64,000 bases of DNA from an uncultured Oscillospiraceae bacterium (GTDB taxonomy: Bacteria; Bacillota; Clostridia; Oscillospirales; Ruminococcaceae), in NCBI GenBank assembly GCA_949299455.1, contig CASGAN010000006.1, positions 1 through 64,000 on the forward strand, written 5' to 3'. The notes below the pieces were generated by a model that was not told where the DNA came from, ran no database searches, and saw only the letters and a program-made list of their open reading frames with translations. Shown here in pieces: positions 1-64,000 of the stretch (positions within the stretch are counted from its first letter, which is position 1; each line of letters opens with the position of its first letter). Position numbers and translations under genes: made by a program.

Positions 1-68
1 GTCAGACCGTACCAACGTGACGTGACACGTGCCGCTAATAATATAGGGCTTTGCCCGCATATGAAATA

Positions 69-97
69 CCCCCGGCTTTGCCGGGGGATTTTTATTT
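69..97 (+). terminator. Rho-independent terminator of an upstream gene outside the window
   Basis: A seven-base-pair GC stem (CCCCCGG/CCGGGGG, loop CTTTG) is followed by a T-rich run on the plus strand. The gene it ends lies almost wholly before position 1; short open frames in the first 25 bases stop quickly, so its product cannot be named. Confidence 0.8.
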
Positions 98-120
98 TAC
101 TGCTAATTTATAATAAACCA

Positions 121-160
121 AATAAAAAAGATCCTGTCAAATGACAGGATCTTTTTTATT
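121..160 (-). terminator. Bidirectional terminator, end of the wall-anchored phosphoesterase gene
   Basis: This is a nearly perfect 40-base palindrome with core GATCCTGTCA/TGACAGGATC, flanked by A-run and T-run. It lies 20 bases past the stop of the minus-strand gene, and its symmetry lets it work in either direction. Confidence 0.88.
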
Positions 161-179
161 TGATACTCTATTTATCGGT

Positions 180-3100
180 TCATCTTGCTCTGCGACGCAG
201 CCAGTATGTGAATCCACCTGCACCGAACCCTGCAGCAGCCAGCATCAGAGTGACCAGAAGAAATGCGTTCTGATCGCCGGTATCAGGTATATTCTCGCCG
301 CCATGCGTACCGTCACCCGGTTCTTCCGGATCAACGGATGTATCTTTCACTGTATACGTCACTGCATCGGAGGAAGCAAGCACCTTACCGGCATTGTCAT
401 ATGCAACTGCATAGATGGTTGCGGTTTCACCCGGTTTGGTAGAAAGCTGAATATCTTTTCCGCTCTCACCGCCGCCGACCAGTGTATCAGACAGAATATC
501 AGCAGAAACATCGCTCACAGTCAATGTTTTTTCTGTTTCACGGTCAAAGTCAACCGAAAGCTCTGTAATATCAATGTCATATTCCACTGTACCGGAACCA
601 TACGAATCAAGTTTCTCACGATCGTAGTAGTTAAAATCATCAAGCACCGGAGAATAGGAGTTTAAGTAAATCTTATCATTCGCCAGATCAAAGTAGAGCA
701 TTTTCACATAGCCGCTTCCGCCGCCCTCTGCGCTCTGATAGTCGGTACAGATGCGGTATACCACACGATCCTCAACGCCATCGTTGTTGTCATCAAAGCC
801 CACAAAGTTTAACGAAGAACCATGGTAGTGACCATTTAATACCGCAACAACATTCTGATTTTTGCTGCACACTTCGTTCATGACACGGTCACTAAAGTAA
901 TCCGGCTCGGCATTTGCGTTAATGCCCGGGTGCATACAGATAAATGCCTTTTTGTCCGGATATTTTGCCAGAACCTCATTCATCCATGCGATCTCTGCAT
1001 CTGAAGTATCCCAGGACATGTAGATAAACAGCAGTTCCTCGCCGTCAACAGTTACAAAGTCGTAGTGGCCTTTGTTGTTGTCATATGTACCACCATACCA
1101 TGGATAGTTTTCATAGCGTGAAGCGCCGAAGTATTTGCTGTACAGATCGTACACCGCATTGCCATGCGCAACATCATGGTTGCCGCCCAGCACGCCGTAC
1201 GGAAGCGATGCGTCCTCAAATTTCTTGAACTGTTCGGATGCGTTGATAAACTGATATTCCTCATTGAATTCATCGACAATGTCGCCGGTATGAAGCACAT
1301 ACTCAATGCCGAGCGAGTCTTTATTGTTGACAATCCAATCAGTCATGATATTAAAGTTTTGCATATACTGTTCGGAATAATACTGTGTATCCGTAATCCA
1401 TGCCAGCGCAAAGTCATACTGCTCCGGAATTGCAGTGCCATCCCATTCGTAGTCGTTTTTGACGGTATCAGATGTTGCCTGCTCCTCGATATACGGCGTA
1501 TACTCTGTGCCGCGTGCCTGTGCAAGTACAGTAACTTTGCCGTTTTCAACATAATCATCCATTGCGAATACTGCGGTTGCTTTCTGGTTCTCATAAACGG
1601 TATCAAGCAGTTCCCACTCGCCCGTTTCCGTCCGTTTTGCGTAGAGGTTTACGTCTTTTTCGTCATTTGACACTGCATCCACATCCACACGGAGCGTGCC
1701 TGTTGCTGCACCGTTTGTACTGATCTCAAAAATCTGATACGGAATCTGTCCGTTCTGCGAAGAAGCGGTGCCGAAGCCCTGTGCAGCCGATGCATTTGCC
1801 GTACTGTCACCCACACCGGTGTAGACGTTCATATCATCAAGCGGCGCTGCACTGTAAAGCAGCACTTTATCGGTGTTCTCCGGTCCATTCACCTGTGCAA
1901 ATGCCGGATATTTTGATGCCGAAACGGTAAGTTCCATGTCGAGCGCCGGTTTTTCCTCCGGAACAACCTGCTTCGGTGTATTGTCTGTTGTGAAGGTTAC
2001 GCTCTGGTGAAAACCAGAAGTGCTCTCTACCGTCAGCGTATGTTCACCGTCATCGAGTGTTGTGGTATCAATTACGCCCGACACTGCATCTGCGGCGCCT
2101 GCCGGCAGTGTAAACATCATTTTGACATACAAGTGATATCCTGCACTGTCACCGACTTTGATTTCGCTCTCTTTGCTTAAATCGGCGCCGGTTTCGCTGA
2201 CAACCGAATCCGGACGAATGACTGTGCCGTCTGTCATAGAAAGCGCCATATCACTGATATAAAAATCATCGTTATTTGCAGCCGTATCCCATTCCCACGG
2301 AGAACCATAAGTACCGGTACGAAGTGTCAGTTCAATCGTTGCCGAACCATCCTCGTGATAGGTAAACAGCGATTCATCCACGAGAATCGACATCGAAGAA
2401 TCCGTCGGAACTTCGCTCGATTTTGAGAAGTGACGAATGACTGTGTCCCCTGTTGTCAATGCATTCTGAAAGTAGCTGTCCACACCGCGGTAAGAGAATG
2501 TGAAGAATGCGCCATTTTCCAATGTATTGTTTAACGAAACCGGTGTACCGTCCACCTGCGCGGTCAATCCTGCGGAATCATCAGAAAAATCTTTTGCGCT
2601 GAACGGTACGGTTCCGCTGAGTGTCTCGCTTGTATCCATATTGACACGCAAGCCCTCGACACCGTCATCCAGATGATTGACTGTCACGCGTTTGACCGGT
2701 GTCATGGTTGTACGGTAATCATTCTCGGCTTTCACATAGAAATCTACATAATCAGCATTCAGGATCGATGCTGACGGAATGTATGCATACCATTTGTTGT
2801 AGATGGAAAAGCCTGTTGTACGTTCACTGACATACGAATCCATCTCAGAGGTTTTATAAAACAGTTCGATTGCACGTACCGGCATTGTATCGCTGCCTGC
2901 ATATGAATACGGAATGCGTACAAATTCGCCCTGTTCTACAGAAGTGACCTCTTCAAGCTGCTCAAGCTTCGGCGAGGACTGATCGTCCGGTGCGTAGCGA
3001 AGCTGATCTTCGCTGACAACGCCCATATTGGTTGCAGCCTGTGCACGATATACAAGCATCTGCGGGCCTTCCGGATTGACTTTTAAATCAACGCTCTTGT

Positions 3101-4301
3101 TGTCTTTCAGGTCGGAAGAACCATCCCAGAAGTAGCTGGAAACAAGCGTCTTTTGGCCGTCTTCCTGTTTTTCGTACAGTTCAAATCCACGGAACGTGTT
3201 TCCAAGACCGTTTTGTGCAGTAAAGATGTAAACCGGCACTTCATCAGACAATCCGTATGCTTCTCTGAAATCCTCTTCCGTCGGGAAGCGTTTATAGATA
3301 TCGCCCAGCGCTTCTTTTCGATAGCACCAGATCACGGCAGTTCCATGTGCCGGAATCACACAATTCTCCGCAGAAAAATTGCAGTCCGTAAGCGGAAGCT
3401 CAACTGTGCTGTTCTCTTTTACACGATAGTAAAGTGCGTACTCTTTGTTCAAGTCAACCGCACGATCGGTGGTATTGGTAAGTTCCACGCACTCCATCAG
3501 ATCGTTTACACCGCTGCCCTCAAACTCTGCGTCACGGTTTGAGTCATTCGGACGAATTTCCGTGATGTAAACACCTTTTGCCTCTTCTGTCGGTGCAGTG
3601 AACGCTTTTTGGCCGTTGAGCTGACGGAACGATACAACGCCGGCAGTTGTCGGTTTTTTCGCCTGATATACAAGCATTTCACTGCCAAAATCCGGCACCG
3701 AAAGCTGCACAGACAATCCGTCTGCTGTTACCTCGTCGGTTGCGTTTTGATTGTAACGATAGTGCGAAACGACCTCGCCGGATGCTGTTTTGATGGCAAA
3801 GCCGCGATCGTTTTCAGAAAATCCATTCTGACCGCTTACTGTAAACACGCGCACATCTTCGGGAACACGCATTGCTTCGCGGAATTCTTCTTCTGTTGGA
3901 TAGTGGTCGGTGTCCTTGCGCTGGCTCCACAAGACAGCAGTTTCACCTGCCGGAATAACGACTTCGTCACCGCCACCAACCGTCTGTACTGTAAGCTGCT
4001 TCATTGTGTAATCGCTGCCCGATTTGTATTCATACCACAAACCGAATTCCTGATTAAATGAAATGTCCCGATCTGTTGTGTTTGTGACTTCCACAAACTC
4101 CATTTGATCGCTGCCATTTCCGTATACGCTTTCACGTTTGACGTCATTTTGATAGATTTCTGTGATCCACAAATTCTCTGTATTCGGCTGATCGCTTTGC
4201 ACGCTTGTCTGCGCCAAAACCGATTCTGCCGGCAGTACGAGCGACGATGCAGTAATTGCCGCTGCCATACATACAGAAAGGATTCTCTTTTTTGGATTCA
4301 T
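180..4301 (-). CDS. Sortase-anchored lamin-tail / metallophosphoesterase surface protein
   Basis: A 1373-residue secreted protein, probably fixed to the cell wall. A signal peptide (about 1-31, KKR then a hydrophobic stretch ending VLAQ) is followed by two lamin-tail-like repeats (about 35-130 and 240-350, both starting with ITEI). A long beta-rich region comes next, then a calcineurin-like phosphoesterase domain (about 960-1240) with TDTQ, HTGDIVD, GGNHD, MHPG and NGHYH, so all expected metal-binding motifs are present. The C-terminus has IPDTGD, a hydrophobic helix and RRRAR, a sortase signal with Ile in place of Leu. The start chosen is the third in-frame ATG, because GGAGG lies seven bases upstream; 4337 is an alternative. 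A nucleotidase, phosphodiesterase or phosphatase role is likely, but the substrate is unknown. It stands alone behind the rsgI terminator. Confidence 0.85.
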   Translation of the reverse strand: MNPKKRILSVCMAAAITASSLVLPAESVLAQTSVQSDQPNTENLWITEIYQNDVKRESVYGNGSDQMEFVEVTNTTDRDISFNQEFGLWYEYKSGSDYTMKQLTVQTVGGGDEVVIPAGETAVLWSQRKDTDHYPTEEEFREAMRVPEDVRVFTVSGQNGFSENDRGFAIKTASGEVVSHYRYNQNATDEVTADGLSVQLSVPDFGSEMLVYQAKKPTTAGVVSFRQLNGQKAFTAPTEEAKGVYITEIRPNDSNRDAEFEGSGVNDLMECVELTNTTDRAVDLNKEYALYYRVKENSTVELPLTDCNFSAENCVIPAHGTAVIWCYRKEALGDIYKRFPTEEDFREAYGLSDEVPVYIFTAQNGLGNTFRGFELYEKQEDGQKTLVSSYFWDGSSDLKDNKSVDLKVNPEGPQMLVYRAQAATNMGVVSEDQLRYAPDDQSSPKLEQLEEVTSVEQGEFVRIPYSYAGSDTMPVRAIELFYKTSEMDSYVSERTTGFSIYNKWYAYIPSASILNADYVDFYVKAENDYRTTMTPVKRVTVNHLDDGVEGLRVNMDTSETLSGTVPFSAKDFSDDSAGLTAQVDGTPVSLNNTLENGAFFTFSYRGVDSYFQNALTTGDTVIRHFSKSSEVPTDSSMSILVDESLFTYHEDGSATIELTLRTGTYGSPWEWDTAANNDDFYISDMALSMTDGTVIRPDSVVSETGADLSKESEIKVGDSAGYHLYVKMMFTLPAGAADAVSGVIDTTTLDDGEHTLTVESTSGFHQSVTFTTDNTPKQVVPEEKPALDMELTVSASKYPAFAQVNGPENTDKVLLYSAAPLDDMNVYTGVGDSTANASAAQGFGTASSQNGQIPYQIFEISTNGAATGTLRVDVDAVSNDEKDVNLYAKRTETGEWELLDTVYENQKATAVFAMDDYVENGKVTVLAQARGTEYTPYIEEQATSDTVKNDYEWDGTAIPEQYDFALAWITDTQYYSEQYMQNFNIMTDWIVNNKDSLGIEYVLHTGDIVDEFNEEYQFINASEQFKKFEDASLPYGVLGGNHDVAHGNAVYDLYSKYFGASRYENYPWYGGTYDNNKGHYDFVTVDGEELLFIYMSWDTSDAEIAWMNEVLAKYPDKKAFICMHPGINANAEPDYFSDRVMNEVCSKNQNVVAVLNGHYHGSSLNFVGFDDNNDGVEDRVVYRICTDYQSAEGGGSGYVKMLYFDLANDKIYLNSYSPVLDDFNYYDREKLDSYGSGTVEYDIDITELSVDFDRETEKTLTVSDVSADILSDTLVGGGESGKDIQLSTKPGETATIYAVAYDNAGKVLASSDAVTYTVKDTSVDPEEPGDGTHGGENIPDTGDQNAFLLVTLMLAAAGFGAGGFTYWLRRRAR

Positions 4302-4435
4302 ATCCATTCCTCCGTTTTTTACTTCATTTCCTTTCACCTTTGAACAGCTTTATTGTAACAAAACTGTTTTAACACTACATGCGGATTTCTGTAAAATGAA
4401 CATCAAACGTATGTTAACCGTCAAGGAGCAAATAT

Positions 4436-4467
4436 AAAAAAGCATCAGCCGCAGCTGATGCTTTTTT
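4436..4467 (-). terminator. Terminator of the MATE-sigI-rsgI unit
   Basis: Stem GCATCAGC/GCTGATGC with loop CGCA, preceded by an A-run and followed by a T-run. It sits 12 bases past the rsgI stop and separates that unit from the surface-protein gene. Confidence 0.88.
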
Positions 4468-4479
4468 CATTTTTATTTT

Positions 4480-5283
4480 TCAGTGTGTTTCATCGTCATC
4501 ATCATCGTCTTTGTCGTCATTCTCATCATCATCGTTATCGTTGTCATCATCGTTATCGTCGTCATCATCGTTATCGTCGTCATCATCGTTATCGTCGTCA
4601 TCAGAATGAGAGGATTCCGCCAAAGAGGATTCTTCCATCTTAGAAGACTCCTCGATTTTAGATGATTCTTCCGGACTGGATGTTTCCGGCTTCTCTTCAT
4701 TTTCAAATGACCAGACTTTATTTCCGCCAACAAAGAAGATAAGATCGGACGCATCCTCGATGTCAAACTGCACTGCATGCGTCAAAATCGCTTTGGTATC
4801 ATCGGAAAATGATTGATCGGATGAATCGACATCAAACCGCACTTCCCCGCCGGATGAAAGCATCTGAAGCGAGATTGCACGTTCAATGAGCTCTTTTACA
4901 ATCTGTGTCTTATCCTTTCCTTTGTATTCATATCCTTCTAACAGCGTCTTGCCATCCTCGTTGACGCCCTCAACACGAAGCACATCACCATATCGATTGA
5001 GCTCCATCTGTACTTCCGGATTGATTTTCATATAAATAGATCCATACGGCATCCACCAATTCCACCACGATACCCCAATGACCAACAGCAGACATGCTGC
5101 AACTGTCACAGCAATCCGCGCTGCACGAATATAGACGGTTGGCTGTGTGCGTTCCCGAACCGGTATGATATCATATACCGTCTGTCCTACTTCATAATGG
5201 CGATTGACCACTTTCAAAAAGCGTCCGTATTCATCCAATACAACCGCATACCCCATATGGCATTCCATCACAAGATAGCTCAT
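4480..5283 (-). CDS. rsgI: RsgI-type anti-sigma factor with Asp-rich tail
   Basis: A 267-residue membrane-bound anti-sigma factor, predicted to hold SigI until an envelope signal arrives. The RsgI N-terminal beta domain (about 2-50) binds sigma. A single transmembrane helix (about 56-77) and an outer domain starting near residue 85 follow. The outer domain contains the Asn-Pro pair (N88-P89, context KINPEV) at which RsgI proteins are reported to self-cleave. The tail has Glu/Ser repeats and then about 45 residues that are almost only Asp and Asn, coded by an 18-base tandem repeat. Many clostridial RsgI proteins carry carbohydrate-binding or enzyme domains there instead; this one ends in a polyanion. 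It overlaps sigI by four bases (ATGA), so the two are translationally coupled. Confidence 0.88.
   Translation of the reverse strand: MSYLVMECHMGYAVVLDEYGRFLKVVNRHYEVGQTVYDIIPVRERTQPTVYIRAARIAVTVAACLLLVIGVSWWNWWMPYGSIYMKINPEVQMELNRYGDVLRVEGVNEDGKTLLEGYEYKGKDKTQIVKELIERAISLQMLSSGGEVRFDVDSSDQSFSDDTKAILTHAVQFDIEDASDLIFFVGGNKVWSFENEEKPETSSPEESSKIEESSKMEESSLAESSHSDDDDNDDDDDNDDDDDNDDDNDNDDDENDDKDDDDDDETH
4522..4601. repeat. 18-bp tandem repeat encoding the RsgI acidic tail
   Basis: The unit GTCATCATCGTTATCGTC occurs three times exactly (4543-4560, 4561-4578, 4579-4596) with degenerate copies on either side. On the coding strand it gives repeated Asp-rich hexapeptides. As an in-frame tandem array it can change length by slippage without breaking the gene. 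Confidence 0.85.
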
Positions 5284-6011
5284 TTTGACGCCTCCTTTTT
5301 TCTGTGGACTTGGGAAAGATGTCCGCGGATGATTTCATATCCATTTGTAAACGCAACCATCAATGCCACCAGATATTTCCGATGCCGCTCAAGCGTTTTC
5401 CGTTCCACACCTGTTCCCGCACAGAGCGCCGTAATCGGAAGCCGCTTCGTTTGAAGCAATTCCTCAAGCAAAGATGGATTCTCTTTCGCATACATGAGCA
5501 CGCGCGAACAGCTTTCAAGTGTCCGTGCCTGCTTCGGACAGTTTTCCGAGATATCCGAAAACGAAATACCAAAATCCGAAAGCTGAGCAGAAAGTTCTGT
5601 GATCTCCTGACGGGTTGCTGTCACCAGCTCATAACGCTCTGTCTGCTGGTTCGGATCTGCAAGCGTGTCCCCGATCGTACCTGCTGATTCATCGTTTGTC
5701 GGCTGATCGATGGATAGTTTATTCTGATAACGCTGTTCTTTACGCGCATAGTCAATCAGACGGCGTTTGATCACAAGGGAAGCGTATTTAAAAAATGCCC
5801 CTCTGAACTTTTCATAGTGCACAATCGCTTCATAAAACGCCGTCATGGCAACACTGAGTTCGTCATCTTCATCTGTCACCCGCTTTCCTTTTAAAAAACG
5901 GGATGTTTCCGAACGAATAAACGGCAGGTAGGATCGAATCAAACGATCTGCTGCCTGTGTACTTTTCTGCGCACACAGTACCTGCGTGACAACATCTGGT
6001 TCGTCATGCAT
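5280..6011 (-). CDS. sigI: RNA polymerase sigma-I factor
   Basis: A 243-residue alternative sigma factor of the SigI family, usually tied to heat, envelope or polysaccharide signals. The region-2-like segment is clear (DDELSVAMTAFYEAIVHYEK followed by KYASLVIKRRLIDYARKE), and a C-terminal DNA-binding part ends near the stop. The start at 6011 is preferred because GGAGG lies eight bases upstream; the longer frame to 6104 would run into the MATE gene and has no ribosome site. It shares four bases with rsgI. Upstream bases contain ACCCCG and CGAA, a possible self-recognised promoter discussed in the findings. Confidence 0.9.
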   Translation of the reverse strand: MHDEPDVVTQVLCAQKSTQAADRLIRSYLPFIRSETSRFLKGKRVTDEDDELSVAMTAFYEAIVHYEKFRGAFFKYASLVIKRRLIDYARKEQRYQNKLSIDQPTNDESAGTIGDTLADPNQQTERYELVTATRQEITELSAQLSDFGISFSDISENCPKQARTLESCSRVLMYAKENPSLLEELLQTKRLPITALCAGTGVERKTLERHRKYLVALMVAFTNGYEIIRGHLSQVHRKKEASK

Positions 6012-6063
6012 ATAAGATCCCTCCACAATGGTAGTATTCGGACGCTCTGGCGCAAAACCGGGG

Positions 6064-7443
6064 TCACGCGTTCTCTTTTTGCGCAGGTAACGGCCGACAT
6101 GCACGCATCAGCTTTTTCATGGAAAATGAATAGACAAGAATGGTCATCGCCGGTCCCAAAATATCGGAGATGGTTTCCGCAAAAAAGACATAGCGCACTT
6201 CGAAAAACATCGGAATCAAAAATACCGCTAAAAAATAGACAAGCTTGCGCCAAAACGAAAGCGGCAGCGAAAACTGCACTTTTCCGATCGCAGTAAATCC
6301 GTCCACCAGCTCATACTGCACACCAAGCGGAACAATGGCAAGCGTACACACACGAATTGCCCAAGCTGTCTGGTCGATGAGTGCCGCATCCTGTGTAAAC
6401 AAGCGAATAAACAGCGGACTTATCGTCCAGGCAATCACAAACATAATCGCTGTAAACACCACACACAGCAGCACAATATATTTCTGTGCGCCCATTACAC
6501 GGTCAGGCCTGCGCGCGCCGTAGTTATAGCCAAGAATTGTCTGCGTGCCGCCGGTAATACCGCTCAACGGCATCGTGATCACCAGCATAAAGCTCTGTAC
6601 AATTGTCGCACATGTAATGAGCGTATCGCCCTGTGCCGCGCCGCCGTAATGCTGCAAGACTGCATTCATGGCAATAATCATGACATTATCAATCGCGATA
6701 ATCAAAAACGGCGTAAATCCAAGCAGCAGCACTCTGCCAATCACACGCAGGTCGTATCCTCCAAACGTAATCCGCACCGGGACATATTTGCCGAATAAGA
6801 AACGCAGGACAAACACACAGCTTGCAAGCTGTGACAAAACGGTTGCAAGCGCTGCGCCGGCCACGCCCATATGAAACACAAAAATAAACAGCGGATCAAG
6901 CAGAATATTTAAAACAGCGCCGATCACGACCGATTTCATACCGGTATTTGCATAGCCCTGCGCAATGATAAACTGATTGAGTCCCGTTGCCATCAATGCA
7001 AACACGGTGCCGCACATATAGACAAGAAAATAGGTTTTCGCATACGGAAGTGTGGCTTCGGAGGCACCGAACAGCTGAAGCATCGATGTTGTGAGCGGCA
7101 TGATAATTGCCATCATCAATCCGGAAAACACCAAAAGCATCAAAAAGCAGTTTGCCAATATTTTTCGTGCGGCTTCGATGTTTTTTTCGCCCATCCGAAT
7201 GCTCATCAGCGGCGAGCCGCCGATTCCGATCCAAAACGCCACCGAACCGACCATCGTCACGATTGGGCCGCATACGCCAACGCCTGCAAGTGCAAGATCG
7301 CCTATCTGCGGAATGTTTCCGATATAAATACGGTCGACAATACTGTAGAGCACACTGACAAACTGTGCAAGCATACTCGGAATCGCAATACGCCACACAA
7401 GCTGTTTTATGCTGTCATTCTCAAGATCATTTTCCCGTTTCAC
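6064..7443 (-). CDS. MATE family multidrug exporter
   Basis: A 459-residue polytopic membrane protein with about twelve hydrophobic helices. It opens with the MATE-type pattern IKQLVWRIAIPSMLAQF, then VDRIYIGN and LALAGVGV. Family members expel drugs or metabolites by Na+ or H+ antiport. The likely start is GTG at 7443, eight bases after GGAGG; the TTG one codon earlier is possible. Its stop lies 52 bases before the sigI start on the same strand, so read-through into sigI-rsgI is plausible. The substrate cannot be inferred. Confidence 0.9.
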   Translation of the reverse strand: MKRENDLENDSIKQLVWRIAIPSMLAQFVSVLYSIVDRIYIGNIPQIGDLALAGVGVCGPIVTMVGSVAFWIGIGGSPLMSIRMGEKNIEAARKILANCFLMLLVFSGLMMAIIMPLTTSMLQLFGASEATLPYAKTYFLVYMCGTVFALMATGLNQFIIAQGYANTGMKSVVIGAVLNILLDPLFIFVFHMGVAGAALATVLSQLASCVFVLRFLFGKYVPVRITFGGYDLRVIGRVLLLGFTPFLIIAIDNVMIIAMNAVLQHYGGAAQGDTLITCATIVQSFMLVITMPLSGITGGTQTILGYNYGARRPDRVMGAQKYIVLLCVVFTAIMFVIAWTISPLFIRLFTQDAALIDQTAWAIRVCTLAIVPLGVQYELVDGFTAIGKVQFSLPLSFWRKLVYFLAVFLIPMFFEVRYVFFAETISDILGPAMTILVYSFSMKKLMRACRPLPAQKENA

Positions 7444-7526
7444 CAATATGTCCTCCTTCTTTTCTGTTGCCGTCTTTAATCCTACTCGTTTTTCGCAAGA
7501 TTGTCAATTCTCCAAAAAGAATCGTA

Positions 7527-7836
7527 TTATGCATCATTCTCCGTGAATGAATCTACAAACGCCTTCAGAGTCATTTGATCTTTCTCAAGCTGGTTTTTGA
7601 TCATTCCTATATTGACTTTTTGTTGTGTTCCACTATGCCCACGCAGTAGTTCCTCGCTCCAATTCAGCAGCATGTAAGGGTGATCTCGGAAGACTTTTGC
7701 GCCTATGTTTTCTCCTCTCTTTTATTCGCACAACCTGCTCTATCTCTTGTCTAAGTTTTCCGTATGCTCTTTTTTTCGGTATTTCGATGCAAATGCAGTA
7801 TTTTATTTTAAATTCGTGACATTCTTTTCTTTCATA
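7527..7836 (-). pseudogene. tnpA: Degraded IS200/IS605 family transposase TnpA
   Basis: Conceptual translation in two frames recovers the two ends of an IS200-type Y1 transposase. The first part (7836 to about 7726) reads KYCICIEIPKKRAYGKLRQ, matching the family start (KYH-IVF-PKYRRK-FYGKLRQEI). The second part (about 7715 to 7527) is in another frame and ends IKNQLEKDQMTLKAFVDSF, matching the family C-terminus (YI-NQLEEDQM-LKEF-DPF). Roughly 70-90 residues, including the HUH metal motif, are missing, and the position of the catalytic Tyr appears to read Met. The element is dead. The family call rests on remembered family sequence, not a search. Confidence 0.7.
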
Positions 7837-7963
7837 TCAAATGACGTTCTGGTTTTCTATTGCCGCATTTGAGCGGTCACAACCTCATTCTCCCAGAAAT
7901 TTTTCACGATCTCATTTTTGTCCTCTCCAACATCAGAAGCTTTCGACTAAAACACTTAAAAAA

Positions 7964-8000
7964 ACAACAGGCAGAGCCATTGAATGGCTCTGCCTGTTTG
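7964..8000 (-). terminator. Terminator of the hrcA-grpE-dnaK-dnaJ operon
   Basis: Perfect 15-base stem (AACAGGCAGAGCCAT with its complement, loop TGA) followed on the minus strand by a T-run, immediately after the dnaJ stop. Confidence 0.92.
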
Positions 8001-8001
8001 T

Positions 8002-9162
8002 TTATTCAAACATTTCTTTTACTTTGTCAAAGAACCCTTTGCGCTTCGTGTACTGCTTTTCGTCTGTCAGCAGCTTATCGAAGTTTTTGAGCGCTTCTTT
8101 CTGCGCCTTCGAAAGACCTTTCGGTACTTCCACCGTGACCTCCACATACTGGTCGCCGCGACCGCGTCCGTTTAAGTTCTGCACACCCTTGCCGCGCAGA
8201 CGGAACACGGTTCCCGGCTGAGTGCCTTCGGGGATCGTGTATTTCACTTTGCCGTCGATCGTCGGCACAGTCAGCTCATCGCCGAGCGCTGCCTGCATAT
8301 AGGTCAGCGGAATCTCACACCAGATATCATAACCATCGCGTTTAAACAGCGTATCCGGACGCACCGTCACAGTGACATGCAGATCGCCTGCCGGTCCGCC
8401 GTTTATGCCGCTGTCGCCCTGACCGCGGACTGCCAGTGTCTGACCATCGTCAACACCGGCAGGAATCGAAACCTCGATTTTTTTCGTAACACGGATTCTG
8501 CCGTTGCCGTTACATTTTTTGCACGGGTTTGTGATAATTTTACCCTTGCCGCCGCAGCGCGAACACGGACGGCTTGATGTCATAGAACCAAGCGGTGTCC
8601 GCTGGGTCACACGCACCTGACCGGTGCCGTGACAATCCGGACAAGTCTGTGCATCATGTCCCGGTTCACTGCCGCTGCCATAACAATCCGGGCAGCTTTC
8701 CATCCGCTGAATGCTGATCTCACGTTTGACGCCTTTGCACGCCTCAAAGAAGCTGATTGTGCAGCTCGTCTGCAAATCGCCGCCGCGGCGCGGTGCGTTC
8801 GGATTGGCACGTCTGGACGAACCGAATCCGCCGCCGAAAAATCCTTCAAAAATATCGCCGAGATCGCCCATATCAAAGCCGCCGAATCCACCAAATCCGC
8901 CGGCACCCGGACCACCTGCGCCGTAGCTCGGATCGACACCCGCATGACCGAACTGGTCATAACGTGCACGCTTTGTGGAGTCCGAAAGCACCTCATATGC
9001 CTCATTGGCCTCTTTGAATTTCTTTTCAGCTTCTTTGTCCCCTGGATTTAAGTCGGGATGATATTGTTTTGCGAGTTTGCGATACGCTTTTTTCAGCTCA
9101 TCGTCCGTTGCTGTTTTCGAAACACCGAGCACCTCGTAATAATCGCGTTTTTCCTCAGCCAA
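8002..9162 (-). CDS. dnaJ: Chaperone DnaJ (Hsp40)
   Basis: A 386-residue type I J-protein, co-chaperone that stimulates DnaK ATPase and delivers unfolded clients. It has a J domain (about 5-70, HPD at 35-37), a Gly/Phe-rich linker (about 75-115), four zinc-binding repeats ([32 protein letters not shown]) and a C-terminal client-binding domain. Length and order match the family. It is the last gene of the heat-shock operon, 108 bases after dnaK with a hairpin between them, and is followed by a strong terminator. Confidence 0.98.
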
Positions 9163-9209
9163 ATCCGTTCGTCCTCCTCTGTCTTGTCATTATGAGCACA
9201 CACCCGAAA

Positions 9210-9235
9210 CGGGACGAAACCAACGCTTCGTCCCG
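9210..9235 (-). other. Hairpin in the dnaK-dnaJ intergenic mRNA
   Basis: Perfect nine-base stem CGGGACGAA/TTCGTCCCG with an eight-base loop and no following T-run. It could stabilise the dnaK 3' end or mark a processing site that sets the DnaK:DnaJ ratio; this role is inferred from position only. Confidence 0.5.
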
Positions 9236-9270
9236 AATCCGGATTTGATGTTCTCAAAAAACTGTGTCAA

Positions 9271-11115
9271 TTATTTATCGTCGTTTACTTCTGTGAAGTC
9301 CGCATCGACAACGCCGTCCGGACCAACATTGCCCGACTGTGCAGCGCCTGCATTCGGTGCGCCCTGCTGTGCCTGAGCAGCCTGTGCTGCTTCATACATC
9401 TTCGAAGAAACTGCATAGAATGCTTTTTCGAGCTCTTCCTGTTTTGCTTTGATCGAATCGACTGTACCGGATTTGAGTTCCTCTTTCAGTGCTTCGATTT
9501 TTGCAGTGATATCGGTTTTCTCGGAATCGGAGATTTTGCCTTCCATATCTTTGAGTGCTTTCTCACACTGGAAGACCATCTGATCTGCGCCGTTTCTGAC
9601 GTCGATCTCTTCTTTTTTCTTCTTATCCTCTGCTGCAAATGCCTCAGCCTCTTTCACAGCGCGGTCGATGTCCTCTTTGGACATGTTGGTCGAAGAAGTG
9701 ATGGTGATGTGCTGCTCTTTGCCGGTGCCCAGATCTTTTGCCGAAACGTGAACGATGCCGTTTGCGTCGATATCATAGGTGACTTCGATCTGCGGGATGC
9801 CGCGCGGAGCCGGTGCGATGCCGTCGAGTTTGAAGATGCCCAGTGTTTTGTTGTCTTTTGCAAATTCACGCTCACCCTGCAGGACGTGGATCTCAACAGC
9901 GGTCTGGTTATCTGCTGCGGTCGAGAAGACCTGCGATTTTTTGGTCGGGATCGTGGTGTTTCTCTCGATCAGTTTTGTGGAGACGCCGCCGAGTGTCTCA
10001 ATGCCCAAGGACAGCGGTGTAACGTCAAGAAGCAGCAGGCCTTTGACCTCACCGCCCAGAACGCCGCCCTGAATTGCAGCGCCGACAGCAACACATTCAT
10101 CCGGGTTGATTCCTTTGAACGGCTCTTTTCCGATCACGTTTTTGACTGCGTCCTGAACTGCCGGAATTCTCGAAGAACCACCGACCATCAGCACTTTGTT
10201 TAACTCAGAAGCGGACAGACCGGAGTCGGACAGTGCCTGACGAACCGGGCCCATGGTAGCTTCTACGAGATCTGCAGTCAGTTCATTGAATTTTGCACGG
10301 GTCAGTGTCATGTCAAGGTGTTTCGGGCCGGTTGCATCTGCTGTGATAAACGGCAGGTTGATCTGTGTCTGGGTCATGCCGGACAGGTCGATTTTTGCTT
10401 TCTCAGCAGCCTCTTTCAAACGCTGCAGTGCCATTTTGTCAGCTTTTAAATCAATGCCGTCTGTTTTCTTGAATTCAGAAGCCATCCAGTCGATGATGCG
10501 TGCATCGAAGTCATCGCCGCCCAAGCGGTTGTTGCCGGCAGTTGCCAGAACTTCCTGCACACCGTCGCCCATTTCGATGATGGAAACGTCGAATGTGCCG
10601 CCGCCCAAGTCGTATACCATGATTTTCTGATCCTGTTCTTTGTCAACACCGTAAGCCAATGCAGCAGCAGTCGGCTCGTTGATGATTCTCTTGACTTCAA
10701 GGCCTGCGATTTTGCCTGCGTCTTTGGTAGCCTGACGCTGTGCATCGGTGAAGTATGCCGGAACGGTGATGACAGCCTCGGTCACGGTTTCACCCAGATA
10801 TGCTTCTGCGTCTGTTTTAAGCTTCTGCAGAATCATTGCGGAAATCTCCTGCGGAGTGAATGCTTTGCCGTCGATGTTTACTTTGTAGTCGCTGCCCATG
10901 TGACGTTTGATCGAGCTGATCGTACGGTCAGCGTTTGTCACAGCCTGACGTTTTGCAGTTGCACCGACAATGCGCTCGCCGGTTTTCGAGAAAGCGACGA
11001 CAGACGGTGTGGTTCTTGCGCCCTCAGAGTTTGCGATGACGACCGGCTCGCCGCCTTCGATGACAGCGACGCAAGAGTTTGTTGTACCAAGATCAATACC
11101 AATAATTTTTCCCAT
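9271..11115 (-). CDS. dnaK: Chaperone DnaK (Hsp70)
   Basis: A 614-residue Hsp70. The nucleotide-binding domain opens with [14 protein letters not shown] and includes [11 protein letters not shown] and the [10 protein letters not shown] motif. The interdomain linker ([15 protein letters not shown]) and substrate-binding domain follow, and the C-terminus is acidic ([11 protein letters not shown]). The length is typical of Firmicutes DnaK, which lacks the proteobacterial N-domain insertion. It lies 71 bases after grpE and is expected to be induced with the operon when HrcA leaves CIRCE. Confidence 0.99.
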
Positions 11116-11186
11116 GATGTGTTCCTCCTTACAGAACCTTATGTGTTTGTTTTATAAAATCAATATCGTTGGAATTTTCACTGTTT

Positions 11187-11723
11187 CTACGGATTTGCAA
11201 CGACCACCATCGCGTGACGAATCACATGACCGTCGATTTCATAGCCTTTTTGAAGCACTTCGCAGACGATATTTTCGCCGAACGATTCATCCTCCACCTG
11301 TTTGATGGCGTGATGGATATTCGGGTCAAACGGATTGCCGAGTGCTTCAATTTCTTTGACACCGACGCGTGAAAACGCTTCGCAAAGCTGGTTGAAGATC
11401 ATCTCCATTCCTTTTTTGAACTCCTCATCTTTGCACGGTGCGTTCAGTGCCCGTTCAAAGTTGTCGGATGCGGTCAGCATCTCTTTGATGCAAACGCCTT
11501 TTGCAAACGAGGAAAGCTCCTGTTTCTCCTTCGCGGTTCGTTTTTTATAGTTGTCAAACTCCGCAGCCGTCCGATAAAGCCGGTCGCTGAGCTCCTCGTT
11601 TTCTTTTTTCAGCGCTTCGAGCTGTGTACGCATTTCATCCGCTGCATCCGGTGTTTCGTTTACAGCTTCCTCCTGCTCCGTCTGCGGTGCAGTCATTTCT
11701 TTTTCGTTTTCCTGATTGCTCAA
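11187..11723 (-). CDS. grpE: Nucleotide exchange factor GrpE
   Basis: A 178-residue GrpE that releases ADP from DnaK. A charged N-terminal tail (about 1-25) is followed by the long dimerising coiled coil (about 25-85, LEALKKENEELSDRLYRTAAEFDNYKKR). The beta-wing domain has the conserved VEALGNPFDPNIHHA-type stretch and the ending GYEIDGHVIRHAMVVVANP. It overlaps hrcA by four bases, so translation of the two is coupled. Confidence 0.98.
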   Translation of the reverse strand: MSNQENEKEMTAPQTEQEEAVNETPDAADEMRTQLEALKKENEELSDRLYRTAAEFDNYKKRTAKEKQELSSFAKGVCIKEMLTASDNFERALNAPCKDEEFKKGMEMIFNQLCEAFSRVGVKEIEALGNPFDPNIHHAIKQVEDESFGENIVCEVLQKGYEIDGHVIRHAMVVVANP

Positions 11724-12772
11724 AACGATCTTCCTTTCCCGTCCTCGTCATCCGGCTCCATTGCAGCCTCTAACAGACGATTGACGCTGTCTGTGATATA
11801 TTTGATATGCGGAATCACCTGTGCATAATCAACCCGAACCGGCCCGATCACACCAAATGAAGCCACACGCTGACCTCCTGCTTTAAACGGAGATAAGATC
11901 ATGCTCGAATTGGTGACGGCGAAGCTCTCATCCTCCTGCCCAAAGACTACCGAAATCCCGTCAAACGCACCCGAAAGCAGTGCTTCCAGTTCGTTCTTGT
12001 GTGCAAGCAGCTGAACCACTTCGTCGGCACGGAGCATCGCGCTCGTCAAAAGATTTTGTTCGCCGTGCAGATGCACCTGCGTGTGTGAAATCTCCTCCGA
12101 AAGCTCATACACGGCGTTTAACAGCGGCGAAAGCGACACCATATAGCTGCCGAGTGCCACCGCAAGCTCTGTGAGCCGTTCGGGCGTCACCGCATCTAAG
12201 TTTAGTCCCGTCAGATTGTCGTTGATGAACTGCTCAAAAAACGCGATCTGCTCGTTTGTGAGATCGAATGCGATCCGGCAGATCTTGTTTTTGATCGTTC
12301 CCGAAGACGTAATCATCAAAAGCGCATACACCCTGCGGCCAGCCGGAATGACTTCCACCCGTGTGATCACCGAAAACGACGGCGCACTGCTGCGGGCAAC
12401 CACGGCAAGATTTGTCATTTCCGACATCACCGTGATGGCGTTTTCGACGATTGCATCCGCCGTGGCGTCGTTGTGCGACAACAACTCGTCGATCATCCGT
12501 TTTTCTTTTGCACTCAGCGGTTTCGGACACATCAGATGATCGATATAATACCGATATCCCTGATACGTCGGAACCCGCCCGGCGGAAGTATGGGGCTGTT
12601 CTAGCAGTCCTGCACGTTCCAAAAACGCCATATCATTTCGGATCGTCGCGGACGAAACGTTCATCCCGATGCACGAAAGCACTGCTTTGGAACCAACCGG
12701 CTCTCCGGTGCGGATGTATTCATCAACAACCGCACAAAGAATCGCACGCTTGCGTTCATCCACTGCACCCAT
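11720..12772 (-). CDS. hrcA: Heat-inducible transcription repressor HrcA
   Basis: A 350-residue repressor of class I heat-shock genes that binds CIRCE and needs GroEL for activity. The N-terminal winged helix (about 1-75) contains EPVGSKAV and SSATIRNDMAFLE, the family signature for DNA recognition. A GAF-like core and C-terminal region ending SVNRLLEAAMEP follow. It is first in the operon, with AAAGGAGG seven bases before the ATG, and its own promoter carries a perfect CIRCE, so it is self-regulated. Confidence 0.98.
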   Translation of the reverse strand: MGAVDERKRAILCAVVDEYIRTGEPVGSKAVLSCIGMNVSSATIRNDMAFLERAGLLEQPHTSAGRVPTYQGYRYYIDHLMCPKPLSAKEKRMIDELLSHNDATADAIVENAITVMSEMTNLAVVARSSAPSFSVITRVEVIPAGRRVYALLMITSSGTIKNKICRIAFDLTNEQIAFFEQFINDNLTGLNLDAVTPERLTELAVALGSYMVSLSPLLNAVYELSEEISHTQVHLHGEQNLLTSAMLRADEVVQLLAHKNELEALLSGAFDGISVVFGQEDESFAVTNSSMILSPFKAGGQRVASFGVIGPVRVDYAQVIPHIKYITDSVNRLLEAAMEPDDEDGKGRSF

Positions 12773-12797
12773 TCAACCGCCTCCTTTCGGTTTTGCT

Positions 12798-12824
12798 TTA
12801 GCACTCCATATCCCTGAGTGCTAA
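12798..12824. promoter_or_regulatory. CIRCE operator
   Basis: TTAGCACTC and GAGTGCTAA separated by nine bases, a perfect match to the CIRCE inverted repeat bound by HrcA. It sits 26 bases before the hrcA start, just downstream of the -10 box, where binding would block transcription. Confidence 0.97.
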
Positions 12825-12828
12825 CTAT

Positions 12829-12857
12829 ACTCTACCACCCTTTTGATCGGTTGTCAA
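12829..12857 (-). promoter_or_regulatory. Sigma-A promoter of the hrcA operon
   Basis: The minus strand carries TTGACA (12857-12852), a 17-base spacer and TAGAGT (12834-12829). Box quality, spacing and position next to CIRCE make this the likely operon promoter. Confidence 0.8.
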
Positions 12858-12978
12858 GTAGATGGATTATGAATTTTGTGAACGGTTTTTAAATAAACAC
12901 GTGCAAAATCATGACATCTTCCCCCTTGACGGCTATGCTATACTAAATAAGTAGATTCTTAAAAAAGGAGGCGTGAGC

Positions 12979-13941
12979 ATGCACGTCCACGCAGGCCATA
13001 ACCACGGATTTTTAGGCGAATGGATCGAATCACTGATTGAAGGATTTTCTCTCCCGCACACAGTTTCGGAATTTATCACGCATTTTATTGTTGACACACT
13101 GACGATTTTCGTTCTGCTCGCAGTCATCATGACGGCTGTCTATTTTATAAGCAGCTATATCAACATGGAAAAGCTGCATCACACATTGGCACGGTTAAAC
13201 AGCGTGCCCGGCTTTTTGCTGGCGGTTGCCGCAGGCACGATTTCACCGTTTTGCTCATGCAGCATCCTCCCGGTGCTAATTGGACTGATCTCCGTCGGCG
13301 TACCGGTGCGTATCTGCCTTTGTTATCTGACGTCCTCGTCGCTTTTGAATCTGACGGCAATTCTCTCCGTCTTTGCGATTGCAGGACCATCATTCGGTGC
13401 GGCATATGTTGCAGCATCGCTCGTCATTTTAATTCTGTTAGCGCTCATCTTAAAGCTGTTCCCGTTGGAACAGGGCGTCAAACGATACGAATGTGAACAC
13501 CCGCACGAACACCATGCACACGAAAAAACAGCCGGCGCACGGTTTCATCATGCACTGCTCGATATGCTCGCTGTTTTGCGCAAATGTTCCGTGTTCATTT
13601 TGTTGGGTGTTGCGCTTTCGTCGGCTGTCATGGCGTTTTTCTCGCTTGATACGATCACAAAAATCGTCAACGACAACGAACTGCTCTCCACGGCGATTGT
13701 CACATTGATCGGACTTCCGATTCACTCGGATATTTTCTCGATTGCACCGGTACTGCTTCTGCTGTTAAAAATCTCACCGGCAGTAGCGCTCACCTTCACA
13801 CTTTCGTCCATGGTGATTTCGGTACCCTCGGCGATTCTCTTAACCCGTGCGCTTCGAATCCGGGTTGTTTTGCTCTATTGCGGTGTCGCCGCAGTGCTCT
13901 CCCTGCTCGTCGGCATGGCAAGCATCTTCATTTTGGGATAA
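12979..13941 (+). CDS. His-rich permease, putative heavy-metal efflux (YraQ/SO_0444 type)
   Basis: A 320-residue membrane protein with about eight hydrophobic helices in two similar halves, as in the DUF318/permease family. It has the family-type FCSCS motif near residue 95 (TISPFCSCSILPVL) and an IPIHSDIFS-like motif in the second half. Histidine clusters at the N-terminus (HVHAGHNHG) and in the central loop (HPHEHHAHE) suggest metal binding. Related proteins are proposed to export Cu, Zn or As, but here this is inferred. The ATG at 12979 is chosen for the GGAGG seven bases upstream; a GTG at 12973 is too close to it. Confidence 0.75.
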   Translation: MHVHAGHNHGFLGEWIESLIEGFSLPHTVSEFITHFIVDTLTIFVLLAVIMTAVYFISSYINMEKLHHTLARLNSVPGFLLAVAAGTISPFCSCSILPVLIGLISVGVPVRICLCYLTSSSLLNLTAILSVFAIAGPSFGAAYVAASLVILILLALILKLFPLEQGVKRYECEHPHEHHAHEKTAGARFHHALLDMLAVLRKCSVFILLGVALSSAVMAFFSLDTITKIVNDNELLSTAIVTLIGLPIHSDIFSIAPVLLLLLKISPAVALTFTLSSMVISVPSAILLTRALRIRVVLLYCGVAAVLSLLVGMASIFILG

Positions 13942-13964
13942 TGACCAACAATCCATACACACAA

Positions 13965-13994
13965 AAACACCCGCAGCAGTCGCTGCGGGTGTTT
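13965..13994. terminator. Shared terminator of the permease and tmcAL
   Basis: Perfect 13-base stem AAACACCCGCAGC with its complement, loop AGTC, between two converging genes. A-rich and T-rich flanks allow use in both directions. Confidence 0.9.
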
Positions 13995-13996
13995 GT

Positions 13997-15172
13997 TTAT
14001 TCTTCCATCGTCACTTTCTTTGTAAAATCGATTCCGCACGGTGCAATCTGCGGCATACACAGCGACGCACACTCCTGCGCACGAACACTCGCCTGGAATG
14101 CCTGCGGATACCGGCGGTATAAATCAGCAAAATTCACGCCGATTCTCTGCCGCTGTTCCTTCGGAATCTGTCCGAGAAATTCCGCACCCCGCCGATTAAA
14201 CGCCAACACGCGAAACGCTTCACACGAAGCCGCACGTTCTTTCTGTGTGATCGACAGCGCGGCACAGCATGCAATCCGCCGAATCCGCGCGTGCGGATAT
14301 CGTTTTGTTTTGACCGCATCATAAAATTCAGACAGAGAACCCGATTCGCGAACCGCTCGCCAAAGCCGATGCTCGAGTCCCTCCGTTACATCCGGAATTG
14401 CCGCCCACTGCGCGCGCGAAAGGCTGCGCAATACGCCGAGCAGATACCGTTCGCCGTTTGCCATGCGGATCGGTGCGCGTTGTTCGTTGATCGCCTTTTG
14501 ATACAGCGAAAATGCCGTTTCGGGCACATACTGTGAAAGAATCTCCGGCTGTTCGAGATGTGTCCGTAAAAATGAAGCGCTCGCAAATGCGCCGGCAGCA
14601 GTCGTGCTGTCATGCGCCGCACCTGCCCGCTTCACCGCAAGCCATTCAAACGAAACACCGAGCCGCTTAGCTGCCCGCAGATACGAAAGCGCCAGCAAAT
14701 CGTTCGGGTCGGCAAAACAAGGTGTCCGGTGATACGTTTGCTCAAACGCCGCCTGACGCGCCCGCGGATACGACATGCCCTCTTTTAAAAACGTCGCAAA
14801 TGCACCCGCTTTCTCAAGCACTTCCAGTGCGCAAAGCTCCTGCTTCAGCGCCTCCATATCACCTGATTCACTGCCAAAGCCAATCATGGACACACCGATA
14901 AACGCAAGTGCCGACACCGCGCCAAATGCAAATTCAGGCGCAGACGAAAGCGCAAACGGTGCAGGCAGTTCGATCACCAAATCGGCACCGCCCAAAACAG
15001 CCGCCCTTGCGCGCGTCCATTTATCAAGAATCGCCGGTTCGCCGCGCTGAACAAACGCACCGCTCATCACAGCTGCTACATGCGTCGCACCGGCTTTTCG
15101 CATCTGTTCAATCTGATACGCATGCCCGTTATGAAACGGATTATATTCTGCAACAACACCCGCAATTTTCAA
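13997..15172 (-). CDS. tmcAL: tRNA(Met) cytidine acetate ligase
   Basis: A 391-residue nucleotidyltransferase-like enzyme. Its homologue in Bacillus (formerly YlbM) activates acetate with ATP to make N4-acetylcytidine at the wobble base of elongator tRNA-Met. The N-terminus has AEYNPFHNGH, the HxGH-type nucleotide motif, and GAFVQRGEPA and KWTRARAAVLGGADLVIELP match the family. The start is a TTG eight bases after GGAGG, in frame with the conserved MKIAGVV. The acetate kinase gene is divergent next door, so both acetate-using genes share an upstream region. Confidence 0.93.
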   Translation of the reverse strand: MKIAGVVAEYNPFHNGHAYQIEQMRKAGATHVAAVMSGAFVQRGEPAILDKWTRARAAVLGGADLVIELPAPFALSSAPEFAFGAVSALAFIGVSMIGFGSESGDMEALKQELCALEVLEKAGAFATFLKEGMSYPRARQAAFEQTYHRTPCFADPNDLLALSYLRAAKRLGVSFEWLAVKRAGAAHDSTTAAGAFASASFLRTHLEQPEILSQYVPETAFSLYQKAINEQRAPIRMANGERYLLGVLRSLSRAQWAAIPDVTEGLEHRLWRAVRESGSLSEFYDAVKTKRYPHARIRRIACCAALSITQKERAASCEAFRVLAFNRRGAEFLGQIPKEQRQRIGVNFADLYRRYPQAFQASVRAQECASLCMPQIAPCGIDFTKKVTMEE

Positions 15173-15232
15173 AATTTACGCCTCCTTTTGCGCTTTTCTC
15201 CTGAAATTCTCCCGAAAGAAACGAATTACCAC

Positions 15233-15261
15233 TTGAAATTTTTCTGCTAACGTAATAATAT
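15233..15261 (+). promoter_or_regulatory. Promoter of ackA
   Basis: TTGAAA, a 17-base spacer and TAATAT lie 62 bases before the ackA start. The -10 box is a moderate match. Confidence 0.55.
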
Positions 15262-15323
15262 AGAATGTGGATATTCTTTGTCAATGATTCAAAATAAAAT
15301 TTTTATTCGGAAGGATGAAACAC

Positions 15324-16523
15324 ATGAAAATCCTCGTCATCAATGCCGGCAGCTCTTCACTCAAATATCAGCTGATCGACATGACAGATGAACACGTCAT
15401 CGCAAAAGGCAACTGTGAGCGCATTGGCGCCGGCGGTCTGATCACACACAAAACAAACGACAAAACTGTTTCGTATGAAGTCGAATTCCCGACCCATAAA
15501 GAAGCATTCCTCGAAGTCGTTAAAGTGCTGACCAGCGGCGAAGGCAAAGTGTTAGACGATGTCAGCGAAATCGGTGCAGTCGGCCACCGCGTTCTCCATG
15601 GCGGCGAGTTTTATAAAGTTTCCACCCTCATCACTGAGGAAGTTGTCAAAACAATCGAAGATTTGAGCGAGTTAGGCCCGCTCCACAACCCGCCGCAGGC
15701 AGCTGCAATCCGTGCTTGCCGCAGTGTATTCGGCGAAAACGTGCCGATGGTTGCAGTGTTCGACACCTCGTTCCACCAGACCATGCCGGAAAAATCGTAT
15801 ATGTTCGGCATTCCGTACGAGTACTATGAGAAATATCACATCCGCCGCTACGGTTTCCACGGTACAAGCCATCGTTATGTCAGCGGTCACTACCTTGACA
15901 TGATCGGCAAAAAAGAGGGCACAAAAGTGGTTGTCTGCCACTTGGGCAACGGTTCCTCCATCACCGCAGTCAAAGACGGCAAATGCATGGATACCACCAT
16001 GGGCTTTACTCCGCTGGACGGCATCATCATGGGCACCCGTTCGGGCGGTATCGACCCGTCGGTTATGACCTACCTGATGAACAAAGAAAACCTCACACCG
16101 GACGAAATGAGCGATATTCTCAACAAAAAATCGGGCTTCTTGGGCATTTCCGGTCTGTCGTCTGACGCACGTGACCTTGTAAACGCTTCCCACGAAGGAC
16201 ATCACCGTGCAAGACTCGCTTGCGAGATCGTTCGTTATCAGATCAAAAAATTCATCGGCGCATATGCAGCTGCAATGGGCGGCATTGATGCAGTGCTGTT
16301 CACCGGCGGCATCGGCGAAAACTCCGGCGAGCTCCGCGCAGAGGTTTGCGAAGGCCTCGAATTCATGGGCATTGAGCTTGACCCGGCAGAAAATGAAAAA
16401 CGCACCGGCACCGATCACAAAATTTCAAAAGAAGGACTTCCGGTGGAAGTTTGGGTCATCCCGACCAACGAAGAACTTGCCATCGCACAGGATACCAAAG
16501 CAATCGTGGAAGCTTCCTGCTAA
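15324..16523 (+). CDS. ackA: Acetate kinase
   Basis: A 399-residue ASKHA-fold kinase that converts acetyl phosphate and ADP to acetate and ATP, the last ATP-yielding step of acetate fermentation. It carries VINAGSSSLK, VGHRVLHGG, FDTSFH, RYGFHGTSH, HLGNGSS and the MGFTPLDGIIMGTRSGGIDP-type signature. The ATG at 15324 is favoured because GGAAGG lies nine bases upstream; the ATG at 15315 touches it. No pta gene is next to it in this window. Confidence 0.98.
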   Translation: MKILVINAGSSSLKYQLIDMTDEHVIAKGNCERIGAGGLITHKTNDKTVSYEVEFPTHKEAFLEVVKVLTSGEGKVLDDVSEIGAVGHRVLHGGEFYKVSTLITEEVVKTIEDLSELGPLHNPPQAAAIRACRSVFGENVPMVAVFDTSFHQTMPEKSYMFGIPYEYYEKYHIRRYGFHGTSHRYVSGHYLDMIGKKEGTKVVVCHLGNGSSITAVKDGKCMDTTMGFTPLDGIIMGTRSGGIDPSVMTYLMNKENLTPDEMSDILNKKSGFLGISGLSSDARDLVNASHEGHHRARLACEIVRYQIKKFIGAYAAAMGGIDAVLFTGGIGENSGELRAEVCEGLEFMGIELDPAENEKRTGTDHKISKEGLPVEVWVIPTNEELAIAQDTKAIVEASC

Positions 16524-16533
16524 TTGATGATGA

Positions 16534-16564
16534 AAAAAGTCCGCCAAAAGCGGACTTTTTTTTC
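16534..16564 (+). terminator. Terminator of ackA
   Basis: Stem AAGTCCGC/GCGGACTT with loop CAAAA, A-run before and eight T after, starting 11 bases past the ackA stop. Confidence 0.92.
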
Positions 16565-16591
16565 GTGTTTCCCTTGGAGAAAAAAGAAGAC

Positions 16592-17197
16592 ATGATGCAA
16601 AAACACTTTCAAACGTTAGAAACACAGCTCAGACAAAACGAGTTTTTATATCATCAGGCACATGATGTGTTCGGCGGTTCCGCACGCGTATTCCGGCACT
16701 ATGATCCCTCGAACGAAATGAGCATTGATATTTTAACAGAACAGGACACACCGCAATCTGGTACACTTTCCTGTGCTACACTTGGTATGATGCATTATCC
16801 GGTCGGACTGCGGGAAGACGGAAAACCGCTTCGGTTTGAGCTTGCAGGCGCATGCAAAGGTCCGAACGAAAATTTCCCGGATCTGTTAAGCCGCTGCGCA
16901 ATTGCTGTCATGGGAACAAAAATCCGCTGTTTTGACGGTGCGGTGTTCCCGGACATTGTCCGCACCTATATTCCCGAAAGCCGACTGCCGCATCTGCTGT
17001 TCACGGAGTTTTCCTTTTGGAGCGAACGGCTGGAAGCTGTTGCATTTGAACCGTTCAACGTGCGATGGCTTACGGCAATCTTTCTTTCGGACAAGGAATC
17101 GGACTACTGCGCGCAGCACGGCGTGATTTCGCTGCTCTCGCTGTTCAAAGAACAGCAAGCCGATCTTTCCGATCCGCTGCGCAGTTCTGTGTTATAA
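16592..17197 (+). CDS. Suppressor-of-fused (SUFU) domain protein
   Basis: A 201-residue protein with the look of the bacterial SUFU domain: an N-terminal HVFGG-like start (HDVFGGSARVFRHYDPSNEMSIDI), TLGMMHYPVG, RFELAGACKG and ILLSDKE-type segments. In bacteria such domains are often immunity proteins of toxin systems, but no toxin gene is visible nearby, so the role is open. The ATG at 16592 follows a weak GGAGA 11 bases upstream. It begins 28 bases after the ackA terminator, so it depends on read-through or an unseen promoter. Confidence 0.75.
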   Translation: MMQKHFQTLETQLRQNEFLYHQAHDVFGGSARVFRHYDPSNEMSIDILTEQDTPQSGTLSCATLGMMHYPVGLREDGKPLRFELAGACKGPNENFPDLLSRCAIAVMGTKIRCFDGAVFPDIVRTYIPESRLPHLLFTEFSFWSERLEAVAFEPFNVRWLTAIFLSDKESDYCAQHGVISLLSLFKEQQADLSDPLRSSVL

Positions 17198-17206
17198 CGT
17201 AAGATC

Positions 17207-17242
17207 AAAAAACGCTTCCGCGAAATTCGCGGAAGCGTTTTT
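17207..17242. terminator. Terminator between the SUFU gene and the convergent membrane-protein gene
   Basis: GC-rich perfect stem (ACGCTTCCGCGAA with its complement) flanked by A6 and T5, usable from both sides. Confidence 0.9.
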
Positions 17243-17259
17243 GCAATTTCATGACTTGA

Positions 17260-17781
17260 TCATACCGCACCATTCGGGAGTGTGCCGTCACCGCCAGGAT
17301 AGGAGAGTGTGACACGCTCTTTCAGTGACTCAATCAAATCTCTCGAAAAATCTTCCGACGTTACACGGAAATAAGCTTCTGCCGATGTCACACCCGAAGT
17401 TCCCTGCGTCACAGTCACACGAATCAAATTCTCATCCTCAGGAGAGAATGCAAAGATTGCCTTATGACCGTCCGAAAAGCGATAGTAAAGCCCTGTAATT
17501 CCTCCTAAATACTTTTCGAATGATGTTTTTGCTTCCTCCTCCGGAACCTGTTTTCCTGACAGGTTTAAAAAGGCATCGGTAAAGGTGCGCAGCTCCTCAC
17601 CAGACAGCTCGCCGCTTCTTCGGTCAACAATCAACGTGATTTTCTCAACGGAAGCATCATAGGGATTGGCAAACGACTGAATCGCGCTGTGTGATGTAAA
17701 TACGACGGCAAATACAATGCCGACCACTACCGCCAGCGCAAGCACCGTAGTGCCGATCAAAATTCCTTTTTTCTTTGTCAT
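17260..17781 (-). CDS. Membrane-anchored protein of unknown function
   Basis: A 173-residue protein with a basic start (MTKKKG), one hydrophobic helix (about 6-30) and an outer domain of about 140 residues. I do not recognise a family. The outer part has mixed alpha/beta composition, no cysteines and no obvious catalytic motif, and ends with PGGDGTLPNG. It may be a single-pass anchored protein or a lipobox-free secreted one. It is transcribed alone between two terminators. Confidence 0.65.
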   Translation of the reverse strand: MTKKKGILIGTTVLALAVVVGIVFAVVFTSHSAIQSFANPYDASVEKITLIVDRRSGELSGEELRTFTDAFLNLSGKQVPEEEAKTSFEKYLGGITGLYYRFSDGHKAIFAFSPEDENLIRVTVTQGTSGVTSAEAYFRVTSEDFSRDLIESLKERVTLSYPGGDGTLPNGAV

Positions 17782-17944
17782 ACCTGACTCCTCCCTTCAT
17801 CTGCCTTTTAAATCATCCTTCTGCAAAGAAAATACAATATTTTCTTTTCTTACTTTTATTATAAAGGTGTGCAATGGGATTGTCAATTTTAATAAAAACA
17901 AAATATTATTTTTTTGATGATTATTTTTGTTTTTTTATGCATAA

Positions 17945-17981
17945 ATAAAATCGGAGAGAAAAATGTTCTCTCCGATTTTAT
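17945..17981 (-). terminator. Terminator of the DUF378 gene
   Basis: Perfect 16-base stem (ATAAAATCGGAGAGAA with its complement, loop AAATG), 17 bases past the stop of the minus-strand gene. Confidence 0.88.
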
Positions 17982-17997
17982 TCCACAGTTTGGCTGC

Positions 17998-18204
17998 TCA
18001 GTCGCCCAGTACTTCATTTGAGCGTCGGAATAGGAGCGAAATACACCAAATTCCTGCGATCGCAACAAGTGTGTAGATGATGCGGGCAAAAATGCTCAGC
18101 TGTCCGCCGCAAATCCACGCCACTGTATCAAATCCAAAAATACCGATTCCGCCCCAGTTGAGCGCACCGATAATCACAAGGATCAGCGCGATTCGATCAA
18201 GCAT
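17998..18204 (-). CDS. DUF378 family small membrane protein
   Basis: A 68-residue protein with two hydrophobic helices and the family hallmark LVIIGALNWGGIGIFGFD near residues 8-25. The second half (IYTLVAIAGIWCISLL) matches DUF378, a small membrane family of unknown function. The start at 18204 is supported by GGAGG nine bases upstream; the longer frame to 18252 is not. Confidence 0.85.
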   Translation of the reverse strand: MLDRIALILVIIGALNWGGIGIFGFDTVAWICGGQLSIFARIIYTLVAIAGIWCISLLFRRSNEVLGD

Positions 18205-18366
18205 AATGAAAAACCTCCAAGCTTTCGTTCCGGAACGGAACAAAAATTGCATCCCGTTCTGGCCAAGCCGTTTTCTGAACAGTTTGCAAATATAGTGTTG
18301 TCGCTATTTCTTTTTTTATTCGAATATGATAAAATAAAAATAATCAATTCATTTTGGAGGGACAAC

Positions 18367-19020
18367 ATGGAAAAATACATTCCGTACATCATTGCCGGCG
18401 GTGTCGTGTTACTGTTGGTATTGATTCTGATAGCAGTTCGTGCTGTACGAGAAGCACGCCGCCGTAAACTCGGCATCGACGGCGAAAAAAAGGTGGCTGC
18501 AAAATTAAAACGTTTTGCGTCAATCCGCAGCTTTAAGGTCATTAACGACCTTTATCTGCCGCTCTATGACAAAACAACACAGATCGACCATGTGCTGATC
18601 GGATTTTTCGGACTGCTTGTTATCGAAACCAAAAATATCGGCGGCGAATTATACGGCGAACCACGCAAAAAAGATTGGCTGCACATCATGGGAAAATCCC
18701 GCTATCAGCTATACAATCCGCTGATGCAGAATCAAACACATGTCGACTGCATCCGCCATCTGCTCGGAAAAGAGAAGATCTACAACGTGCCGATTGAAAG
18801 CCTTGTCGTATTCACCAACCGAAAAGTGGAACTGTTTATTCCGAAAAAACTTCCGATCATTTCATTCAATCGCTTGAATAAATTTTTACATCAGGAACGC
18901 TTTTCAAAAGACAACAACATTGATGTGGACAAGATTTATCATGCCCTGTTAAAATATCAAATCACCGATAAAAAGGTTATTTCCCAGCATGTTAAAAATG
19001 TAAAAGAAATGGCAAAGTAA
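18367..19020 (+). CDS. NERD-domain protein, membrane anchored
   Basis: A 217-residue protein with an N-terminal membrane helix (about 5-28) and a nuclease-related (NERD) domain. It shows LGIDGEKKVAAKLKRF, QIDHVLIGFFGLLVIETKN and later VVFTN, which fit the family's predicted nuclease-like fold (D-x(n)-ExK: IDHV and IETK). The target is unknown. The ATG at 18367 has GGAGG six bases upstream. It is divergent from DUF378 and ends in a shared terminator. Confidence 0.85.
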   Translation: MEKYIPYIIAGGVVLLLVLILIAVRAVREARRRKLGIDGEKKVAAKLKRFASIRSFKVINDLYLPLYDKTTQIDHVLIGFFGLLVIETKNIGGELYGEPRKKDWLHIMGKSRYQLYNPLMQNQTHVDCIRHLLGKEKIYNVPIESLVVFTNRKVELFIPKKLPIISFNRLNKFLHQERFSKDNNIDVDKIYHALLKYQITDKKVISQHVKNVKEMAK

Positions 19021-19035
19021 ATAAATAAACGGATC

Positions 19036-19072
19036 AAAAAAGCCTCACCATTAGGTGAGGCTCTTATTTTTT
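19036..19072. terminator. Shared terminator of the NERD and S41 genes
   Basis: Stem AGCCTCACC/GGTGAGGCT with loop ATTA, A-run on one side and T-rich on the other, between convergent genes. Confidence 0.88.
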
Positions 19073-19074
19073 AC

Positions 19075-20385
19075 TTATTCTGCTGCTTGACTAGCTTCTT
19101 CCGAAGACTCTACAGCCGCGGATTCATCCGATGCGGATTCATCCGATGATGCAGACTCTTCAGAAGACTCTGTTGGCTGTGTGTTTTCTTCTGTTTTTGA
19201 ATGAAGCACTTCCAATGCTTTATGGATATGCGGGTCTGTCTGATCGGTCACGGAAGCCGGATTTTGCATCTGCTCTGCCGAAAAGCTGATCTCATAATCG
19301 GCTTTCAGTCCAACGCCCTCTATATCAAGCTGTGCCGAAGTCAAAAAGTGAGAAACTGTAATCGAAATCGCACTGCCATCGGTCAGCGGACGCAGTTCCT
19401 GAATTGCCGATTTTCCCATGGTCTGACTGCCGATCAATTTGGTTTCACTTGTTTCGCGCATCACTGCTGCAAAATATTCCGCGGCACAGCCAGTACCGCT
19501 GTCAACCAAAACAGTCATCGGCAAATTGATATAATAGGAATCCGATGTACCGCTGAGCTCTATGTCACCGCTTTTCCCTACGATATATCCCAAATCATGC
19601 GACGGAAGCAAGACGTTGAGCATCTCATTTGCCGCATCAATCGACATGCTGTTATTGCCGCGCACATCAAAAATGATTCCGGTAATATTGCTTTTCATCA
19701 CTTTTTCCACAGCAGTTTTAAACTGTGCAACAGCCTGGCTGTTGAATGCACGGATCTGCACATAACCGATATCGCCAATCACGCGGCTATTCACATATGC
19801 AGGCGCTAATGCAACACGCTGCAGTTCTTTCGTCGTATCCACGCCGTCACGACGATATACTACGGTACACTTTGTACCGATTTTTCCTTTCAGTAACTGA
19901 ACAGCTTGTGCATAAGACAGTGTTTTTAAATCGGTTCCATCTACGGAGATAATCAAGTCACCGCGCTGGATCCCATTTTGTTCCGCTGCAGAACCGGCTT
20001 CTACTGATAAAACACCCAGATATCCGGTCTGATCCTGGTATGTCTCGATACCGATAGAGACCAGTTCACCTTTTTCTTCCTGCAGCATTGCTTCATACTC
20101 CGCTTTCGTGTAATAGGAAGCATAAGGATCACCGATTCCGCGGATATATCCTGCCGCAATCAGATTATTCAAATACTCCTCATCAATGTTTTCTACACCC
20201 GCATAATTTTGACGCACTTCGTTGTCAATATTGCTGAGTTTATTATACATTGCTTCACGCTCGTTCACATTGTGCACCATTTTATTAAAATGGGAAAGTG
20301 CAACCATCATGGTAATACAGAATGTAATTCCCGCAATCACCACCATAAACGTAACCGCAGCGCCCAACGAGATTTTTTTATTCAT
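19075..20385 (-). CDS. S41/CtpA-like PDZ protease homologue with Cys at the nucleophile position
   Basis: A 436-residue C-terminal processing peptidase relative. It has an N-terminal membrane helix (about 7-30), a short helical region, a PDZ domain (about 115-195, including GSAAEQNGIQRGDLIISVDG), an S41 protease core (about 200-370) and a Ser/Glu-rich tail. The core motif expected to read like GTASASE reads GTGCAAE, placing Cys300 where the catalytic Ser sits. The partner Lys, 25 residues later, is kept as Lys325 (TMGKSAIQ). It may act as a Cys-Lys protease or be inactive. The start at 20385 has GGAGG six bases upstream. It follows ftsE-ftsX and the LytM hydrolase on the same strand. Confidence 0.88.
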   Translation of the reverse strand: MNKKISLGAAVTFMVVIAGITFCITMMVALSHFNKMVHNVNEREAMYNKLSNIDNEVRQNYAGVENIDEEYLNNLIAAGYIRGIGDPYASYYTKAEYEAMLQEEKGELVSIGIETYQDQTGYLGVLSVEAGSAAEQNGIQRGDLIISVDGTDLKTLSYAQAVQLLKGKIGTKCTVVYRRDGVDTTKELQRVALAPAYVNSRVIGDIGYVQIRAFNSQAVAQFKTAVEKVMKSNITGIIFDVRGNNSMSIDAANEMLNVLLPSHDLGYIVGKSGDIELSGTSDSYYINLPMTVLVDSGTGCAAEYFAAVMRETSETKLIGSQTMGKSAIQELRPLTDGSAISITVSHFLTSAQLDIEGVGLKADYEISFSAEQMQNPASVTDQTDPHIHKALEVLHSKTEENTQPTESSEESASSDESASDESAAVESSEEASQAAE

Positions 20386-20416
20386 GCATATCCTCCTGTT
20401 TTGAGCCAGAAATGCG

Positions 20417-20444
20417 AAGTATTCCTGCAAAAGCAGGAATACTT
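20417..20444 (-). other. Hairpin in the leader of the S41 gene
   Basis: Perfect 12-base stem AAGTATTCCTGC with its complement and a four-base loop, between the hydrolase stop and the S41 ribosome site. The minus strand has no T-run after it, so it is more likely an mRNA stabiliser than a terminator. Confidence 0.45.
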
Positions 20445-20491
20445 CTTTTCAATGCCAATTCAATAAGTAAAACGACTCTCCGGCTTTACGA

Positions 20492-21679
20492 TTATGACGG
20501 CTGTCTGACGTAATTGAGCGGATTCATCTTTGCGCCGTTAATCCGAACTTCAAAGTGCAGATGGTTACCGGTGGAGTTGCCGGTCGTACCGATTCCTGCG
20601 ATGGTTTGTCCTTTTTGCACCATCTGGCCGGGTACGACGTCAATTCTGCTGCAGTGACCATACAGCGTTGCCACACCGTTTCCGTGGTCCACAATAACAT
20701 GGAATCCATAGCCATAGTCCAAATATTTTACACTCAGCACCTTTCCGGCATCCGCTGCAACAATACTTGTTCCGGAAGCGCCGGGGATATCAATGCCTGT
20801 ATGATAATTCGGCTTACCATACAAGGTGCGCCATCCGAAATACGAAGAAATATAGGAACGGCTCGGCACCGGCCATTTCAGCTGTCCGTCGCCGTATGCC
20901 TCGTCATTGCCTTCGTTTTGAAGCATTTCTTCGATTTCTTTTTCAAGCGCTTCCTGCTGATCTTTGTATTTCTCAACATTTTCCATGTACTCACGGTTTG
21001 CATCCAGAATGCTGGATTCGATGTTTTTGCTCTGTGCATACAAGCCGTCGAGTTCTTTTTTCTTCACATTGATCTCATCATAAGAAGACTGTAAATCCTC
21101 TTTCTGAGCAGAAAGCGACTCGCGAAGCGACTCAAGGTCTTTCTTTTGCTGTGTCAGTGTTTCAATCAGCGTGCGATCTTCCTGTGAAATTCGTTTTAAA
21201 ATCTCATACCGATTCAAAAAATCAGAAAAGCTATTCGCACTCAGCAATGTTGTCAGCGCAGAAGAAGAGGTATTTGTGATATACATTCTGCGCAGACGTG
21301 CAGCAAACAATTCTTCGTTTTCTGCAATTTCATCCTGCTTTGCAGCAATCTCTTCTTCTTTTTGTGTAATTTCAGCCTCGACCATATCAATTTTTTCCTG
21401 ATACAGCGAAAGCTGCTGTTCTACATTCAAAATCTGATCGGTGAGTTCTTTTTGATGCGCCTGTTCATCTTCAAGCTTTTGTTTGTTGGCATTCATCTGA
21501 TCTTCAAGATCTTTGATCTGCTGATCGATCTGGTCAATTTGATTTTGCATATCCGAAACTGATTTCGCCTGTACAAAGTCGATCTGGCCAAACGGTCCGC
21601 ACAAAAACAATGCGGTCATCAGTACTGCCATAAATACGGCAATTCTTTTTCCGTATCTATGCGCAAAAAAACGTTGCAT
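20492..21679 (-). CDS. Coiled-coil murein hydrolase with LytM/M23 domain (EnvC/NlpD-like)
   Basis: A 395-residue exported protein. A signal or anchor helix (about 10-38) is followed by a long heptad-rich coiled coil (about 40-260) and a C-terminal M23 domain (about 275-390). The zinc and catalytic residues look complete: HTGID (HxxxD), YGHCS and HLHFEV. By contrast, E. coli EnvC is degenerate and only activates amidases. Sitting 68 bases after ftsX, it is the probable outer partner of FtsEX, splitting peptidoglycan at division or elongation. The ATG at 21679 has an AGGGG about 12 bases upstream, a loose spacing. Confidence 0.92.
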   Translation of the reverse strand: MQRFFAHRYGKRIAVFMAVLMTALFLCGPFGQIDFVQAKSVSDMQNQIDQIDQQIKDLEDQMNANKQKLEDEQAHQKELTDQILNVEQQLSLYQEKIDMVEAEITQKEEEIAAKQDEIAENEELFAARLRRMYITNTSSSALTTLLSANSFSDFLNRYEILKRISQEDRTLIETLTQQKKDLESLRESLSAQKEDLQSSYDEINVKKKELDGLYAQSKNIESSILDANREYMENVEKYKDQQEALEKEIEEMLQNEGNDEAYGDGQLKWPVPSRSYISSYFGWRTLYGKPNYHTGIDIPGASGTSIVAADAGKVLSVKYLDYGYGFHVIVDHGNGVATLYGHCSRIDVVPGQMVQKGQTIAGIGTTGNSTGNHLHFEVRINGAKMNPLNYVRQPS

Positions 21680-21747
21680 ACGTCAACAAATCCCCTTTCA
21701 AGTCATGGCTTTTTTAAAAAACCGTTTCTTTTCGTCATTTGGATTTT

Positions 21748-22656
21748 TTAAACCTTCACGTGATTTCGGATACTAATCAAACTTCCCATCACACCAAGCA
21801 CAATACCGGTTCCGGCAAAGAAACCGCCAAGCGGCAGTGCCACCTGTTTAAACGGCACGACGCTGTCAAACGCCGACTGAAGCCAATAGGACACATCTGT
21901 CGAAAAAGCACCCACCAAATACGAATACGCACCCCAGATAATCAAAAAGGAAATCAACGCAGAAAGAAATCCGAGCATGAATCCTTCCACAATAAACGGA
22001 ACACGAATAAACGAATTGGTTGCACCGACAAATTTCATAATATTGATTTCTTTGCGGCGGGTGAAAATAGTCGCACGAATTGTGTTTGAAATAATCACCA
22101 GTGAAATCACTGCAAGCGCGATAATCACGATGGTACCAAGTGTCACAACTGTATTCTGCACATACGAAAGCGTATCTGCAACTTCACCGGACGCATTGAC
22201 AATATCCACGCCGGAAATTTCCTGCAAAGCTTTCTGTGTGTCGCGCGTTTTTTCAATTTCGTCTACCTTTACAACGAAACTGTCGGGAATCGGATTGTCA
22301 TCTCCTTCATATCCCTCCAAAAGATATCCCTCGTCACCGAACGATTCTTTTGTATTTTCAAGGCCTTCCGCTTTGGAAATGAACGTCACCTCTTTGACAT
22401 TCGGCACCGCGCGGATTGCCGCTTCCGCCTGGGTCAAATCCTCTTCTGTGAGTCCTTCTTTCATATAGACACACATTTCGCTTTGACCTTCCACGTATTT
22501 GACCATACTGTTTACATTTACGGTCAGCAAAAACGCAGCACCGACGATTAAAAGGCACGTCGTCAGCACGCCGATTGACGTCAGCGACATCACACGATTG
22601 CGCCACATGTTGCGCAGGCCTTCTTTAAGCAAATACCGAAAGCTGGAAGCTCTCAT
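21748..22656 (-). CDS. ftsX: Cell division protein FtsX
   Basis: A 302-residue membrane component of the FtsEX complex. It has a first helix (about 22-45), a large outer domain (about 46-170) containing VKEVTFISKAEGLE, and three more helices, giving the FtsX four-helix plan. The conserved IRATIFTRRKEINIMKFVGAT lies between helices two and three. FtsEX couples ATP hydrolysis inside the cell to a peptidoglycan hydrolase outside. It overlaps ftsE by four bases. Confidence 0.96.
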   Translation of the reverse strand: MRASSFRYLLKEGLRNMWRNRVMSLTSIGVLTTCLLIVGAAFLLTVNVNSMVKYVEGQSEMCVYMKEGLTEEDLTQAEAAIRAVPNVKEVTFISKAEGLENTKESFGDEGYLLEGYEGDDNPIPDSFVVKVDEIEKTRDTQKALQEISGVDIVNASGEVADTLSYVQNTVVTLGTIVIIALAVISLVIISNTIRATIFTRRKEINIMKFVGATNSFIRVPFIVEGFMLGFLSALISFLIIWGAYSYLVGAFSTDVSYWLQSAFDSVVPFKQVALPLGGFFAGTGIVLGVMGSLISIRNHVKV

Positions 22657-23339
22657 TCGCGAGCACCACCTTTCTTTAAAACCTCATCCCGGGCAATCGT
22701 ACCATGCTCAATGGTAACAATACGGCCGCCGAAATGATGCACCATTTCATGCTCATGCGTTACCATCAGTACCGTTGTTCCGCACGCATTGATGCCTTCC
22801 AAAAGCTCCACAATCTCATAGGAGAGCTCCGGGTCAATATTTCCCGTCGGCTCGTCCGCAATGATGATCGGCGGGTCATTCACAAGCGCGCGTGCCAGTG
22901 CCACACGCTGCTGCTCACCGCCCGAAATCTCATGCGGAAACCGCTTTGCCTTCTTTTCAAGTCCCATCAAATTCAGAATATACGGCACCCGGTTGCGAAT
23001 CACTTTGTTCGCCGCATCGGTCACACGCATGCTGAACGCCACATTGTCATACACCGTCATATTCGGAATCAAGCGGAAATCCTGAAATACAACACCGAGT
23101 TTCCGGCGATACTGCGGAATCTGACGCTGTTTTAAACGTCCGACATTCACCCCGTCAACGGTCACAATGCCGCTGCTTGCAACTTTTTCACGCAAAAGCA
23201 GCTTAATAATGGAACTTTTTCCGGCACCCGACGGTCCCACGATGAAAACGAATTCTCCTTCGTCCACCGAAAGATTGACGTCCTCAAGCGCCGATGTTTG
23301 TCTGTCATATTTTAACGACACATGACTTAACTCTATCAT
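22653..23339 (-). CDS. ftsE: Cell division ATP-binding protein FtsE
   Basis: A 228-residue ABC ATPase: Walker A GPSGAGKSS, Q-loop VVFQDFRL, signature ISGGEQQRVALARAL, Walker B IIIADEPTGN and H-loop VTHEHE. It pairs with FtsX. The start at 23339 (MIELSHVSLKY) has GGAGA nine bases upstream and fits family length; the longer frame to 23387 does not. No terminator separates it from the regulator gene upstream. Confidence 0.96.
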   Translation of the reverse strand: MIELSHVSLKYDRQTSALEDVNLSVDEGEFVFIVGPSGAGKSSIIKLLLREKVASSGIVTVDGVNVGRLKQRQIPQYRRKLGVVFQDFRLIPNMTVYDNVAFSMRVTDAANKVIRNRVPYILNLMGLEKKAKRFPHEISGGEQQRVALARALVNDPPIIIADEPTGNIDPELSYEIVELLEGINACGTTVLMVTHEHEMVHHFGGRIVTIEHGTIARDEVLKKGGARE

Positions 23340-23419
23340 AGCCTGTACTCTCCCAAACAAAACACATTCCGGCAGAGCACGACCCAACTGCTGTCAAAAA
23401 ACATCTGTGTCAACTTCTG

Positions 23420-24505
23420 TTAAAACTTGGTCGGAACTGCAGTCAAATATTTTTTGACCATCAATGCAATTTTGAACACGATTGCATGATCAAACTCACG
23501 CAGATCCAAACCAGTCAATTTTTTAATTTTCTCAAGACGATATACAAGTGTGTTTCTGTGCACGAACAATTTACGCGATGTCTCCGAAACGTTCAGGTTA
23601 TTCTCGAAGAATTTCTGAATCGTAAACAGCGTTTCCTGATCGAGCGATTCGATCGATCCGTGCTTAAACACTTCATTCAAGAAAGTTGAACACAGGGTGG
23701 TCGGCAGCTGATAAATCAGCCGTGCAATACCCAAATTCTCATAGCATACAATATTCTGTTCTGTGTCGAACACTTTTCCGACTTCCAAAGCGATCTGTGC
23801 TTCTTTGAACGAACGCGCCAGATCTTTGACACCGGTTACAGTTGTACCGATGCCAACAGCGGATTTCGTGTAAAACTCAGAACTCAGTGTATCCACAATC
23901 GAACCGGCAAGCTTTTCAAGATCGCGCGCTTCGATGCCGGCTTTTGTTTCTTTCACCAGCACGATGTCACTCTCGTTGATTGTGAACACATAGTCTTTCT
24001 GCTTATCCGGGAACAGATTCTGAATCACGTCATATGCCGACACCTCGTTGGTGGACAAAATGCGGATCAAGAGCGCCACACGGTTGACATCATTGGAAAA
24101 ATGAAGCTCACGTGCTTTGATATAAATATCGCCCGGTAAAATGTTGTCAAGCACAACGTTTTTGATAAAATTATTTTTATCATACCGCTCGTCGTAATAC
24201 TGCTTAATACTCGTCAAGGAGATGGCAATGAGCTGTGCAAATTTAGAAGCCTGCTCATCGATTCCTTCAACAAAAACAGCATATTCCGGTTTGGAAAGCG
24301 AGCCGAACGGTTTATAGCTGTAACCATCGCGCACAAACACATCGTTTGTTTCAACCAGATCCAGCGCAATATACTCGTTTGTCGTGCCGATTTTGGAAAG
24401 TTCACTGCATGCAATGATGGTTGCAGTATCATCGACAACACCGATCACACGATTGATCGTATCACGCATCTGGTGGACAACACCCTGGAACAGTCTGTTA
24501 GACAT
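23420..24505 (-). CDS. CdaR/PucR-type transcriptional regulator
   Basis: A 361-residue regulator. The N-terminal part resembles a sugar-diacid-recognition sensor (DTINRVIGVVDDTATIIACS). A GGDEF-like CdaR middle region follows (about 130-270), then a C-terminal HTH (about 300-350) with FFENNLNVSETSRKLFVHRN and LVYRLEKIKKLTGLDLR, which is the PucR/HTH_30 hallmark. The ligand is unknown, and neighbours (ftsE downstream, gpmI upstream) do not point to a pathway. The ATG at 24505 has GAGG seven bases upstream. Confidence 0.85.
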   Translation of the reverse strand: MSNRLFQGVVHQMRDTINRVIGVVDDTATIIACSELSKIGTTNEYIALDLVETNDVFVRDGYSYKPFGSLSKPEYAVFVEGIDEQASKFAQLIAISLTSIKQYYDERYDKNNFIKNVVLDNILPGDIYIKARELHFSNDVNRVALLIRILSTNEVSAYDVIQNLFPDKQKDYVFTINESDIVLVKETKAGIEARDLEKLAGSIVDTLSSEFYTKSAVGIGTTVTGVKDLARSFKEAQIALEVGKVFDTEQNIVCYENLGIARLIYQLPTTLCSTFLNEVFKHGSIESLDQETLFTIQKFFENNLNVSETSRKLFVHRNTLVYRLEKIKKLTGLDLREFDHAIVFKIALMVKKYLTAVPTKF

Positions 24506-24558
24506 AATAAAACCTCTTTTCATAACGAATATGCAGTTTAAGATAACCACTTAGTTTT

Positions 24559-24587
24559 ATTTTACCGAAAACCGCTGAATTTTGCAA
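24559..24587 (-). promoter_or_regulatory. Promoter of the CdaR/PucR-type regulator
   Basis: The minus strand shows TTGCAA (24587-24582), a 17-base spacer and TAAAAT (24564-24559), about 53 bases before the gene start. Confidence 0.6.
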
Positions 24588-24656
24588 CAGAAAAGAGCAA
24601 TTTTATTACAAAAACGCATAAACTGCGGTTCTATGCAGACAACTGCAGATCAACTT

Positions 24657-24671
24657 GTTACAAATTGTAAC
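24657..24671. promoter_or_regulatory. Palindrome GTTACAA-A-TTGTAAC, candidate operator
   Basis: A perfect 15-base inverted repeat lies about 150 bases upstream of the regulator gene. A half-site GTTACAA follows at 24678, and a near-copy ending in T instead of C lies at 24828-24842. The cognate protein is unknown. Confidence 0.4.
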
Positions 24672-24797
24672 ATATCGGTTACAAAAATGTGTGAACAGAA
24701 AATGAACATCCGTCATTTTCCTTTATTTTCCGCGTTTTTTTTCGGAAACCTCAAATGTTCTTCCTTTTTTTATGAACGATTCTCGCAAAAAAGAAAG

Positions 24798-24830
24798 AAC
24801 CGAATGGGAATCTTTCGTTCCCATTCGGTT
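24798..24830 (-). terminator. Terminator of pgk-tpiA-gpmI
   Basis: Perfect 13-base stem AACCGAATGGGAA with its complement, seven-base loop, followed on the minus strand by a T-rich tail; 26 bases past the gpmI stop. Confidence 0.9.
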
Positions 24831-24855
24831 ACAAATTGTAATATTTATCGTTTGC

Positions 24856-26373
24856 TTATTTAATGATCAAGCTTTCGCCGTCCATCTCTTCCGGTTTTTC
24901 GAGTCCTAGGAATTCGAGCATGGTCGGAGCGATGTCAGCAAGACGTCCGCCCTCACGCAGTTTCACATCCGCACCGCATACAACAAACGGAACCGGATTC
25001 GTGGTATGTGCAGTAAACGGCGAACCGTCCGGCTCATACATCTTGTCTGCGTTGCCGTGGTCAGCAGTTACGAGTGCAACGCCGCCTTTTGCGAGCACAG
25101 CATCAACTGTTTTGCCAACGCAGGCATCCACTGCTTCCACTGCTGCTTTTGCTGCGTCAAACACGCCGGTATGACCGACCATGTCGCAGTTTGCATAGTT
25201 TAAAATGATCACGTCATACTTGTCCGAATCAATGCGTTTAAGCACTTCGTCGCACACCTCGTATGCGCTCATCTCCGGTTTCAAGTCGTAGGTTGCAACT
25301 TTCGGGGAGTTGATCAGTGCACGATCCTCACCCTCAAATGTTGCCTCCACGCCGCCGTTGAAGAAGAAGGTGACGTGTGCGTATTTCTCGGTTTCCGCAA
25401 TACGAAGCTGAGTCAGACCTTTTTTGGAGATATACTCACCGAAGGTGTTGTTGAGCGACTGCGGTTTGAATGCGATATCAACGTTCGGCATCGTTGCGTC
25501 ATACTGTGTCATGCAGACAAAGTACAGCGGGAAACGGCCGTTTTTGCGCTCAAATCCATCAAATGCGTCGTCCACCAAGGTACGGGTGATCTCACGCGCA
25601 CGGTCCGGACGGAAGTTGAAGAAAATCACACTGTCGTTTGCTTTGATCGGTTTGCCGCCTTCGATGACACACGGAACGACAAATTCGTCGGTCACATCGT
25701 TGTCATACGAAGATTGCATTGCGCAGGTCGGGCAGCCGAAACGCTCGCCCTCACCGTATACCATTGCTGCGTATGCTTTGGAAACGCGCTCCCAACGGTT
25801 GTCGCGGTCCATTGCATAATAACGGCCCATCACAGTCGAAACACGGCCAACGCCGATTTCTTTCATTTTCTCGGAAAGCTCTGCAACAAAGTCTTTACCG
25901 GAAGACGGCGGAACGTCACGGCCGTCCATGAAGCAGTGAACATATACTTCAGTCAGACCTGCTTCTTTCGCCATTTCCAAAAGACCATACAGATGGCTGT
26001 TGTGGCTGTGCACACCGCCGTCCGACAGCAGGCCCATCAAATGAAGCGCACTGCCGTTTTTCTTGCAGTTTTCGATTGCTTTGCAGAACGCTTCGTTTTT
26101 GACAAAGCCGCCCTCGTTCATTGTTTTGGTGATGCGTGTCAGCTCCTGGTACACGATACGGCCTGCACCGATGTTGGTGTGACCAACCTCAGAGTTGCCC
26201 ATCTGACCATCCGGCAGACCAACGTCCATACCGGAAGCGCCAATCTGTGTTTTCACGCCTGCTGCAAACAGCCGGTCAATGTTCGGGGTGCTTGCCGCGT
26301 GGATTGCATTGCCATAATCACTTTCATTGATACCAAATCCGTCAAGGATGATCAAAGCCAGTGGTTTATTCAT
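24856..26373 (-). CDS. gpmI: 2,3-bisphosphoglycerate-independent phosphoglycerate mutase
   Basis: A 505-residue Mn-dependent enzyme that interconverts 3- and 2-phosphoglycerate in glycolysis. It has LIILDGFG with metal-binding Asp at the start, GNSEVGHTNIGAGR (the phosphoserine site, near residue 62), GRYYAMDRD and the late VTADHGN and TAHTTNPVP motifs. Length is standard. It is the last gene of the pgk-tpiA-gpmI unit, 40 bases after tpiA, and should share the Rex-linked control upstream of pgk. Confidence 0.98.
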   Translation of the reverse strand: MNKPLALIILDGFGINESDYGNAIHAASTPNIDRLFAAGVKTQIGASGMDVGLPDGQMGNSEVGHTNIGAGRIVYQELTRITKTMNEGGFVKNEAFCKAIENCKKNGSALHLMGLLSDGGVHSHNSHLYGLLEMAKEAGLTEVYVHCFMDGRDVPPSSGKDFVAELSEKMKEIGVGRVSTVMGRYYAMDRDNRWERVSKAYAAMVYGEGERFGCPTCAMQSSYDNDVTDEFVVPCVIEGGKPIKANDSVIFFNFRPDRAREITRTLVDDAFDGFERKNGRFPLYFVCMTQYDATMPNVDIAFKPQSLNNTFGEYISKKGLTQLRIAETEKYAHVTFFFNGGVEATFEGEDRALINSPKVATYDLKPEMSAYEVCDEVLKRIDSDKYDVIILNYANCDMVGHTGVFDAAKAAVEAVDACVGKTVDAVLAKGGVALVTADHGNADKMYEPDGSPFTAHTTNPVPFVVCGADVKLREGGRLADIAPTMLEFLGLEKPEEMDGESLIIK

Positions 26374-26413
26374 ATTGGATCTTCTCTCCTTTTATTTCGG
26401 TTGCAAAAGCTTC

Positions 26414-27181
26414 TTATTTGCTTGCTGCGTTGATGATGGTTGCAAAGTCCGGTGCTTTGAGGGAAGCGCCGCCAATCAAACCGCCGTCTACGTCCGGTTT
26501 GCTCAAAAGCTCTGCTGCGTTGCCAGCGTTCATCGAACCGCCGTACTGAATGGTCAGTGCGTCAGCTGCTTCTTTGTCGTACAGTTTTTCGACAGTTGCA
26601 CGGATCAGTGCGCAAACCTCATTTGCCTGGTCAGCAGTAGCCGTTTTGCCGGTGCCGATTGCCCAAACCGGCTCGTAAGCGATGATGACTTTGCTCAGAT
26701 CCTCTTTGGAAACGCCGCCCAAAGCGATTTTTGTCTGCATTGCAACGAGCTCATCGGTGATGCCGTTTTCACGGTCTTCGAGCATCTCGCCTACGCAGAG
26801 GATTGCGGTCATGCCAGCGTCGATGACAGCTTTCAGGCGTTTGTTGACGGTAGCGTCAGTCTCGCCGAAATACTGACGGCGCTCGCTGTGGCCGATGACA
26901 ACGTACTCAACGCCCATCTCGGTCAGCATGGAAGCGGAGATTTCACCGGTGAATGCACCTTTTGCTTCAAAGTGGCAGTTCTGTGCGCCGACTTTGATGT
27001 TTGTGCCTTTTGTGAGGTTTACTGCGGTCTCAAGGTTTGTAAACGGAACGCAGACCACAACGTCACAGCCAGCGTCTTTTGCCAGCGGGATCAGATCTTC
27101 GATCAATGCTTTTGTTTCCACGCGAGTGTTATTCATTTTCCAGTTGCCTGCGATAACTGCTTTTCTGAGTGCCTTGTTCAT
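26414..27181 (-). CDS. tpiA: Triosephosphate isomerase
   Basis: A 255-residue TIM barrel that interconverts dihydroxyacetone phosphate and glyceraldehyde 3-phosphate. GNWKMNN holds the catalytic Lys, VIGHSERR the His, and YEPVWAIGTGKTA the Glu and flexible loop; YGGSMNAGN is the phosphate-binding end. It lies 83 bases after pgk. Confidence 0.98.
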   Translation of the reverse strand: MNKALRKAVIAGNWKMNNTRVETKALIEDLIPLAKDAGCDVVVCVPFTNLETAVNLTKGTNIKVGAQNCHFEAKGAFTGEISASMLTEMGVEYVVIGHSERRQYFGETDATVNKRLKAVIDAGMTAILCVGEMLEDRENGITDELVAMQTKIALGGVSKEDLSKVIIAYEPVWAIGTGKTATADQANEVCALIRATVEKLYDKEAADALTIQYGGSMNAGNAAELLSKPDVDGGLIGGASLKAPDFATIINAASK

Positions 27182-27264
27182 TGGAATCTCCTCCTAATAC
27201 ATTCATAAATTGTAAAGAGAAGCCGCGCACAGGCTTGTACGCGACTTAACTCTTTTCGGCATAA

Positions 27265-28476
27265 TTATTTGTCGTTCATTGCAACAATGCCCGGAAGCTC
27301 TTTGCCCTCGAGGAATTCGAGAGAAGCGCCGCCGCCTGTCGAAATGTGGCTCATCTTGTCGCCGAAGCCCAGGGTGTTGACTGCTGCTGCGGAGTCGCCG
27401 CCGCCGATGATGGTGATTGCATCGGTCTCAGCCAGTGCTTTTGCAACTGCGATGGTGCCTTTTGCGAGGATCGGGTTTTCGAACACGCCCATCGGACCGT
27501 TCCAAACAACGGTTTTTGCGGATTTCACTGCGTCAGCAAACAACTCTGCAGTTTTCTCGCCGATGTCGAGGCCCATGCAGTCAGCCGGGATAGCGTCAGC
27601 TGCAACGGTCTGTACTTCGATTTCCGCATCGATCGGATTCGGGAACTCTTTTGCAACAACACAGTCGATCGGAAGCAGAATTTTCACGCCTTTTTCTTCT
27701 GCTTTTGCGAGCATGTTTTTGCAGTAGTCGATTTTCTCGTTGTCAAGCAGAGAAGTACCAACGCTGTAGCCTTTTGCAGCGAGGAAGGTGTAAGCCATGC
27801 CGCCGCCGATGATCAGCGTATCTGCTTTGTTGAGCAGGTTCTCGATAACATTCAGTTTGTCTGCAACTTTTGCGCCGCCCAGGATGGTGACGAACGGTCT
27901 TGCCGGGTTCTCAACAGCGCCGCCCAAGTATTTGAGCTCTTTCTGCATCAGGTAGCCGACAGCAGCTTCCTCTGTATAAGCAGCAACGCCGACAGTCGAG
28001 CAGTGTGCACGGTGTGCAGCGCCGAATGCATCGTTTACAAAAATATCGCACAGCGAGCCGAGCTCTTTGCTCAGTTCTTCGCCGTTTTTGGTCTCTTCTT
28101 TTCTGTAACGGGTGTTCTGCAGAAGAACAACATCGCCGTCTTTCATCTCAGCAACTGCTTTTTTTGCATTTTCGCCGACAACACAGTCATCAGCAGCAAA
28201 CACAACTTCTTTATTCAGGAGCTCGGACAGACGTTTTGCAACCGGTGCAAGAGAAAGCTCCGGTTTCGGCTCACCTTTCGGTTTGCCAAGGTGCGAGCAA
28301 AGGATCACTTTTGCGCCGTCATCCAGCAGTTTTTTAATGGTCGGCAGTGCAGCAACGATGCGGTTTTCGTCTGTGATCACGCCGTTTTTCAGCGGAACGT
28401 TGAAATCGCAGCGAACGAGCACGCGTTTGCCGGCAGCGTGCAGATCATCAACTGTTTTTTTATTCATGACATTCAT
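27265..28476 (-). CDS. pgk: Phosphoglycerate kinase
   Basis: A 403-residue two-lobe kinase that makes ATP from 1,3-bisphosphoglycerate. It has [24 protein letters not shown], the GGAKVADKL loop and the C-terminal [12 protein letters not shown] and [18 protein letters not shown]. It leads the pgk-tpiA-gpmI operon; gapdh is not in this window. A perfect Rex-type operator overlaps its transcription start. AAGGA lies eight bases before the first ATG; a second in-frame ATG three codons later is possible. Confidence 0.98.
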
Positions 28477-28508
28477 TGGACTCTTCCTTTCGTTTATCGG
28501 AATAATGT

Positions 28509-28528
28509 ATTGTTAACCCCTTAACAAT
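28509..28528. promoter_or_regulatory. Rex operator in front of pgk
   Basis: ATTGTTAA and TTAACAAT separated by CCCC. The inner 18 bases match the Rex consensus TTGTTAA-N4-TTAACAA without mismatch. It starts just after the predicted transcription start, so a bound repressor would block the promoter. Rex releases DNA when NADH is high. Confidence 0.88.
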
Positions 28529-28536
28529 TCATCTTT

Positions 28537-28565
28537 ATTGTACTCTATCCGGGCACTGTTTGCAA
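28537..28565 (-). promoter_or_regulatory. Promoter of pgk-tpiA-gpmI
   Basis: The minus strand has TTGCAA (28565-28560), a 17-base spacer and TACAAT (28542-28537), directly upstream of the Rex box. Confidence 0.75.
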
Positions 28566-28611
28566 GAGGAAACAACCAATTTTTTTCTTTTTTGCGAGGA
28601 ACGCGCACAGC

Positions 28612-29493
28612 TTATTTCATTCCTCTGCGCTGACCTTTCACAATAATGCCCACAACTTTCGGGCCTGCGTTAATCGAAATCGCAGCGCCGATACTGAACA
28701 AGCCGACTGCCTTTTCACCAAATGCCTTCTGCGCCTTTTCCAAAAGTTCCTTGCCCTGCTCGGTGCACATACCTGTCACCGTCAGATACGGCGTATGCGG
28801 AACAGCCGCCGTCTGGGCATGTTTTAACAGCGCCGGAATCACCGCTTTGTCGCCGCGCACCTTTTCAATCACCTTTGTCTCTCCGTCAATAATCGTGATG
28901 ATCGGACGAAGGCCCATCAGCTCGCCGACAAATGCAGCAGCAGCCGGCACGCGGCCCGATTTTTTAACAAAGTTTAATGTGTATGGTGCAAAGTAAATCT
29001 CAACACTGTCGAACCAATCTTCAAGATATGCAATAATCTCCGCAGAAGAAGCGCCGCGTTCTGCTTTTCTTGCAGCTTCCACAACCGGATGACCGTATGC
29101 CACAGTATACGTTTTCGAGTCGACAATGTGAATCAAAAACGTCTCTTTTTTCTCCGGATGCGCCTCATAAAACTGCTCTCTTGCCATGCATGCCGCATTG
29201 TATGTGTTCGAACCGCCGCCGTTAATGGATACGTAGATGAGTTCTGTGTATCCCTCATCGCACACCTTTTGATACTCTTCTTCAAACTGGATCATCGTGA
29301 TCTGCGAGGTGGTCGGAATTTTCGGCGCCGAAAGCAGCATATCGTAAAACTCTTCATTCGTAAAATCGAAGCGCTCCAAATAGCTGTCGTTTCCAACCGT
29401 CACCGGAAATGATAAAATCCGAATCTCATACTGTTCTTCAAGTTCTTTCGGAATATCGCAAGCAGAATCTGTCATGATTTTAATGTGTTTCAT
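28612..29493 (-). CDS. DegV family fatty-acid-binding protein
   Basis: A 293-residue EDD-fold protein. It starts IKIMTDSACDIPKEL and has PTTSQITMIQFEEEYQ, ISINGG-like and TLNFVKKSGRVPAA segments typical of DegV/FakB. In other Firmicutes such proteins present fatty acids to the kinase FakA; no fakA is nearby. The start at 29493 overlaps the trmL stop by four bases (ATGA) and has GGAGG ten bases upstream; the longer frame to 29559 lies inside trmL. Confidence 0.92.
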   Translation of the reverse strand: MKHIKIMTDSACDIPKELEEQYEIRILSFPVTVGNDSYLERFDFTNEEFYDMLLSAPKIPTTSQITMIQFEEEYQKVCDEGYTELIYVSINGGGSNTYNAACMAREQFYEAHPEKKETFLIHIVDSKTYTVAYGHPVVEAARKAERGASSAEIIAYLEDWFDSVEIYFAPYTLNFVKKSGRVPAAAAFVGELMGLRPIITIIDGETKVIEKVRGDKAVIPALLKHAQTAAVPHTPYLTVTGMCTEQGKELLEKAQKAFGEKAVGLFSIGAAISINAGPKVVGIIVKGQRRGMK

Positions 29494-30002
29494 ACAATTT
29501 CGTCCTCCCAAACATAATCGCGAAGTCTTCCGGCAGCAGAAAGCGCCGGGAATCCCCATTGACGCAGTGCTTCATAGACGCCGATGGCCACGGTATTCGA
29601 AAGATTCAAACTGCGTGCCCCTTCAATCATCGGCAGACGCACACACTCGGCCGGATGTTTGCACAAAAGCGATTCCGGCAGTCCTGCATCCTCGCGGCCA
29701 AACACAAGATATGCGCCGTCCGGATAGGAAATATCGCTGTATGTATGATGCGCCTTCGTTGTAAAATAATAAAAAGGTCCTTTGTTCTTCTCAAAGAAAT
29801 CCGTTAAACTCTCATAATATGTAATATCGAGCAAATGCCAATAATCAAGCCCGGCACGTTTTAACTTTTTATCATCAATCGAAAAACCCATCGGCTTGAC
29901 CAGATGCAGTCGCGCACCGGTCGCCGCACAGGTCCTTGCAATGTTGCCGGCATTCTGCGGAATCTGCGGCTCAACCAGCACAATGTTCAGTTCCTTGCTC
30001 AA
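29490..30002 (-). CDS. trmL: tRNA (cytidine/uridine-34-2'-O)-methyltransferase
   Basis: A 170-residue SPOUT methyltransferase that methylates the wobble ribose of tRNA-Leu isoacceptors. It has NIVLVEPQIPQNAGNIARTC, LVFGREDAGLP (SAM knot) and VRLPMIEGARSLNLSNTVAIGVYEALRQ, all family hallmarks. The start is taken as TTG at 30002, because AAAGGATGG lies about nine bases upstream and family proteins begin just before this point; ATG codons at 30020 and 30023 lack a ribosome site. It is coupled to degV. Confidence 0.93.
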   Translation of the reverse strand: MSKELNIVLVEPQIPQNAGNIARTCAATGARLHLVKPMGFSIDDKKLKRAGLDYWHLLDITYYESLTDFFEKNKGPFYYFTTKAHHTYSDISYPDGAYLVFGREDAGLPESLLCKHPAECVRLPMIEGARSLNLSNTVAIGVYEALRQWGFPALSAAGRLRDYVWEDEIV

Positions 30003-30214
30003 AAAGGCCCATCCTTTCATCAATCAAAATTACCCATGATTATCATACCAGAAATCTGATAAAAATACAACACGCACCTTGAAAAAACAACACGTACGAG
30101 AAAAAATGTATTTTTTTGCGAGAAATCCGCATACAATTTACACTTTTGTCATGAATCCGCATGCCGCTTCGACTAAAATAAAAAAGATGAAATAAACCGT
30201 GAGGATGTGTTGTT

Positions 30215-31087
30215 TTGTTTGGATATATAAAACCCCATAAACCGGAGATGAAGGTCAAAGAGTTTGATACCTTCCAATCCGTCTACTGCGGGTTATGCAA
30301 ACAGCTCCGCCGTTCTTACGGTCCGTTTGCCAGTTTGACACTGAGCTACGATTTCACGTTCATGGCAGTGGTTGGCTTATCGATGGAAGAAAACTGCACG
30401 GGATTCACCAAATGTTTTTGTCCCGGCAACCCGCTCAAACGAAAAGCCTGCGTGCAGGAAAGCGAAACGATGCGCTACTGTGCATCCGCGGCAATGCTGA
30501 TGCTTTATTATAAAGTGAAAGACAATTTGCACGATGCACCGTTTTTCAAAAAAGCGGCACCGCTTTTTCTTCTTCCCTTTGCCGCTCTGGCGAGAAACAA
30601 AGCAAAAAAAGCATACCCTGATGCTGACCGCGTCTTATCGGATACCATGCGTGAGCAGGCAAAGCTCGAACGCGCAAACACCAAAAGCATCGATCGTGCC
30701 GCCGATCCGACGGCAACCGCTCTGGCAAAACTATGCGAATCGTTTTCCGACGACGAGCGTCAAAAAGTTATTTTAAACCGATTCGGCTATCTGGTTGGCC
30801 GGTATGTCTATTTCATGGACGCGCTTGACGATTTGGAAGAAGACGAAAAGAGAGGCGGTTACAATCCGTTTTTGGCCTCAGCGGACGGCAATCTTACAAA
30901 AGATGCGCAGTATCTTCGTGCACAGCAAATCATCAATCTCACAATCGGTGAAATCGCGCGGGCATATGAACTGCTTGACCGCAAACGATACATTCCGATT
31001 CTTGATAATATTATTTATGAAGGCTTCAAAGAACAGCTGCAAGCCATTCTTTTAAAAAAGGAGAAACCAAATGAAAAACCCGTATGA
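30215..31087 (+). CDS. DUF5685 family cysteine-containing protein
   Basis: A 290-residue soluble protein opening MFGYIKPHKPEMKVKEFDTF, the conserved start of DUF5685, which supports the TTG start at 30215 (GAGG nine bases upstream). Cysteines fall at 25, 28 (YCGLC), 61, 67, 69, 79 and 89, enough for a metal site. The rest is helical, with an acidic stretch (DALDDLEEDEKRGG) that could also bind metal. Function is unknown. It overlaps the next gene, a J-domain protein with a cysteine-rich tail, by 17 bases; such coupling suggests the two proteins work together. Confidence 0.8.
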   Translation: MFGYIKPHKPEMKVKEFDTFQSVYCGLCKQLRRSYGPFASLTLSYDFTFMAVVGLSMEENCTGFTKCFCPGNPLKRKACVQESETMRYCASAAMLMLYYKVKDNLHDAPFFKKAAPLFLLPFAALARNKAKKAYPDADRVLSDTMREQAKLERANTKSIDRAADPTATALAKLCESFSDDERQKVILNRFGYLVGRYVYFMDALDDLEEDEKRGGYNPFLASADGNLTKDAQYLRAQQIINLTIGEIARAYELLDRKRYIPILDNIIYEGFKEQLQAILLKKEKPNEKPV

Positions 31088-31706
31088 CGTACTCGGCGTA
31101 TCCCCTTCCGCAACCGATGAGGAAGTAAAATCCGCTTACCGCACGCTTGCAAAAAAATATCACCCGGACAACTATGCTGACAGTCCGCTCGCAGAATTTG
31201 CAAGCGAAAAAATGAGCGAAGTAAACGCCGCATTCGATCAGATCATGGACGAGCGGCGTGCAGGCGGCGCGCGTTCACAGAATCCGTATGCCAACCGGCA
31301 GTATGGTGCTTCCTCTGCATTCGCGGATGTCCGCACCTTAATTCAGAGCCGCCGTTTGGTGGAAGCAGAGGAACTTTTGGACGGCACGCCGATCAATCAG
31401 CGAAATGCCGAATGGTATTTCTTGAAAGGCTCGATTTTCTATGCGCGCGGCTGGCTTGAAGATGCGGCAAACCACTTCGAATCGGCATGCCGCATGGACC
31501 CGAACAACGCGGAATACCGGGCGGCTTATTCCCGCATCGGCTGGCAGCGTCAGGGCAATATGGGCGGCTTCGGCGGCGGTATGTACCGAACACCAACCTC
31601 ACAGCGGTCGATGGGCGGCTGCAGTGCCTGCGATGTATGTCAAGGGTTAATCTGCGCCGACTGCTGCTGCGAATGTATGGGCGGCGATCTGATCAGCTGC
31701 TGTTAA
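31071..31706 (+). CDS. J-domain protein with ten-cysteine tail
   Basis: A 211-residue protein with an N-terminal J domain (about 1-68, HPD at 31-33). A middle region (about 95-165) looks like TPR-type helices (VEAEELLDG, WYFLKGSIFYARG, DAANHFESACRMDP). A Gly-rich linker follows, then a tail with ten cysteines in the last 29 residues (CSACDVC, LIC, DCCCEC, SCC). It lacks the DnaJ zinc fingers and client domain, so it is a specialised J-protein that would recruit DnaK to a particular client. The tail suggests metal or Fe-S binding, or lipidation, but this is inference. It starts inside the DUF5685 gene. Confidence 0.85.
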   Translation: MKNPYDVLGVSPSATDEEVKSAYRTLAKKYHPDNYADSPLAEFASEKMSEVNAAFDQIMDERRAGGARSQNPYANRQYGASSAFADVRTLIQSRRLVEAEELLDGTPINQRNAEWYFLKGSIFYARGWLEDAANHFESACRMDPNNAEYRAAYSRIGWQRQGNMGGFGGGMYRTPTSQRSMGGCSACDVCQGLICADCCCECMGGDLISCC

Positions 31707-31713
31707 TCAAACA

Positions 31714-31742
31714 AAAGCCGGGGATTCCCCGGTTTTCTCTTT
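31714..31742 (+). terminator. Terminator of the DUF5685/J-domain pair
   Basis: Stem AAGCCGGGGA with complement TCCCCGGTTTT, tight loop and T-rich tail, eight bases past the stop. Confidence 0.85.
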
Positions 31743-31770
31743 ATTTTCATGACAGGAAGGAACGTTTTGC

Positions 31771-32313
31771 ATGAACGCAAGCAAACGAAGCAGCATGCGT
31801 GCGGCACTGGGCGGCATCGTCTGTGCGCTAAGCCTTGTCTGCATGTTTTTGTCAGGCGTATTCCCGTTTGCGGAATACACCTGTCCGGCACTGGCTGGCA
31901 TTGTTTTAATCGTGCTGGTACTCGAATTCGGCAGAAAAACCGCTTGGATCGCCTATGGCGCGGTGGCGCTTCTCTCTTTATTCATCACGCCGAACAAAGA
32001 ATCCGCCATGTTGTTTCTCGTGTTTCTCGGCTACTACCCCATTGCCAAAAGCTGCTTTGAACAGCTAAAAAGCCGCACCGCCGAATGGGTGCTCAAATTC
32101 CTTCTATTCAATCTCTCGTGTGCCGCCGGATACGCAGTACTCATTTTCCTGTTTGGCATGCAGGAGCTTTTGTCAGAAATGAGCATGGGATTTGCATGGG
32201 GCATTGCTGTGTTCTGGATTGCGGCAAACGGCGTGTTTTTGATCTATGATTTCGCGCTTTCCCGATTGGTATTCATCTATCAGACCGTTATTCGCCCGAA
32301 AATTCGATTATGA
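31771..32313 (+). CDS. Conserved membrane protein of unknown function
   Basis: A 180-residue protein with about five hydrophobic helices (roughly 10-30, 38-55, 58-75, 105-127, 140-165) and the motif [23 protein letters not shown] in the middle. Similar proteins are common in Clostridia, but I know no function; some look like small transporter subunits. It is transcribed alone between two terminators, next to the DUF5685/J-domain pair. Confidence 0.72.
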
Positions 32314-32321
32314 TTCCACAC

Positions 32322-32379
32322 GGATGGAAAACGACTGTTGAAAACGTGCCAATTTCAGTCGTTTTCCATCCTGTTTTTT
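32322..32379 (+). terminator. Long-loop terminator after the membrane-protein gene
   Basis: A 16-base perfect stem (GGATGGAAAACGACTG with its complement), 18-base loop and seven T. It lies between the membrane protein and typA. Confidence 0.85.
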
Positions 32380-32494
32380 TGGCGCAACTACTGAAAACCA
32401 CTGTGCACGCTGGAATTTGCCGCAAAAAGCCTGTATAATAAAAACCGACATTTCTATCATCTTGTTTGACTCATTGAAAGGAGTTTTTTTCACA

Positions 32495-34318
32495 ATGATT
32501 CGTGAAGATCTTCGTAATATTGCAATTATCGCGCACGTTGACCACGGCAAAACGACGCTGGTCGACGAAATGTTAAAACAGGGCGGTGCATTCCGTGAAA
32601 ACCAGGTCGTCGCAGACCGTGTCATGGACTCGAACGCCATCGAACGTGAGCGCGGCATCACCATCCTCGCAAAAAACACCGCCGCACACTATAACGGCGT
32701 CAAAATCAATATCATCGACACCCCCGGCCACGCCGACTTCTCCGGCGAGGTGGAGCGTATCTTGAAAATGGTCAACGGCGTTGTCCTGCTCGTTGACGCA
32801 GCAGAAGGCCCGATGCCGCAGACCCGTTTCGTATTACAGAAATCGCTCGAGCTCGGCCACAAGGTCATCATCGCAGTCAACAAAATCGACCGTCCGGACG
32901 CACGCTGCCACGAAGTCGTGGACGAAGTACTCGAGCTTCTCTTGGATCTCGACGCAACCGAGGAACAGCTCGAAAGCCCGGTGCTGTTCTGCTCCGGTCG
33001 TGACGGCACTGCTTCGTTGTCGCCGGATCACATGGGCACCGATTTAAAACCGCTGTTTGATGCAATCATCAATCACTTTGATCCGCCGCAGGGCGACGAA
33101 ACCGCACCGCTTCAGGTGCTCGTTTCCGCCATCGACTATAACGACTATGTCGGCAGAATCGGTATCGGACGCATTGAACGCGGTGAGATCCGTCAGAATC
33201 AGGACGTCATTGTCGCGGACTACCACGAGTCAAAACAGCCGTACAAAGGCCGCATCGTTTCGCTCAATCAGATTGAAGGCTTAAAACGTGTGCCGGCTGA
33301 AACGGCAAAAGTCGGCGATATCATCATCTTCTCCGGCATCGAAAACATCACAATCGGTGATACACTGTGTGCACCGTCGTGCGTGGAGCCGCTGCCGTTT
33401 GTCAAAATTTCCGAACCGACCGTCGAAATGACATTCTCGGTAAACGACAGTCCGTTTGCCGGCAGAGAGGGCAAATTCGTCACCTCCCGCCAGATTCGTG
33501 ACCGTCTGTTCCGTGAGCTGTTAAAAGACGTTTCGCTGCGTGTCACCGAAACCGACAATGCCGACAGCTTAAAAGTTGCAGGCCGCGGCGAAATGCACTT
33601 GTCCATCCTCATTGAAAATATGCGCCGTGAGGGCTATGAATTCTCTGTAAACCCGCCGCGTGTCCTGATGAAAGAGATCGACGGCGTAACATGTGAACCG
33701 ATGGAGCGACTGATGATCGACGTTCCGGAAAACTGCGTCGGCAGTGTTATGGAAAAACTCGGCAGCCGCAAAGGTGAGCTGTTGCAGATGAATCCGCAGG
33801 GCAGCCGCATGCGCATTGAATTTTTGATTCCGTCCCGCGGACTGTTTGGCTATCGCAGCGAATTTTTGACCGACACCAAAGGTGAAGGCATTTTGAACGC
33901 AATTTTCGATTCCTACCAGCCGTATAAAGGCGAGATCACCCGCCGTGCAAACGGTTCGCTCATCTCCTATGAAACCGGCGTTTCCGTTGTATACGGTCTT
34001 TACAACGCACAGGAGCGCGGCACACTGTTTATTGATGCAGGTGTTGACGTGTACGAGGGCATGGTCATCGGCTGTTCCCCGAAAACAGAGGACATGGTTG
34101 TAAACGTCTGCAAGAAAAAACAACTCACAAATACCCGTGCATCCGGCAGTGATGACGCACTCCGCCTGACACCGCCGCGCCGCATGAGCCTTGAGGAATG
34201 CTTGGAATTCATGGCAGAGGACGAGCTTTTGGAGATCACACCGGAGAATATCCGCATCCGCAAAGCAATCCTCGACAACAACCTGCGCGCAAAAGCAAAC
34301 AGCAAAAAGAAAGCATAA
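32495..34318 (+). CDS. typA: Translational GTPase TypA/BipA
   Basis: A 607-residue ribosome-associated GTPase of the EF-G family, linked to 50S assembly and stress growth. G motifs are clear: [31 protein letters not shown]. Domain II/III-like and C-terminal parts follow with [20 protein letters not shown]. The ATG at 32495 follows AAAGGAG; the upstream extension to 32417 lies in the promoter region and is not real. Confidence 0.97.
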
Positions 34319-34338
34319 GTTATTGCGGGGAATTTGTT

Positions 34339-34956
34339 ATGAGTAAAAGTGAAATGCGAATCCGCATGGAAGAAGGCCGTTTGTATCTTCCGAGCGACGA
34401 AACGATCACCAGCGAACAGTTTGTCTATCTTGACAGACTATATGATTTCAATCAGACGCGTCCGACCGAACTTGCAAAGCGCGAGCAAATGCTCAAAGAA
34501 ATGTTTGCAGAAATCGGCGAAGGCTGTTATATCGAACCGCCGTTTCATTCAAACTGGGGCGGCAAGCATGTGCATTTCGGAAATGACGTTTATGCAAATT
34601 TCAATTTGACTTTGGTCGACGACGGACATATCTATGTCGGTGACTGCGTGATGTTCGGTCCGAATGTAACAGTTGCAACGGCTGGTCATCCGATTGAGCC
34701 AACACTTCGCCGGCAGGCTGCACAGTTTAACATGGATGTGCATATCGGCGCAAACGTCTGGATCGGTGCAGGAACGGTGATTGTGCCAGGCGTTACGATC
34801 GGTGAAAACAGTGTCATCGGCGCCGGCAGCGTTGTCACACGCGATATCCCGGCGAATGTCGTAGCCGTAGGCAATCCGTGCCGCGTGATGCGCGAGATCT
34901 GCGACCGTGACCGGGAATATTACTACAAGGACAGAAAAATCGACTTATTCCTCTAA
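34339..34956 (+). CDS. Sugar O-acetyltransferase (Maa/LacA type)
   Basis: A 205-residue left-handed beta-helix acetyltransferase. The N-terminal maltose-acetyltransferase cap (about 5-60, LYLPSDETITSEQ) is followed by hexapeptide repeats (IYVGDCVMFGPNVTVATAGHP, containing the catalytic His). The C-terminal coils read VWIGAGTVIVPGVTIGENSVIGAGSVVTRDIPANVVAVGNP. It acetylates sugars from acetyl-CoA; the sugar is unknown. GGGGAA lies nine bases before the ATG at 34339. It begins 20 bases after typA and ends at a terminator. Confidence 0.92.
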   Translation: MSKSEMRIRMEEGRLYLPSDETITSEQFVYLDRLYDFNQTRPTELAKREQMLKEMFAEIGEGCYIEPPFHSNWGGKHVHFGNDVYANFNLTLVDDGHIYVGDCVMFGPNVTVATAGHPIEPTLRRQAAQFNMDVHIGANVWIGAGTVIVPGVTIGENSVIGAGSVVTRDIPANVVAVGNPCRVMREICDRDREYYYKDRKIDLFL

Positions 34957-34960
34957 GTAG

Positions 34961-34995
34961 AAAAGCCATTACACCGCATGTGTAATGGCTTTTTT
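34961..34995 (+). terminator. Terminator of typA-acetyltransferase unit
   Basis: Perfect 14-base stem AAAAGCCATTACAC with its complement, loop CGCAT, T-run; directly after the stop. Confidence 0.92.
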
Positions 34996-35071
34996 GATGA
35001 AATGAATCTTTTTCTGATTTTTCCTCCAAAAACAAGCCTCTTTTTTGCTTTCTATATTACACAACGATGAA

Positions 35072-35103
35072 TTTTGCAAGAATTCGAAATCATTCTTGCA
35101 AAA
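35072..35103. promoter_or_regulatory. Perfect 12-base inverted repeat over the aminotransferase -35 box
   Basis: TTTTGCAAGAAT and ATTCTTGCAAAA are exact complements with eight bases between them. The right arm contains the -35 hexamer, a classic repressor position. The regulator is unknown. Confidence 0.5.
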
Positions 35104-35124
35104 TCGCATAAGATGGTGTACACT
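35096..35124 (+). promoter_or_regulatory. Promoter of the aminotransferase gene
   Basis: TTGCAA, a 17-base spacer and TACACT lie 35 bases before the start codon. Confidence 0.65.
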
Positions 35125-35159
35125 ATACAAGACAGATCATGAACTTCGGAGGTCTTTGC

Positions 35160-36440
35160 ATGAAACAGTATGCTTCTATGACACACGCAGAGCAGAAAGC
35201 GGAATACGACCGCCTGCTCAATGAATATCGCGCATTTTGCGACCAGCATCTTTCACTCGATATGTCCCGCGGCAAACCGAGCAACGAACAGCTTGAGCTT
35301 TCGATGCCGATGCTTGACGTCCTGCACGGTCAGCATGATATGCGTGCAGAAGGCGGCGTGGATATCCGCAACTACGGTCAGCTCGACGGTATTCCGGAAG
35401 TAAAACGGATTTTTGCAGACCTGCTCGAAGTGGAACCGGACAACATCATGGTAGGCGGCAACTCGAGCCTTAACATGATGTTCGACTGCATCAACTGGGC
35501 GGAAGCGCTCGGCATCATGGGCTGCACCCCGTGGGCAAAACTTGATAAAGTCAAATTTCTCTGCCCGGTACCGGGATATGACCGTCATTTCTCTATCTGC
35601 GAACTGTTCGGCATCGAAATGATCAACATTCCGATGAAAGAAGACGGCCCGGACATGGATTTGGTACGCGAATATGTCGAGAACGATGATTCCGTCAAAG
35701 GCATCTGGTGCGTGCCGAAATATTCGAACCCGACCGGCATCACCTATTCGGATGACGTTGTCCGCGCATTTGCTGCACTGAAACCGGCAGCAAAAGATTT
35801 CCGTATCTTCTGGGACAACGCATACTGCGTTCATCATTTGTCCGATACACCGGATCAGCTCTTAAACATCTTCACCGCCTGCAAAGAACAGGGCAGCGAA
35901 GATCTTGTCTATGAATTTACATCTTCTTCGAAAATCAGCTTCAGCGGCGCAGGTATCGCAGTCGTTGCTGCAAGCAAAGCAAACATGGCAGATTTAAAGA
36001 GCAAACGTACTATCCAGACGATTGGTCCGAACAAAGTCGTTCAGCTTATGCACGCACGTTACTTCCATACAGCAGACGGCATCCGCGATCATATGAAAAA
36101 ACACCGCGCGCTGATCGAACCGAAATTCAATGTTGTGTTGAATGCATTTGATAAAGAGCTGTCCGGACTGGACATTGCTTCCTACACCCGTCCGAACGGC
36201 GGTTACTTCATTTCGTTTGACACCATGCCGGGCTGTGCAAGCCGTGTCGGTGAATTGTGCAAACAGGCAGGCGTTGTGCTGACAACTGTTGGCGCAACCT
36301 TCCCGTATGGAAAAGATCCGGAGGACAAAAACATCCGTGTGGCACCAACTTTCCCGTCGATCGAAGAACTGTCGCAGGCAGTCACACTGTTCTGCCTGTG
36401 CGTAAAAATGGCTTCGCTCGAAAAACTCATGAACGCATAA
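35160..36440 (+). CDS. PLP-dependent aminotransferase, class I/II fold (aspartate-type)
   Basis: A 426-residue fold-type I aminotransferase of the family that includes actinobacterial AspT (PF12897). It has SLDMSRGKPSNEQLELSMPM, the PLP pocket YSNPTGITYSDD, DNAYCVHH and the Schiff-base Lys in FTSSSKISFSGAG, then GGYFISFDT and IRVAPTFP near the end (the substrate-carboxylate Arg). The likely substrate is aspartate or another amino acid with 2-oxoglutarate, inferred from the family. The ATG at 35160 has GGAGG seven bases upstream. Confidence 0.9.
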   Translation: MKQYASMTHAEQKAEYDRLLNEYRAFCDQHLSLDMSRGKPSNEQLELSMPMLDVLHGQHDMRAEGGVDIRNYGQLDGIPEVKRIFADLLEVEPDNIMVGGNSSLNMMFDCINWAEALGIMGCTPWAKLDKVKFLCPVPGYDRHFSICELFGIEMINIPMKEDGPDMDLVREYVENDDSVKGIWCVPKYSNPTGITYSDDVVRAFAALKPAAKDFRIFWDNAYCVHHLSDTPDQLLNIFTACKEQGSEDLVYEFTSSSKISFSGAGIAVVAASKANMADLKSKRTIQTIGPNKVVQLMHARYFHTADGIRDHMKKHRALIEPKFNVVLNAFDKELSGLDIASYTRPNGGYFISFDTMPGCASRVGELCKQAGVVLTTVGATFPYGKDPEDKNIRVAPTFPSIEELSQAVTLFCLCVKMASLEKLMNA

Positions 36441-36466
36441 TCCGAATATCTCCTTACGATACACAC

Positions 36467-36502
36467 AAAAAAAGAACAAGGCAAATGCCTTGTTCTTTTT
36501 TT
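36467..36502. terminator. Shared terminator of the aminotransferase and the small-protein gene
   Basis: Palindrome with A7 on one side and T7 on the other around AAGGCA/TGCCTT, between converging genes. Confidence 0.9.
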
Positions 36503-36518
36503 ACTTGTTTTAAACTTT

Positions 36519-36671
36519 TTAAAGGTCGTCCGCATCCTGCACCGGCGTTTCTTTGCGGCGCCGGCATACACCGGTATAGCTTCCAAACGGATCGGTACTG
36601 CTTTTTTCCTGTCCGGCTTTCACAATGCGCATTGCCTTTTTCTGCGGACGCTTCATCTTTTGCTCTTTCAA
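36519..36671 (-). CDS. Small conserved protein, DPFGSYTG...PVQDADDL type
   Basis: A 50-residue basic-then-acidic protein. The N-terminus is Lys/Arg-rich, followed by STDPFGSYTGV and the acidic end PVQDADDL, a pattern I recall from many unnamed small clostridial proteins. The start is a TTG at 36671 with AAAGGAG ten bases upstream; the first ATG in frame (36656) lies too far from it. It follows the MBL-hydrolase gene by 68 bases on the same strand and ends before a strong terminator. Its function is unknown, and it is short enough to be missed by standard callers. Confidence 0.65.
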   Translation of the reverse strand: MKEQKMKRPQKKAMRIVKAGQEKSSTDPFGSYTGVCRRRKETPVQDADDL

Positions 36672-36739
36672 AAGGGATACACTCCTTTCCCTTTTCAGCA
36701 TGTGCATTCACCGCACCGCTATACAAGGAAAAGAAAGGG

Positions 36740-37582
36740 TCACACCTCAACGCTCATCGTATCATAGGAAACGAGCATTCCGTATTGCTTTGCATCCTGC
36801 TCAATCTCTTCATGCGTCAGATAATTGCAGTTATGTGAAAAATGATTGACAACAAACACGGTTGATTCCGTTGCATATCCTTCCCGAATCAGGCGTTCTT
36901 TGATTTCCGCATCCGTTTTGAGTCCCATGTGATTGCGCCGTGCCGGCTCTTTGCCATGCGTGCAGTCAAGGGAAACCAGATCAAACACAAATCCCTTTTC
37001 GGCGATAAAATCCCAGACACTGTCCACAAGATACCCGGTATCATGCGCATACAACAGCGTTTTTCCGGTATCGTTTTCTTTGATCACATAGATCAGGCAT
37101 TTCTCCGCCTGGTTATGGTCGGCAAGCATCGGATACACCGTATACCGTCCGATGGTGTATTCCTCATACGGCTGTACCTCCGTCATCGAAACCACATCCG
37201 GAAGTGCTGTATTATACTCAATCGACGCAACACGGTCATATGCCGCACAAACCGCGTCATTTCCGTACGCTTTTAGCACGTGTGGTGCACGCGGCGACGC
37301 ATACGGCTCCTGACGATTTGCCAAATCCTCCGGATAAAAATGATCCTCATGCGCATGGGTTACAAGCAGATAACGCACCGCATCAAGATTCAGTCCGCCA
37401 TGCAGCATATGATCGTACGTATCTGCCGGAAAATCAATGAGCAGATCGTCGTTTACAAGCGACTGACTGCGTGTGCGGATATTTTTTCCGCCGAGTTTCC
37501 GTGCAGCTGCACATGCTTCACAGCGGCAAAACAGCGCCGGCCATCCTTCGGCAGCCGCTGTCCCGAAATACGTAAGTTTCAT
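36740..37582 (-). CDS. MBL-fold metal-dependent hydrolase
   Basis: A 280-residue metallo-beta-lactamase-fold enzyme. It has LTYFGTAAAEGWPALFCRC at the start, the metal motif THAHEDHFYP (near residue 75), a later YAHDTGYL motif and VVNHFSHN near the end. A CxxC pair follows the first strand (CRCEACAAAR), as in PhnP-like phosphodiesterases. It most resembles a PhnP/RNase Z relative acting on phosphodiesters; the substrate is unknown. It starts 21 bases after the SGNH hydrolase gene. Confidence 0.85.
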   Translation of the reverse strand: MKLTYFGTAAAEGWPALFCRCEACAAARKLGGKNIRTRSQSLVNDDLLIDFPADTYDHMLHGGLNLDAVRYLLVTHAHEDHFYPEDLANRQEPYASPRAPHVLKAYGNDAVCAAYDRVASIEYNTALPDVVSMTEVQPYEEYTIGRYTVYPMLADHNQAEKCLIYVIKENDTGKTLLYAHDTGYLVDSVWDFIAEKGFVFDLVSLDCTHGKEPARRNHMGLKTDAEIKERLIREGYATESTVFVVNHFSHNCNYLTHEEIEQDAKQYGMLVSYDTMSVEV

Positions 37583-37603
37583 AATCGATCAACCTCTTTT
37601 TCT

Positions 37604-38401
37604 TTATGGCACCTGATGTGTTTTGACATATTGGAGAATCGCTTCATATCCGCTCTGACTGAAATGCAAACCGTCTCCGCTGTCATATTCTTTTTTAAGC
37701 GTTCCTTCTTCATTCAGCATCACTGTATCGGTTGCAAGATAATAACATCCAAATTCTTCGGCCAGATCATAAAGCTTTTGATTCATGTTGGTGATTTTCT
37801 GATTCCGGACATTTGTCTGGGATTCGTAACGTGAAGAAACCGGAAGAATCGCCTCGATTACAAAAATCGTATCCGGCGAACATTCTTTGAGTGTTTCCAT
37901 CATTTCCCGATAATCTTCTAAAAAGCTGTCTTCATCCATGTAACCGATGCCGTTGACGCCAAAATTCACAATCGCAATTTTGGGCGCCGTAATCCGTACC
38001 GCGTCCGGAATGGTCACCATTGTTTTATCTTCCATCACAACGGTCCGCTTATCGAGTGCATGATCATGCGAAAGTCCCACCTCTGCAAACAAATGATCTT
38101 CATCGACACCGACACTCGAAAGCGCAACGGTGCGGGAGTCTCCGATAAAATAGACATTTTCCATGTATGCGTCACTCGCCTCCGCCGTTTCGGTAAGCTG
38201 TGTCGATAAAACGCCGTTCGGTTTTTCATACTTTGAATCGTCTACCGGTTGAACCTGCTGCGGCGTTTTCAAACAGCTTCCGAAACAAAGTCTATTTCCG
38301 CATGCACCGCACACCGGCATAAAAATCCATAAAACAAGTGTCAAAACAATACAAAACGATATCGTACTGATCAGTGCAATCAGTTTCGCGCGTTTAGTCA
38401 A
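37604..38401 (-). CDS. Membrane-anchored SGNH/GDSL hydrolase
   Basis: A 265-residue protein with an N-terminal membrane helix (about 7-30), a cysteine-rich juxtamembrane stretch (CGACGNRLCFGSC) and an SGNH esterase domain. Block I is FIGDSRTVAL (Ser89), block III NFGVNGIG, and block V DGLHFS near residue 247. Such surface esterases often remove acetyl groups from polysaccharide or peptidoglycan. The start is TTG at 38401, with AAGGGTGA seven bases upstream. It heads a unit with the MBL and small-protein genes. Confidence 0.85.
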   Translation of the reverse strand: MTKRAKLIALISTISFCIVLTLVLWIFMPVCGACGNRLCFGSCLKTPQQVQPVDDSKYEKPNGVLSTQLTETAEASDAYMENVYFIGDSRTVALSSVGVDEDHLFAEVGLSHDHALDKRTVVMEDKTMVTIPDAVRITAPKIAIVNFGVNGIGYMDEDSFLEDYREMMETLKECSPDTIFVIEAILPVSSRYESQTNVRNQKITNMNQKLYDLAEEFGCYYLATDTVMLNEEGTLKKEYDSGDGLHFSQSGYEAILQYVKTHQVP

Positions 38402-38433
38402 ACCTCATTCACCCTTTATGCTGTTTTTTCTAT

Positions 38434-38478
38434 CATTATATCATAAAAACATTATATCATAAAAAGCGACGATGTAAA
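38434..38478 (-). promoter_or_regulatory. Promoter of the SGNH gene with duplicated -10 box
   Basis: The minus strand has TTTACA (38478-38473), a 16-base spacer and TATAAT (38456-38451). The 16-base segment holding the -10 box is repeated exactly in tandem (38434-38449 and 38450-38465), giving a second TATAAT at 38440-38435. Confidence 0.65.
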
Positions 38479-38517
38479 CGCATGAATGCAATTGTTTTTT
38501 TCTGCCATATTTTCATT

Positions 38518-39987
38518 TTAAAGCATCATACGTTCATACTGCTCTGTCGGTGCATCATTTTCTTCCATGCACTGTTTCATCAACCGGCACATCCGGGCTT
38601 CTGTCTCCGGATCGTAAATCGGATGAATCTGCTGCGGGTCGGTGTTTAAATCAAACAGTTCAGTCGGATACCGGTGCTGTCCGTTTGCGCAATGGCTCAC
38701 CGTGCGCATAACCGGCAGTCCTTTTGTAAACGACAGCGGCGGATGCTTTTCCATCGTGACAAGTTCTTCCGGGTCAAAAAATGACCGCCGTCCGCCGTGA
38801 CGCGTTGGCATGAGTGTATATTGATACAGCGGCGTATTATCCGGTTTCGGTGCCCGAAGATAGACATATCTGCCGTCTGTGCATCCGATCTGTCCGCCGT
38901 GAATACCAAACAACGCCGCTTCTCTGACCGGTGTGTCGTCTTTCATCACACCGTCAAGCGGTTTTCCCTGCATATCAGGAGGCAGCGGCAATCCAAAAAA
39001 GGAAAGCAGTGTCGCCGGAAAATCGATCGTCTGCACAAGGCTTGACCGTCTGACGCCTTTTTCACGAAGTCTCGGGTCCCAGATGAACAGCGGCGTGTTT
39101 GCCACTTCATTGTAAAACGGAAAATAGCATTTTGCCCAATGATCGTGCTCGCCGAGCATAAAGCCATGATCGGTGCAGACGATGAGCATTGTATCATCCC
39201 ACATCTCGTACCGATCCATCATGTCGAGTACTTTACCCATCGATTCATCACACATGGACAAGAGCGCTGCATACTCCATACGCAGATGATGTATCGTTTC
39301 GTCGTCCTCGGTCACTTTTTGATACGGCGGCCAATCGAACAGCGCGCCGTGGTATTCGTGCGGGTACAGATCTTTAAACCGCTGCTGCGAATAAAACGGT
39401 TCGTGCGGGTCGAATGTTTCAATCTGCAAAAACCAGTTGTCCTTGTCGTGATTCGTTTCCATAAACGAAAGTCCTGCCGAAAACGTCAGCGACTGCGGCT
39501 GTTTCTCCTCCGTATCCTGATAGGAACGGTTCACCTGATCCTGCTCATTCCAATATTCCGCTCCGCCCATTCGGCCGTTGCGGTTTTCGGGCCATTCACT
39601 GCCGACGACACCTTTCCATGCATCACCTTCCTGCCCGCGGAAATTCTCATAAGAACGATAGCGTGTGTGATATGTGGCACCGCCGTCCTCAAAATAGTGA
39701 TAATGGTCGGTCACCAGATGGGAGTGAATGCCATGATTTCTTAGTATCTCCGGCATGGAATCGTCAAACGGCTCAAGCGGTCCCCAGCTTCTGTGCAGGA
39801 AATTATACCGTCCTGTGTGCAGCTCCCGTCTTGCCGGCATACACGGCATACTGCCGACATAGCAGTTGTCAAACTGTACCGTATGTTCAGCAAGCCGCGA
39901 AAAATTCGGCGTTTTCGTCCAGTCGCATCCATACGGATTGAGCATTCGTTTGTTGAGTGAATCAAACATCACCATGATCGCACGCAT
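38518..39987 (-). CDS. Cys-type sulfatase
   Basis: A 489-residue alkaline-phosphatase-fold hydrolase. The metal-binding start MVMFDSLNK is followed by CMPARRELHTGR, where Cys49 in the CxPxR motif is the residue converted to formylglycine by a maturase. Later motifs are VTDHYHYF, VCTDHGFMLGEHDHWAKC and FDLNTDP. It lacks a signal peptide, so it is predicted cytoplasmic and may act on imported sulfated sugars or a related ester. No sulfatase maturase is seen in this window. Confidence 0.9.
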   Translation of the reverse strand: MRAIMVMFDSLNKRMLNPYGCDWTKTPNFSRLAEHTVQFDNCYVGSMPCMPARRELHTGRYNFLHRSWGPLEPFDDSMPEILRNHGIHSHLVTDHYHYFEDGGATYHTRYRSYENFRGQEGDAWKGVVGSEWPENRNGRMGGAEYWNEQDQVNRSYQDTEEKQPQSLTFSAGLSFMETNHDKDNWFLQIETFDPHEPFYSQQRFKDLYPHEYHGALFDWPPYQKVTEDDETIHHLRMEYAALLSMCDESMGKVLDMMDRYEMWDDTMLIVCTDHGFMLGEHDHWAKCYFPFYNEVANTPLFIWDPRLREKGVRRSSLVQTIDFPATLLSFFGLPLPPDMQGKPLDGVMKDDTPVREAALFGIHGGQIGCTDGRYVYLRAPKPDNTPLYQYTLMPTRHGGRRSFFDPEELVTMEKHPPLSFTKGLPVMRTVSHCANGQHRYPTELFDLNTDPQQIHPIYDPETEARMCRLMKQCMEENDAPTEQYERMML

Positions 39988-40020
39988 CCAAAAATCCCCT
40001 TTGCTTTTGATTTTGGTTTT

Positions 40021-40049
40021 ACCTTAGCACAGCAATTTTGCAAAGTCAA
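40021..40049 (-). promoter_or_regulatory. Promoter of the sulfatase gene
   Basis: The minus strand has TTGACT (40049-40044), 17 bases, then TAAGGT (40026-40021), 34 bases before the start. Confidence 0.6.
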
Positions 40050-40061
40050 CAGAAATCGCCC

Positions 40062-40090
40062 TTGTATCTGTTTAAAATTCATGCTACACT
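40062..40090 (+). promoter_or_regulatory. Promoter of the 144-residue protein gene
   Basis: TTGTAT, a 17-base spacer and TACACT lie 20 bases before the start codon, back to back with the sulfatase promoter. Confidence 0.6.
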
Positions 40091-40110
40091 GATAAAAAGG
40101 AGAGGATATT

Positions 40111-40545
40111 ATGCCAAAACTCGATCTCTATTCGTTCCACTGCGGAATTATCGACTGTTTTTGCGAAATGGTCGCCGCCGGATTAAAGCCGCTTGCATTG
40201 AGCGAACCGCTTCCAAGCAAAGAGGAATGTGAAGCGTATCTTCCGTTTGTCGAAGAATGCGCCAAAAAACACCGCGTTTCGTTTTATTTGGAGCCGGACA
40301 GTCTGGTGACCGATTTGTTCCCGTTTGAAAAGAACAAAAACAAAGCGCATTTCCTGTTTTATCGTGACCCACAGGTCCTTGCGCGCTACAAAGAAATTCG
40401 GCGAGAAAAAGAACGTTACCTCGCCGCAAACGCCTATGACAAAGACGCCCGCTTTGCGATTGCTTCATCATTCGGATCACTGCTTGGCTACCCATCAGAC
40501 GGAATCAATCGCCTGATTGCACAAAACGAACGACCGGAACCATAA
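40111..40545 (+). CDS. Protein of unknown function
   Basis: A 144-residue soluble protein with a GGAGAGG ribosome site. I do not recognise it. Features are an N-terminal YSFHCGIIDCFCEMVAAGLKPLALSEPLPS segment with three Cys, a central helical region, FLFYRDPQVLARYKEI, and a C-terminal FGSLLGYPSDGINRLI stretch. It is transcribed alone, divergent from the sulfatase, and its stop codon sits in the loop of its terminator. Confidence 0.65.
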   Translation: MPKLDLYSFHCGIIDCFCEMVAAGLKPLALSEPLPSKEECEAYLPFVEECAKKHRVSFYLEPDSLVTDLFPFEKNKNKAHFLFYRDPQVLARYKEIRREKERYLAANAYDKDARFAIASSFGSLLGYPSDGINRLIAQNERPEP

Positions 40546-40564
40546 ACGGTTCCGGTCGTTTTAT
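40529..40564. terminator. Terminator overlapping the stop codon, shared with the GNAT gene
   Basis: Perfect 13-base stem AACGACCGGAACC with its complement. The TAA stop of the plus-strand gene lies in the loop, so coding and terminator sequences overlap. Confidence 0.85.
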
Positions 40565-41166
40565 GTTTCGATATTCTCTACGAAATGAACATCCGATTGT
40601 TCCCAATACTTTTGATAGACACGCGCATCGTTTCCATCGAAATTGAGCTGATACATCCGAAAAATCACAGGAAAATCTTTCGGCTGCCACTGCTCTTCAT
40701 AGGAGTAACAGTATTTCATGCCGATCGCCTGCATCACAGCGCCGCTTCGAGGATTCTTTCTGTCATGCGTCGCCGTGATATACGGATATCCTGCTGCTTT
40801 GATCCGAGAAACAACCGCCTGTGCCGCCTCGCGGACAATTCCTTTATGCCAAAACGGCGTGCGGAGTCCGTAGCCAAAATCATAGCTGTCTGCCTCACCA
40901 AGTCCCATATATCCAATGGGACAGTCATCCTCTTTCAAACAAATCGCATAGCGGTATGCGCTCGGCCGCTCATACCAGGAGAGATACCGCTCATAAAGCA
41001 TTGTTTCGGCTTGTGCCATCGTCTGCGGACAAAACCACGGCAAAAACGTGTTTGTCTCTTTATCCCGCATAATCTCAAAAAATGCCGGAAGATCCTCAGG
41101 CGTAAACCGGCGCAGAATCAAACGATCAGTCAAAAGCGTCGGCGTATTCTCAAGAATGTGCATCAT
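40561..41166 (-). CDS. GNAT acetyltransferase (RimJ/RimL-like)
   Basis: A 201-residue GNAT protein. It opens LLTDRLILRRFTPEDLPAFFEIM as in RimJ/RimL relatives, and has IGYMGLGEADSYDFGYGL and GIVREAAQAVVSRIKAAGY (acetyl-CoA pocket), then THDRKNPRSGAVMQAIGMKY. It probably acetylates a protein N-terminus or a small amine. It overlaps the mntR-type gene by 17 bases and is probably co-transcribed with it. Confidence 0.88.
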   Translation of the reverse strand: MMHILENTPTLLTDRLILRRFTPEDLPAFFEIMRDKETNTFLPWFCPQTMAQAETMLYERYLSWYERPSAYRYAICLKEDDCPIGYMGLGEADSYDFGYGLRTPFWHKGIVREAAQAVVSRIKAAGYPYITATHDRKNPRSGAVMQAIGMKYCYSYEEQWQPKDFPVIFRMYQLNFDGNDARVYQKYWEQSDVHFVENIET

Positions 41167-41554
41167 TCTTTCCTTCTTTCAGTCTTGCTTCCATCTGCTG
41201 TGCATGACGGCGGATCGCAGCAAAGCTTTCCGCACTGATGACGTGCTCCATCCGGCACGCATCCTCCGAAGCTGTTTTTTCATCCACACCAAGTGCACAC
41301 AGCCACGCCGACAGCAATCGGTGCTTTTCATACACAGACTGTGCAATCTCCATTCCCTTTTCTGTGAGCGTTAAGTATCCGCCGCCATCCATGTTGACAT
41401 ATCCGTTCTGCCGCAGATTTTTCATCGCCACACTGACGCTCGGCTTTGAAAACGAGAGTTCATTGACAATATCAATCGACCGCACCATTCCAAGCCGCCG
41501 CTGTAATACGAGAATTGTCTCCAAATAATTTTCTGCAGATTCCTGGATTTTCAT
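41150..41554 (-). CDS. DtxR/MntR family metal-dependent repressor
   Basis: A 134-residue regulator. The winged HTH (about 5-65) has SAENYLETILVL, VRSIDIVNELSFSKPSVSVAMKNLRQNGYV and YLTLTEKGMEIA. The dimerisation part (about 70-125) carries EKHRLLSAWLCALGV and DACRMEHVIS, including likely metal ligands (E, H, C, H). It probably senses Mn or Fe; no transporter is beside it. A small inverted repeat overlaps its own promoter. Confidence 0.9.
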   Translation of the reverse strand: MKIQESAENYLETILVLQRRLGMVRSIDIVNELSFSKPSVSVAMKNLRQNGYVNMDGGGYLTLTEKGMEIAQSVYEKHRLLSAWLCALGVDEKTASEDACRMEHVISAESFAAIRRHAQQMEARLKEGKNDAHS

Positions 41555-41589
41555 ATTGAATCCCTCCCTGTTCCGTTTATTTTCTACTT

Positions 41590-41618
41590 ATTATAACAGA
41601 AAGCCTGCCGTCAGGCAA
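41590..41618 (-). promoter_or_regulatory. Promoter and candidate operator of the MntR-type gene
   Basis: The minus strand has TTGCCT (41618-41613), 17 bases and TATAAT (41595-41590). An inverted repeat GCCTG-CCGT-CAGGC (41603-41616) overlaps the -35 box, and the adjoining AATTTGCCT resembles an MntR half-site. Self-repression is inferred. Confidence 0.6.
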
Positions 41619-41641
41619 ATTCTCTCCACAATCGATCATCT

Positions 41642-42922
41642 CTACAGTAAAAATGCCGCCAGATAATATCCCGCCAATGTTTCTTCCGGAAACAGCAGCG
41701 AAAATGCAAACAGATTGACCGTTTGATTCTCCTGTACGGCGTGGTGCAGCAGATCTGCAATCACGCACACACGTACTTTTTTATCAAACAGCTTCATCGA
41801 ATTTTGCAGCGCTGCAGCGTCCATGCGTGCAAATACCGGCCGTTCCACTTCCTTCTGTGCATCCGCCAGCCGCTCATTAAACCGATAAAACGAGTAGATT
41901 TTCTCATCACAAAGCCCGAACACTTCGCCTGCGCACTCTGCACACGCCCGCAAAAAGTCAACATGCCGTACACTGGCTTCGCGTCGATATTTTTTCGTTA
42001 AAAACGTTTGAATACGTACCCAGAATGCCTCTTCCCGTTTGGACGGATGCGGCGAAAAAGAAAGTCCGGCCGCCTGTTCCACGTTTTGAATCTGTGCCGC
42101 GCGCCGCCGCCACTGACGTGCAAACGTTCCTTTTAAAAAGGTAAACGCAATTCCCTCATACACACCGCAAACCTTCATCGTATCAAGATACCCAAGCCGG
42201 ATATTCCGTGCGGTTGTGTCCGGATCAAACACAAGTATCGACCCAAGATCCCGGTACGGATGTATCCGGATCACCTGTTTTGCCTGCTTCACCGTCGGTT
42301 TTAACTCAAATGTGTTGCCAAGTTCCACCAAAATGAACCGATCAGCACCGCCGCGTTTTGCAAGCCCAACGGGCAGATTGTCGCTGTAACCGCCGTCAAT
42401 CATCCATCTGCCGTCAATCTCGTGCATTTTTACCGCCGGGAACACCGCAGAACTCGCCAGCAGATAGTCGATGAGCTTTCCTTCTTCCATTTCGTCACAG
42501 AAAAGCTCCACCGATTTCGCCGCAAACACATCATGGCAGACAATTCCGCATCGAATATGGCTGTTTCGCACCGCTTCCTCACTGCAATACTTCCGAATCA
42601 GCGCACAAAGCGGCGAAGCACCCATCGCACCTTTCTGCGGATAATCCCGCAGTACACGGCGCACCATCTCCGCCTGCTGCTGTTTGGGCGTTTTTGACGT
42701 GTCCATTTCGATATCAAACACCATATCGGTGCGAAGTGTCCGCCACAGATCCGCCACATCTGAAAAGCCGCCTGAAGCAATCACAGCGGCATTGAGCGCA
42801 CCGACGGACGTTCCCGTGACAATATCCACCGGTACGTCAAGCTCACAAAGCGCCTGCCAGGCTCCAACCTGATAGGCACCGCGGGCACCGCCGCCGCCTA
42901 ATACAAGTGCTGTTTTTCCCAA
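41642..42922 (-). CDS. Patatin-like phospholipase
   Basis: A 426-residue patatin-fold lipase. The oxyanion hole is GGGGARGAYQVG (9-20), the nucleophile elbow GTSVG (Ser39) and the catalytic Asp lies in DGGYSDNLP (near residue 175), so the Ser-Asp dyad is complete. The C-terminal 200 residues look specific to this subgroup. It probably hydrolyses membrane acyl lipids. The start is TTG with GGAG nine bases upstream. Confidence 0.9.
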   Translation of the reverse strand: MGKTALVLGGGGARGAYQVGAWQALCELDVPVDIVTGTSVGALNAAVIASGGFSDVADLWRTLRTDMVFDIEMDTSKTPKQQQAEMVRRVLRDYPQKGAMGASPLCALIRKYCSEEAVRNSHIRCGIVCHDVFAAKSVELFCDEMEEGKLIDYLLASSAVFPAVKMHEIDGRWMIDGGYSDNLPVGLAKRGGADRFILVELGNTFELKPTVKQAKQVIRIHPYRDLGSILVFDPDTTARNIRLGYLDTMKVCGVYEGIAFTFLKGTFARQWRRRAAQIQNVEQAAGLSFSPHPSKREEAFWVRIQTFLTKKYRREASVRHVDFLRACAECAGEVFGLCDEKIYSFYRFNERLADAQKEVERPVFARMDAAALQNSMKLFDKKVRVCVIADLLHHAVQENQTVNLFAFSLLFPEETLAGYYLAAFLL

Positions 42923-42951
42923 ATCGGATCACTCCTCTCTGCCTTATTGTT

Positions 42952-42980
42952 AGTGTATCATACCCAGGTGCCACAAACAA
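42952..42980 (-). promoter_or_regulatory. Promoter of the patatin gene
   Basis: The minus strand has TTGTTT (42980-42975), 17 bases and TACACT (42957-42952), 30 bases before the TTG start. Confidence 0.55.
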
Positions 42981-43068
42981 GTATTTGACATTTTTCTTTT
43001 GATATGATACAGTAAAAATCACAAAATTATATTTTTAAGAAAAAAGCCGTAAAACCGCAACGAAACAG

Positions 43069-43097
43069 TTGACAACGGCTTATTTCTTATGTATAAT
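43069..43097 (+). promoter_or_regulatory. Consensus sigma-A promoter of yceD-rpmF
   Basis: TTGACA and TATAAT separated by exactly 17 bases, both perfect matches, 29 bases before the first start codon. Confidence 0.92.
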
Positions 43098-43125
43098 AGT
43101 TAGGCATAGCGATTGAGGTGAAAGA

Positions 43126-43617
43126 ATGGTTCTGGATTTAAAACAGATATTTGATATTACCGGTGAAAAGAAGTCATTTGACTATTCACTCGATCTTTCA
43201 GATTATCCGTTCTATGGTACAAAGCCGTTTGTCACCCCTGTACACATTGCAGGCGATGTGCAAAACCGTGCCGGTGTTGTGAATCTTTCCTACACCGTAC
43301 AGTTTACACTGAAGCTTGCCTGCGACAGATGTCTTTGTGAATTCTTCCGCGACTACGAAAAATCGTTTTCGGCCGTTGTCGTCCGCGACGAAAACACCGA
43401 TCATGATGAATACGCAGTTGCACCCGACAGTATGCTTGATATGGACGCGCTTGCCGTCTCAGACATTGTTCTGGATCTACCATCCAAGCAGCTTTGCAGT
43501 GAAGACTGCAAAGGTCTGTGTCCTGTATGCGGAAAGGACTTGAATCACGAAATCTGCCAGTGTCAACAACATGAAATCGATCCAAGGCTTAAAGTTCTTG
43601 GCGATCTGCTCAAATAG
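43126..43617 (+). CDS. yceD: YceD/DUF177 family protein
   Basis: A 163-residue protein always found beside rpmF, thought to act in 23S rRNA or ribosome maturation. It has LACDRCLCEFF and the C-terminal zinc-type cluster CSEDCKGLCPVCGKDLNHEICQC, typical of the Firmicutes form. It is 24 bases before rpmF under one strong promoter. Confidence 0.92.
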   Translation: MVLDLKQIFDITGEKKSFDYSLDLSDYPFYGTKPFVTPVHIAGDVQNRAGVVNLSYTVQFTLKLACDRCLCEFFRDYEKSFSAVVVRDENTDHDEYAVAPDSMLDMDALAVSDIVLDLPSKQLCSEDCKGLCPVCGKDLNHEICQCQQHEIDPRLKVLGDLLK

Positions 43618-43641
43618 TAGTGCATTGAAGGAGGTGCCAAA

Positions 43642-43824
43642 ATGGCTGTTCCAAAGAGAAAGGTATCCAAAGCAAGACGCGACAAAAGACGTTCCAACGT
43701 ATGGAAACTCGACGTTCCGGCATTTTCAAAATGTCCGCAGTGCGGCGAGCTGAAAGCACCGCACAAAGTTTGCACAAACTGCGGTTATTTCAAAGGCGTT
43801 CAGGTGCTGAAAAAAGAAGCGTAA
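43642..43824 (+). CDS. rpmF: 50S ribosomal protein L32
   Basis: A 60-residue ribosomal protein: MAVPKRKVSKARRDKRRSN start and a zinc-binding ribbon CPQCGELKAPHKVCTNCGYF with all four Cys. It has a GGAGGTG ribosome site. The zinc form indicates no need for a Cys-free paralogue here. Confidence 0.98.
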   Translation: MAVPKRKVSKARRDKRRSNVWKLDVPAFSKCPQCGELKAPHKVCTNCGYFKGVQVLKKEA

Positions 43825-43842
43825 TCGCTTCCCGCTTTTTGG

Positions 43843-43862
43843 CGGCCGGTTGGCCGTTTTAT
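43843..43862 (+). terminator. First terminator after rpmF
   Basis: Short stem CGGCC/GGCCG with loop GGTT and a T-rich tail, 18 bases past the stop. Confidence 0.65.
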
Positions 43863-43879
43863 TGCTTTAATGTTTATTG

Positions 43880-43920
43880 AAAACTGCCGTCCGCGCAATG
43901 TGTGACGGCAGTTTTTCTTT
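43880..43920 (+). terminator. Second terminator after rpmF
   Basis: Stem AAAACTGCCGTC with its complement, 12-base loop, T5. Two tandem terminators limit read-through into the next unit. Confidence 0.85.
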
Positions 43921-43947
43921 CCACGGATTTTTCTATTAAGGAGGCGT

Positions 43948-45270
43948 ATGACTGTGAGTGTTACGGTGCATGCTGTCAGCGAAAAAAGCATTGCCGCAAA
44001 AAAGAAAATCGGATGCGGCGACATTCTGCACACCATCAACGGCAATCCCATCCGCGATGTACTCGACTATGATTTCTATGCGGCAGACAGCCGGGTTGTA
44101 CTCTGCATGACAACCAAAGCAGGAAAAGAGCGCACCATCAAAATCAAAAAAGACGAATACGAAGATCTCGGTCTTTCGTTTGAAACATACCTGATTGACC
44201 GCCAGCACACCTGCCGCAACGACTGTATTTTCTGCTTTGTCAACCAAATGCCGCCGGGAATGCGCGATTCATTATATGTAAAAGACGACGACGACCGGCT
44301 TTCGTTCCTGTTCGGCAACTATATCACGCTGACCAATCTCCCGGAAGAGGAAATTGACCGAATCATCAAAATGCACATCAGCCCGATCAACGTTTCGGTG
44401 CACACAACAAACCGCGAACTGCGGTGCAGCATGATGAAAAACCGGTTTGCGGGCACAAGCCTTGACTATCTCGATAAACTTGCCGCCGCAGGCATTACAA
44501 TCAACGCACAGCTTGTGCTCTGCCCCGGTATCAACGACGGTGACGAGCTCTCCCGCACGCTTTCCGACCTCTCTAAACTGTATCCTGCGGTACAGACGAT
44601 TGCATGCGTACCGGTTGGCCTTACCAAATACCGCGACGGCCTGCCACACATTGATCCGTACAACGAGCAGACTGCCGGCGAAACAATCGACCGCATTGAA
44701 TCGTTCGCCGCAGCATTTTTCGAGGAACACGGCACACGACTCGCCTTCCCTGCCGACGAATTTTTCATTCTGGCAAACCGTCCGATCCCGGAAGCTTCTT
44801 ATTACGAAAATTTCGATCAGCTCGATAACGGTGTCGGTACGATTGCATTGCAGCGGGAAGAATTTTTCTCTGCACTCGAAACAGCGCCGGAAACCATCCC
44901 TGATACGAATGTAACGATTGCTACAGGCGTGGCTGCACAGCCTTTTTTGCAGCAGCTTGTTGACGAAGCGAAAAAGAAATGGCATAATTTAGAGTGTAAG
45001 GTTGTCGCCATTCAAAACGACTTTTTTGGACATACCATTACCGTGGCGGGACTTGTCACCGGCAAAGACTTGCTCTCTCAGCTTGAAAGTGTCCCGCTTG
45101 GCGACCGGCTTTTGCTGCCGAACTGTATGCTCCGGCATGAGCAGGACCGTTTTCTGGACGACGTGCTGCTTTCGGATGTCAAAGCGCGTGTCGGTGTGCC
45201 GGTACAGCTTGTGTCAAACGACGGCGAAGAACTATTATCCGCACTCATTCATCCATATACAGAAGAATAA
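43948..45270 (+). CDS. DUF512 radical-SAM-like protein with N-terminal PDZ-type domain
   Basis: A 440-residue protein beside der in many Firmicutes. The N-terminus (about 5-75) looks PDZ-like (SEKSIAAKKKIGCGDILHTINGNPIRDVLDYDFY). It is followed by a radical-SAM-type cluster motif CxxxCxxC (Cys89, Cys93, Cys96 in CRNDCIFCF) and later PVGLTKYRDGL and FPADEFFILAN, which are DUF512 hallmarks. The reaction is unknown. GGAGG lies three bases before the ATG and nine before a GTG two codons later, so the true start may be GTG at 43954. Confidence 0.88.
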   Translation: MTVSVTVHAVSEKSIAAKKKIGCGDILHTINGNPIRDVLDYDFYAADSRVVLCMTTKAGKERTIKIKKDEYEDLGLSFETYLIDRQHTCRNDCIFCFVNQMPPGMRDSLYVKDDDDRLSFLFGNYITLTNLPEEEIDRIIKMHISPINVSVHTTNRELRCSMMKNRFAGTSLDYLDKLAAAGITINAQLVLCPGINDGDELSRTLSDLSKLYPAVQTIACVPVGLTKYRDGLPHIDPYNEQTAGETIDRIESFAAAFFEEHGTRLAFPADEFFILANRPIPEASYYENFDQLDNGVGTIALQREEFFSALETAPETIPDTNVTIATGVAAQPFLQQLVDEAKKKWHNLECKVVAIQNDFFGHTITVAGLVTGKDLLSQLESVPLGDRLLLPNCMLRHEQDRFLDDVLLSDVKARVGVPVQLVSNDGEELLSALIHPYTEE

Positions 45271-45282
45271 AAGGAGAACACT

Positions 45283-46617
45283 ATGGCAAAACCGATTGTT
45301 GCAGTCGTCGGCCGCCCGAACGTGGGCAAATCGACACTGTTTAATAAATTGATCGGCCAGCGCCTTTCGATTGTCGAAGATACACCGGGTGTCACACGCG
45401 ACCGCATCTTCGCTGACTGCGAATGGCTCGGCCACACATTCGTGCTCGTCGATACCGGCGGTATTGAGCCAAAATCCGACGATGTGATTTTGGCGCAGAT
45501 GCGCCGTCAGGCGGAGCTCGCAATCCAGAGCGCAGACGTCATTATTCTGGTTGTCGATGTTCGAGAGGGCATGACCGCCACCGACAAAGATGTCGCATCC
45601 ATGCTCCGAAAAAGCGGCAAACCGATTGTGGTTGCTGTTAACAAGTGCGACAGCATCGGTGAACCACCGGCTGAATTTTATGAGTTTTACAACTTAGGAC
45701 TCGGTGATCTCTACCCGCTCTCTGCGGCACACGGTCACGGCACCGGCGACATTCTGGATGCAGTACTCGAGCATCTGCCCGAAAACGAAGATCCGGATTA
45801 CAGCGAGGAATACACAAAGGTTGCTGTCATCGGCAAGCCGAACGCCGGAAAATCGTCGCTCATCAACCGCCTGGCAGGCGAAGAGCGCGTCATCGTATCC
45901 GATATTGCAGGCACCACGCGTGATGCCATCGATACGATTGTCGAAAACGAATTCGGCAAGTATGTATTCATCGACACCGCCGGCATCCGCAGAAAATCGA
46001 AAGTGCTCGAAAAAATCGAACACTACAGCGTGCTGCGTGCCTATATGGCAGTCGACCGCGCCGATGTGTGCGTCATTATGATCGACGCACTCGAAGGCTT
46101 TACCGAACAGGACTCGAAAATTGCAGGTTATGCACATGAGGCTGGAAAGGCATGTGTCATCGCCGTCAACAAATGGGATGCTGTCGAGAAAGATGACAAG
46201 ACGATGATGGAAATGCGCAAAAAGCTCGAAAAAGACTTCAGTTTCATGTCGTATGCACCGATCGTGTTCATCTCGGCACTCACCGGCCAGCGTTTAAACC
46301 GGATGTTTGAAACGATTAACGAAGTCAAACAGAGCAACGAAATGCGCATCACAACCGGCCGGTTAAACGATTTGCTCGGCTATTGCACCGCGCGTGTACA
46401 GCCGCCGTCCGACAAGGGAAAACGCTTGAAAATTTACTATATGACACAGGCATCGAACAAACCGCCGGTGTTTGTCTGCTTTGTAAACCGGGCAGAGCTG
46501 TTTCATTTCTCATACCAGCGTTATATTGAAAATCAGATCCGCGAAACATTCGGCCTGACTGGTACACCGATCAAATTCATCATCAAAGAACGCGATACAA
46601 AAGATACAAAAGCATAA
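45283..46617 (+). CDS. der: Ribosome biogenesis GTPase Der
   Basis: A 444-residue protein with two tandem GTPase domains (GRPNVGKST near 8-16, GKPNAGKSS near 183-191, plus two NKxD motifs VNKCDS and VNKWDA) and a C-terminal KH-like domain (about 355-440). It acts in 50S assembly. It lies 12 bases after DUF512 and 12 before plsY. Confidence 0.98.
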   Translation: MAKPIVAVVGRPNVGKSTLFNKLIGQRLSIVEDTPGVTRDRIFADCEWLGHTFVLVDTGGIEPKSDDVILAQMRRQAELAIQSADVIILVVDVREGMTATDKDVASMLRKSGKPIVVAVNKCDSIGEPPAEFYEFYNLGLGDLYPLSAAHGHGTGDILDAVLEHLPENEDPDYSEEYTKVAVIGKPNAGKSSLINRLAGEERVIVSDIAGTTRDAIDTIVENEFGKYVFIDTAGIRRKSKVLEKIEHYSVLRAYMAVDRADVCVIMIDALEGFTEQDSKIAGYAHEAGKACVIAVNKWDAVEKDDKTMMEMRKKLEKDFSFMSYAPIVFISALTGQRLNRMFETINEVKQSNEMRITTGRLNDLLGYCTARVQPPSDKGKRLKIYYMTQASNKPPVFVCFVNRAELFHFSYQRYIENQIRETFGLTGTPIKFIIKERDTKDTKA

Positions 46618-46629
46618 GGAGAAAAACGA

Positions 46630-47307
46630 ATGGAATGGACAATCACAAGCACGCTCGTGCTGGCAGCCGGAATGGTTGCTGCTTATCTGCTCGGAAGCAT
46701 CAACTTTGCAATTATCGTCACACGGTTGTTTAAAAAAGGCGATATCCGCGATTATGGAAGCGGAAACGCCGGCATGACAAACGTCCTGCGCACCGTTGGA
46801 AAAACGGCGGCGCTTCTTACGCTGCTCGGCGATTTTTCAAAAGGCATTTTGTCGGTGCTGTTTGTGCGTCTGCTTGTTCTGTTGTTCCATGTTCCCGGCG
46901 ACATCGTCATTTTTGATTATCTGGTTGCATTTGCGGCACTGCTCGGTCACCTGTTCCCTGTTTTCTACGGATTTAAAGGCGGCAAAGGCATTCTTGTTTC
47001 CGCAGGCGCCATGCTCATTTTAAGTCCGTGGGCGCTTTTGTGCTGCTTTGTCGCATTTATGCTGTTTGCCGTCACGACCCGTTATATTTCGCTTGGCTCG
47101 ATTGTTGCAGGTGTGATGTATCCGGTGGCAAACCTGTTTTTAACATGGATGCAGTACGGCTCTGTTCACTGGACAGAGGTGATTTTATCCGCGCTGATCG
47201 GCGCGCTGGCAATCTTCATGCACCGTGCCAATATCAAGCGGCTGCTTTCGGGCACAGAGAGCAAGGTTTCGTTTAAAAAGAAATCTGCCGAGAAAACAAA
47301 ACAATGA
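46630..47307 (+). CDS. plsY: Acyl-phosphate:glycerol-3-phosphate acyltransferase PlsY
   Basis: A 225-residue membrane enzyme starting phospholipid synthesis by acylating glycerol-3-phosphate. It has LLGSINFAIIVTRLFKKGDIRDYGSGNAGMTN, GHLFPVFYGFKGGKGI and a C-terminal HRANIKRLLSGTE, the three family motifs, within five to six helices. It overlaps the kinase-like gene by four bases. Confidence 0.96.
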   Translation: MEWTITSTLVLAAGMVAAYLLGSINFAIIVTRLFKKGDIRDYGSGNAGMTNVLRTVGKTAALLTLLGDFSKGILSVLFVRLLVLLFHVPGDIVIFDYLVAFAALLGHLFPVFYGFKGGKGILVSAGAMLILSPWALLCCFVAFMLFAVTTRYISLGSIVAGVMYPVANLFLTWMQYGSVHWTEVILSALIGALAIFMHRANIKRLLSGTESKVSFKKKSAEKTKQ

Positions 47308-47813
47308 AAATTGCAGTCATCGGCTACAGCGGCAGCGGAAAATCAACCCTTGCCGCCACACTCGGTAAACAGCTTTCCATCCCTGTGCTGCATCTTGATG
47401 CGATAAACTTTGAAGCGGGATGGGTCGAACGCAATCGAGAAGAAGCCAAAGCACTCGTTGCGCATTTTTTACAGCACGAAAGCTGGATTATCGACGGCAA
47501 CTACGGCGAACTCTATTTCAACAAACGGCTCACAGATGCTGACCGGATCATTCTGTTCCAGTTTTCACGTGTGCGGTGCCTTATCCGCGTACTGCGACGG
47601 TATCAGATGTACAAAGGTCAAACGCGTCCTGATCTGGCAGAAAACTGCCCGGAAAAGATCGACGCGGAATTTCTTTTCTGGGTACTGTTCAAAGGACGCA
47701 GCAGGCGTCGCCGCAATCATTTTAAACAGATCGCACAGCAATATGCAGATAAAGCTGTAGTACTCAAATCACCGCGGGCAGTGAAACAGTTTCTCTCACA
47801 AAATAAATATTAA
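47304..47813 (+). CDS. P-loop nucleotide kinase-like protein (FlaR/topology-modulation type)
   Basis: A 169-residue small P-loop protein: MKIAVIGYSGSGKSTLAATLG, then LDAINFEAGW (substrate-binding Asp) and WIIDGNYGEL, matching proteins annotated as DNA topology modulation or adenylate-kinase-like. Its substrate is unknown. It is wedged between plsY and gpsA, overlapping plsY by four bases, so it is co-expressed with phospholipid genes, yet no lipid role is obvious. Confidence 0.85.
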   Translation: MKIAVIGYSGSGKSTLAATLGKQLSIPVLHLDAINFEAGWVERNREEAKALVAHFLQHESWIIDGNYGELYFNKRLTDADRIILFQFSRVRCLIRVLRRYQMYKGQTRPDLAENCPEKIDAEFLFWVLFKGRSRRRRNHFKQIAQQYADKAVVLKSPRAVKQFLSQNKY

Positions 47814-47833
47814 GTCGGTTGGAGGTTTTTGAT

Positions 47834-48850
47834 ATGGCACGCATTATGGTTCTCGGAAGCGGCGGCTTCGGTATCTCTCTTTCGGTCATGCTCCACAAAT
47901 ACGGAAACGACGTCACAATGTGGTCCAAATTTCCGCAGGAGATTGAATCCATTCGGAAGTTCGGTGAAAATAAAAAACTGCTGCCCGGCGTGGCAATCGA
48001 TGCTTCCATCAATCTGACAACAGATATTGCCGAAGCAGAACATGCAGAGCTTGTCATTCTTGCAGTGCCTTCATTCGCAGTACGCGAAACAGCAAAGGCA
48101 GTCGCTTCACATCTTGCGCCCAATGCGATTGTGGCAAATGTAGCAAAAGGCTTTGAGGAATCGACACACCTGCGTTTAAGTGAAGTGATCACACAGGAAA
48201 TCCCTGCGCACGATATTGTCGTGCTGTCCGGACCTTCCCACGCAGAGGAAATCGCCCGCAATGTACCTACTACAATCGTAGCAGCATGCAAACACCGCGA
48301 AAGCGCTGAGTTTGTGCAGGATATTTTGATGAACACCAATCTGCGTGTTTATGTCAACGATGATATGACCGGTGTGGAACTTGGCGGTGCGCTCAAAAAC
48401 ATTATTGCTGTCTGTGCAGGTATTGCCGACGGCATGGAACTCGGCGACAACACAAAAGCCGCACTGATGACTCGCGGTCTTGCTGAAATTGCACGCTTAG
48501 GCCTTGCGATGGGTGCGGAATCTGAAACCTTCACAGGCCTTACCGGCATGGGGGATTTAATCGTCACCTGTACCAGTATGCACTCAAGAAACCGCCGCTG
48601 CGGCATTTTGATCGGTCAGGGAATTCCTGCAGATGAAGCAGTCAAGCGTGTCGGCATGACCGTTGAGGGATGCTCTGCCGCACGGGCTGCACTGGCATTA
48701 AGCCGCGAATATCAGGTTGAAATGCCCATCACCGAACAGCTTTGCGCAGTGCTCGACGGCAAACCGGTTCATACGGCTTTGGCGGAACTGATGGGACGTC
48801 CCCGCCGCCACGAAAACGAAGAAATTTGGATGAAAGAACAGACAAAATAA
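47834..48850 (+). CDS. gpsA: Glycerol-3-phosphate dehydrogenase (NAD(P)+)
   Basis: A 338-residue enzyme that makes sn-glycerol-3-phosphate, the substrate of PlsY. It has LGSGGFGISLSVML (dinucleotide motif), AVPSFAVRE, LSGPSHAEEI, VELGGALKNIIAVCAGI (catalytic Lys) and GLTGMGDLIVTCTS. The ATG at 47834 has GGAGG eight bases upstream. Gene order der-plsY-gpsA supports the call. Confidence 0.97.
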   Translation: MARIMVLGSGGFGISLSVMLHKYGNDVTMWSKFPQEIESIRKFGENKKLLPGVAIDASINLTTDIAEAEHAELVILAVPSFAVRETAKAVASHLAPNAIVANVAKGFEESTHLRLSEVITQEIPAHDIVVLSGPSHAEEIARNVPTTIVAACKHRESAEFVQDILMNTNLRVYVNDDMTGVELGGALKNIIAVCAGIADGMELGDNTKAALMTRGLAEIARLGLAMGAESETFTGLTGMGDLIVTCTSMHSRNRRCGILIGQGIPADEAVKRVGMTVEGCSAARAALALSREYQVEMPITEQLCAVLDGKPVHTALAELMGRPRRHENEEIWMKEQTK

Positions 48851-48860
48851 ACAGATAAAT

Positions 48861-48885
48861 AAGCCGCCGGAAATCCGGCGGCTTT
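48861..48885 (+). terminator. Terminator of the DUF512-der-plsY-kinase-gpsA unit
   Basis: Stem AAGCCGCCGG/CCGGCGGCTT with loop AAAT and a short T-run. Confidence 0.85.
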
Positions 48886-48921
48886 GACTGCTTTGTGCAG
48901 AAAAAACAAGGAGGATTTTTC

Positions 48922-50838
48922 ATGTTTGACGGATTTTTAAAAGTCGCTTGTGCCACACCGCAGATCTCTGTGGCGGATTGTGCACACAACTGTGACGAGA
49001 TTCTTTCTTTGATGGAACAGGCCGCAAAAGAAAATGTAAAACTGCTCGTTTTGCCGGAACTTTGTATCACCGGATACACCTGCGGTGATCTGTTTTTCCA
49101 AAAAACACTGCTGTCCGGTGCGGAATGTGCACTCATGGAGCTGATTGATGCAAGCGAATCGTTTGATCTTGTGTGTGTTGTCGGACTTCCTGCTGCGATA
49201 GAGGGAAAAATCTACAACTGCGCCGCTGTGATTTCACGCGGACGACTGCTCGGCCTTGTTCCGAAAACCCATCTGCCAAACTATAACGAGTTTTACGAGC
49301 TGCGCCAGTTTACACCGGCACCAAATGGTACTTCAATCGTATCATTCGCAGGCAGTGATGTTCCGTTCGGTACAAAGCTTTTGTTCTCCTGCATGGAACT
49401 GCCGGAATTTACGTTTGCAGCGGAAATCTGCGAGGATCTCTGGGCGCCGCTTCCGCCGTCTGTATTCCATACCGCAGCCGGTGCATCGGTCATCGTCAAT
49501 CTGTCTGCCAGCGATGAGCTGGTCGGCAAAGCCGCGTACCGTCGTCGCCTTGTTGCAGGACAGTCCGCACGGCTTGTCTGCGGCTATCTCTATGCCGATG
49601 CCGGTGAAGGAGAATCCACCACTGACCTGACATTCGCTGCACACAATCTGATTGCTGAAAATGGTGTGCTTTTAACAGAGAGCCGCTATCAGACCGGGAC
49701 ACTCACAATCACAGAGCTCGATGTTGATCGTATCATGGCAGAACGCCGCAAAATGACCACCTATCCGGCAATTTCCTCGGATGACTACCTGACCGTATCG
49801 TTCTCTCTGCAAAGCGAGCAAACCACCCTCACCCGTCCGATCGATACACTCCCGTTTATTCCGCAAGGTGCAAACGCAGACGAAACATTTGAAGAAATCC
49901 TCACGATTCAAATGCAGGGACTCAAAAAACGCATCACCCACGCGCATGCGCAAACAGCTGTTGTCGGTATCTCAGGCGGACTTGATTCTGCACTGGCACT
50001 GCTTGTGGCCGTCCGTGCAATGGATGCACTCGGTCGTCCGCGCAGCGATGTTCATGCGATTACAATGCCTTGCTTCGGCACAACCACCCGCACCAAATCA
50101 AACGCCTCGGCACTGTGCGAGGCGCTCGGTGTACCGGTACAGACCATCGATATCAAACACGCAGTTGACGTTCATTTTGCAGATATCGGCCACGATCCTG
50201 ACATTCACGACGTGACATTTGAAAACAGCCAGGCGCGGGAACGCACCCAGATTCTCATGGACTATGCCAACCGGCAAAACGGCTTGGTTATCGGCACAGG
50301 CGATCTTTCGGAACTGGCGCTCGGATGGGCGACGTATAACGGCGACCACATGTCGATGTATGGCGTAAATGCTTCCGTACCGAAAACTTTAGTGCGTCAT
50401 CTGGCAGCCTATGAAGCACGTCGTCTCTCGGGAACAGCAGGAGCAATCCTGCTTGACATTCTCGACACACCGGTCAGCCCGGAATTATTGCCGCCAAGCG
50501 ACGAAACCATCGCGCAAAAGACAGAAGATCTTGTCGGTCCTTATGAACTGCACGATTTCTTTTTGTACTATATCATTCGGTTCGGATTTTCTCCGAAAAA
50601 GATTTTCCGGCTGTGCACCTATGCATTTGGCGACACATATGATAAACGCACCATTTTGAAATGGCTCAAAACATTCTATCGCCGGTTCTTCGTGCAGCAG
50701 TTCAAACGCTCTTGTCTGCCGGACGGTCCGAAAGTCGGTTCCGTTGCGCTTTCTCCGCGCGGTGACTGGCGGATGCCGAGTGATGCAAGCGCAGCACTTT
50801 GGCAAAATGAATTAGAACTGATTGAAGAAACACTTTAA
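48922..50838 (+). CDS. nadE: Glutamine-dependent NAD+ synthetase
   Basis: A 638-residue two-domain enzyme that amidates nicotinic-acid adenine dinucleotide, last step of NAD synthesis. The N-terminal nitrilase domain (about 5-270) shows its Glu (LPELCITGY), Lys (VPKTHLPNYNEFYE) and Cys (AEICEDLW) triad. The C-terminal synthetase (about 300-620) has the ATP loop GISGGLDSALALL and GTGDLSELALGWATYNGDH. The start at 48922 has GGAGG eight bases upstream. Confidence 0.97.
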   Translation: MFDGFLKVACATPQISVADCAHNCDEILSLMEQAAKENVKLLVLPELCITGYTCGDLFFQKTLLSGAECALMELIDASESFDLVCVVGLPAAIEGKIYNCAAVISRGRLLGLVPKTHLPNYNEFYELRQFTPAPNGTSIVSFAGSDVPFGTKLLFSCMELPEFTFAAEICEDLWAPLPPSVFHTAAGASVIVNLSASDELVGKAAYRRRLVAGQSARLVCGYLYADAGEGESTTDLTFAAHNLIAENGVLLTESRYQTGTLTITELDVDRIMAERRKMTTYPAISSDDYLTVSFSLQSEQTTLTRPIDTLPFIPQGANADETFEEILTIQMQGLKKRITHAHAQTAVVGISGGLDSALALLVAVRAMDALGRPRSDVHAITMPCFGTTTRTKSNASALCEALGVPVQTIDIKHAVDVHFADIGHDPDIHDVTFENSQARERTQILMDYANRQNGLVIGTGDLSELALGWATYNGDHMSMYGVNASVPKTLVRHLAAYEARRLSGTAGAILLDILDTPVSPELLPPSDETIAQKTEDLVGPYELHDFFLYYIIRFGFSPKKIFRLCTYAFGDTYDKRTILKWLKTFYRRFFVQQFKRSCLPDGPKVGSVALSPRGDWRMPSDASAALWQNELELIEETL

Positions 50839-50844
50839 AAAAGC

Positions 50845-50880
50845 AAGGCACCGAAACAAAATCGCTTCGGTGCCTTTTAT
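50845..50880. terminator. Terminator of nadE, shared with the convergent lipoprotein gene
   Basis: Stem AAGGCACCGAA with its complement, ten-base loop, T-rich tail; seven bases past the nadE stop. Confidence 0.88.
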
Positions 50881-50905
50881 TGTATGGAGGACTTCATTAC
50901 TAATC

Positions 50906-52222
50906 TTATTCTGTGATATATACTTGCAGACGGCTCTGCACCTGATCCATAAATTGATCCGTTTCCATGTTCCCTGCATAATAGTTATCGAATAAATCCG
51001 AGAGTGCATACTGCCAGATACTCGGCACCACAATGTTAAACACCTCTGTGTGAGGATCTCGATATTGCTCGGGATATTTTTTATATTCGCTGACTAAATT
51101 CCAGCTGTATCCGCTATTCACCACATCTTCTGCAAGCAGTGCCTGAATATATGCATATGCAATTTCTTGATTTTTGCTGGAGGCAGGAATTGCGACCCAA
51201 CGAATCGCATAATCGCAGTATTGATTGTTCATATCAGTCAATGAAAGCGAAATCATACTGTCCTTACGCACACCGTCCGTGCTGATTCCTTCTCCATACA
51301 AAAAATACCGGTTTTCTCTCGATGCATTCGCTTCAAACTCCAGTATCCCCTGATCACCTAAACCGGATTCCTCAATGTCCGACGAAATGGTTCGAATTGC
51401 TTCCACAATCCGTTTCACCGTCGGATTGTCAAAATCAACTTTTCCCGTTTGATAATCGGCAATCGTAAGTCCGCAGACATCAAACACAAGTGATTTCAAA
51501 ACCCGAAACCGAAAATCCGGCATAATCGACGGTGCATCCGGGTCATCTCCGTATTTCTCAACCCAGTCCGCACACTGTTCCAAAAACGTTATAATATTCA
51601 TTGACAGCGCATTCGGATAATCTTCCTGCGTCGCCTGCGGCAAAGGAAATGCCCATTGCTCCACAAGCTCTTCATTTGTAAAGAACACCAAAGAAGAATC
51701 TAAAATCGGTACAAAGGTCCATCGCTCATCCGAAGCAATTGCATCCGCAGAATTTCCCTTCATGTATGTCGTGGTATCAAGCTGGCCGTTTTCTTCCGCC
51801 AGCGGATTCAAATCTGCAAATGCGCCGCTCTGCATCAGCTTATACCAATCAGGCGGTACTGCTTCCGGCCATTCGAGATATATTGCATCGCCCATTACAA
51901 TATCTCCCGCCTGACCTTTTCGCAAATCATTCGTTATTCTATCGTAATATTCCTGAAGCGGCGTAATATCTGTATCCTTGTATTGGCGTGAAGAAAGCAT
52001 CAGATACTGCGTCGCCGGCCACCAGTTGCGTGTAATTGTAATATCCGGATATGTTTGCAATAAGTTTTCCTCTGCCGCTCGATACCACAGATCGTTTTCA
52101 TTGGAAATAAAATAAAACGAAAGCGAATTGTTTTTTTGCTCGACCACATCAGCACCGCATCCACTCAGCAGAACAGAAATAAATAAGATAATCGCCGCAA
52201 TACCATTTCGATTTTTCTTCAT
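50906..52222 (-). CDS. Orphan extracellular solute-binding lipoprotein
   Basis: A 438-residue protein with a lipobox signal (ISVLLSGC, Cys near residue 22), so it is lipid-anchored outside the membrane. The body resembles family 1 ABC solute-binding proteins (sugar type): LSFYFISNENDLWYRAAEENLL at the start, DIVMGDAIYLEW, FVPILDSSLVFFTNEELVEQ and a C-terminal helical lobe. No permease genes are next to it, so it may serve a distant transporter or be a sensor. The gene has its own consensus promoter with an inverted repeat just downstream. Confidence 0.82.
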   Translation of the reverse strand: MKKNRNGIAAIILFISVLLSGCGADVVEQKNNSLSFYFISNENDLWYRAAEENLLQTYPDITITRNWWPATQYLMLSSRQYKDTDITPLQEYYDRITNDLRKGQAGDIVMGDAIYLEWPEAVPPDWYKLMQSGAFADLNPLAEENGQLDTTTYMKGNSADAIASDERWTFVPILDSSLVFFTNEELVEQWAFPLPQATQEDYPNALSMNIITFLEQCADWVEKYGDDPDAPSIMPDFRFRVLKSLVFDVCGLTIADYQTGKVDFDNPTVKRIVEAIRTISSDIEESGLGDQGILEFEANASRENRYFLYGEGISTDGVRKDSMISLSLTDMNNQYCDYAIRWVAIPASSKNQEIAYAYIQALLAEDVVNSGYSWNLVSEYKKYPEQYRDPHTEVFNIVVPSIWQYALSDLFDNYYAGNMETDQFMDQVQSRLQVYITE

Positions 52223-52285
52223 AAATAAAACCTCCTCTCACAATAACGTTCTTTTTTAAATCCTTTTTTCAGTTCTCATTATTAT

Positions 52286-52314
52286 ATACATTCAATTTTA
52301 TGAATTAAATGTAT
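52286..52314. promoter_or_regulatory. Inverted repeat after the lipoprotein promoter, candidate operator
   Basis: Arms ATACATTCAATT and AATTAAATGTAT (one mismatch) with five bases between, starting about four bases after the likely transcription start. Confidence 0.45.
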
Positions 52315-52324
52315 TTCTATTTAT

Positions 52325-52353
52325 AATATATCTCATGACAGTTCATAAGTCAA
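52325..52353 (-). promoter_or_regulatory. Promoter of the solute-binding lipoprotein gene
   Basis: The minus strand has TTGACT (52353-52348), 17 bases and TATATT (52330-52325), both near-consensus, about 100 bases before the start codon. Confidence 0.75.
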
Positions 52354-52485
52354 TAGTTGTTTCCTCAATTATTCAAAAAAATATCTTATTTATCTTTGCA
52401 AACGACGAATTCATTCGGTTTTCATGATCGTTTTCATGTTCTAAATGTGTTTAAAAACAAAAATATTCCATCATATCATCAAACA

Positions 52486-52529
52486 AAAAGGTCATATTCA
52501 ACGCAAACACGCATTGAATATGACCTTTT
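52486..52529 (-). terminator. Terminator of the ABC exporter pair
   Basis: Long stem AAAAGGTCATATTCAA with its complement and a 12-base loop, ending in T-run on the minus strand; 60 bases past the stop. Confidence 0.85.
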
Positions 52530-52588
52530 CACATGTTTCTCGCAGTTACTGTACACCGCGAGTCATTCTCCATTGGATTGATCGAACG

Positions 52589-54490
52589 TTATGCACGCTC
52601 AAACTGACTGTTATACAGATTTGCGTAGAACCCGTTCTGCGCCATCAGTGTCGCATGGGTTCCCTGCTCCACAATATCGCCGTCTTTCATGCAGAGAATC
52701 CAATCAGCATCTTTGATTGTCGAAAGACGATGTGCAATGATAAATGACGTACGGTTCTTCATCAAATTGTCCATTGCACGCTGAATGAGCACTTCTGTAC
52801 GCGTGTCAACCGAACTGGTTGCCTCGTCCAGAATCAGAATTTTCGGATCGGACAAAATCGCACGCGCAATCGTCAAGAGCTGTTTTTGTCCCTGCGAAAC
52901 GTTGCTTGCTTCTTCGTTAAGCATCATCTGATATCCGTCAGGCAATGTGCGCACAAAGTGATCTACCTGCGCTGCTTTTGCCGCTGCATAGACCTCTTCA
53001 TCGGTTGCATCCGGACGGCCGTAGCGGATATTCTCCATGATGGTTCCGTTATACAGCCAGGTATCCTGCAGCACCATACCGAACAAACCGCGCAGTTCAG
53101 TACGGGAGAAGTTTTTGATGTCATAGCCGTCAATCAGAATTGCACCTTCGTTGACATCGTAAAAACGCATCAGCAATTTAACCATTGTCGTCTTTCCGGC
53201 ACCGGTCGGACCGACGATTGCGATTTTCTGTCCTGCTTTAATGGACGCCGAGAAATCATTGATGATGATTTTCTCCGGATTATATCCAAAGTGAACGTGT
53301 GCAAACTGCACATCGCCCGTGATATGCACGTTTGTATCGGTATCCGGCTCATCGGTATCGTTGACGGTGATGATCTGTGTTTCCGGCGTTTCCTCTTCCT
53401 CACCTAAAAATTCAAACACGCGCTCGCTGGCTGCAGCCGCCTGCTGCAAGACGTTCGAAATATTTGCAAGCTGTGTGATCGGCTGTGTAAACTGACGCAC
53501 ATACTGAATAAACGCCTGAATATCACCCACGCTAATAAGACTCTGTGTTGCCAGGAAGCCACCGAGCAGACAGATGACCACATAGCCGAGATTTGCCACG
53601 AAGTTCATGACAGGCATCATCATACCCGAGAAAAACTGGCTCTTCCAAGCTGAACGGTACAGCTCATCGTTGTATTCTTTAAACTGCGCAATCGAACGTT
53701 CCTCACCGCAGAATGCCTTCATCACAACATGACCGCCGTACATCTCTTCGACATGACCGTTTACATGTCCTAAATACTCCTGCTGTGCGGCAAAGTACTT
53801 TTGCGACCGTTTCACGATCAATACCACAAAAATGAGCGAAACCGGCACGATGCACAGCGCCACCAGCGTGAGCTGCCAGCTGATCGTGAGCATCATAATC
53901 AGAATACCGACAATGCTCGTCACCGATGTGATAATCTGCGTAACACTCTGATTTAATGTCTGCGAAAGTGTATCGATATCATTTGTCACACGGGAAAGCA
54001 CCTCTCCGTGATTGGTGGTGTCAAAATACCCAAGCGGCATACGGTTGATTTTTTTGATGATATCGTTGCGCAGTCCGTATGTCACACGCATCGACACACC
54101 GGTCATGATAAATCCCTGTAAATACGAGAACAGGGCGCTTACAAGATACAATCCGAGCAGCCAAAGCATGATCTGTGCGATATAGGCAAAATCGATCCCC
54201 TGTTCACTGCCGGAAATTTTTCGCATGATGCCGTTAAACAGCTCTGTCGTCACATTACCGAGAATTTTCGGTCCGAGAATCATAAAAATCGTCGATGCCA
54301 CTGCAAACAGCAGCACTACAAAAATCCGGAATTTATATTTTCCCAAATAGATGAGCAGTTTTTTCATACTGCCTTTAAAATCTTTTGCTTTCTCGCCGCC
54401 CATGCCGCCATGACCCATACCGGGTCTGCCCATACGCGGTCCATTCATTCTGCCCTGCACACCGGAGGGCCGCTTCACATTCTGATTCAT
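52589..54490 (-). CDS. ABC exporter half-transporter, consensus-site subunit
   Basis: A 633-residue exporter half with a Met/Gly/Arg-rich N-terminal tail (about 10-35), six helices (about 50-350) and an ATPase domain (Walker A VGPTGAGKTT, Walker B ILILDEATSSVD with catalytic Glu, His switch IIAHRLSTI). Its own signature motif is altered (NVSQGQKQ instead of LSGGQ). With the partner upstream, this is the pattern of a heterodimer with one strong and one weak ATP site. The start at 54490 overlaps the partner stop by four bases and has GGAGGAG upstream. Drug or peptide export is likely. Confidence 0.93.
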   Translation of the reverse strand: MNQNVKRPSGVQGRMNGPRMGRPGMGHGGMGGEKAKDFKGSMKKLLIYLGKYKFRIFVVLLFAVASTIFMILGPKILGNVTTELFNGIMRKISGSEQGIDFAYIAQIMLWLLGLYLVSALFSYLQGFIMTGVSMRVTYGLRNDIIKKINRMPLGYFDTTNHGEVLSRVTNDIDTLSQTLNQSVTQIITSVTSIVGILIMMLTISWQLTLVALCIVPVSLIFVVLIVKRSQKYFAAQQEYLGHVNGHVEEMYGGHVVMKAFCGEERSIAQFKEYNDELYRSAWKSQFFSGMMMPVMNFVANLGYVVICLLGGFLATQSLISVGDIQAFIQYVRQFTQPITQLANISNVLQQAAAASERVFEFLGEEEETPETQIITVNDTDEPDTDTNVHITGDVQFAHVHFGYNPEKIIINDFSASIKAGQKIAIVGPTGAGKTTMVKLLMRFYDVNEGAILIDGYDIKNFSRTELRGLFGMVLQDTWLYNGTIMENIRYGRPDATDEEVYAAAKAAQVDHFVRTLPDGYQMMLNEEASNVSQGQKQLLTIARAILSDPKILILDEATSSVDTRTEVLIQRAMDNLMKNRTSFIIAHRLSTIKDADWILCMKDGDIVEQGTHATLMAQNGFYANLYNSQFERA

Positions 54491-56721
54491 GCCAACTCCT
54501 CCTCTGAAAGCTGCGACTGTGCAATCTCCAAGTAGGTCTTGCATGTGCGCAGCAATTCTTTGTGCGTACCTTTTCCGACAATTTTGCCTTCATCCAGCAC
54601 GATGATCTGCTCTGCATTCATAATCGTGCTCACCCGCTGTGCGACGATCAGCACTGCCGATTCTTTTGTGTATGCAGCCAATGCGCGGCGAAGTGCTGCA
54701 TCGGTTTTAAAGTCAAGTGCCGAAAAACTGTCATCAAACACATACACCGGCGCCTTTGATGCAAGTGCACGCGCAATCGAAAGACGCTGCTTCTGTCCGC
54801 CGGACACGTTTGTGCCGCCCTGTGCAATCGGTGTTGCCATCTGATCGGGGAATGCATCAATAAACTCCTTCGCCTGTGCAATCTGTGCAGCTTCTGTGAG
54901 TTCCTCGTCTGTTGCGCTCTCCCGTCCATAGCGGATGTTGGATGCAATATCACCGGAGAACAGCAATCCTTTCTGCGGGACAAAGCCGATCTGACGGCGC
55001 AGATCATGCTGGCGCAGTGTGCGGATGTCAATACCATCCAATAAAATTTCGCCTTCTGTTACATCGTAAAATCGCGGAATCAGCTGCACAAGCGTCGATT
55101 TGCCGGAACCGGTACTGCCGATGAATGCAGTTGTTTCGCCCGGTTTTGCCGTAAACGAAATATGTTCGAGTGCATTTTCCTCTGCATTCGGATAGCGGAA
55201 GCTGACGTCACGGAATGTGAGCTCACCATGTACTGCTGCCGGAAGCGAAACCGGAGATTCCGGATCGCGGATGACCGGTTTTGTTGCAAGAACTTCCGCA
55301 ATACGCTCTGCTGCAACTGATGCACGCGGCACCATAATAAACATGACTGCGATCATGAGGAAGGACATGATGATCTGCATTGCATACTGCATAAATGCCA
55401 TCATATCGCCCACCTGCATCGCAGATGCCTCAATCTGTTTGCCGCCGACCCAAACGATCAGCAATGTGACACCATTCATCAACAGCATCATGAACGGCAT
55501 CATAAATACCATCACGCGGTTGATAAACAGGTTATTCTGTGTTAAATCGCGGTTTGCCTTTTCAAAGCGTGCTTCCTCACGTTTCTGATTGCCGAATGCA
55601 CGTACAACCATCATACCGCTTAAGCTTTCGCGCGTGACCAGATTGAGCCGGTCAATGAGTGACTGGACAATTTTGAATTTCGGCATTGCAACCGAAAAAA
55701 TCACAAAAATCAAGCCAAGCAGCACAATCACTGCAACCGCAATAATCCACGAAAGCGAAACGCTTTTGTTGAGCGCCATAATGACACCGCCGATGCCCAT
55801 AATCGGCGCATAGCAAATCATACGCACGCCCATGATAATGAGCATCTGCACCTGTGTTGCATCGTTGGTTGTTCTGGTAATGAGCGAAGCCGTCGAGAAT
55901 TTGTCAAACTCACTTGCCGAAAAGCTCTCAACACGGGCAAACACATCGTGACGAAGTGCTCTCGTAATACCCGCTGCGGTGCGCGATGCAAAAAAGCCCA
56001 CCAGAATCGCACATGCCGCACTGACCAATGTAATAAGGAGCATCAAAAGACCTGTACGGAAAATGTATGCGTTTTGCATTGCGCCCGTATCAGCGCCTAA
56101 TTCCTCATAAAAGCCTTTTGTCATGACCGTGCCGATCTGCCCACTCAGCGAAGGGTCCATCTGCGCGCCTTTTTCCACAGCGTCTTTGATCACCTGCGGC
56201 GGCATTTTGGAAAGTGCCGGCAGCATCCCGTAAATCGCTTCAAAATCCATCTCGGACGAAGCGTTCGATTCGGAAAGATCAAGCTCGCTTCCCTGCTCTT
56301 TTGCTGCGGTTTGAAAAAACTGCAGAATCGCACCTGCCGCATGACTGTATACCTCTGCCGCATCTTCATGCAGCTGTTTGTCTTCCGTCAAAACAAAGAC
56401 GGTTTGATCGTTCGCCTTTTTGAATGTTTTTTCGATTGAATCAGGTAAATCTGCACCCGGTTGTTTTTCTTCATATGCTTTCTCAAGAACAGATTGATCT
56501 TGCTCCGAGACAAATGATGACAAAAGCATCATTCCGTTTTCGCTGATCACACGAGGCACTTCGTCCTCGATGCCGCTTTGCTGCAATCCGACATTCACGA
56601 TATCAGACATCAGATTCGGCAAGCTTAACTCGCACATCGCCTGGCCGAACAGCAGCGCAAGACATACAAACAGCACCAAAAGATACGGCTTTGCATAACG
56701 CGCCAGCTTTCTCATACGCAT
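54487..56721 (-). CDS. ABC exporter half-transporter, degenerate-site subunit with large outer loop
   Basis: A 744-residue half-transporter. Between helix 1 (about 12-35) and helix 2 (about 222) lies an insert of roughly 180 hydrophilic residues that should face outside. The ATPase domain has Walker A IGSTGSGKST and a normal signature NVSGGQKQ, but the residue after Walker B is Asp (VFDDSFSALD) and the switch His is Gln (IVAQRVSTI), so its own site is degenerate. It pairs with the next gene, as in BmrC/BmrD-type multidrug exporters, one of which also carries an extra outer domain. Confidence 0.93.
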   Translation of the reverse strand: MRMRKLARYAKPYLLVLFVCLALLFGQAMCELSLPNLMSDIVNVGLQQSGIEDEVPRVISENGMMLLSSFVSEQDQSVLEKAYEEKQPGADLPDSIEKTFKKANDQTVFVLTEDKQLHEDAAEVYSHAAGAILQFFQTAAKEQGSELDLSESNASSEMDFEAIYGMLPALSKMPPQVIKDAVEKGAQMDPSLSGQIGTVMTKGFYEELGADTGAMQNAYIFRTGLLMLLITLVSAACAILVGFFASRTAAGITRALRHDVFARVESFSASEFDKFSTASLITRTTNDATQVQMLIIMGVRMICYAPIMGIGGVIMALNKSVSLSWIIAVAVIVLLGLIFVIFSVAMPKFKIVQSLIDRLNLVTRESLSGMMVVRAFGNQKREEARFEKANRDLTQNNLFINRVMVFMMPFMMLLMNGVTLLIVWVGGKQIEASAMQVGDMMAFMQYAMQIIMSFLMIAVMFIMVPRASVAAERIAEVLATKPVIRDPESPVSLPAAVHGELTFRDVSFRYPNAEENALEHISFTAKPGETTAFIGSTGSGKSTLVQLIPRFYDVTEGEILLDGIDIRTLRQHDLRRQIGFVPQKGLLFSGDIASNIRYGRESATDEELTEAAQIAQAKEFIDAFPDQMATPIAQGGTNVSGGQKQRLSIARALASKAPVYVFDDSFSALDFKTDAALRRALAAYTKESAVLIVAQRVSTIMNAEQIIVLDEGKIVGKGTHKELLRTCKTYLEIAQSQLSEEELA

Positions 56722-56793
56722 TCCTTCCCCCTGCTCACATACAGGATTTCATTATTTCCGGTTTTTGGCCGAATAGAGCTATTATAGCGCGAT

Positions 56794-56822
56794 ATTATAA
56801 CGAATTCATGAACAAACCGCAA
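56794..56822 (-). promoter_or_regulatory. Promoter of the ABC exporter pair
   Basis: The minus strand has a weak TTGCGG (56822-56817), 17 bases and a perfect TATAAT (56799-56794). A second TATAAT lies 13 bases further on. Confidence 0.5.
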
Positions 56823-56851
56823 CGAAAATAAAGCGCGCCGCAGGTGGTTTG

Positions 56852-57256
56852 TCATTCAATTCCTTCATAATAGCACACGATTTTTTCCATAATATCGGGC
56901 GGCAAATCGAAATATTCTGCAAGCTGCCAAATTTCCACATTACCCTGCATCACTGCGTGATGAAGCGCATCCTCTGACACCAGATGCTCATACGCCCACA
57001 CATTTGCACGCCGTTCATGCCGGCTTTTTAAATCAAACGGACTGTATCGGTTATAAAACGCGCCGCGCACACAGTGACCAAGCTCATGGGCAAGGCAAAC
57101 CCGCTCCTGCTGCACAGACTCCATATGCGTATCGAGTGCAATAAAGCAGTCGCCTTCTTCGTCCATCAGCGAAATCGCCTTTGTATTCGGCAGCGGGATC
57201 TGATCCACTGTGATCTGCTCGTCCTGCGCCAGTTTATACAGTGCTTTTAAATCCAT
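56852..57256 (-). CDS. ImmA/IrrE family metallopeptidase
   Basis: A 134-residue zinc protease: HELGH at 57-61 within VCLAHELGHCVRGAFYN, and a downstream ERRANVWAYEHL segment supplying the third ligand. In ICE and phage systems such ImmA proteases cut the partner XRE repressor to start induction. It overlaps the repressor gene by 23 bases, fitting a repressor/antirepressor pair. Confidence 0.92.
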   Translation of the reverse strand: MDLKALYKLAQDEQITVDQIPLPNTKAISLMDEEGDCFIALDTHMESVQQERVCLAHELGHCVRGAFYNRYSPFDLKSRHERRANVWAYEHLVSEDALHHAVMQGNVEIWQLAEYFDLPPDIMEKIVCYYEGIE

Positions 57257-57590
57257 TCTGTTTGCGTTCCTTTACAAATTGGGCATACGCCTTTACTTCT
57301 TCAAACATCTCGTCTGTAATATTTTCCGACTCACCGAACAGCGCAAATTTAATTTCATCATCGCTTGCCGTATGGCTTTGCTTATCGCTGCTTTCCCCCA
57401 GCAAATACGCAACCGACACATGAAAATATCCGGCGATCTTGCTCGTTGTCGTTGCGGAAAGTGTCTGCGTCCGTCCCTGCTTTAATTCTGTTAGCGTGCT
57501 CCGTCCAATGTCCAAATCCCGGCACATTGCCGTCACGTTTGTGTGGTGTGCACGACACAGTGATTCAATAATTTCATACATTCCCGCCAT
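57234..57590 (-). CDS. XRE family repressor (ImmR/phage cI type)
   Basis: A 118-residue protein with an N-terminal helix-turn-helix (about 8-60: NVTAMCRDLDIGRSTLTELKQG, then SKIAGYFHVSVAYLLG) and a C-terminal tail that probably mediates dimers and ImmA cleavage. It is divergent from the sigma-like/terminase genes, and palindromes in the shared region fit its binding sites. AGAGGTG lies about nine bases before the ATG. Confidence 0.92.
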   Translation of the reverse strand: MAGMYEIIESLCRAHHTNVTAMCRDLDIGRSTLTELKQGRTQTLSATTTSKIAGYFHVSVAYLLGESSDKQSHTASDDEIKFALFGESENITDEMFEEVKAYAQFVKERKQNGFKSTV

Positions 57591-57640
57591 TTTTCATAAC
57601 ACCTCTCGCTTTTGGATAAAAACGCCTTGACAAATACTGC

Positions 57641-57673
57641 ATTCTGTAATACCATAATATAAAAATACAGAAT
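57641..57673. promoter_or_regulatory. Candidate repressor half-sites ATTCTGTA and TACAGAAT
   Basis: ATTCTGTA (57641-57648) and its complement TACAGAAT (57666-57673), 17 bases apart, in front of the repressor gene. The same half-sites form the full palindrome at 57835-57856. Confidence 0.6.
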
Positions 57674-57789
57674 TCAGCTATATTCGCGTTTCTTGCTATA
57701 ATAGTACCCTGTTTTTTCCCTCCTGTCAACATTTTTCGACAAATCCAGTAATAAAGGCGACGAAAATGACGAATCCAATTGTTTATTAC

Positions 57790-57795
57790 TATAAT
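57790..57795 (+). promoter_or_regulatory. -10 box of the sigma-like/terminase unit
   Basis: Perfect TATAAT on the plus strand, with an ATGACG-like -35 about 18 bases upstream. The -35 match is weak, as in promoters that need an activator. Confidence 0.45.
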
Positions 57796-57834
57796 AGCAG
57801 GAGGAAACACGAACTTTCTCATCAAAAATAATAC

Positions 57835-57856
57835 AATATTCTGTATACAGAATATT
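57835..57856. promoter_or_regulatory. Perfect 22-base palindromic operator
   Basis: Eleven-base arms AATATTCTGTA and TACAGAATATT meet with no spacer, 18 bases before the sigma-like gene. They share the ATTCTGTA half-site found in front of the repressor, so one regulator probably binds both. Confidence 0.75.
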
Positions 57857-57874
57857 ACTGAAAGGACGCTTGCT

Positions 57875-58309
57875 ATGACAAAAGAATCATTAAGCCAGCT
57901 TCTCTGGCTCAAAAAAGAAATTGCGCTCGAGCAGCGCCGTATGCATGAGCTGGACGCACTGATTGCAGGAAGCGCATCCGGTGCTGCGGGATTCCCATCG
58001 CTCGACGAAGAAGAACGCGCCTATTTCGCAGACGAACTGCAAACATGCCGGAATCAGGTACGTGCAAAACTGTTAACTGCCATGCACGAATATCAGCGTC
58101 TGAATGAATACATCGCATCGATTGATGACAGCTTGATGCGGCAGATTTTATCGCTGCGCTATATCAACGGCTTTTCCTGGCAGCAAATTGCATTTTGCAT
58201 CGGAGAACACGATGAACAATATCCGCGCCGAAAACATCAGTCATTCCTTGCACACTCCAATCAATCAGCGGCAGGTGTCCCCGTCCATGCGCATTACACC
58301 AGAAGCTGA
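57875..58309 (+). CDS. Phage sigma-like/DUF1492-type regulator
   Basis: A 144-residue protein with a helical N-terminus (about 1-90) and a C-terminal sigma-region-4-like motif LMRQILSLRYINGFSWQQIAF, common in phage late-gene regulators of the DUF1492/ArpU type. AAGGA lies eight bases before the ATG at 57875; the longer frame to 57779 would cross the palindrome. The end overlaps the next ORF. It probably activates the packaging genes, by analogy. Confidence 0.7.
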   Translation: MTKESLSQLLWLKKEIALEQRRMHELDALIAGSASGAAGFPSLDEEERAYFADELQTCRNQVRAKLLTAMHEYQRLNEYIASIDDSLMRQILSLRYINGFSWQQIAFCIGEHDEQYPRRKHQSFLAHSNQSAAGVPVHAHYTRS

Positions 58310-58475
58310 CCGTCGTTTGATCGACACACTGTTTGCACGGTACAGACAAATAAAAGAACAACAGAAACAAACTTCTCTTTCCGCTGCACATTGGTATACG
58401 CAAATGCTGCATGATGAAGAAATGTATCTGCGCCGACAGTTGTACGAACGCGGCTATGATCCCGATGAATGTTAA
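58287..58475 (+). CDS. Small phage-type protein of unknown function
   Basis: A 62-residue charged helical protein (MRITPEADRRLIDTLFARYR, Gln/Lys-rich middle, end QLYERGYDPDEC). AGGTG lies nine bases before this ATG. An earlier ATG at 58212 with GGAGA upstream would give 87 residues but overlap the previous gene by 98 bases. I do not recognise a family; its place just before TerS is usual for small phage ORFs. Confidence 0.5.
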   Translation: MRITPEADRRLIDTLFARYRQIKEQQKQTSLSAAHWYTQMLHDEEMYLRRQLYERGYDPDEC

Positions 58476-58492
58476 AAAAGGAGGCGATTTTT

Positions 58493-59053
58493 ATGATTCG
58501 TGCATCTTGTGTGGGATGCATTTACCACAGGCAGCTCGGCGATGCCGAAACATGGGGATGCCACTACTTGCTCGATACCGGCGAGCTGCGCGGATGTCCT
58601 GCGCACGCCTGCACCAAAAAGCAGTACCCTGACACGCAAAAGGTACGCACCCAGACAATGCTGCGCGCTGTACGGTATTTTTCGGAATGCCGCGGACGCG
58701 CCGTTTTGGATGAAAAAGGGACGGCCATGCGCGCCAAAGACGGCACACCACTGCGCGAAGGCGTTCATCCGCCGACGGTCGCAGGACTTGCGCTGGCGCT
58801 CGGCTTTTGCTCAAGGCAGGATTTAAAAGATGCCGCACAGACGAAAGAGCTCGGCGACATCATCCGCTGGTCACTCGGAAAATGCGAAGAATACCTGGAA
58901 GAAAAGCTGTGCGAAAGCGCCGCCGGCGTCAAACTCTCGCTCATGAACAATTTCCCCGGTTGGAGCGAGTCATCCCCGGATGAAGCACACACCGAAATCC
59001 ACGTCACACTCGAGGGGGAATCACATGGCCAAACATCACAGCAAAACGTTTGA
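58493..59053 (+). CDS. terS: Terminase small subunit with N-terminal Cys module
   Basis: A 186-residue protein. The N-terminus (about 1-45) is cysteine-rich (CVGCIYH, WGCHYLL, RGCPAHAC), a zinc-finger-like module often a separate ORF in phages. A middle-to-C-terminal part matches DNA-packaging gp3/TerS: HPPTVAGLALALGFCSRQDL, then KCEEYLEEKL and KLSLMNNFPGW. TerS selects the viral DNA for packaging. GGAGG lies eight bases before the ATG at 58493. It overlaps TerL by 29 bases. Confidence 0.8.
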   Translation: MIRASCVGCIYHRQLGDAETWGCHYLLDTGELRGCPAHACTKKQYPDTQKVRTQTMLRAVRYFSECRGRAVLDEKGTAMRAKDGTPLREGVHPPTVAGLALALGFCSRQDLKDAAQTKELGDIIRWSLGKCEEYLEEKLCESAAGVKLSLMNNFPGWSESSPDEAHTEIHVTLEGESHGQTSQQNV

Positions 59054-60422
59054 CATCCACATCAAAAAAGAAGCGTTCAACGACGTATATCTGCCATTGC
59101 TCCACTGCCAGAAGCGTTATATTGTACTGTGCGGCGGTGCCGGCTCGGGCAAGTCGGTCTTTACTGTTCAGCGGTATTTATATCGGCTGCTGACAGAACC
59201 GGGCAGAAACCTGCTCGTCGTACGCGCCGTACAAGCTACGCACCGAAACTCTACATTCGCACTGTTTCGCCAGATGATCGGCAAATGGAATCTCACACCG
59301 CTGTTTGAGATCGCTGAGGGACTTGAGCGCATCCGCTGCAAAAACGGCAACGAGATCATTTTCAAAGGACTCGACAACAGCGAAAAGCTCAAATCCGTCA
59401 CCTTTTCAAGCGGTGAACTGACGGATATCTGGGTGGAGGAAGCAAGTGAAATCGAAGAACATGACTTCAATCAGCTTGCCATTCGTTTGCGCGGCGGTAC
59501 CGTTTCCAAGCAGATTGTTCTGTCATTTAACCCTGTAAGCGTGCACCACTGGCTCAAGCGCCGGTTTTTCGATCATCCGCCAAAGGACGCCGTCACGCTG
59601 CGCACCACTTACAAGGATAACCGCTTTTTATCACCGGAAGACGGCGCGGTGCTCGAATCGTTCCGCGAAACAGACCCATATTACTATCAGGTCTACTGCC
59701 TCGGTGAGTGGGGTGTTCTGGGCAAAAGTGTATTCGACGCACAGGCCGTCAACCGCCGCTTGAACGAAATTCGTTCGCTGTCGGTGCGGTGCGGCTCGTT
59801 TGTATGCTGTGAGCAGGACGGCACACTCCATGAGATTCAGTTCATCGACGAGCCGGACGGCGCCATCCGTATCTACTCTCCGCCCGAGCCGGGTGTGCAG
59901 TATGTGATCGGCGGTGACACCGCCGGCGACGGATCGGATGCATTCGTCGGTCAGGTGATCGAAAGCCGCACCGGCAGACAGGTGGCAACGCTGCACCGCT
60001 CGTTCGACGAAGATGTGTATGCCAAGCAGATGTTCTGTCTTGGCACCTACTATAACAACGCACTGATTGCATGTGAGGTCAATTTCTCAACGTATCCGGT
60101 GCGCGAATTACAGCGTCTGCACTATCCAAGACAGTACTACCGCGAAATTTACGACTCGATCACCCGCGACATGGAATACCGTTATGGATTTTTAACAAAC
60201 CGGATTACCCGTCCGGTCATTTTGGCAGAGCTGATTCGCATTGTCCGCGAACAGCCTGAGCTGTTTTGTGACGAACGCACACTCAATGAAATGCTCACAT
60301 TCGTCCGCAGTAAAGACGGACGCGCAGAGGCGGCAAGCGGTGCACACGACGACTGTGTGATGGCACTTGCGATCGCGTTTGCGGCACGTCATCAGGCGGC
60401 GGGCGCAATCGACGAAGAATAA
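59025..60422 (+). CDS. terL: Terminase large subunit, PBSX family
   Basis: A 465-residue packaging motor and nuclease. Walker A GGAGSGKS (37-44), Walker B DIWVEEASE (about 135-143), coupling motif VLSFNPVS, and the RNase H-like nuclease with VIGGDTAGDGSDAF (about 294-306) and a late SGAHDDCVMALAIAF are all present. Nothing is missing, so it could be active. It starts at 59025 inside terS. No portal gene follows; a terminator and a chromosomal gene do. Confidence 0.93.
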   Translation: MAKHHSKTFDIHIKKEAFNDVYLPLLHCQKRYIVLCGGAGSGKSVFTVQRYLYRLLTEPGRNLLVVRAVQATHRNSTFALFRQMIGKWNLTPLFEIAEGLERIRCKNGNEIIFKGLDNSEKLKSVTFSSGELTDIWVEEASEIEEHDFNQLAIRLRGGTVSKQIVLSFNPVSVHHWLKRRFFDHPPKDAVTLRTTYKDNRFLSPEDGAVLESFRETDPYYYQVYCLGEWGVLGKSVFDAQAVNRRLNEIRSLSVRCGSFVCCEQDGTLHEIQFIDEPDGAIRIYSPPEPGVQYVIGGDTAGDGSDAFVGQVIESRTGRQVATLHRSFDEDVYAKQMFCLGTYYNNALIACEVNFSTYPVRELQRLHYPRQYYREIYDSITRDMEYRYGFLTNRITRPVILAELIRIVREQPELFCDERTLNEMLTFVRSKDGRAEAASGAHDDCVMALAIAFAARHQAAGAIDEE

Positions 60423-60430
60423 CGGCATAT

Positions 60431-60463
60431 AAAAAACGCACCTTTTAAAAAGGTGCGTTTTTA
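60431..60463. terminator. Shared terminator of terL and the methionine gamma-lyase family gene
   Basis: Perfect stem AAAAACGCACCTTTT with its complement, two-base loop, A-rich and T-rich sides; between convergent genes. Confidence 0.9.
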
Positions 60464-60468
60464 TTGTA

Positions 60469-61737
60469 TTATTTCGGGTCCAGAACGCCACGGGACGCCA
60501 TTTCCTGCGCCGCCAGCAGAATACCGAGCTTGCCGGTATTATACGTAAGGCCGCCCTGCAGCCAAACGGCATACGGTTCACGCAGCGGTGCATCGGCAGA
60601 AAGCTCGATCGAAGCGCCGAGCGTAAATGCGCCTGCCGCCATGATGACCTCGCTTTCATAGCCGGGCATGTCCCACGGTTCGGGTGCGACAAAGCTGTCC
60701 ACCGGCGAACCTTTCTGAATGCCTTGACAGAACGCCACAAGCCGCTCCCGGTCGCCGAGCGCAATCGCCGCAATGATATCGGTTCTGTGCGCGTCGTATG
60801 CAGGATAGACTTCATATCCAAGCTTTGAAAACAGCGACAGTGCAAAAATCGATGTTTTGACTGCCGAACATACAACCGACGGTGCAAAATAAAGTCCTAA
60901 GAACATTCCGCGGCTTTCTCCGAGCGTACAGCCAACCTCTTTGCCCATGCCGACACAGGTCAGGCGATAAGAACAAAGCTCCACCAAATCGTGACGGCCT
61001 GCAATATAGCCGCCGGTTTTTGCAATACCGCCGCCCGGATTTTTAATAAGCGAACCGATAATCAAATCGGCGCCCACAGCGGTCGGCTCTGTTTTTTCCA
61101 CAAACTCACCATAGCAGTTATCCACCACGGCGATCACATCAGGATTTGCTTCTTTTGCCGCACGGATCATCTTTCCGATTGTTTCGACCGAGAACGATTC
61201 CCGCAGGGAATAGCCGCGTGAACGCTGGATATACACGATTTTCGCACCGATTGCCTGCTGTTTGATCGCTTCATAATCGGGTGTGCCGTCAGAAAGCAGA
61301 TCGACCTGACGATAGGTCACGCCGAAATCACGCAGAGAGCCGTTGCCCTCACCGCGGATACCGATGACTTCCTCCATCGTATCGTATGGTGCGCCGGTTA
61401 ACGAAACCATCACATCGCCCGTACGCAAAACGCCGAACAGCGCAACGGTCAGCGCATGGGTGCCGGACACAAAATTGTGCCGCACAAGCGCATCCTCCGC
61501 GCCAAACACCTTCGCATATACCTCGTCGAGCACCTCACGGCCGCGGTCACCGTAGCCATAGCCGGTGCTTCCGACAAAATGCGATTCACTCACTCTGCAC
61601 TCTGAAAATGCATGCAGAACCTTTGCTTCATTATATGCACAAACCTCGTCCATCGCCGCAAACGCTTCTGCCGCCTGTGATTCCGCTTCCGCGGCCAGAC
61701 GGGTGAGCCGTTCGTCAAACGAATAAAATGGATTCAT
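60469..61737 (-). CDS. Methionine gamma-lyase family PLP enzyme (aluminium-resistance type)
   Basis: A 422-residue fold-type I PLP enzyme of the PF06838 family. It has FVGSTGYGYGDRGREVLDEVYA, HNFVSGTHALTVALF, VVDNCYGEFVE and the PLP Lys in GSLIKNPGGGIAKTGGYI. Members are annotated as methionine gamma-lyase-like or aluminium resistance proteins; the true substrate is not fixed. Its start lies directly at the stop of the next upstream gene, in a unit with two M42 peptidases. Confidence 0.92.
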   Translation of the reverse strand: MNPFYSFDERLTRLAAEAESQAAEAFAAMDEVCAYNEAKVLHAFSECRVSESHFVGSTGYGYGDRGREVLDEVYAKVFGAEDALVRHNFVSGTHALTVALFGVLRTGDVMVSLTGAPYDTMEEVIGIRGEGNGSLRDFGVTYRQVDLLSDGTPDYEAIKQQAIGAKIVYIQRSRGYSLRESFSVETIGKMIRAAKEANPDVIAVVDNCYGEFVEKTEPTAVGADLIIGSLIKNPGGGIAKTGGYIAGRHDLVELCSYRLTCVGMGKEVGCTLGESRGMFLGLYFAPSVVCSAVKTSIFALSLFSKLGYEVYPAYDAHRTDIIAAIALGDRERLVAFCQGIQKGSPVDSFVAPEPWDMPGYESEVIMAAGAFTLGASIELSADAPLREPYAVWLQGGLTYNTGKLGILLAAQEMASRGVLDPK

Positions 61738-62472
61738 TCAATTCTCTCCCTCTGAAAACCGGCAGTACGCCCATTCGCCTGCCGGTTTTGCCTGATATTT
61801 TTGATAAAACCGGTCGCTTTGCTCGTCACGGCTGAAAAACACCGCTGAAGTCGCCGGTTTGTTATCGTTTAAAATCGCTTGAATCAGCCGAATCGCCAAT
61901 CCGTTTCGCCGTTTTTTGGGCAGCACGCAGAGCTGGTCGATGAGCACTTGTCCCATCTCGTTTGCGACACAGAGCGCCGCCGCTCCCTCCGCTTCGTACA
62001 CCTGATAGCATCCGTGACGAATCCGGTGCGATAAATCGGCATAGCGCCGCATTCGTTCGTCCGCTGATTCCTGCGCAAAAAACACCGCCTCCATAACCGC
62101 AAACGCTTCCCGCAGAGAATGCTTCACCGCAAGCGGCACAAACATTGCAAGCTCCTGCGCACAGAGCCGGTACACCTGTCCGCGCTTCTGCGCTTCTCCC
62201 ATTTCCGCAAGCAAACGGTTTGCATACACTTCATGCGCCATCATTCGCACGGCCAGCATAGCATCTTCGCATTCCTCTGCCGGCGCATCCGGCGCGGCAT
62301 ACAAAAACGCACATCCGCCGTCAATACACAGCACAATCGACCGGCTGTCGCTCGCAAAAAAGCGGACGTCCTCCGTCTGCTCACGTAAGTAAAGTCGGGC
62401 AAGCCCAAGAATCCGCAGAAACACCGCGTCATCCGTCTGTCCGAGCGCTTCGATCGTTACAATACGGTTCAC
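61738..62472 (-). CDS. GNAT acetyltransferase-like protein
   Basis: A 244-residue protein. The N-terminal half (about 1-130) is unassigned. The C-terminal half has a GNAT fold with YEAEGAAALCVANEMGQVLIDQLCVLPKKRRNGLAIRLIQAIL, where the RRxGLA stretch is the acetyl-CoA site. The start is GTG at 62472, overlapping the M42 gene stop by four bases. The substrate is unknown. Confidence 0.8.
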   Translation of the reverse strand: MNRIVTIEALGQTDDAVFLRILGLARLYLREQTEDVRFFASDSRSIVLCIDGGCAFLYAAPDAPAEECEDAMLAVRMMAHEVYANRLLAEMGEAQKRGQVYRLCAQELAMFVPLAVKHSLREAFAVMEAVFFAQESADERMRRYADLSHRIRHGCYQVYEAEGAAALCVANEMGQVLIDQLCVLPKKRRNGLAIRLIQAILNDNKPATSAVFFSRDEQSDRFYQKYQAKPAGEWAYCRFSEGEN

Positions 62473-63500
62473 TGTTCTGTCAGCGTGTCCGCCAATGCGC
62501 AGAGCAAATCATACACCGCCTGAATATCGTCTTTGTGCGACACGTTGTATGCCGAATGAATGTACTTGCCCGGCACGGAAACTGCCGCCACACGCACACC
62601 GCCGCGTACTGTGTCGATCACATGTGCATTATTGCCGCCTGCGACTCTTGTTTTCGTCTGGCACGGAATGCCGCGCTCTGCCGCAATCGCAAACGCATGG
62701 TCATACAGCGGTTTGTCATAGATCGTGCCGCAGTCCATAAACGACACAACTGCGCCGCCGCCGTAGACGCACACACGCGCGTTGCCTTTTGCGTCCGCAA
62801 CATCGCCGCACGCAGTCGATTCTGCAACGACTGCAATATCCGGCGCCACCGAGTAAGCTGCTGTTTTGCCGCCGTTGCCGCCGACCTCTTCCTGCACGGA
62901 GAACGAGAACCAGGTATCATATTTGAGCGGCTTTTTCATCATGCAGATAAGCGCCGCACAGCCTGCACGGTCGTCGATTGCCTTTGCGGCGATCGAACCG
63001 TCGCCGAACTCAACATAATCGCTTTTAAAATATGCACTGTCACCGAGTGACACGACTGCTTCGGCCTCTTCTTTTGTCATCGCGCCGATGTCGATGTACA
63101 TTTTATCGGTTTCCGGCAGTTTCTCGCGCTCCTCCGGCGAAAGCATATGAATCGCCTTTGCACCGATCACACCGTCAACCGGATGTTCGTCACCCACCAC
63201 AACGGCACGGCCCAGAATCACAGACGGATTGATGCCGCCGACCGTTGAAAACGACAGCAAGCCATCGTCGGTAATTCCTGTGATGATAAAGCCAATCTCA
63301 TCGGTATGTGCGTCAAACAGCACCTTTTTCGGTGCACGGTTTTCGCCTTTTTTCATTGCAATCAGGTTGCCGAGCGCATCAACATACATCTCATCCGCAT
63401 ACGGACGGATTTCTTCTTCAATCATCTTACGCACGCTGTCTTCACGGCCGGAAACGCCGTTTGCCAGACAGAGTTTTTTCAGTAATGCAAAATCAAACAT
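62469..63500 (-). CDS. M42 family aminopeptidase (first copy)
   Basis: A 343-residue cobalt/zinc aminopeptidase (glutamyl-aminopeptidase/cellulase-M type). Metal ligands are HTDEIGF (near residue 66), AIDDRAGCAAL, QEEVGGNGG and the late NNAHVID. M42 enzymes form dodecameric cages that trim peptides. It overlaps the second M42 gene by eight bases. Confidence 0.93.
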   Translation of the reverse strand: MFDFALLKKLCLANGVSGREDSVRKMIEEEIRPYADEMYVDALGNLIAMKKGENRAPKKVLFDAHTDEIGFIITGITDDGLLSFSTVGGINPSVILGRAVVVGDEHPVDGVIGAKAIHMLSPEEREKLPETDKMYIDIGAMTKEEAEAVVSLGDSAYFKSDYVEFGDGSIAAKAIDDRAGCAALICMMKKPLKYDTWFSFSVQEEVGGNGGKTAAYSVAPDIAVVAESTACGDVADAKGNARVCVYGGGAVVSFMDCGTIYDKPLYDHAFAIAAERGIPCQTKTRVAGGNNAHVIDTVRGGVRVAAVSVPGKYIHSAYNVSHKDDIQAVYDLLCALADTLTEQ

Positions 63501-64000
63501 GATCGTTCCCCACCTCTCTTACAAACTGTGCAAGCAATTTTGCCACACTTTCAATGTCCGCAAGGTCCAAGACCTCAACCGGTGTGTGCATATACCGCTC
63601 CGGAATCGACACAACCGCTGTGCGCACACCGCCGCGTGTTGTGAAAATCTCGTCGGCATTGGTACCGGTTCTTCTGCCGCCCATCGCTTCAATCTGATAC
63701 GGGATTTCCTGTTCTTTTGCCATCTTCACAAGCGCATCCGAGCACCGTTTATCGAGCACCGGCGAATATGCGATTGCCGCGCCCTTACCCATCGGCACGC
63801 TCTTGCCGGGTGTGCTGTCCGGTGTTTTTGCGTGGCAGACGTCCACCGCCACAGCGAAATCAGGTGCTAAACGGTATGCGGATGTGGTCGCGCCCTGACC
63901 GCCGGTTTCCTCGCGGGATGTAAACGAAACCGCCACATTGACGCCGCAGTCCTCACCGTTTAAAAGCGAAAGCGCCAAAAGGATTGCCGCAACGCCTGCA
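63493..64000 (-). CDS. M42 family aminopeptidase (second copy, 5' end outside window)
   Basis: The visible 168 codons are the C-terminal half of another M42 peptidase: AGVAAILLALSLLNG, SREETGGQGATTSAY (catalytic Glu pair), VDVCHAKTP, GGRRTGTNADEIFTTRGG and a conserved end. The start lies past base 64000. Two adjacent non-identical M42 genes suggest a hetero-oligomer or split substrate range. Confidence 0.92.
   Translation of the reverse strand, partial: AGVAAILLALSLLNGEDCGVNVAVSFTSREETGGQGATTSAYRLAPDFAVAVDVCHAKTPDSTPGKSVPMGKGAAIAYSPVLDKRCSDALVKMAKEQEIPYQIEAMGGRRTGTNADEIFTTRGGVRTAVVSIPERYMHTPVEVLDLADIESVAKLLAQFVREVGNDHV

Follow-up and report, generated by a model that had tools for sequence, protein, structure and literature searches.

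Why should an intact terminase pair, under a repressor of its own, sit between host genes with no other phage gene beside it? The case was met at 56852-60466 of a 64,000-nt stretch (here, the window) from an uncultured Oscillospiraceae bacterium (genome G000), and an earlier note made from the letters alone offered a decaying prophage, a satellite-like element or a domesticated DNA-processing module as possible answers.

Gene content and borders

The gene order described by that note, down to the terminator-like stem and the host genes behind it, is all present. The features are:

54487..56721, minus strand: ABC exporter subunit, left host neighbour (boundary, outside the element)
56852..57256, minus strand: ImmA-like M78 metallopeptidase, 134 aa (PF06114, E 2.9e-10; phrog_87, E 5.5e-23), the probable anti-repressor
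57234..57590, minus strand: XRE repressor, 118 aa (PF13443, E 1e-6; phrog_8, E 1.5e-11)
57875..58309, plus strand: sigma-like transcriptional regulator, 144 aa (phrog_36, E 8e-11; DUF1492 match below its cut-off)
58212..58475, plus strand: small ORF, 87 aa (no family match)
58469..59053, plus strand: TerS, terminase small subunit, 194 aa (phrog_606, E 9.2e-9; PF16677 match below its cut-off)
59025..60422, plus strand: TerL, terminase large subunit, 465 aa (PF04466, E 2e-52; TIGR01547, 169 bits with a cut-off of 105)
60432..60462, plus strand: terminator-like stem-loop of 14 pairs, 3' of TerL
60469..61737, minus strand: methionine gamma-lyase family enzyme, right host neighbour (boundary, outside the element)

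TerL was listed as an open reading frame from 58980, 59025 being the likelier start, and the N-terminal stretch of TerS reads as rich in Cys/His. The ATPase and nuclease motifs of TerL are indeed kept: their residues are the same as in relatives, and the predicted structure (model pLDDT 80.2) aligns over both domains with the solved large terminases Sf6 gp2 and D6E, at moderate TM-scores of 0.43-0.49. Family searches between the host neighbours found no integrase, replication gene, head gene or other phage gene, as had been claimed; there is no holin or lysin in the cassette and no tRNA was found in the whole window. The head, tail and lysis genes of a PBSX-type element are absent after TerL, where the terminator-like stem and then the host gene follow. 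Single terminator- or promoter-like sites mostly prove little here, because shuffled sequences contain such sites as well (7 terminator-like and 11 promoter-like sites in the 3.95-kb stretch against 5.1 and 4.5 in shuffles).

The borders bear directly on the satellite reading, by which the block would package itself through the head of a helper phage. Helpers could be imagined, since the genome has, on C18, a prophage that includes a portal and, on C20, a small integrative element bearing a capsid, which the sister species has too. However, the cassette has no integrase or replication gene, no direct repeat spans its two borders (the nearest pair, 16 nt at 94%, lies at 58002 and 60409, one copy within the sigma-like gene), and it does not fit a PICI-like definition. 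Moreover, two species share the site, no SPP1-type portal was found in the sister genome, and next to its portal the C18 prophage carries its own terminase-like gene pair. We consider this reading most improbable. The C20 element was also tried as the cassette's own partner and rejected, as it showed no portal gene and the only flank that could be compared is not the same in the two species.

A shared site under purifying selection

The sister species Merdimmobilis hominis (G007) carries the block at the same site and in the same gene order, and the window's TerL is present in two of the eight genomes of the genus. Between the two species TerL shows 70 synonymous and 7 nonsynonymous codon differences, and its dN/dS of 0.028, a check that the earlier note had proposed, is like that of the flanking genes. 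The five main genes as a whole range from 0.012 to 0.048 (XRE 0.012, TerS 0.016, M78 0.042, sigma-like gene 0.048), and five flanking genes from 0.023 to 0.042. In the main genes dS is mostly about 0.25-0.30, with 0.12 for the sigma-like gene. There are no internal stops, all five genes being open in both species. With unbroken genes under such strong purifying selection, a neutral prophage remnant is rejected, and with it the decaying prophage. Neither did we see a complete prophage, which together with a neutrally drifting terL the earlier note would have taken as the sign of a simple remnant, at the cassette site in M. hominis or beside the flanks in another genome of the genus, G002. The search for empty-site alleles, which it had also proposed, likewise gave none, the flanks lying on different contigs in G002 and far apart in the one-contig genome G004; those from the other five genomes of the genus were compared by DNA match only.

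A subtler form of decay is a recently orphaned relic: the head locus would have disappeared by about the time the two species parted, or earlier, and the cassette would now be vanishing, with a selection signal that dates from the past. Conservation of the small ORF is low, at 72% identity between the two species against 98-99% for its neighbours, and in G002 an XRE gene and operator-like pieces adjoin the same ABC gene while M78, TerS and TerL are absent (the XRE comparison with G000 was set aside, dS being saturated). Both facts would suit such a relic. But a long-dead cassette would be expected to carry stops or many more replacements, whereas in both species the five main genes keep their reading frames and their constraint.

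Lone cassettes and distant heads

Another 22 genomes contain similar lone cassettes (repressor, regulator, TerS, TerL and often a holin); several groups of them share one host locus, and purifying selection mostly prevails. Not counted as lone were L136, cassette-like but followed by unidentified genes, and L121, with a capsid downstream; less than 5 kb of sequence follows TerL in L133, L143 and L150. Recombinase genes lie near four of the 22 (L123, L137, L140, L124) and are taken as neighbours rather than cassette parts, because the remaining loci have none in the sequence examined. Gene calls were on the wrong strand in several GC-rich loci (e.g., L110, L111, L117, L340, L348, the last two of which were read by tblastn instead), and holin comparisons with L122, in which two holin genes were mixed, were set aside.

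Of these 22 genomes, 20 have head genes at a site away from the cassette: three have a podovirus-like head and 17 a second type, a different portal-capsid-baseplate block whose portal is of PHROG 30703. This points to particle systems kept by the host, not to a dying virus. It also makes the earlier account incomplete: control and packaging were kept, as it stated, but the loss of everything else does not describe these relatives, although such a loss may have occurred in G000. The second-type block has its own terminase in all 59 informative viral contigs (those with 1.3 kb upstream of the block in view) and in none of 14 informative cassette genomes, which suggests an exchange of terminases, a head family that normally travels with its own TerL being without one in lone-cassette genomes.

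Each head type pairs with its own TerL C-terminal ending. The first ending is found in the three lone cassettes whose genomes have the podovirus-like head, and the second, in a loose pattern fitted to the same 18 rows (its strict form holds in 8), in all 18 other lone cassettes and in none of 130 comparison TerLs. When the first ending was sought with a stricter tail pattern, 30 of 58 genome loci matched; a looser pattern disagreed with head presence in 17 of the 130 comparison rows (4/57 genome and 13/73 viral loci). The distances of TerLs and heads correlate (Mantel r 0.77-0.87, p 0.0002, 15-17 genomes), something that species history alone may explain. In the TerL tree, into which L148, L190, L209 and L212 entered untrimmed, the window groups with UBA1405, separate from the other 20 lone rows. 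A single clade for lone cassettes is rejected (AU p 0.00055), and the analogy among them therefore spans at least two lineages.

Control region

The region between the repressor and the sigma-like gene contains:

57591..57874, no strand: divergent control region, aligned in M. hominis
57627-57655 (+), 57766-57795 (+) and 57729-57701 (-): promoter-like sites, from pattern matches only
57835..57856, no strand: perfect 22-bp palindrome AATATTCTGTA/TACAGAATATT, the same in M. hominis

Half-sites of the palindrome recur at 57641-57648 and 57666-57673, and it is probably the operator of the repressor. In both G000 and M. hominis a perfect match to its 16-bp core occurs once per genome, at the cassette. 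Elsewhere in G000 there is one site with one mismatch, inside a predicted gene, and sites with two mismatches occur in G000, M. hominis (same gene context) and G002; as the reversed control pattern gave 0, such sites can hardly be called chance. No operator common to the cassette and head locus was found in G049 or G127, two other genomes, nor any common palindrome in the second-type genomes (13 of 14 pairs comparable), two of which have a plain 11-mer in common; L142, with no repressor in view, was left out. The SOS box GAACNNNNGTTC was seen in one (L124) of the 20 cassette control regions that could be read out of 22 tried.

A terminase and its possible head

No partner head was found in G000 or M. 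hominis (queries A1, A2 and PF25209, with A4 and A5 also in the latter). Across 24 genomes other head families are scattered, SPP1_portal in seven and Phage_capsid in eight, and PF25209 also matched larger proteins in some. The window's TerL is without either ending known from relatives, and two of its last five residues differ between the two species. The missing partner head and endings and the differing last residues are again what an orphaned relic would look like but, weighed against the constraint on the five genes, we hold that explanation to be unlikely.

The same absences could mean that the terminase is kept for a job without a head: it might cut or move DNA of the chromosome or of incoming phages, or interfere when other phages package theirs. 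Catalytic motifs and fold are intact without ending or head, the cassette has its own repressor and operator-like palindrome, and over 111 residues TerS shares 38% identity with a TerS-like protein encoded by a prophage of G000, making cross-talk conceivable. Against it stand the distant heads of most lone-cassette relatives, and in the literature, as far as its texts were accessible, no headless terminase was found. We judge such a role decidedly unlikely.

We favour, with a probability of about 0.6, the view that the block serves control and packaging in an element of phage origin that resembles a gene transfer agent, is split between loci and is passed on with the host genome. Bound at the 22-bp operator, the XRE protein would keep the divergent promoter region silent until a signal such as DNA damage, upon which ImmA would inactivate it and the sigma-like protein would switch on TerS and TerL. 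In the relatives, the same kind of TerL may dock in trans, via its C-terminal ending, on a portal encoded elsewhere and fill the remotely encoded head with DNA, which we infer to be that of the host. In G000 and M. hominis the partner head would be either of a third, unrecognised type, or lost with the cassette still under selection. Since no partner head or ending was found in the two species, we do not file the block, known here from its genes, as a gene transfer agent. The domesticated module is the best of the three readings first offered, though the accompanying idea that all else was lost is incomplete. More tentatively, and at somewhat less than even odds, the switch-equipped terminase of Merdimmobilis, under strong selection at a dS of ca. 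0.25 and without a recognised head, portal or portal-linked ending, could reveal an undiscovered third head of split gene transfer agents, or a terminase working without a particle of its own.

Lone terminase genes are readily dismissed as prophage debris. In many gut Clostridia they seem to be the sign of systems whose motor and head are encoded at separate loci and probably under separate control. If our view is true, they offer a route to gene-transfer-agent-like systems missed by prophage finders, natural motor-head pairings (ending type against head type) for testing terminase-portal recognition, and a possible path by which gut bacteria exchange genes.

Comparison with known systems

The nearest known systems are FpGTA of Faecalibacterium and PBSX of Bacillus subtilis. 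PBSX carries an ImmA-like gene, Xre, a sigma-like gene, TerS and TerL in an order like that of the block, whose sigma-like regulator (a 34% match to the G049 protein) occupies the position of Xpf. The block has this PBSX-type layout (Xre, ImmA-like, sigma-like activator, TerS, TerL), and its TerL passes the threshold of TIGR01547, a model of the PBSX family. In PBSX, portal, capsid, tail and lysis genes continue at one locus, whereas the block here ends after TerL. A compact element in another genome (L112 in G038) also has M78 and XRE (37% and 41% identical to the window's) divergent from a sigma-like gene, TerS and TerL, but its 12.4 kb continue into portal and capsid, and its TerL is of the Terminase_6N type. 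The large terminases of D6E and T4, also among the closest known systems, can be set beside the TerL endings by their published description (PMC5727402).

Gene transfer agents such as RcGTA are, in the accounts drawn on here, built into the host genome, often at several loci, mostly vertically inherited and without replication genes (PMC9662315, PMC11841831); their proteins derive from tailed phages and form phage-like particles that package mostly random host DNA (PMC9662315). The window's TerL, TerS and regulator match phage families, in line with the tailed-phage ancestry in that definition (PMC9662315). The phage ancestry of RcGTA-like agents differs from that of the window, and particles and random packaging are theirs, whereas the window is known from genes. 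The published two-operon agent FpGTA differs, by its description, in that its terminase pair shares an operon with portal and capsid, while the window's pair stands alone under its own repressor with no head found (PMC12946183). The likeness, as described in the same source, is that FpGTA too belongs to gut Clostridia, is phage-derived and has no replication genes, and that its two operons, with podovirus-like head proteins, lie about 125 kb apart in one strain (PMC12946183).

The cassette and its conservation in Merdimmobilis

The window is the first part of a contig of 78,544 bases (C6) in a genome (G000) of 2.22 Mb and 51 contigs. The genes of the cassette lie between two host genes, coding for an ABC exporter and a methionine gamma-lyase, and are arranged as follows:

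56852-60466, the whole cassette
Minus strand, M78/ImmA peptidase and XRE repressor
57835-57856, control region, perfect 22-bp palindrome, plus two further half-sites
Plus strand, sigma-like regulator, 87-aa ORF, TerS and TerL (59025 is the likelier TerL start), then a terminator-like stem

The TerL matches PF04466 (E 2e-52) and also passes the threshold of TIGR01547, a model of the PBSX family. Its AlphaFold model (mean pLDDT 80.2, pTM 0.58) aligns in both domains with Sf6 gp2 (E 6.3e-21, TM 0.43, rmsd 17) and with the D6E terminase (E 2.4e-16, TM 0.49, rmsd 10), the high rmsd probably reflecting the orientation of the domains. Pattern matches gave promoter-like sites on both strands of the control region. 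The palindrome is unchanged in the sister species M. hominis An559 (G007), and its 16-bp core has a single perfect site in each of the two genomes, at the cassette.

A TerL of the window type was found in two of the eight genomes of the genus, the window's own and that of M. hominis, in which the cassette occupies the same site with continuous synteny; another of the eight (G003) gave a 34% partial match, to a different terminase. Between the two cassettes dN/dS was 0.028 for TerL (480-codon frame), 0.016 for TerS, 0.012 for XRE, 0.042 for M78 and 0.048 for the sigma-like gene; five flanking genes gave 0.023-0.042, and dS was 0.12-0.30. Counted from the 59025 start, the two TerL genes differ by 70 synonymous and seven nonsynonymous codon differences. 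GC3 of TerS (60.5) and TerL (62.4) exceeds the mean of 48 window genes (53.5, sd 5.1) and is near that of the right-hand genes; the remaining cassette genes fall slightly under the window mean. A third genome (G002) has, adjoining the same ABC gene, an XRE with 90% identity across 111 residues together with operator-like pieces; M78, TerS and TerL were not found beside that gene. This site looks like an older cassette since deleted, and it could also be that the XRE there is older than the rest of the cassette.

Lone cassettes in relatives

A TerL profile scan with one genome per species, from which the best 80 of 425 relatives were kept, contained 22 loci in which TerL is accompanied by TerS or by small genes and in most cases comes after a divergent repressor, with no portal or capsid match within up to 10 kb on each side (L120, L122-L124, L128-L133, L135, L137, L139-L143, L145, L149-L151, L158). 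As L120 is the M. hominis cassette, already within the 22, adding the window makes 23 lone rows in all. Of the 22 loci, 16 have a holin-type gene 3' of TerL and nine an amidase or lysin there, family-level confirmation being obtained for one holin and amidase (L139) and one holin (L130). Several of these cassettes share a host locus across species, as assigned from the order and length of the neighbours (L122/L128/L130/L132/L143; L123/L139/L140; L135/L151; L149/L150). Inside these groups, and in the pair L129/L158, TerL dN/dS was 0.05-0.27 (some dS saturated), except for L135/L151 (0.51). In a tree built from 55 TerL rows, one supported group (98/89) unites the window with L120 and L124 (from the UBA1405 lineage), and the remaining 20 lone rows are placed elsewhere, together with a few phage rows; a single clade of all lone rows was rejected (AU p 0.00055).

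Head genes away from the cassette

Profiles of capsid and portal proteins made from relatives' sequences matched both proteins in three of the 22 genomes with a lone cassette (L124, L131 and L133). These podovirus-like head genes, the first head type, are not at the cassette, and the gene lists around them contain no adjoining terminase. In the L131 genome one contig of 305.8 kb carries both TerL (205399-206898) and, apart from it, the head block (about 115976-141996). A broader search with the capsid family PF25209 matched 22 of 24 genomes, all but G000 and G007, vs two of 14 control genomes. Reading 19 of these PF25209 places, we found one conserved head block, in places broken where a contig ends. 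The 18 other lone-cassette genomes all have it except that of L141 (17 in total). This second head type, annotated in one locus (L338) and traced in the remaining ones by tblastn, consists of:

Portal (PHROG 30703)
Unknown protein
Major capsid (PHROG 3922)
Small genes
Two hub-like genes
Baseplate_J protein

No terminase was found in any of the 19 loci, nor was a lysis gene or integrase seen as a block member in the gene lists examined, which are not complete for every locus. In the genome of L123 the portal side is missing, replaced by other phage-like genes that abut a truncated capsid gene (L337, about 1260-9580, G122:C16).

Thus, head genes lie elsewhere in 20 of the 22 genomes with a lone cassette (three of the first type and 17 of the second), which means on another contig or beyond the extracted stretch, since the genomes are mainly drafts or metagenome bins and some loci finish near contig ends. 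The exceptions are M. hominis and the L141 genome, and G000 is a further case, its lack of the second type being judged from the capsid family and not from the second-type portal. G000 does have an SPP1-type portal, within a prophage (C18) that brings TerS-like and TerL-like genes of its own, and a capsid within a small integrative element in which no portal was seen (C20); neither supplies the missing head.

The latter element (L323, G000:C20, 10766-17134) has a counterpart in M. hominis (L324, G007:C1, 11018-17386), 97.6% identical over 6.4 kb, with a flank that differs where visible in both. It codes for a tyrosine integrase and a replication-type protein (both annotated in L324), a 605-aa prohead protease-capsid fusion and, in our reading, small regulator-like proteins; no portal or terminase was seen, and by its gene content it looks like a capsid-bearing satellite. 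A split head block (L296/L297, G127:C1:118204-129556) carries, between portal and scaffold-like genes, a gene for a 1261-aa protein without Pfam match. After it come small repeated genes, immunity-like in our reading, and the whole is possibly a toxin-immunity cargo. In L107 (G049:C1) a virion structural gene (PHROG 3287; 9804-11697) lies in two overlapping frames, where some relatives have a single frame of 616-634 aa; this may be a frameshift, a sequencing error or a programmed shift.

TerL endings and a possible terminase exchange

For other terminases, a contact between the C-terminal arm and the portal has been proposed (PMC5727402). The three lone TerLs from genomes with podovirus-like heads finish in a WTxDMxEDY...RWG tail, which was present in 43/45 genome and 43/54 viral comparison loci bearing such a portal or capsid (scorable loci), vs 2/12 and 2/19 of those without. 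This tail is missing from the 20 other lone TerLs, that of the window included, and no podovirus-like head was found in their genomes (19 searched with profiles A4/A5, G000 with A1/A2). A second ending was found in the 18 of these 20 TerLs that come from outside Merdimmobilis, eight in the strict form W[SG]x[AST]VxR and all 18 in the loose form [WP][SGTFA]x[ASTGL][VIM]x[RK], which was fitted to these 18 and matched 0 of 130 comparison TerLs; the second head type is present in 17 of the 18 genomes. The window TerL (AAGAIDEE) and that of G007 (AAGPIEEE) match neither ending.

Among viral contigs with the second head type (best 80 of 243 relatives kept), 74 of 80 have their own TerL near the portal, as do all 59 of those that extend 1.3 kb or more upstream. 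That TerL was not found in any of the 19 places extracted from cassette genomes, 14 of which have the portal and at least 1.3 kb upstream. This distribution of sequences suggests an exchange of terminase, the second head type appearing in cassette genomes without its own TerL. TerL and head-protein distances correlate (Mantel r 0.77-0.87, p 0.0002, 15-17 genomes), which fits joint inheritance and can also be explained by species history alone. A 24-bp palindrome, AAGTTGTCC-N6-GGACAACTT or a near form, lies 5' of the portal in 12 of 14 second-type loci, 88-200 bp before the portal match (L336, L338-L345, L348-L350; absent from L333 and L334), and its strict form had zero matches in 3.57 Mb of other extracted sequence, cassettes included. 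Its role may be that of an operator or of a leader hairpin.

Many of the viral contigs with the second head type and TerL (L352-L431) are only 9-13 kb long, and these may be further elements similar to gene transfer agents (GTAs) catalogued as viruses. A compact element of ca. 12.4 kb was also seen between host genes in another relative (L112:4104-16507, G038:C5). It has ImmA-like, XRE and sigma-like genes as well as a terminase, a portal and a capsid gene, alongside other phage-like genes, and neither an integrase gene nor one for replication was recognised in it.

Proposed mechanism and comparison with known systems

By analogy with ImmR/ImmA switches, and from the anatomy of the cassette, its most likely working would be that XRE shuts the divergent promoters, ImmA takes XRE away after a signal, and the sigma-like protein then switches on TerS and TerL. 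In relatives the motor would then fill heads built from the second locus, and cell lysis would follow where a holin and lysin sit 3' of TerL. Near the promoter of the UBA1405 cassette (G049, L032:8248-8472) there is a perfect box, GAACATATGTTC, which we take to be of the LexA/DinR type.

Phage records matching the window TerL at E 1e-20 numbered 373, all with <60% identity, and no record spans 80% of its length in one place. Our literature search, which was not exhaustive, found no description of a terminase locus with separate repression that serves a distant head, nor of such a terminase exchange. GTAs distributed over several loci are already known (PMC9662315, PMC11841831). The window is not classed as a GTA because its head is missing or unrecognised. 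The FpGTA of Faecalibacterium has two operons, ca. 125 kb apart in one strain, and particles of ca. 40 nm with ca. 9 kb of DNA (PMC12946183). There the terminase pair lies inside the head operon, whereas in the window it stands alone, with no head gene recognised, an anatomy by which the window would work like the packaging half of a split GTA-like system.

Follow-up and report, generated by a model that had tools for sequence, protein, structure and literature searches.

A phage-type terminase locus kept without nearby head genes in an Oscillospiraceae chromosome: a possible part of a dispersed gene transfer system

The 64,000-nucleotide stretch analyzed here (the window), from the genome of an uncultured Oscillospiraceae bacterium (G000), carries a terminase block that is probably not a dying virus but one component of a gene-transfer machine whose parts are scattered. 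More specifically, we read it, with a confidence that falls a little short of even, as the locus for packaging and command in a dispersed, domesticated system resembling gene transfer agents (GTAs), chromosomally inherited and kept by selection. This interpretation was favored because purifying selection acts on the reduced block at a dS like that of its flanks, because Merdimmobilis hominis An559 (G007) carries this block at the same site, because the window TerL groups with those of three relatives (G073, G177, and G298) that have separate portal and capsid loci, because the operator core of the terminase locus recurs before the portal gene in G298 and, more weakly, in G177, because 12 of the 14 TerL positions checked are unchanged in all 22 portal-less TerLs, and because a GTA-like system with capsids is shown in Faecalibacterium (PMC12946183).

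Within the block, the ImmA and XRE repressor genes diverge from those for a sigma-like regulator, a small ORF, TerS, and TerL, after which come a terminator and a host gene:

56852 to 57256, minus strand: ImmA/IrrE-type metalloprotease, predicted anti-repressor (Peptidase_M78, 2.9e-10; phrog_87 metallo-protease; HELGH motif in the translation)
57234 to 57590, minus strand: XRE-family repressor (HTH_26, 1e-6; phrog_8)
57627 to 57729, no strand: divergent promoter region with promoter-like hexamers (consensus matches only) at 57627-57655 (plus) and 57729-57701 (minus)
57641 and 57666, no strand: two half-operators, half sites of the 22-bp palindrome, inside the divergent promoter region
57835 to 57856, no strand: predicted repressor operator, a perfect 22-bp palindrome upstream of the sigma-like gene
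57875 to 58309, plus strand: sigma-like late regulator (PHROG phrog_36 "transcriptional regulator," 8e-11)
58212 to 58475, plus strand: small ORF, 87 aa, sharing 98 nt with the sigma-like gene
58493 to 59053, plus strand: TerS (phrog_606, 8e-9), Cys-rich N terminus and GP3_package-type packaging domain
59025 to 60422, plus strand: TerL (Terminase_3, 1.9e-52), ATPase and nuclease domain with catalytic residues intact
60432 to 60462, no strand: hairpin terminator, a perfect 15-nt hairpin between terL and a convergent methionine gamma-lyase family gene

The six genes, the terminator, and the chromosomal gene behind it were all found where an earlier note on this DNA had placed them, and the ATPase and nuclease motifs of TerL were intact, as it had said. 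That note had also reported no other phage genes; the six ORFs that lie between the ABC transporter gene and the lyase gene include none for an integrase, a portal, a capsid, or a lysis function. Replication genes were likewise absent from these six ORFs, and the absence of integrase and replication genes is a mark of GTAs. The window contained no tRNA, and the direct repeats that the note had suggested seeking at the borders of the block did not materialize, since no att-like pair was found there. Below the cut-off of either family, the sigma-like gene matched Pfam DUF1492 and sigma-70 region 4; it showed 44% identity to its homologue in a related prophage (L098). Pfam and PHROG profile searches assigned the small ORF to no family, and in alignment its middle was fast-changing and its C terminus conserved. 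TerS scored slightly under the cut-off of Pfam GP3_package (1.5e-5), and TerL scored above that of NCBIfam TIGR01547 (PBSX-type TerL). In its own genome the block's TerL matched only itself at E <= 0.001; a prophage on contig C18 carries another, unrelated TerL.

We propose that ImmA would be activated upon DNA damage and would dislodge XRE from the palindrome, the operator to which this repressor is predicted to bind. Derepression of a single operon would then yield TerS, TerL, and the sigma-like activator, which would turn on late genes located elsewhere, and TerS-TerL would take up, cut, and pump DNA, presumably that of the host, into heads encoded in trans. The 22-bp palindrome is identical in G007 and degenerate in the alignment of a third congener (G002). 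Its exact 16-base core occurred once in G000 and once in G007, only the block's own site matching exactly, and therefore no second repressed locus was found; this was counted against the favored interpretation. When up to three mismatches were allowed, forward matches numbered 12 in G000, 16 in G007, and 13 in G002, versus 1, 3, and 2 for the reversed-core control. This excess was not taken as a regulon because G002, which has no operon, shows the same excess. The one-mismatch site of G000 lies inside an ORF, and a two-mismatch site precedes a shared 96-aa reading frame in both G000 and G007 (G002 has one elsewhere); as candidates for a partner locus, these sites were judged unconvincing.

The block of G007 has the same short form, with stop-free genes. 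Between G000 and G007, dN/dS was 0.012 for XRE, 0.016 for TerS, 0.025 for TerL, 0.042 for ImmA, and 0.048 for the sigma-like gene, resembling most flanking genes at similar dS (0.26 to 0.30 in these five genes, except 0.125 in the sigma-like gene). The terL comparison, a check proposed in the earlier note, comprised 71 synonymous and 7 nonsynonymous changes and indicated strong constraint, not neutral drift. The small ORF had a dN/dS of 0.38, plus an indel. Judged from the sequences of these two species, the block is inherited vertically together with its flanks, and such inheritance under purifying selection is among the features expected of a GTA; the relaxed selection or broken frames of a remnant were not found in five of the six genes. 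Congeners were compared as one genome per species, with the flanks of G001, G003, G004, and G006 outside the gene-by-gene reading. In G002, only the repressor gene, adjoining the ABC gene, and a worn operator are present. One contig of G002 carries the ABC-XRE part and another the lyase part, each beside other genes; the locus has therefore been rearranged in G002, which was unusable as an empty-site allele. No phage gene lies upstream of the ABC gene in G005, and the single TerL match among G001 to G006 was in G003, on a contig other than the flank contig.

The search of related genomes that the earlier note had called for found the block of G007 to be at the same site and showed that portal-less terminase loci recur, the 22 such TerLs falling into two groups of the tree and 11 site groups. 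This recurrence, and a separate head locus in three relatives, go beyond that note. TerL relatives were found by peptide patterns (the best 80 of 222 and the best 80 of 140). Of 80 genome loci, 65 were examined for portals, 15 remote loci being left out, and the tree was made from 27 of the 80 viral loci, 55 of the 65 genome loci, and the window. No portal match was obtained at 34 genome loci; L206, L250, and L251 (other portals, by eye) and L193 (capsid genes) are excluded from the 22, and only 179 and 524 bases were available after TerL in L202 and L214, respectively. Core catalytic residues are unchanged across the 22, and ATPase residues are conserved as well as nuclease residues. The window pair (G000 and G007) clustered with G073, G177, and G298, which have no portal after TerL, with an SH-aLRT of 90 in a quick tree without bootstrap. 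Only 5 of 396 family genomes have a full TerL of this kind, and this rarity and the quick tree behind the support value were both counted against the favored interpretation. Of the 17 cassettes in the second tree group, 14 have a holin, 9 have a lysin, and none gave a capsid match; the terminase is common to every cassette, and the lysis genes vary. The small ORF of the window is unrelated to that of the second group (hhalign probability, 0.3). In a limited literature search, no published description of portal-less terminase cassettes was found.

Head genes were searched for in 19 genomes, the second-group genomes of L202, L204, L209, and L211 lying outside these. Portal and capsid genes of the type that lies behind TerL in related prophages were found only in G073, G177, and G298, at loci with no terminase, S24 repressor, or sigma-like gene. 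These three host genomes thus hold both packaging and head genes, as a GTA does, at two loci each, and the arrangement is like that of a GTA whose genes are divided among loci. Moreover, when proteins were compared across the three genomes, the same closest pair emerged at the terminase locus and at the head locus. The operator core of the terminase locus is found again ahead of the portal gene in G298, where 0 of 2000 shuffles were as good; the corresponding site in G177 was weaker (38 of 2000), and the link in G073 was no better than chance (309 of 2000). Over 53.5 kb of G177, four further sites with <=2 mismatches were present besides the portal-promoter site, one of them being the terminase promoter. 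The G073 result and the extra G177 sites were counted against the favored interpretation. In G000 and G007, packaging genes were found and no portal or capsid of the related-prophage kind was, by profiles that do not catch FpGTA-type heads; this absence, too, was counted against it. The PF04860 portal was absent from both genomes, and none of the three portal kinds searched for was found in G007. The sole PF05133 portal of G000, of the SPP1 type, belongs to a prophage that looks complete and has a terminase of its own. PF05133 loci of second-group genomes were opened as possible partner heads (G424, G425, and G426) and rejected, being by eye ordinary-looking prophages with their own terminase-like gene just before the portal; PF04860 and PF05133 matches are present in other second-group genomes also.

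The TerS proteins of G073, G177, and G298 are short, and that of the window differs from them. Because the window TerS retains its packaging domain, it need not be nonspecific as described for GTAs, a point also counted against the favored interpretation. An origin of TerS as a phage fusion was rejected after a scan of viral contigs with the window TerS gave no relative. The structure model of TerS was moderate (mean pLDDT, 68); its best PDB match, a weak one, was P22 TerS (E = 0.46), and it matched predicted viral gp3 packaging proteins at 1.5e-4 and 7.9e-4. The TerL model (mean pLDDT, 48) was too poor for use.

The earlier note had also raised a satellite-like element that uses a helper's capsid. 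We consider it unlikely that the block is such a headless module, induced by damage or by an incoming phage, whose TerS-TerL would package the chromosomal DNA surrounding a local pac site, using heads of co-resident or infecting phages, and would thereby favor transfer of that part of the chromosome. The absence of expected-type head genes from G000 and G007, the GP3_package-type domain kept in TerS, and the holins and lysins kept by second-group cassettes that have no capsid match are consistent with this possibility. The complete-looking prophage of G000 could supply heads; however, with its SPP1-type portal and its own terminase, it is a poor fit, and 72 of the best 80 viral relatives of TerL have the other portal kind (not SPP1-type) nearby. 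None of the three searched portal kinds is present in G007. Like the window block, phage satellites (PICI, cf-PICI, and P4-like) carry few genes, including a repressor of the phage type and one for terminase, but the block has no integrase, replication, or capsid-remodelling gene and no att repeats. Of the features that define PICI-like elements, no integrase was thus found in the ORFs enclosed by the host genes on either side, and no attachment repeats were found at the borders. Together with vertical inheritance, this argues against this part of the earlier proposal; the use of borrowed capsids survives as an improbable rival.

We also give little credence to a head-independent, domesticated nuclease-motor, in which derepressed TerS-TerL would cut or move the DNA of the cell in a suicide, defense, or DNA-release role. 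TerL is strongly constrained though no heads were found, and the terminase defines all cassettes while lysis genes come and go. The CapP-CapH pair controls some CBASS defense operons, and in PADLOC searches ImmA weakly matched capP (6.5e-6) and XRE weakly matched CapH (0.0032). ICEBs1 ImmR-ImmA and CBASS CapH-CapP share with the block an XRE repressor adjoining an M78 protease, but they control a conjugative element and a defense operon, not a terminase operon. TerS and TerL had no PADLOC match at E <= 0.01, the ATPase residues are kept as well as the nuclease residues, and heads exist in trans in three relatives, all of which argue against a motor that works alone. A slowly decaying prophage remnant with frames intact by chance is very improbable: the genes do resemble the early/late region junction of related prophages such as L098, and G002 has lost all except the repressor gene, but the decay suggested in the earlier note is contradicted by dN/dS of 0.012 to 0.048 in the repressor, ImmA, sigma-like, TerS, and TerL genes since the two-species split, like most flanking genes, by the same short form in G007, and by similar reduced blocks recurring in two TerL groups, and a simple remnant was rejected on dN/dS. 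Of the three readings that note offered, a domesticated module is the best supported.

The left end of PBSX in Bacillus subtilis carries a repressor, an ImmA-like gene, the sigma-like Xpf, and TerS-TerL (XtmA and XtmB), in a single cluster that includes head, tail, and lysis genes. The window block shares a TIGR01547 TerL, a phrog_36 sigma-like regulator, and an XRE-ImmA (M78) switch with PBSX but has no head, tail, or lysis genes at its locus, where a terminator and a host gene follow TerL. Among known systems, the nearest to a GTA split over loci is FpGTA of Faecalibacterium (PMC12946183, 2026). There, capsids and about 9 kb of packaged DNA are shown for this GTA-like element, whose genes, including TerS-TerL and podovirus-like head genes, form two separate operons: operon I has TerS-TerL together with portal and capsid, and the second has tail and lysis genes. 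The same text calls FpGTA the first GTA-like element of the human gut microbiome and allows that more FpGTA genes may await discovery. FpGTA (PMC12946183) and the proposed system of the window are alike in belonging to gut Clostridia, in having TerS-TerL, and in having genes (putatively so for the window) over separate loci; FpGTA differs in that its TerS-TerL sit with head genes, whereas those of the window lie apart from any head gene. Clusters of Ruthenibacterium (L250) and Faecalibacterium (L251), with an S24 repressor, a TerS-like gene, TerL, portal, and capsid, were taken to be homologous to the FpGTA cluster. The nuclease half of their TerLs is 48 to 49% identical to the window TerL, only this half being aligned in L250, and the L250 portal and capsid were unmatched by the portal and capsid profiles used here.

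More doubtful is a wider proposal, that the Oscillospirales harbor a family of headless terminase cassettes that are maintained by selection, are governed by damage-type repressors, and work in trans with heads not encoded nearby. In some species those heads would come from a second locus of the host; in others they would come from infecting phages, or there would be none. If this were true, packaging control would form a module in its own right, domesticated and separable, which bacteria retain and relocate from one chromosomal site to another. A terminase locus apart from head genes could escape methods that seek phage gene clusters. G073, G177, and G298 are two-locus candidates for testing, and the window, with strongly selected packaging genes and no matching head found, makes a role for a terminase without its own head testable. 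Across the cassettes, one tree group has mostly a holin and often a lysin, and the other group has neither.

Every gene that the earlier note had listed for the terminase block at 56852-60466 was found, and each was intact. The features were as follows.

Minus strand: ImmA and XRE
Plus strand: sigma-like gene, small ORF, TerS, and TerL
58212-58475, plus strand: the small ORF, starting inside the sigma-like gene
57835-57856: perfect palindrome of 22 bp in the intergenic region of the block
Intergenic region, near the XRE promoter: two half sites

A perfect hairpin terminator lies after TerL, followed by a methionine gamma-lyase family gene in convergent orientation; an ABC transporter pair, one member of which was scanned by family search, borders the block on its other side. 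With up to three mismatches, the 18-base core of the palindrome occurred once across the window versus 0.01 expected.

Among 60 relatives searched besides the window's own genome (G000), a near-identical TerL (98%) was found only in Merdimmobilis hominis An559 (G007). The earlier note had proposed searching relatives for the block at this locus and comparing dN/dS of terL; G007 has the reduced block at the same site, with ~94% identity for block and flanks alike, and the terL value was in favor of selection on the block.

Nei-Gojobori counts, G000 versus G007 (nonsynonymous/synonymous changes; dN/dS); flanking set, n = 6 genes, some named by eye
TerL: 7/71; 0.025
TerS: 2/31; 0.016
Sigma-like gene: 2/11; 0.048
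XRE: 1/19; 0.012
ImmA: 3.5/18.5; 0.042
Small ORF: 32.5/19.5; 0.38
Flanking lyase: 0.023
Two flanking ABC genes: 0.036, 0.039
Flanking NadE-like gene: 0.039
Flanking M42-like gene: 0.039
Flanking GNAT-like gene: 0.232

Block dS values (0.125 to 0.302; small ORF, 0.470) overlapped those of the flanks (0.207 to 0.355). Together with the dN/dS values, this indicated that selection has acted on the reduced block itself since the split of the two species. The terminase locus in the window is intact, under selection, and vertically inherited, and it has a repressor gene of its own and a conserved palindrome. In the alignment, the small ORF has a fast-changing middle with an indel, and its last 14 residues are the same in G007. 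In the congener G002, the XRE gene is kept beside the ABC gene (L069 9989-10333), without ImmA, the sigma-like gene, or terminase; it is 88% identical despite near-saturated synonymous sites, and the palindrome looks degenerate. This state reflects loss plus a rearrangement that moved the lyase gene to another contig. Separately, window positions 50877-52470, which include an ORF (50906-52222) that by eye resembles a solute-binding protein, are present in G000 and absent from G007 despite surrounding synteny.

TerL was matched at E ≤ 1e-60 in 11/396 genomes of the family, namely, G000 and G007, G073, G177, and G298 (nearly full length), G151 (ending at the contig end), and five others (nuclease half only). 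No TerL match in 50,697 phage records reached 60% identity, and 80% of the protein was covered by 4/1185. Portals were sought within 8 kb of TerL at 65 genome loci (from the best 80 of 140 in GTDB-species genomes) and 80 IMG/VR loci (the best 80 of 222), using three prophage portals as queries (weak P22_portal or SU10_portal by Pfam; phrog_156 portal at 2.7e-37 by PHROG). A portal lay near TerL at 72/80 of these IMG/VR loci, and 3 of the remaining 8 have <500 bases after TerL. No portal match was found at 34/65 genome loci, some of which bear other portal types (L206, L250, and L251, by eye). Portal-less terminase loci recur. In a TerL tree (n = 83; quick method, SH-aLRT support only), the window and L192 grouped with L196, L214, and L218 (support, 90), and TerL is not followed by a portal in any of them; 17 other portal-less rows formed a second group (support, 99). 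Since portal-bearing prophage TerLs were placed between the two groups, TerL loci without a portal probably have at least two separate origins. Elsewhere, capsid genes (scaffold-like by eye) follow the terminase at L193, L099, and L100, with no portal in the available stretch, and IMG/VR contigs L345, L352, and L353 have permuted head clusters, in which capsid precedes portal with no TerL in the available stretch.

In the 17-member group, with parts named through Pfam on example cassettes, the content was small ORF in 14, TerS in 17, holin in 14, lysin in 9, and a capsid match in 0, with an XRE-S24 repressor in 16/17, the remaining cassette having only 1.4 kb upstream. Common flanking genes sorted the cassettes of both tree groups into 11 site groups, although short contigs may hide links; the cassettes therefore occupy several sites, yet are inherited in place within lineages. 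By eye, neighbors presumably include lexA (L211, L212), spoIVA (L198), and spoIIE (L194, L209). In three pairs of the 17-member group, every gene tested had dN/dS of <0.3 (TerL, 0.047, 0.104, and 0.195). The reading that TerL keeps its ATPase and nuclease motifs held: of 14 positions, whose roles we take from established knowledge of terminases, 12 were invariant in 22/22 portal-less TerLs (Walker A Lys and Ser, two Glu after Walker B, and motif III Asn; nuclease-half positions 298, 305, 351, 353, 441, 442, and 443), and 134 and 302 varied.

G073, G177, and G298, relatives in the window's tree group, each have a single locus with a repressor, sigma-like gene, short TerS, and TerL, and head genes at a second locus. 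The portal profile found one portal in each and none in 16 other genomes (the match in G298, also listed as G423, extends one codon beyond the stop), and the capsid profile matched the same three. The second locus reads portal, small ORF, scaffold-like ORF, capsid, connector-like ORF, large virion protein, unnamed ORF, and GH25 endolysin, bordered by host-type genes; in the available stretches, neither the TerL profile nor the queries for TerS, S24 repressor, and sigma-like protein matched any ORF. By the proteins that were compared across all three, G177 and G298 are closest (repressor, 85%; TerL, 81%; capsid, 91%) versus G073 (68%, 60 to 62%, and 86%); portal identity was compared for G073 and G298 only. 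Upstream of the G298 portal, the terminase-locus operator core recurs with one mismatch (0/2000 shuffles as good). The G177 portal has it with two mismatches (38/2000), with further such sites in the available sequence, and G073 has half sites only, its match being no better than chance (309/2000).

According to PMC12946183, the GTA-like FpGTA of Faecalibacterium has two operons and forms capsids of ~40 nm that hold ~9 kb of DNA; its TerS shows no obvious DNA-binding domain. The TerS proteins of G073, G177, and G298 (79 to 127 amino acids) seem likewise to lack one, the GP3_package part being absent in alignment and a GP3_package search giving no match, whereas the window TerS does not seem to share this absence. 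Clusters in Ruthenibacterium (L250) and Faecalibacterium (L251), with S24 repressor, TerS-like gene, TerL, portal, and capsid, look like FpGTA clusters. Their TerL aligns with the window TerL across the nuclease half only, a hint that GTA-like terminases may have exchanged domains.

A dispersed GTA-like system is the reading that we tentatively prefer, at somewhat less than an even chance. In such a system, DNA damage would release the block via ImmA (the ImmA/XRE pair has a weak CapP/CapH likeness), the sigma-like protein would activate late genes, and host DNA would be packaged. The portal and capsid profiles gave no match in G000 or G007; they also matched no ORF of L250 or L251, which means that either genome may carry a head of the FpGTA type. 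That the terminase uses heads of a helper phage is unlikely. A head-independent function is comparably doubtful, with the head genes of the three relatives against it. A remnant is very improbable given selection on the reduced block.

G000 also carries a complete-looking prophage on contig C18 (L295 12243-15562, L296), with a GP3_package TerS, Terminase_6N TerL, and SPP1-type portal, and G002 has a similar one on C87 (L297). In alignment, the TerS of the G000 prophage and the window TerS have a common insert that is absent from the 17-member group.
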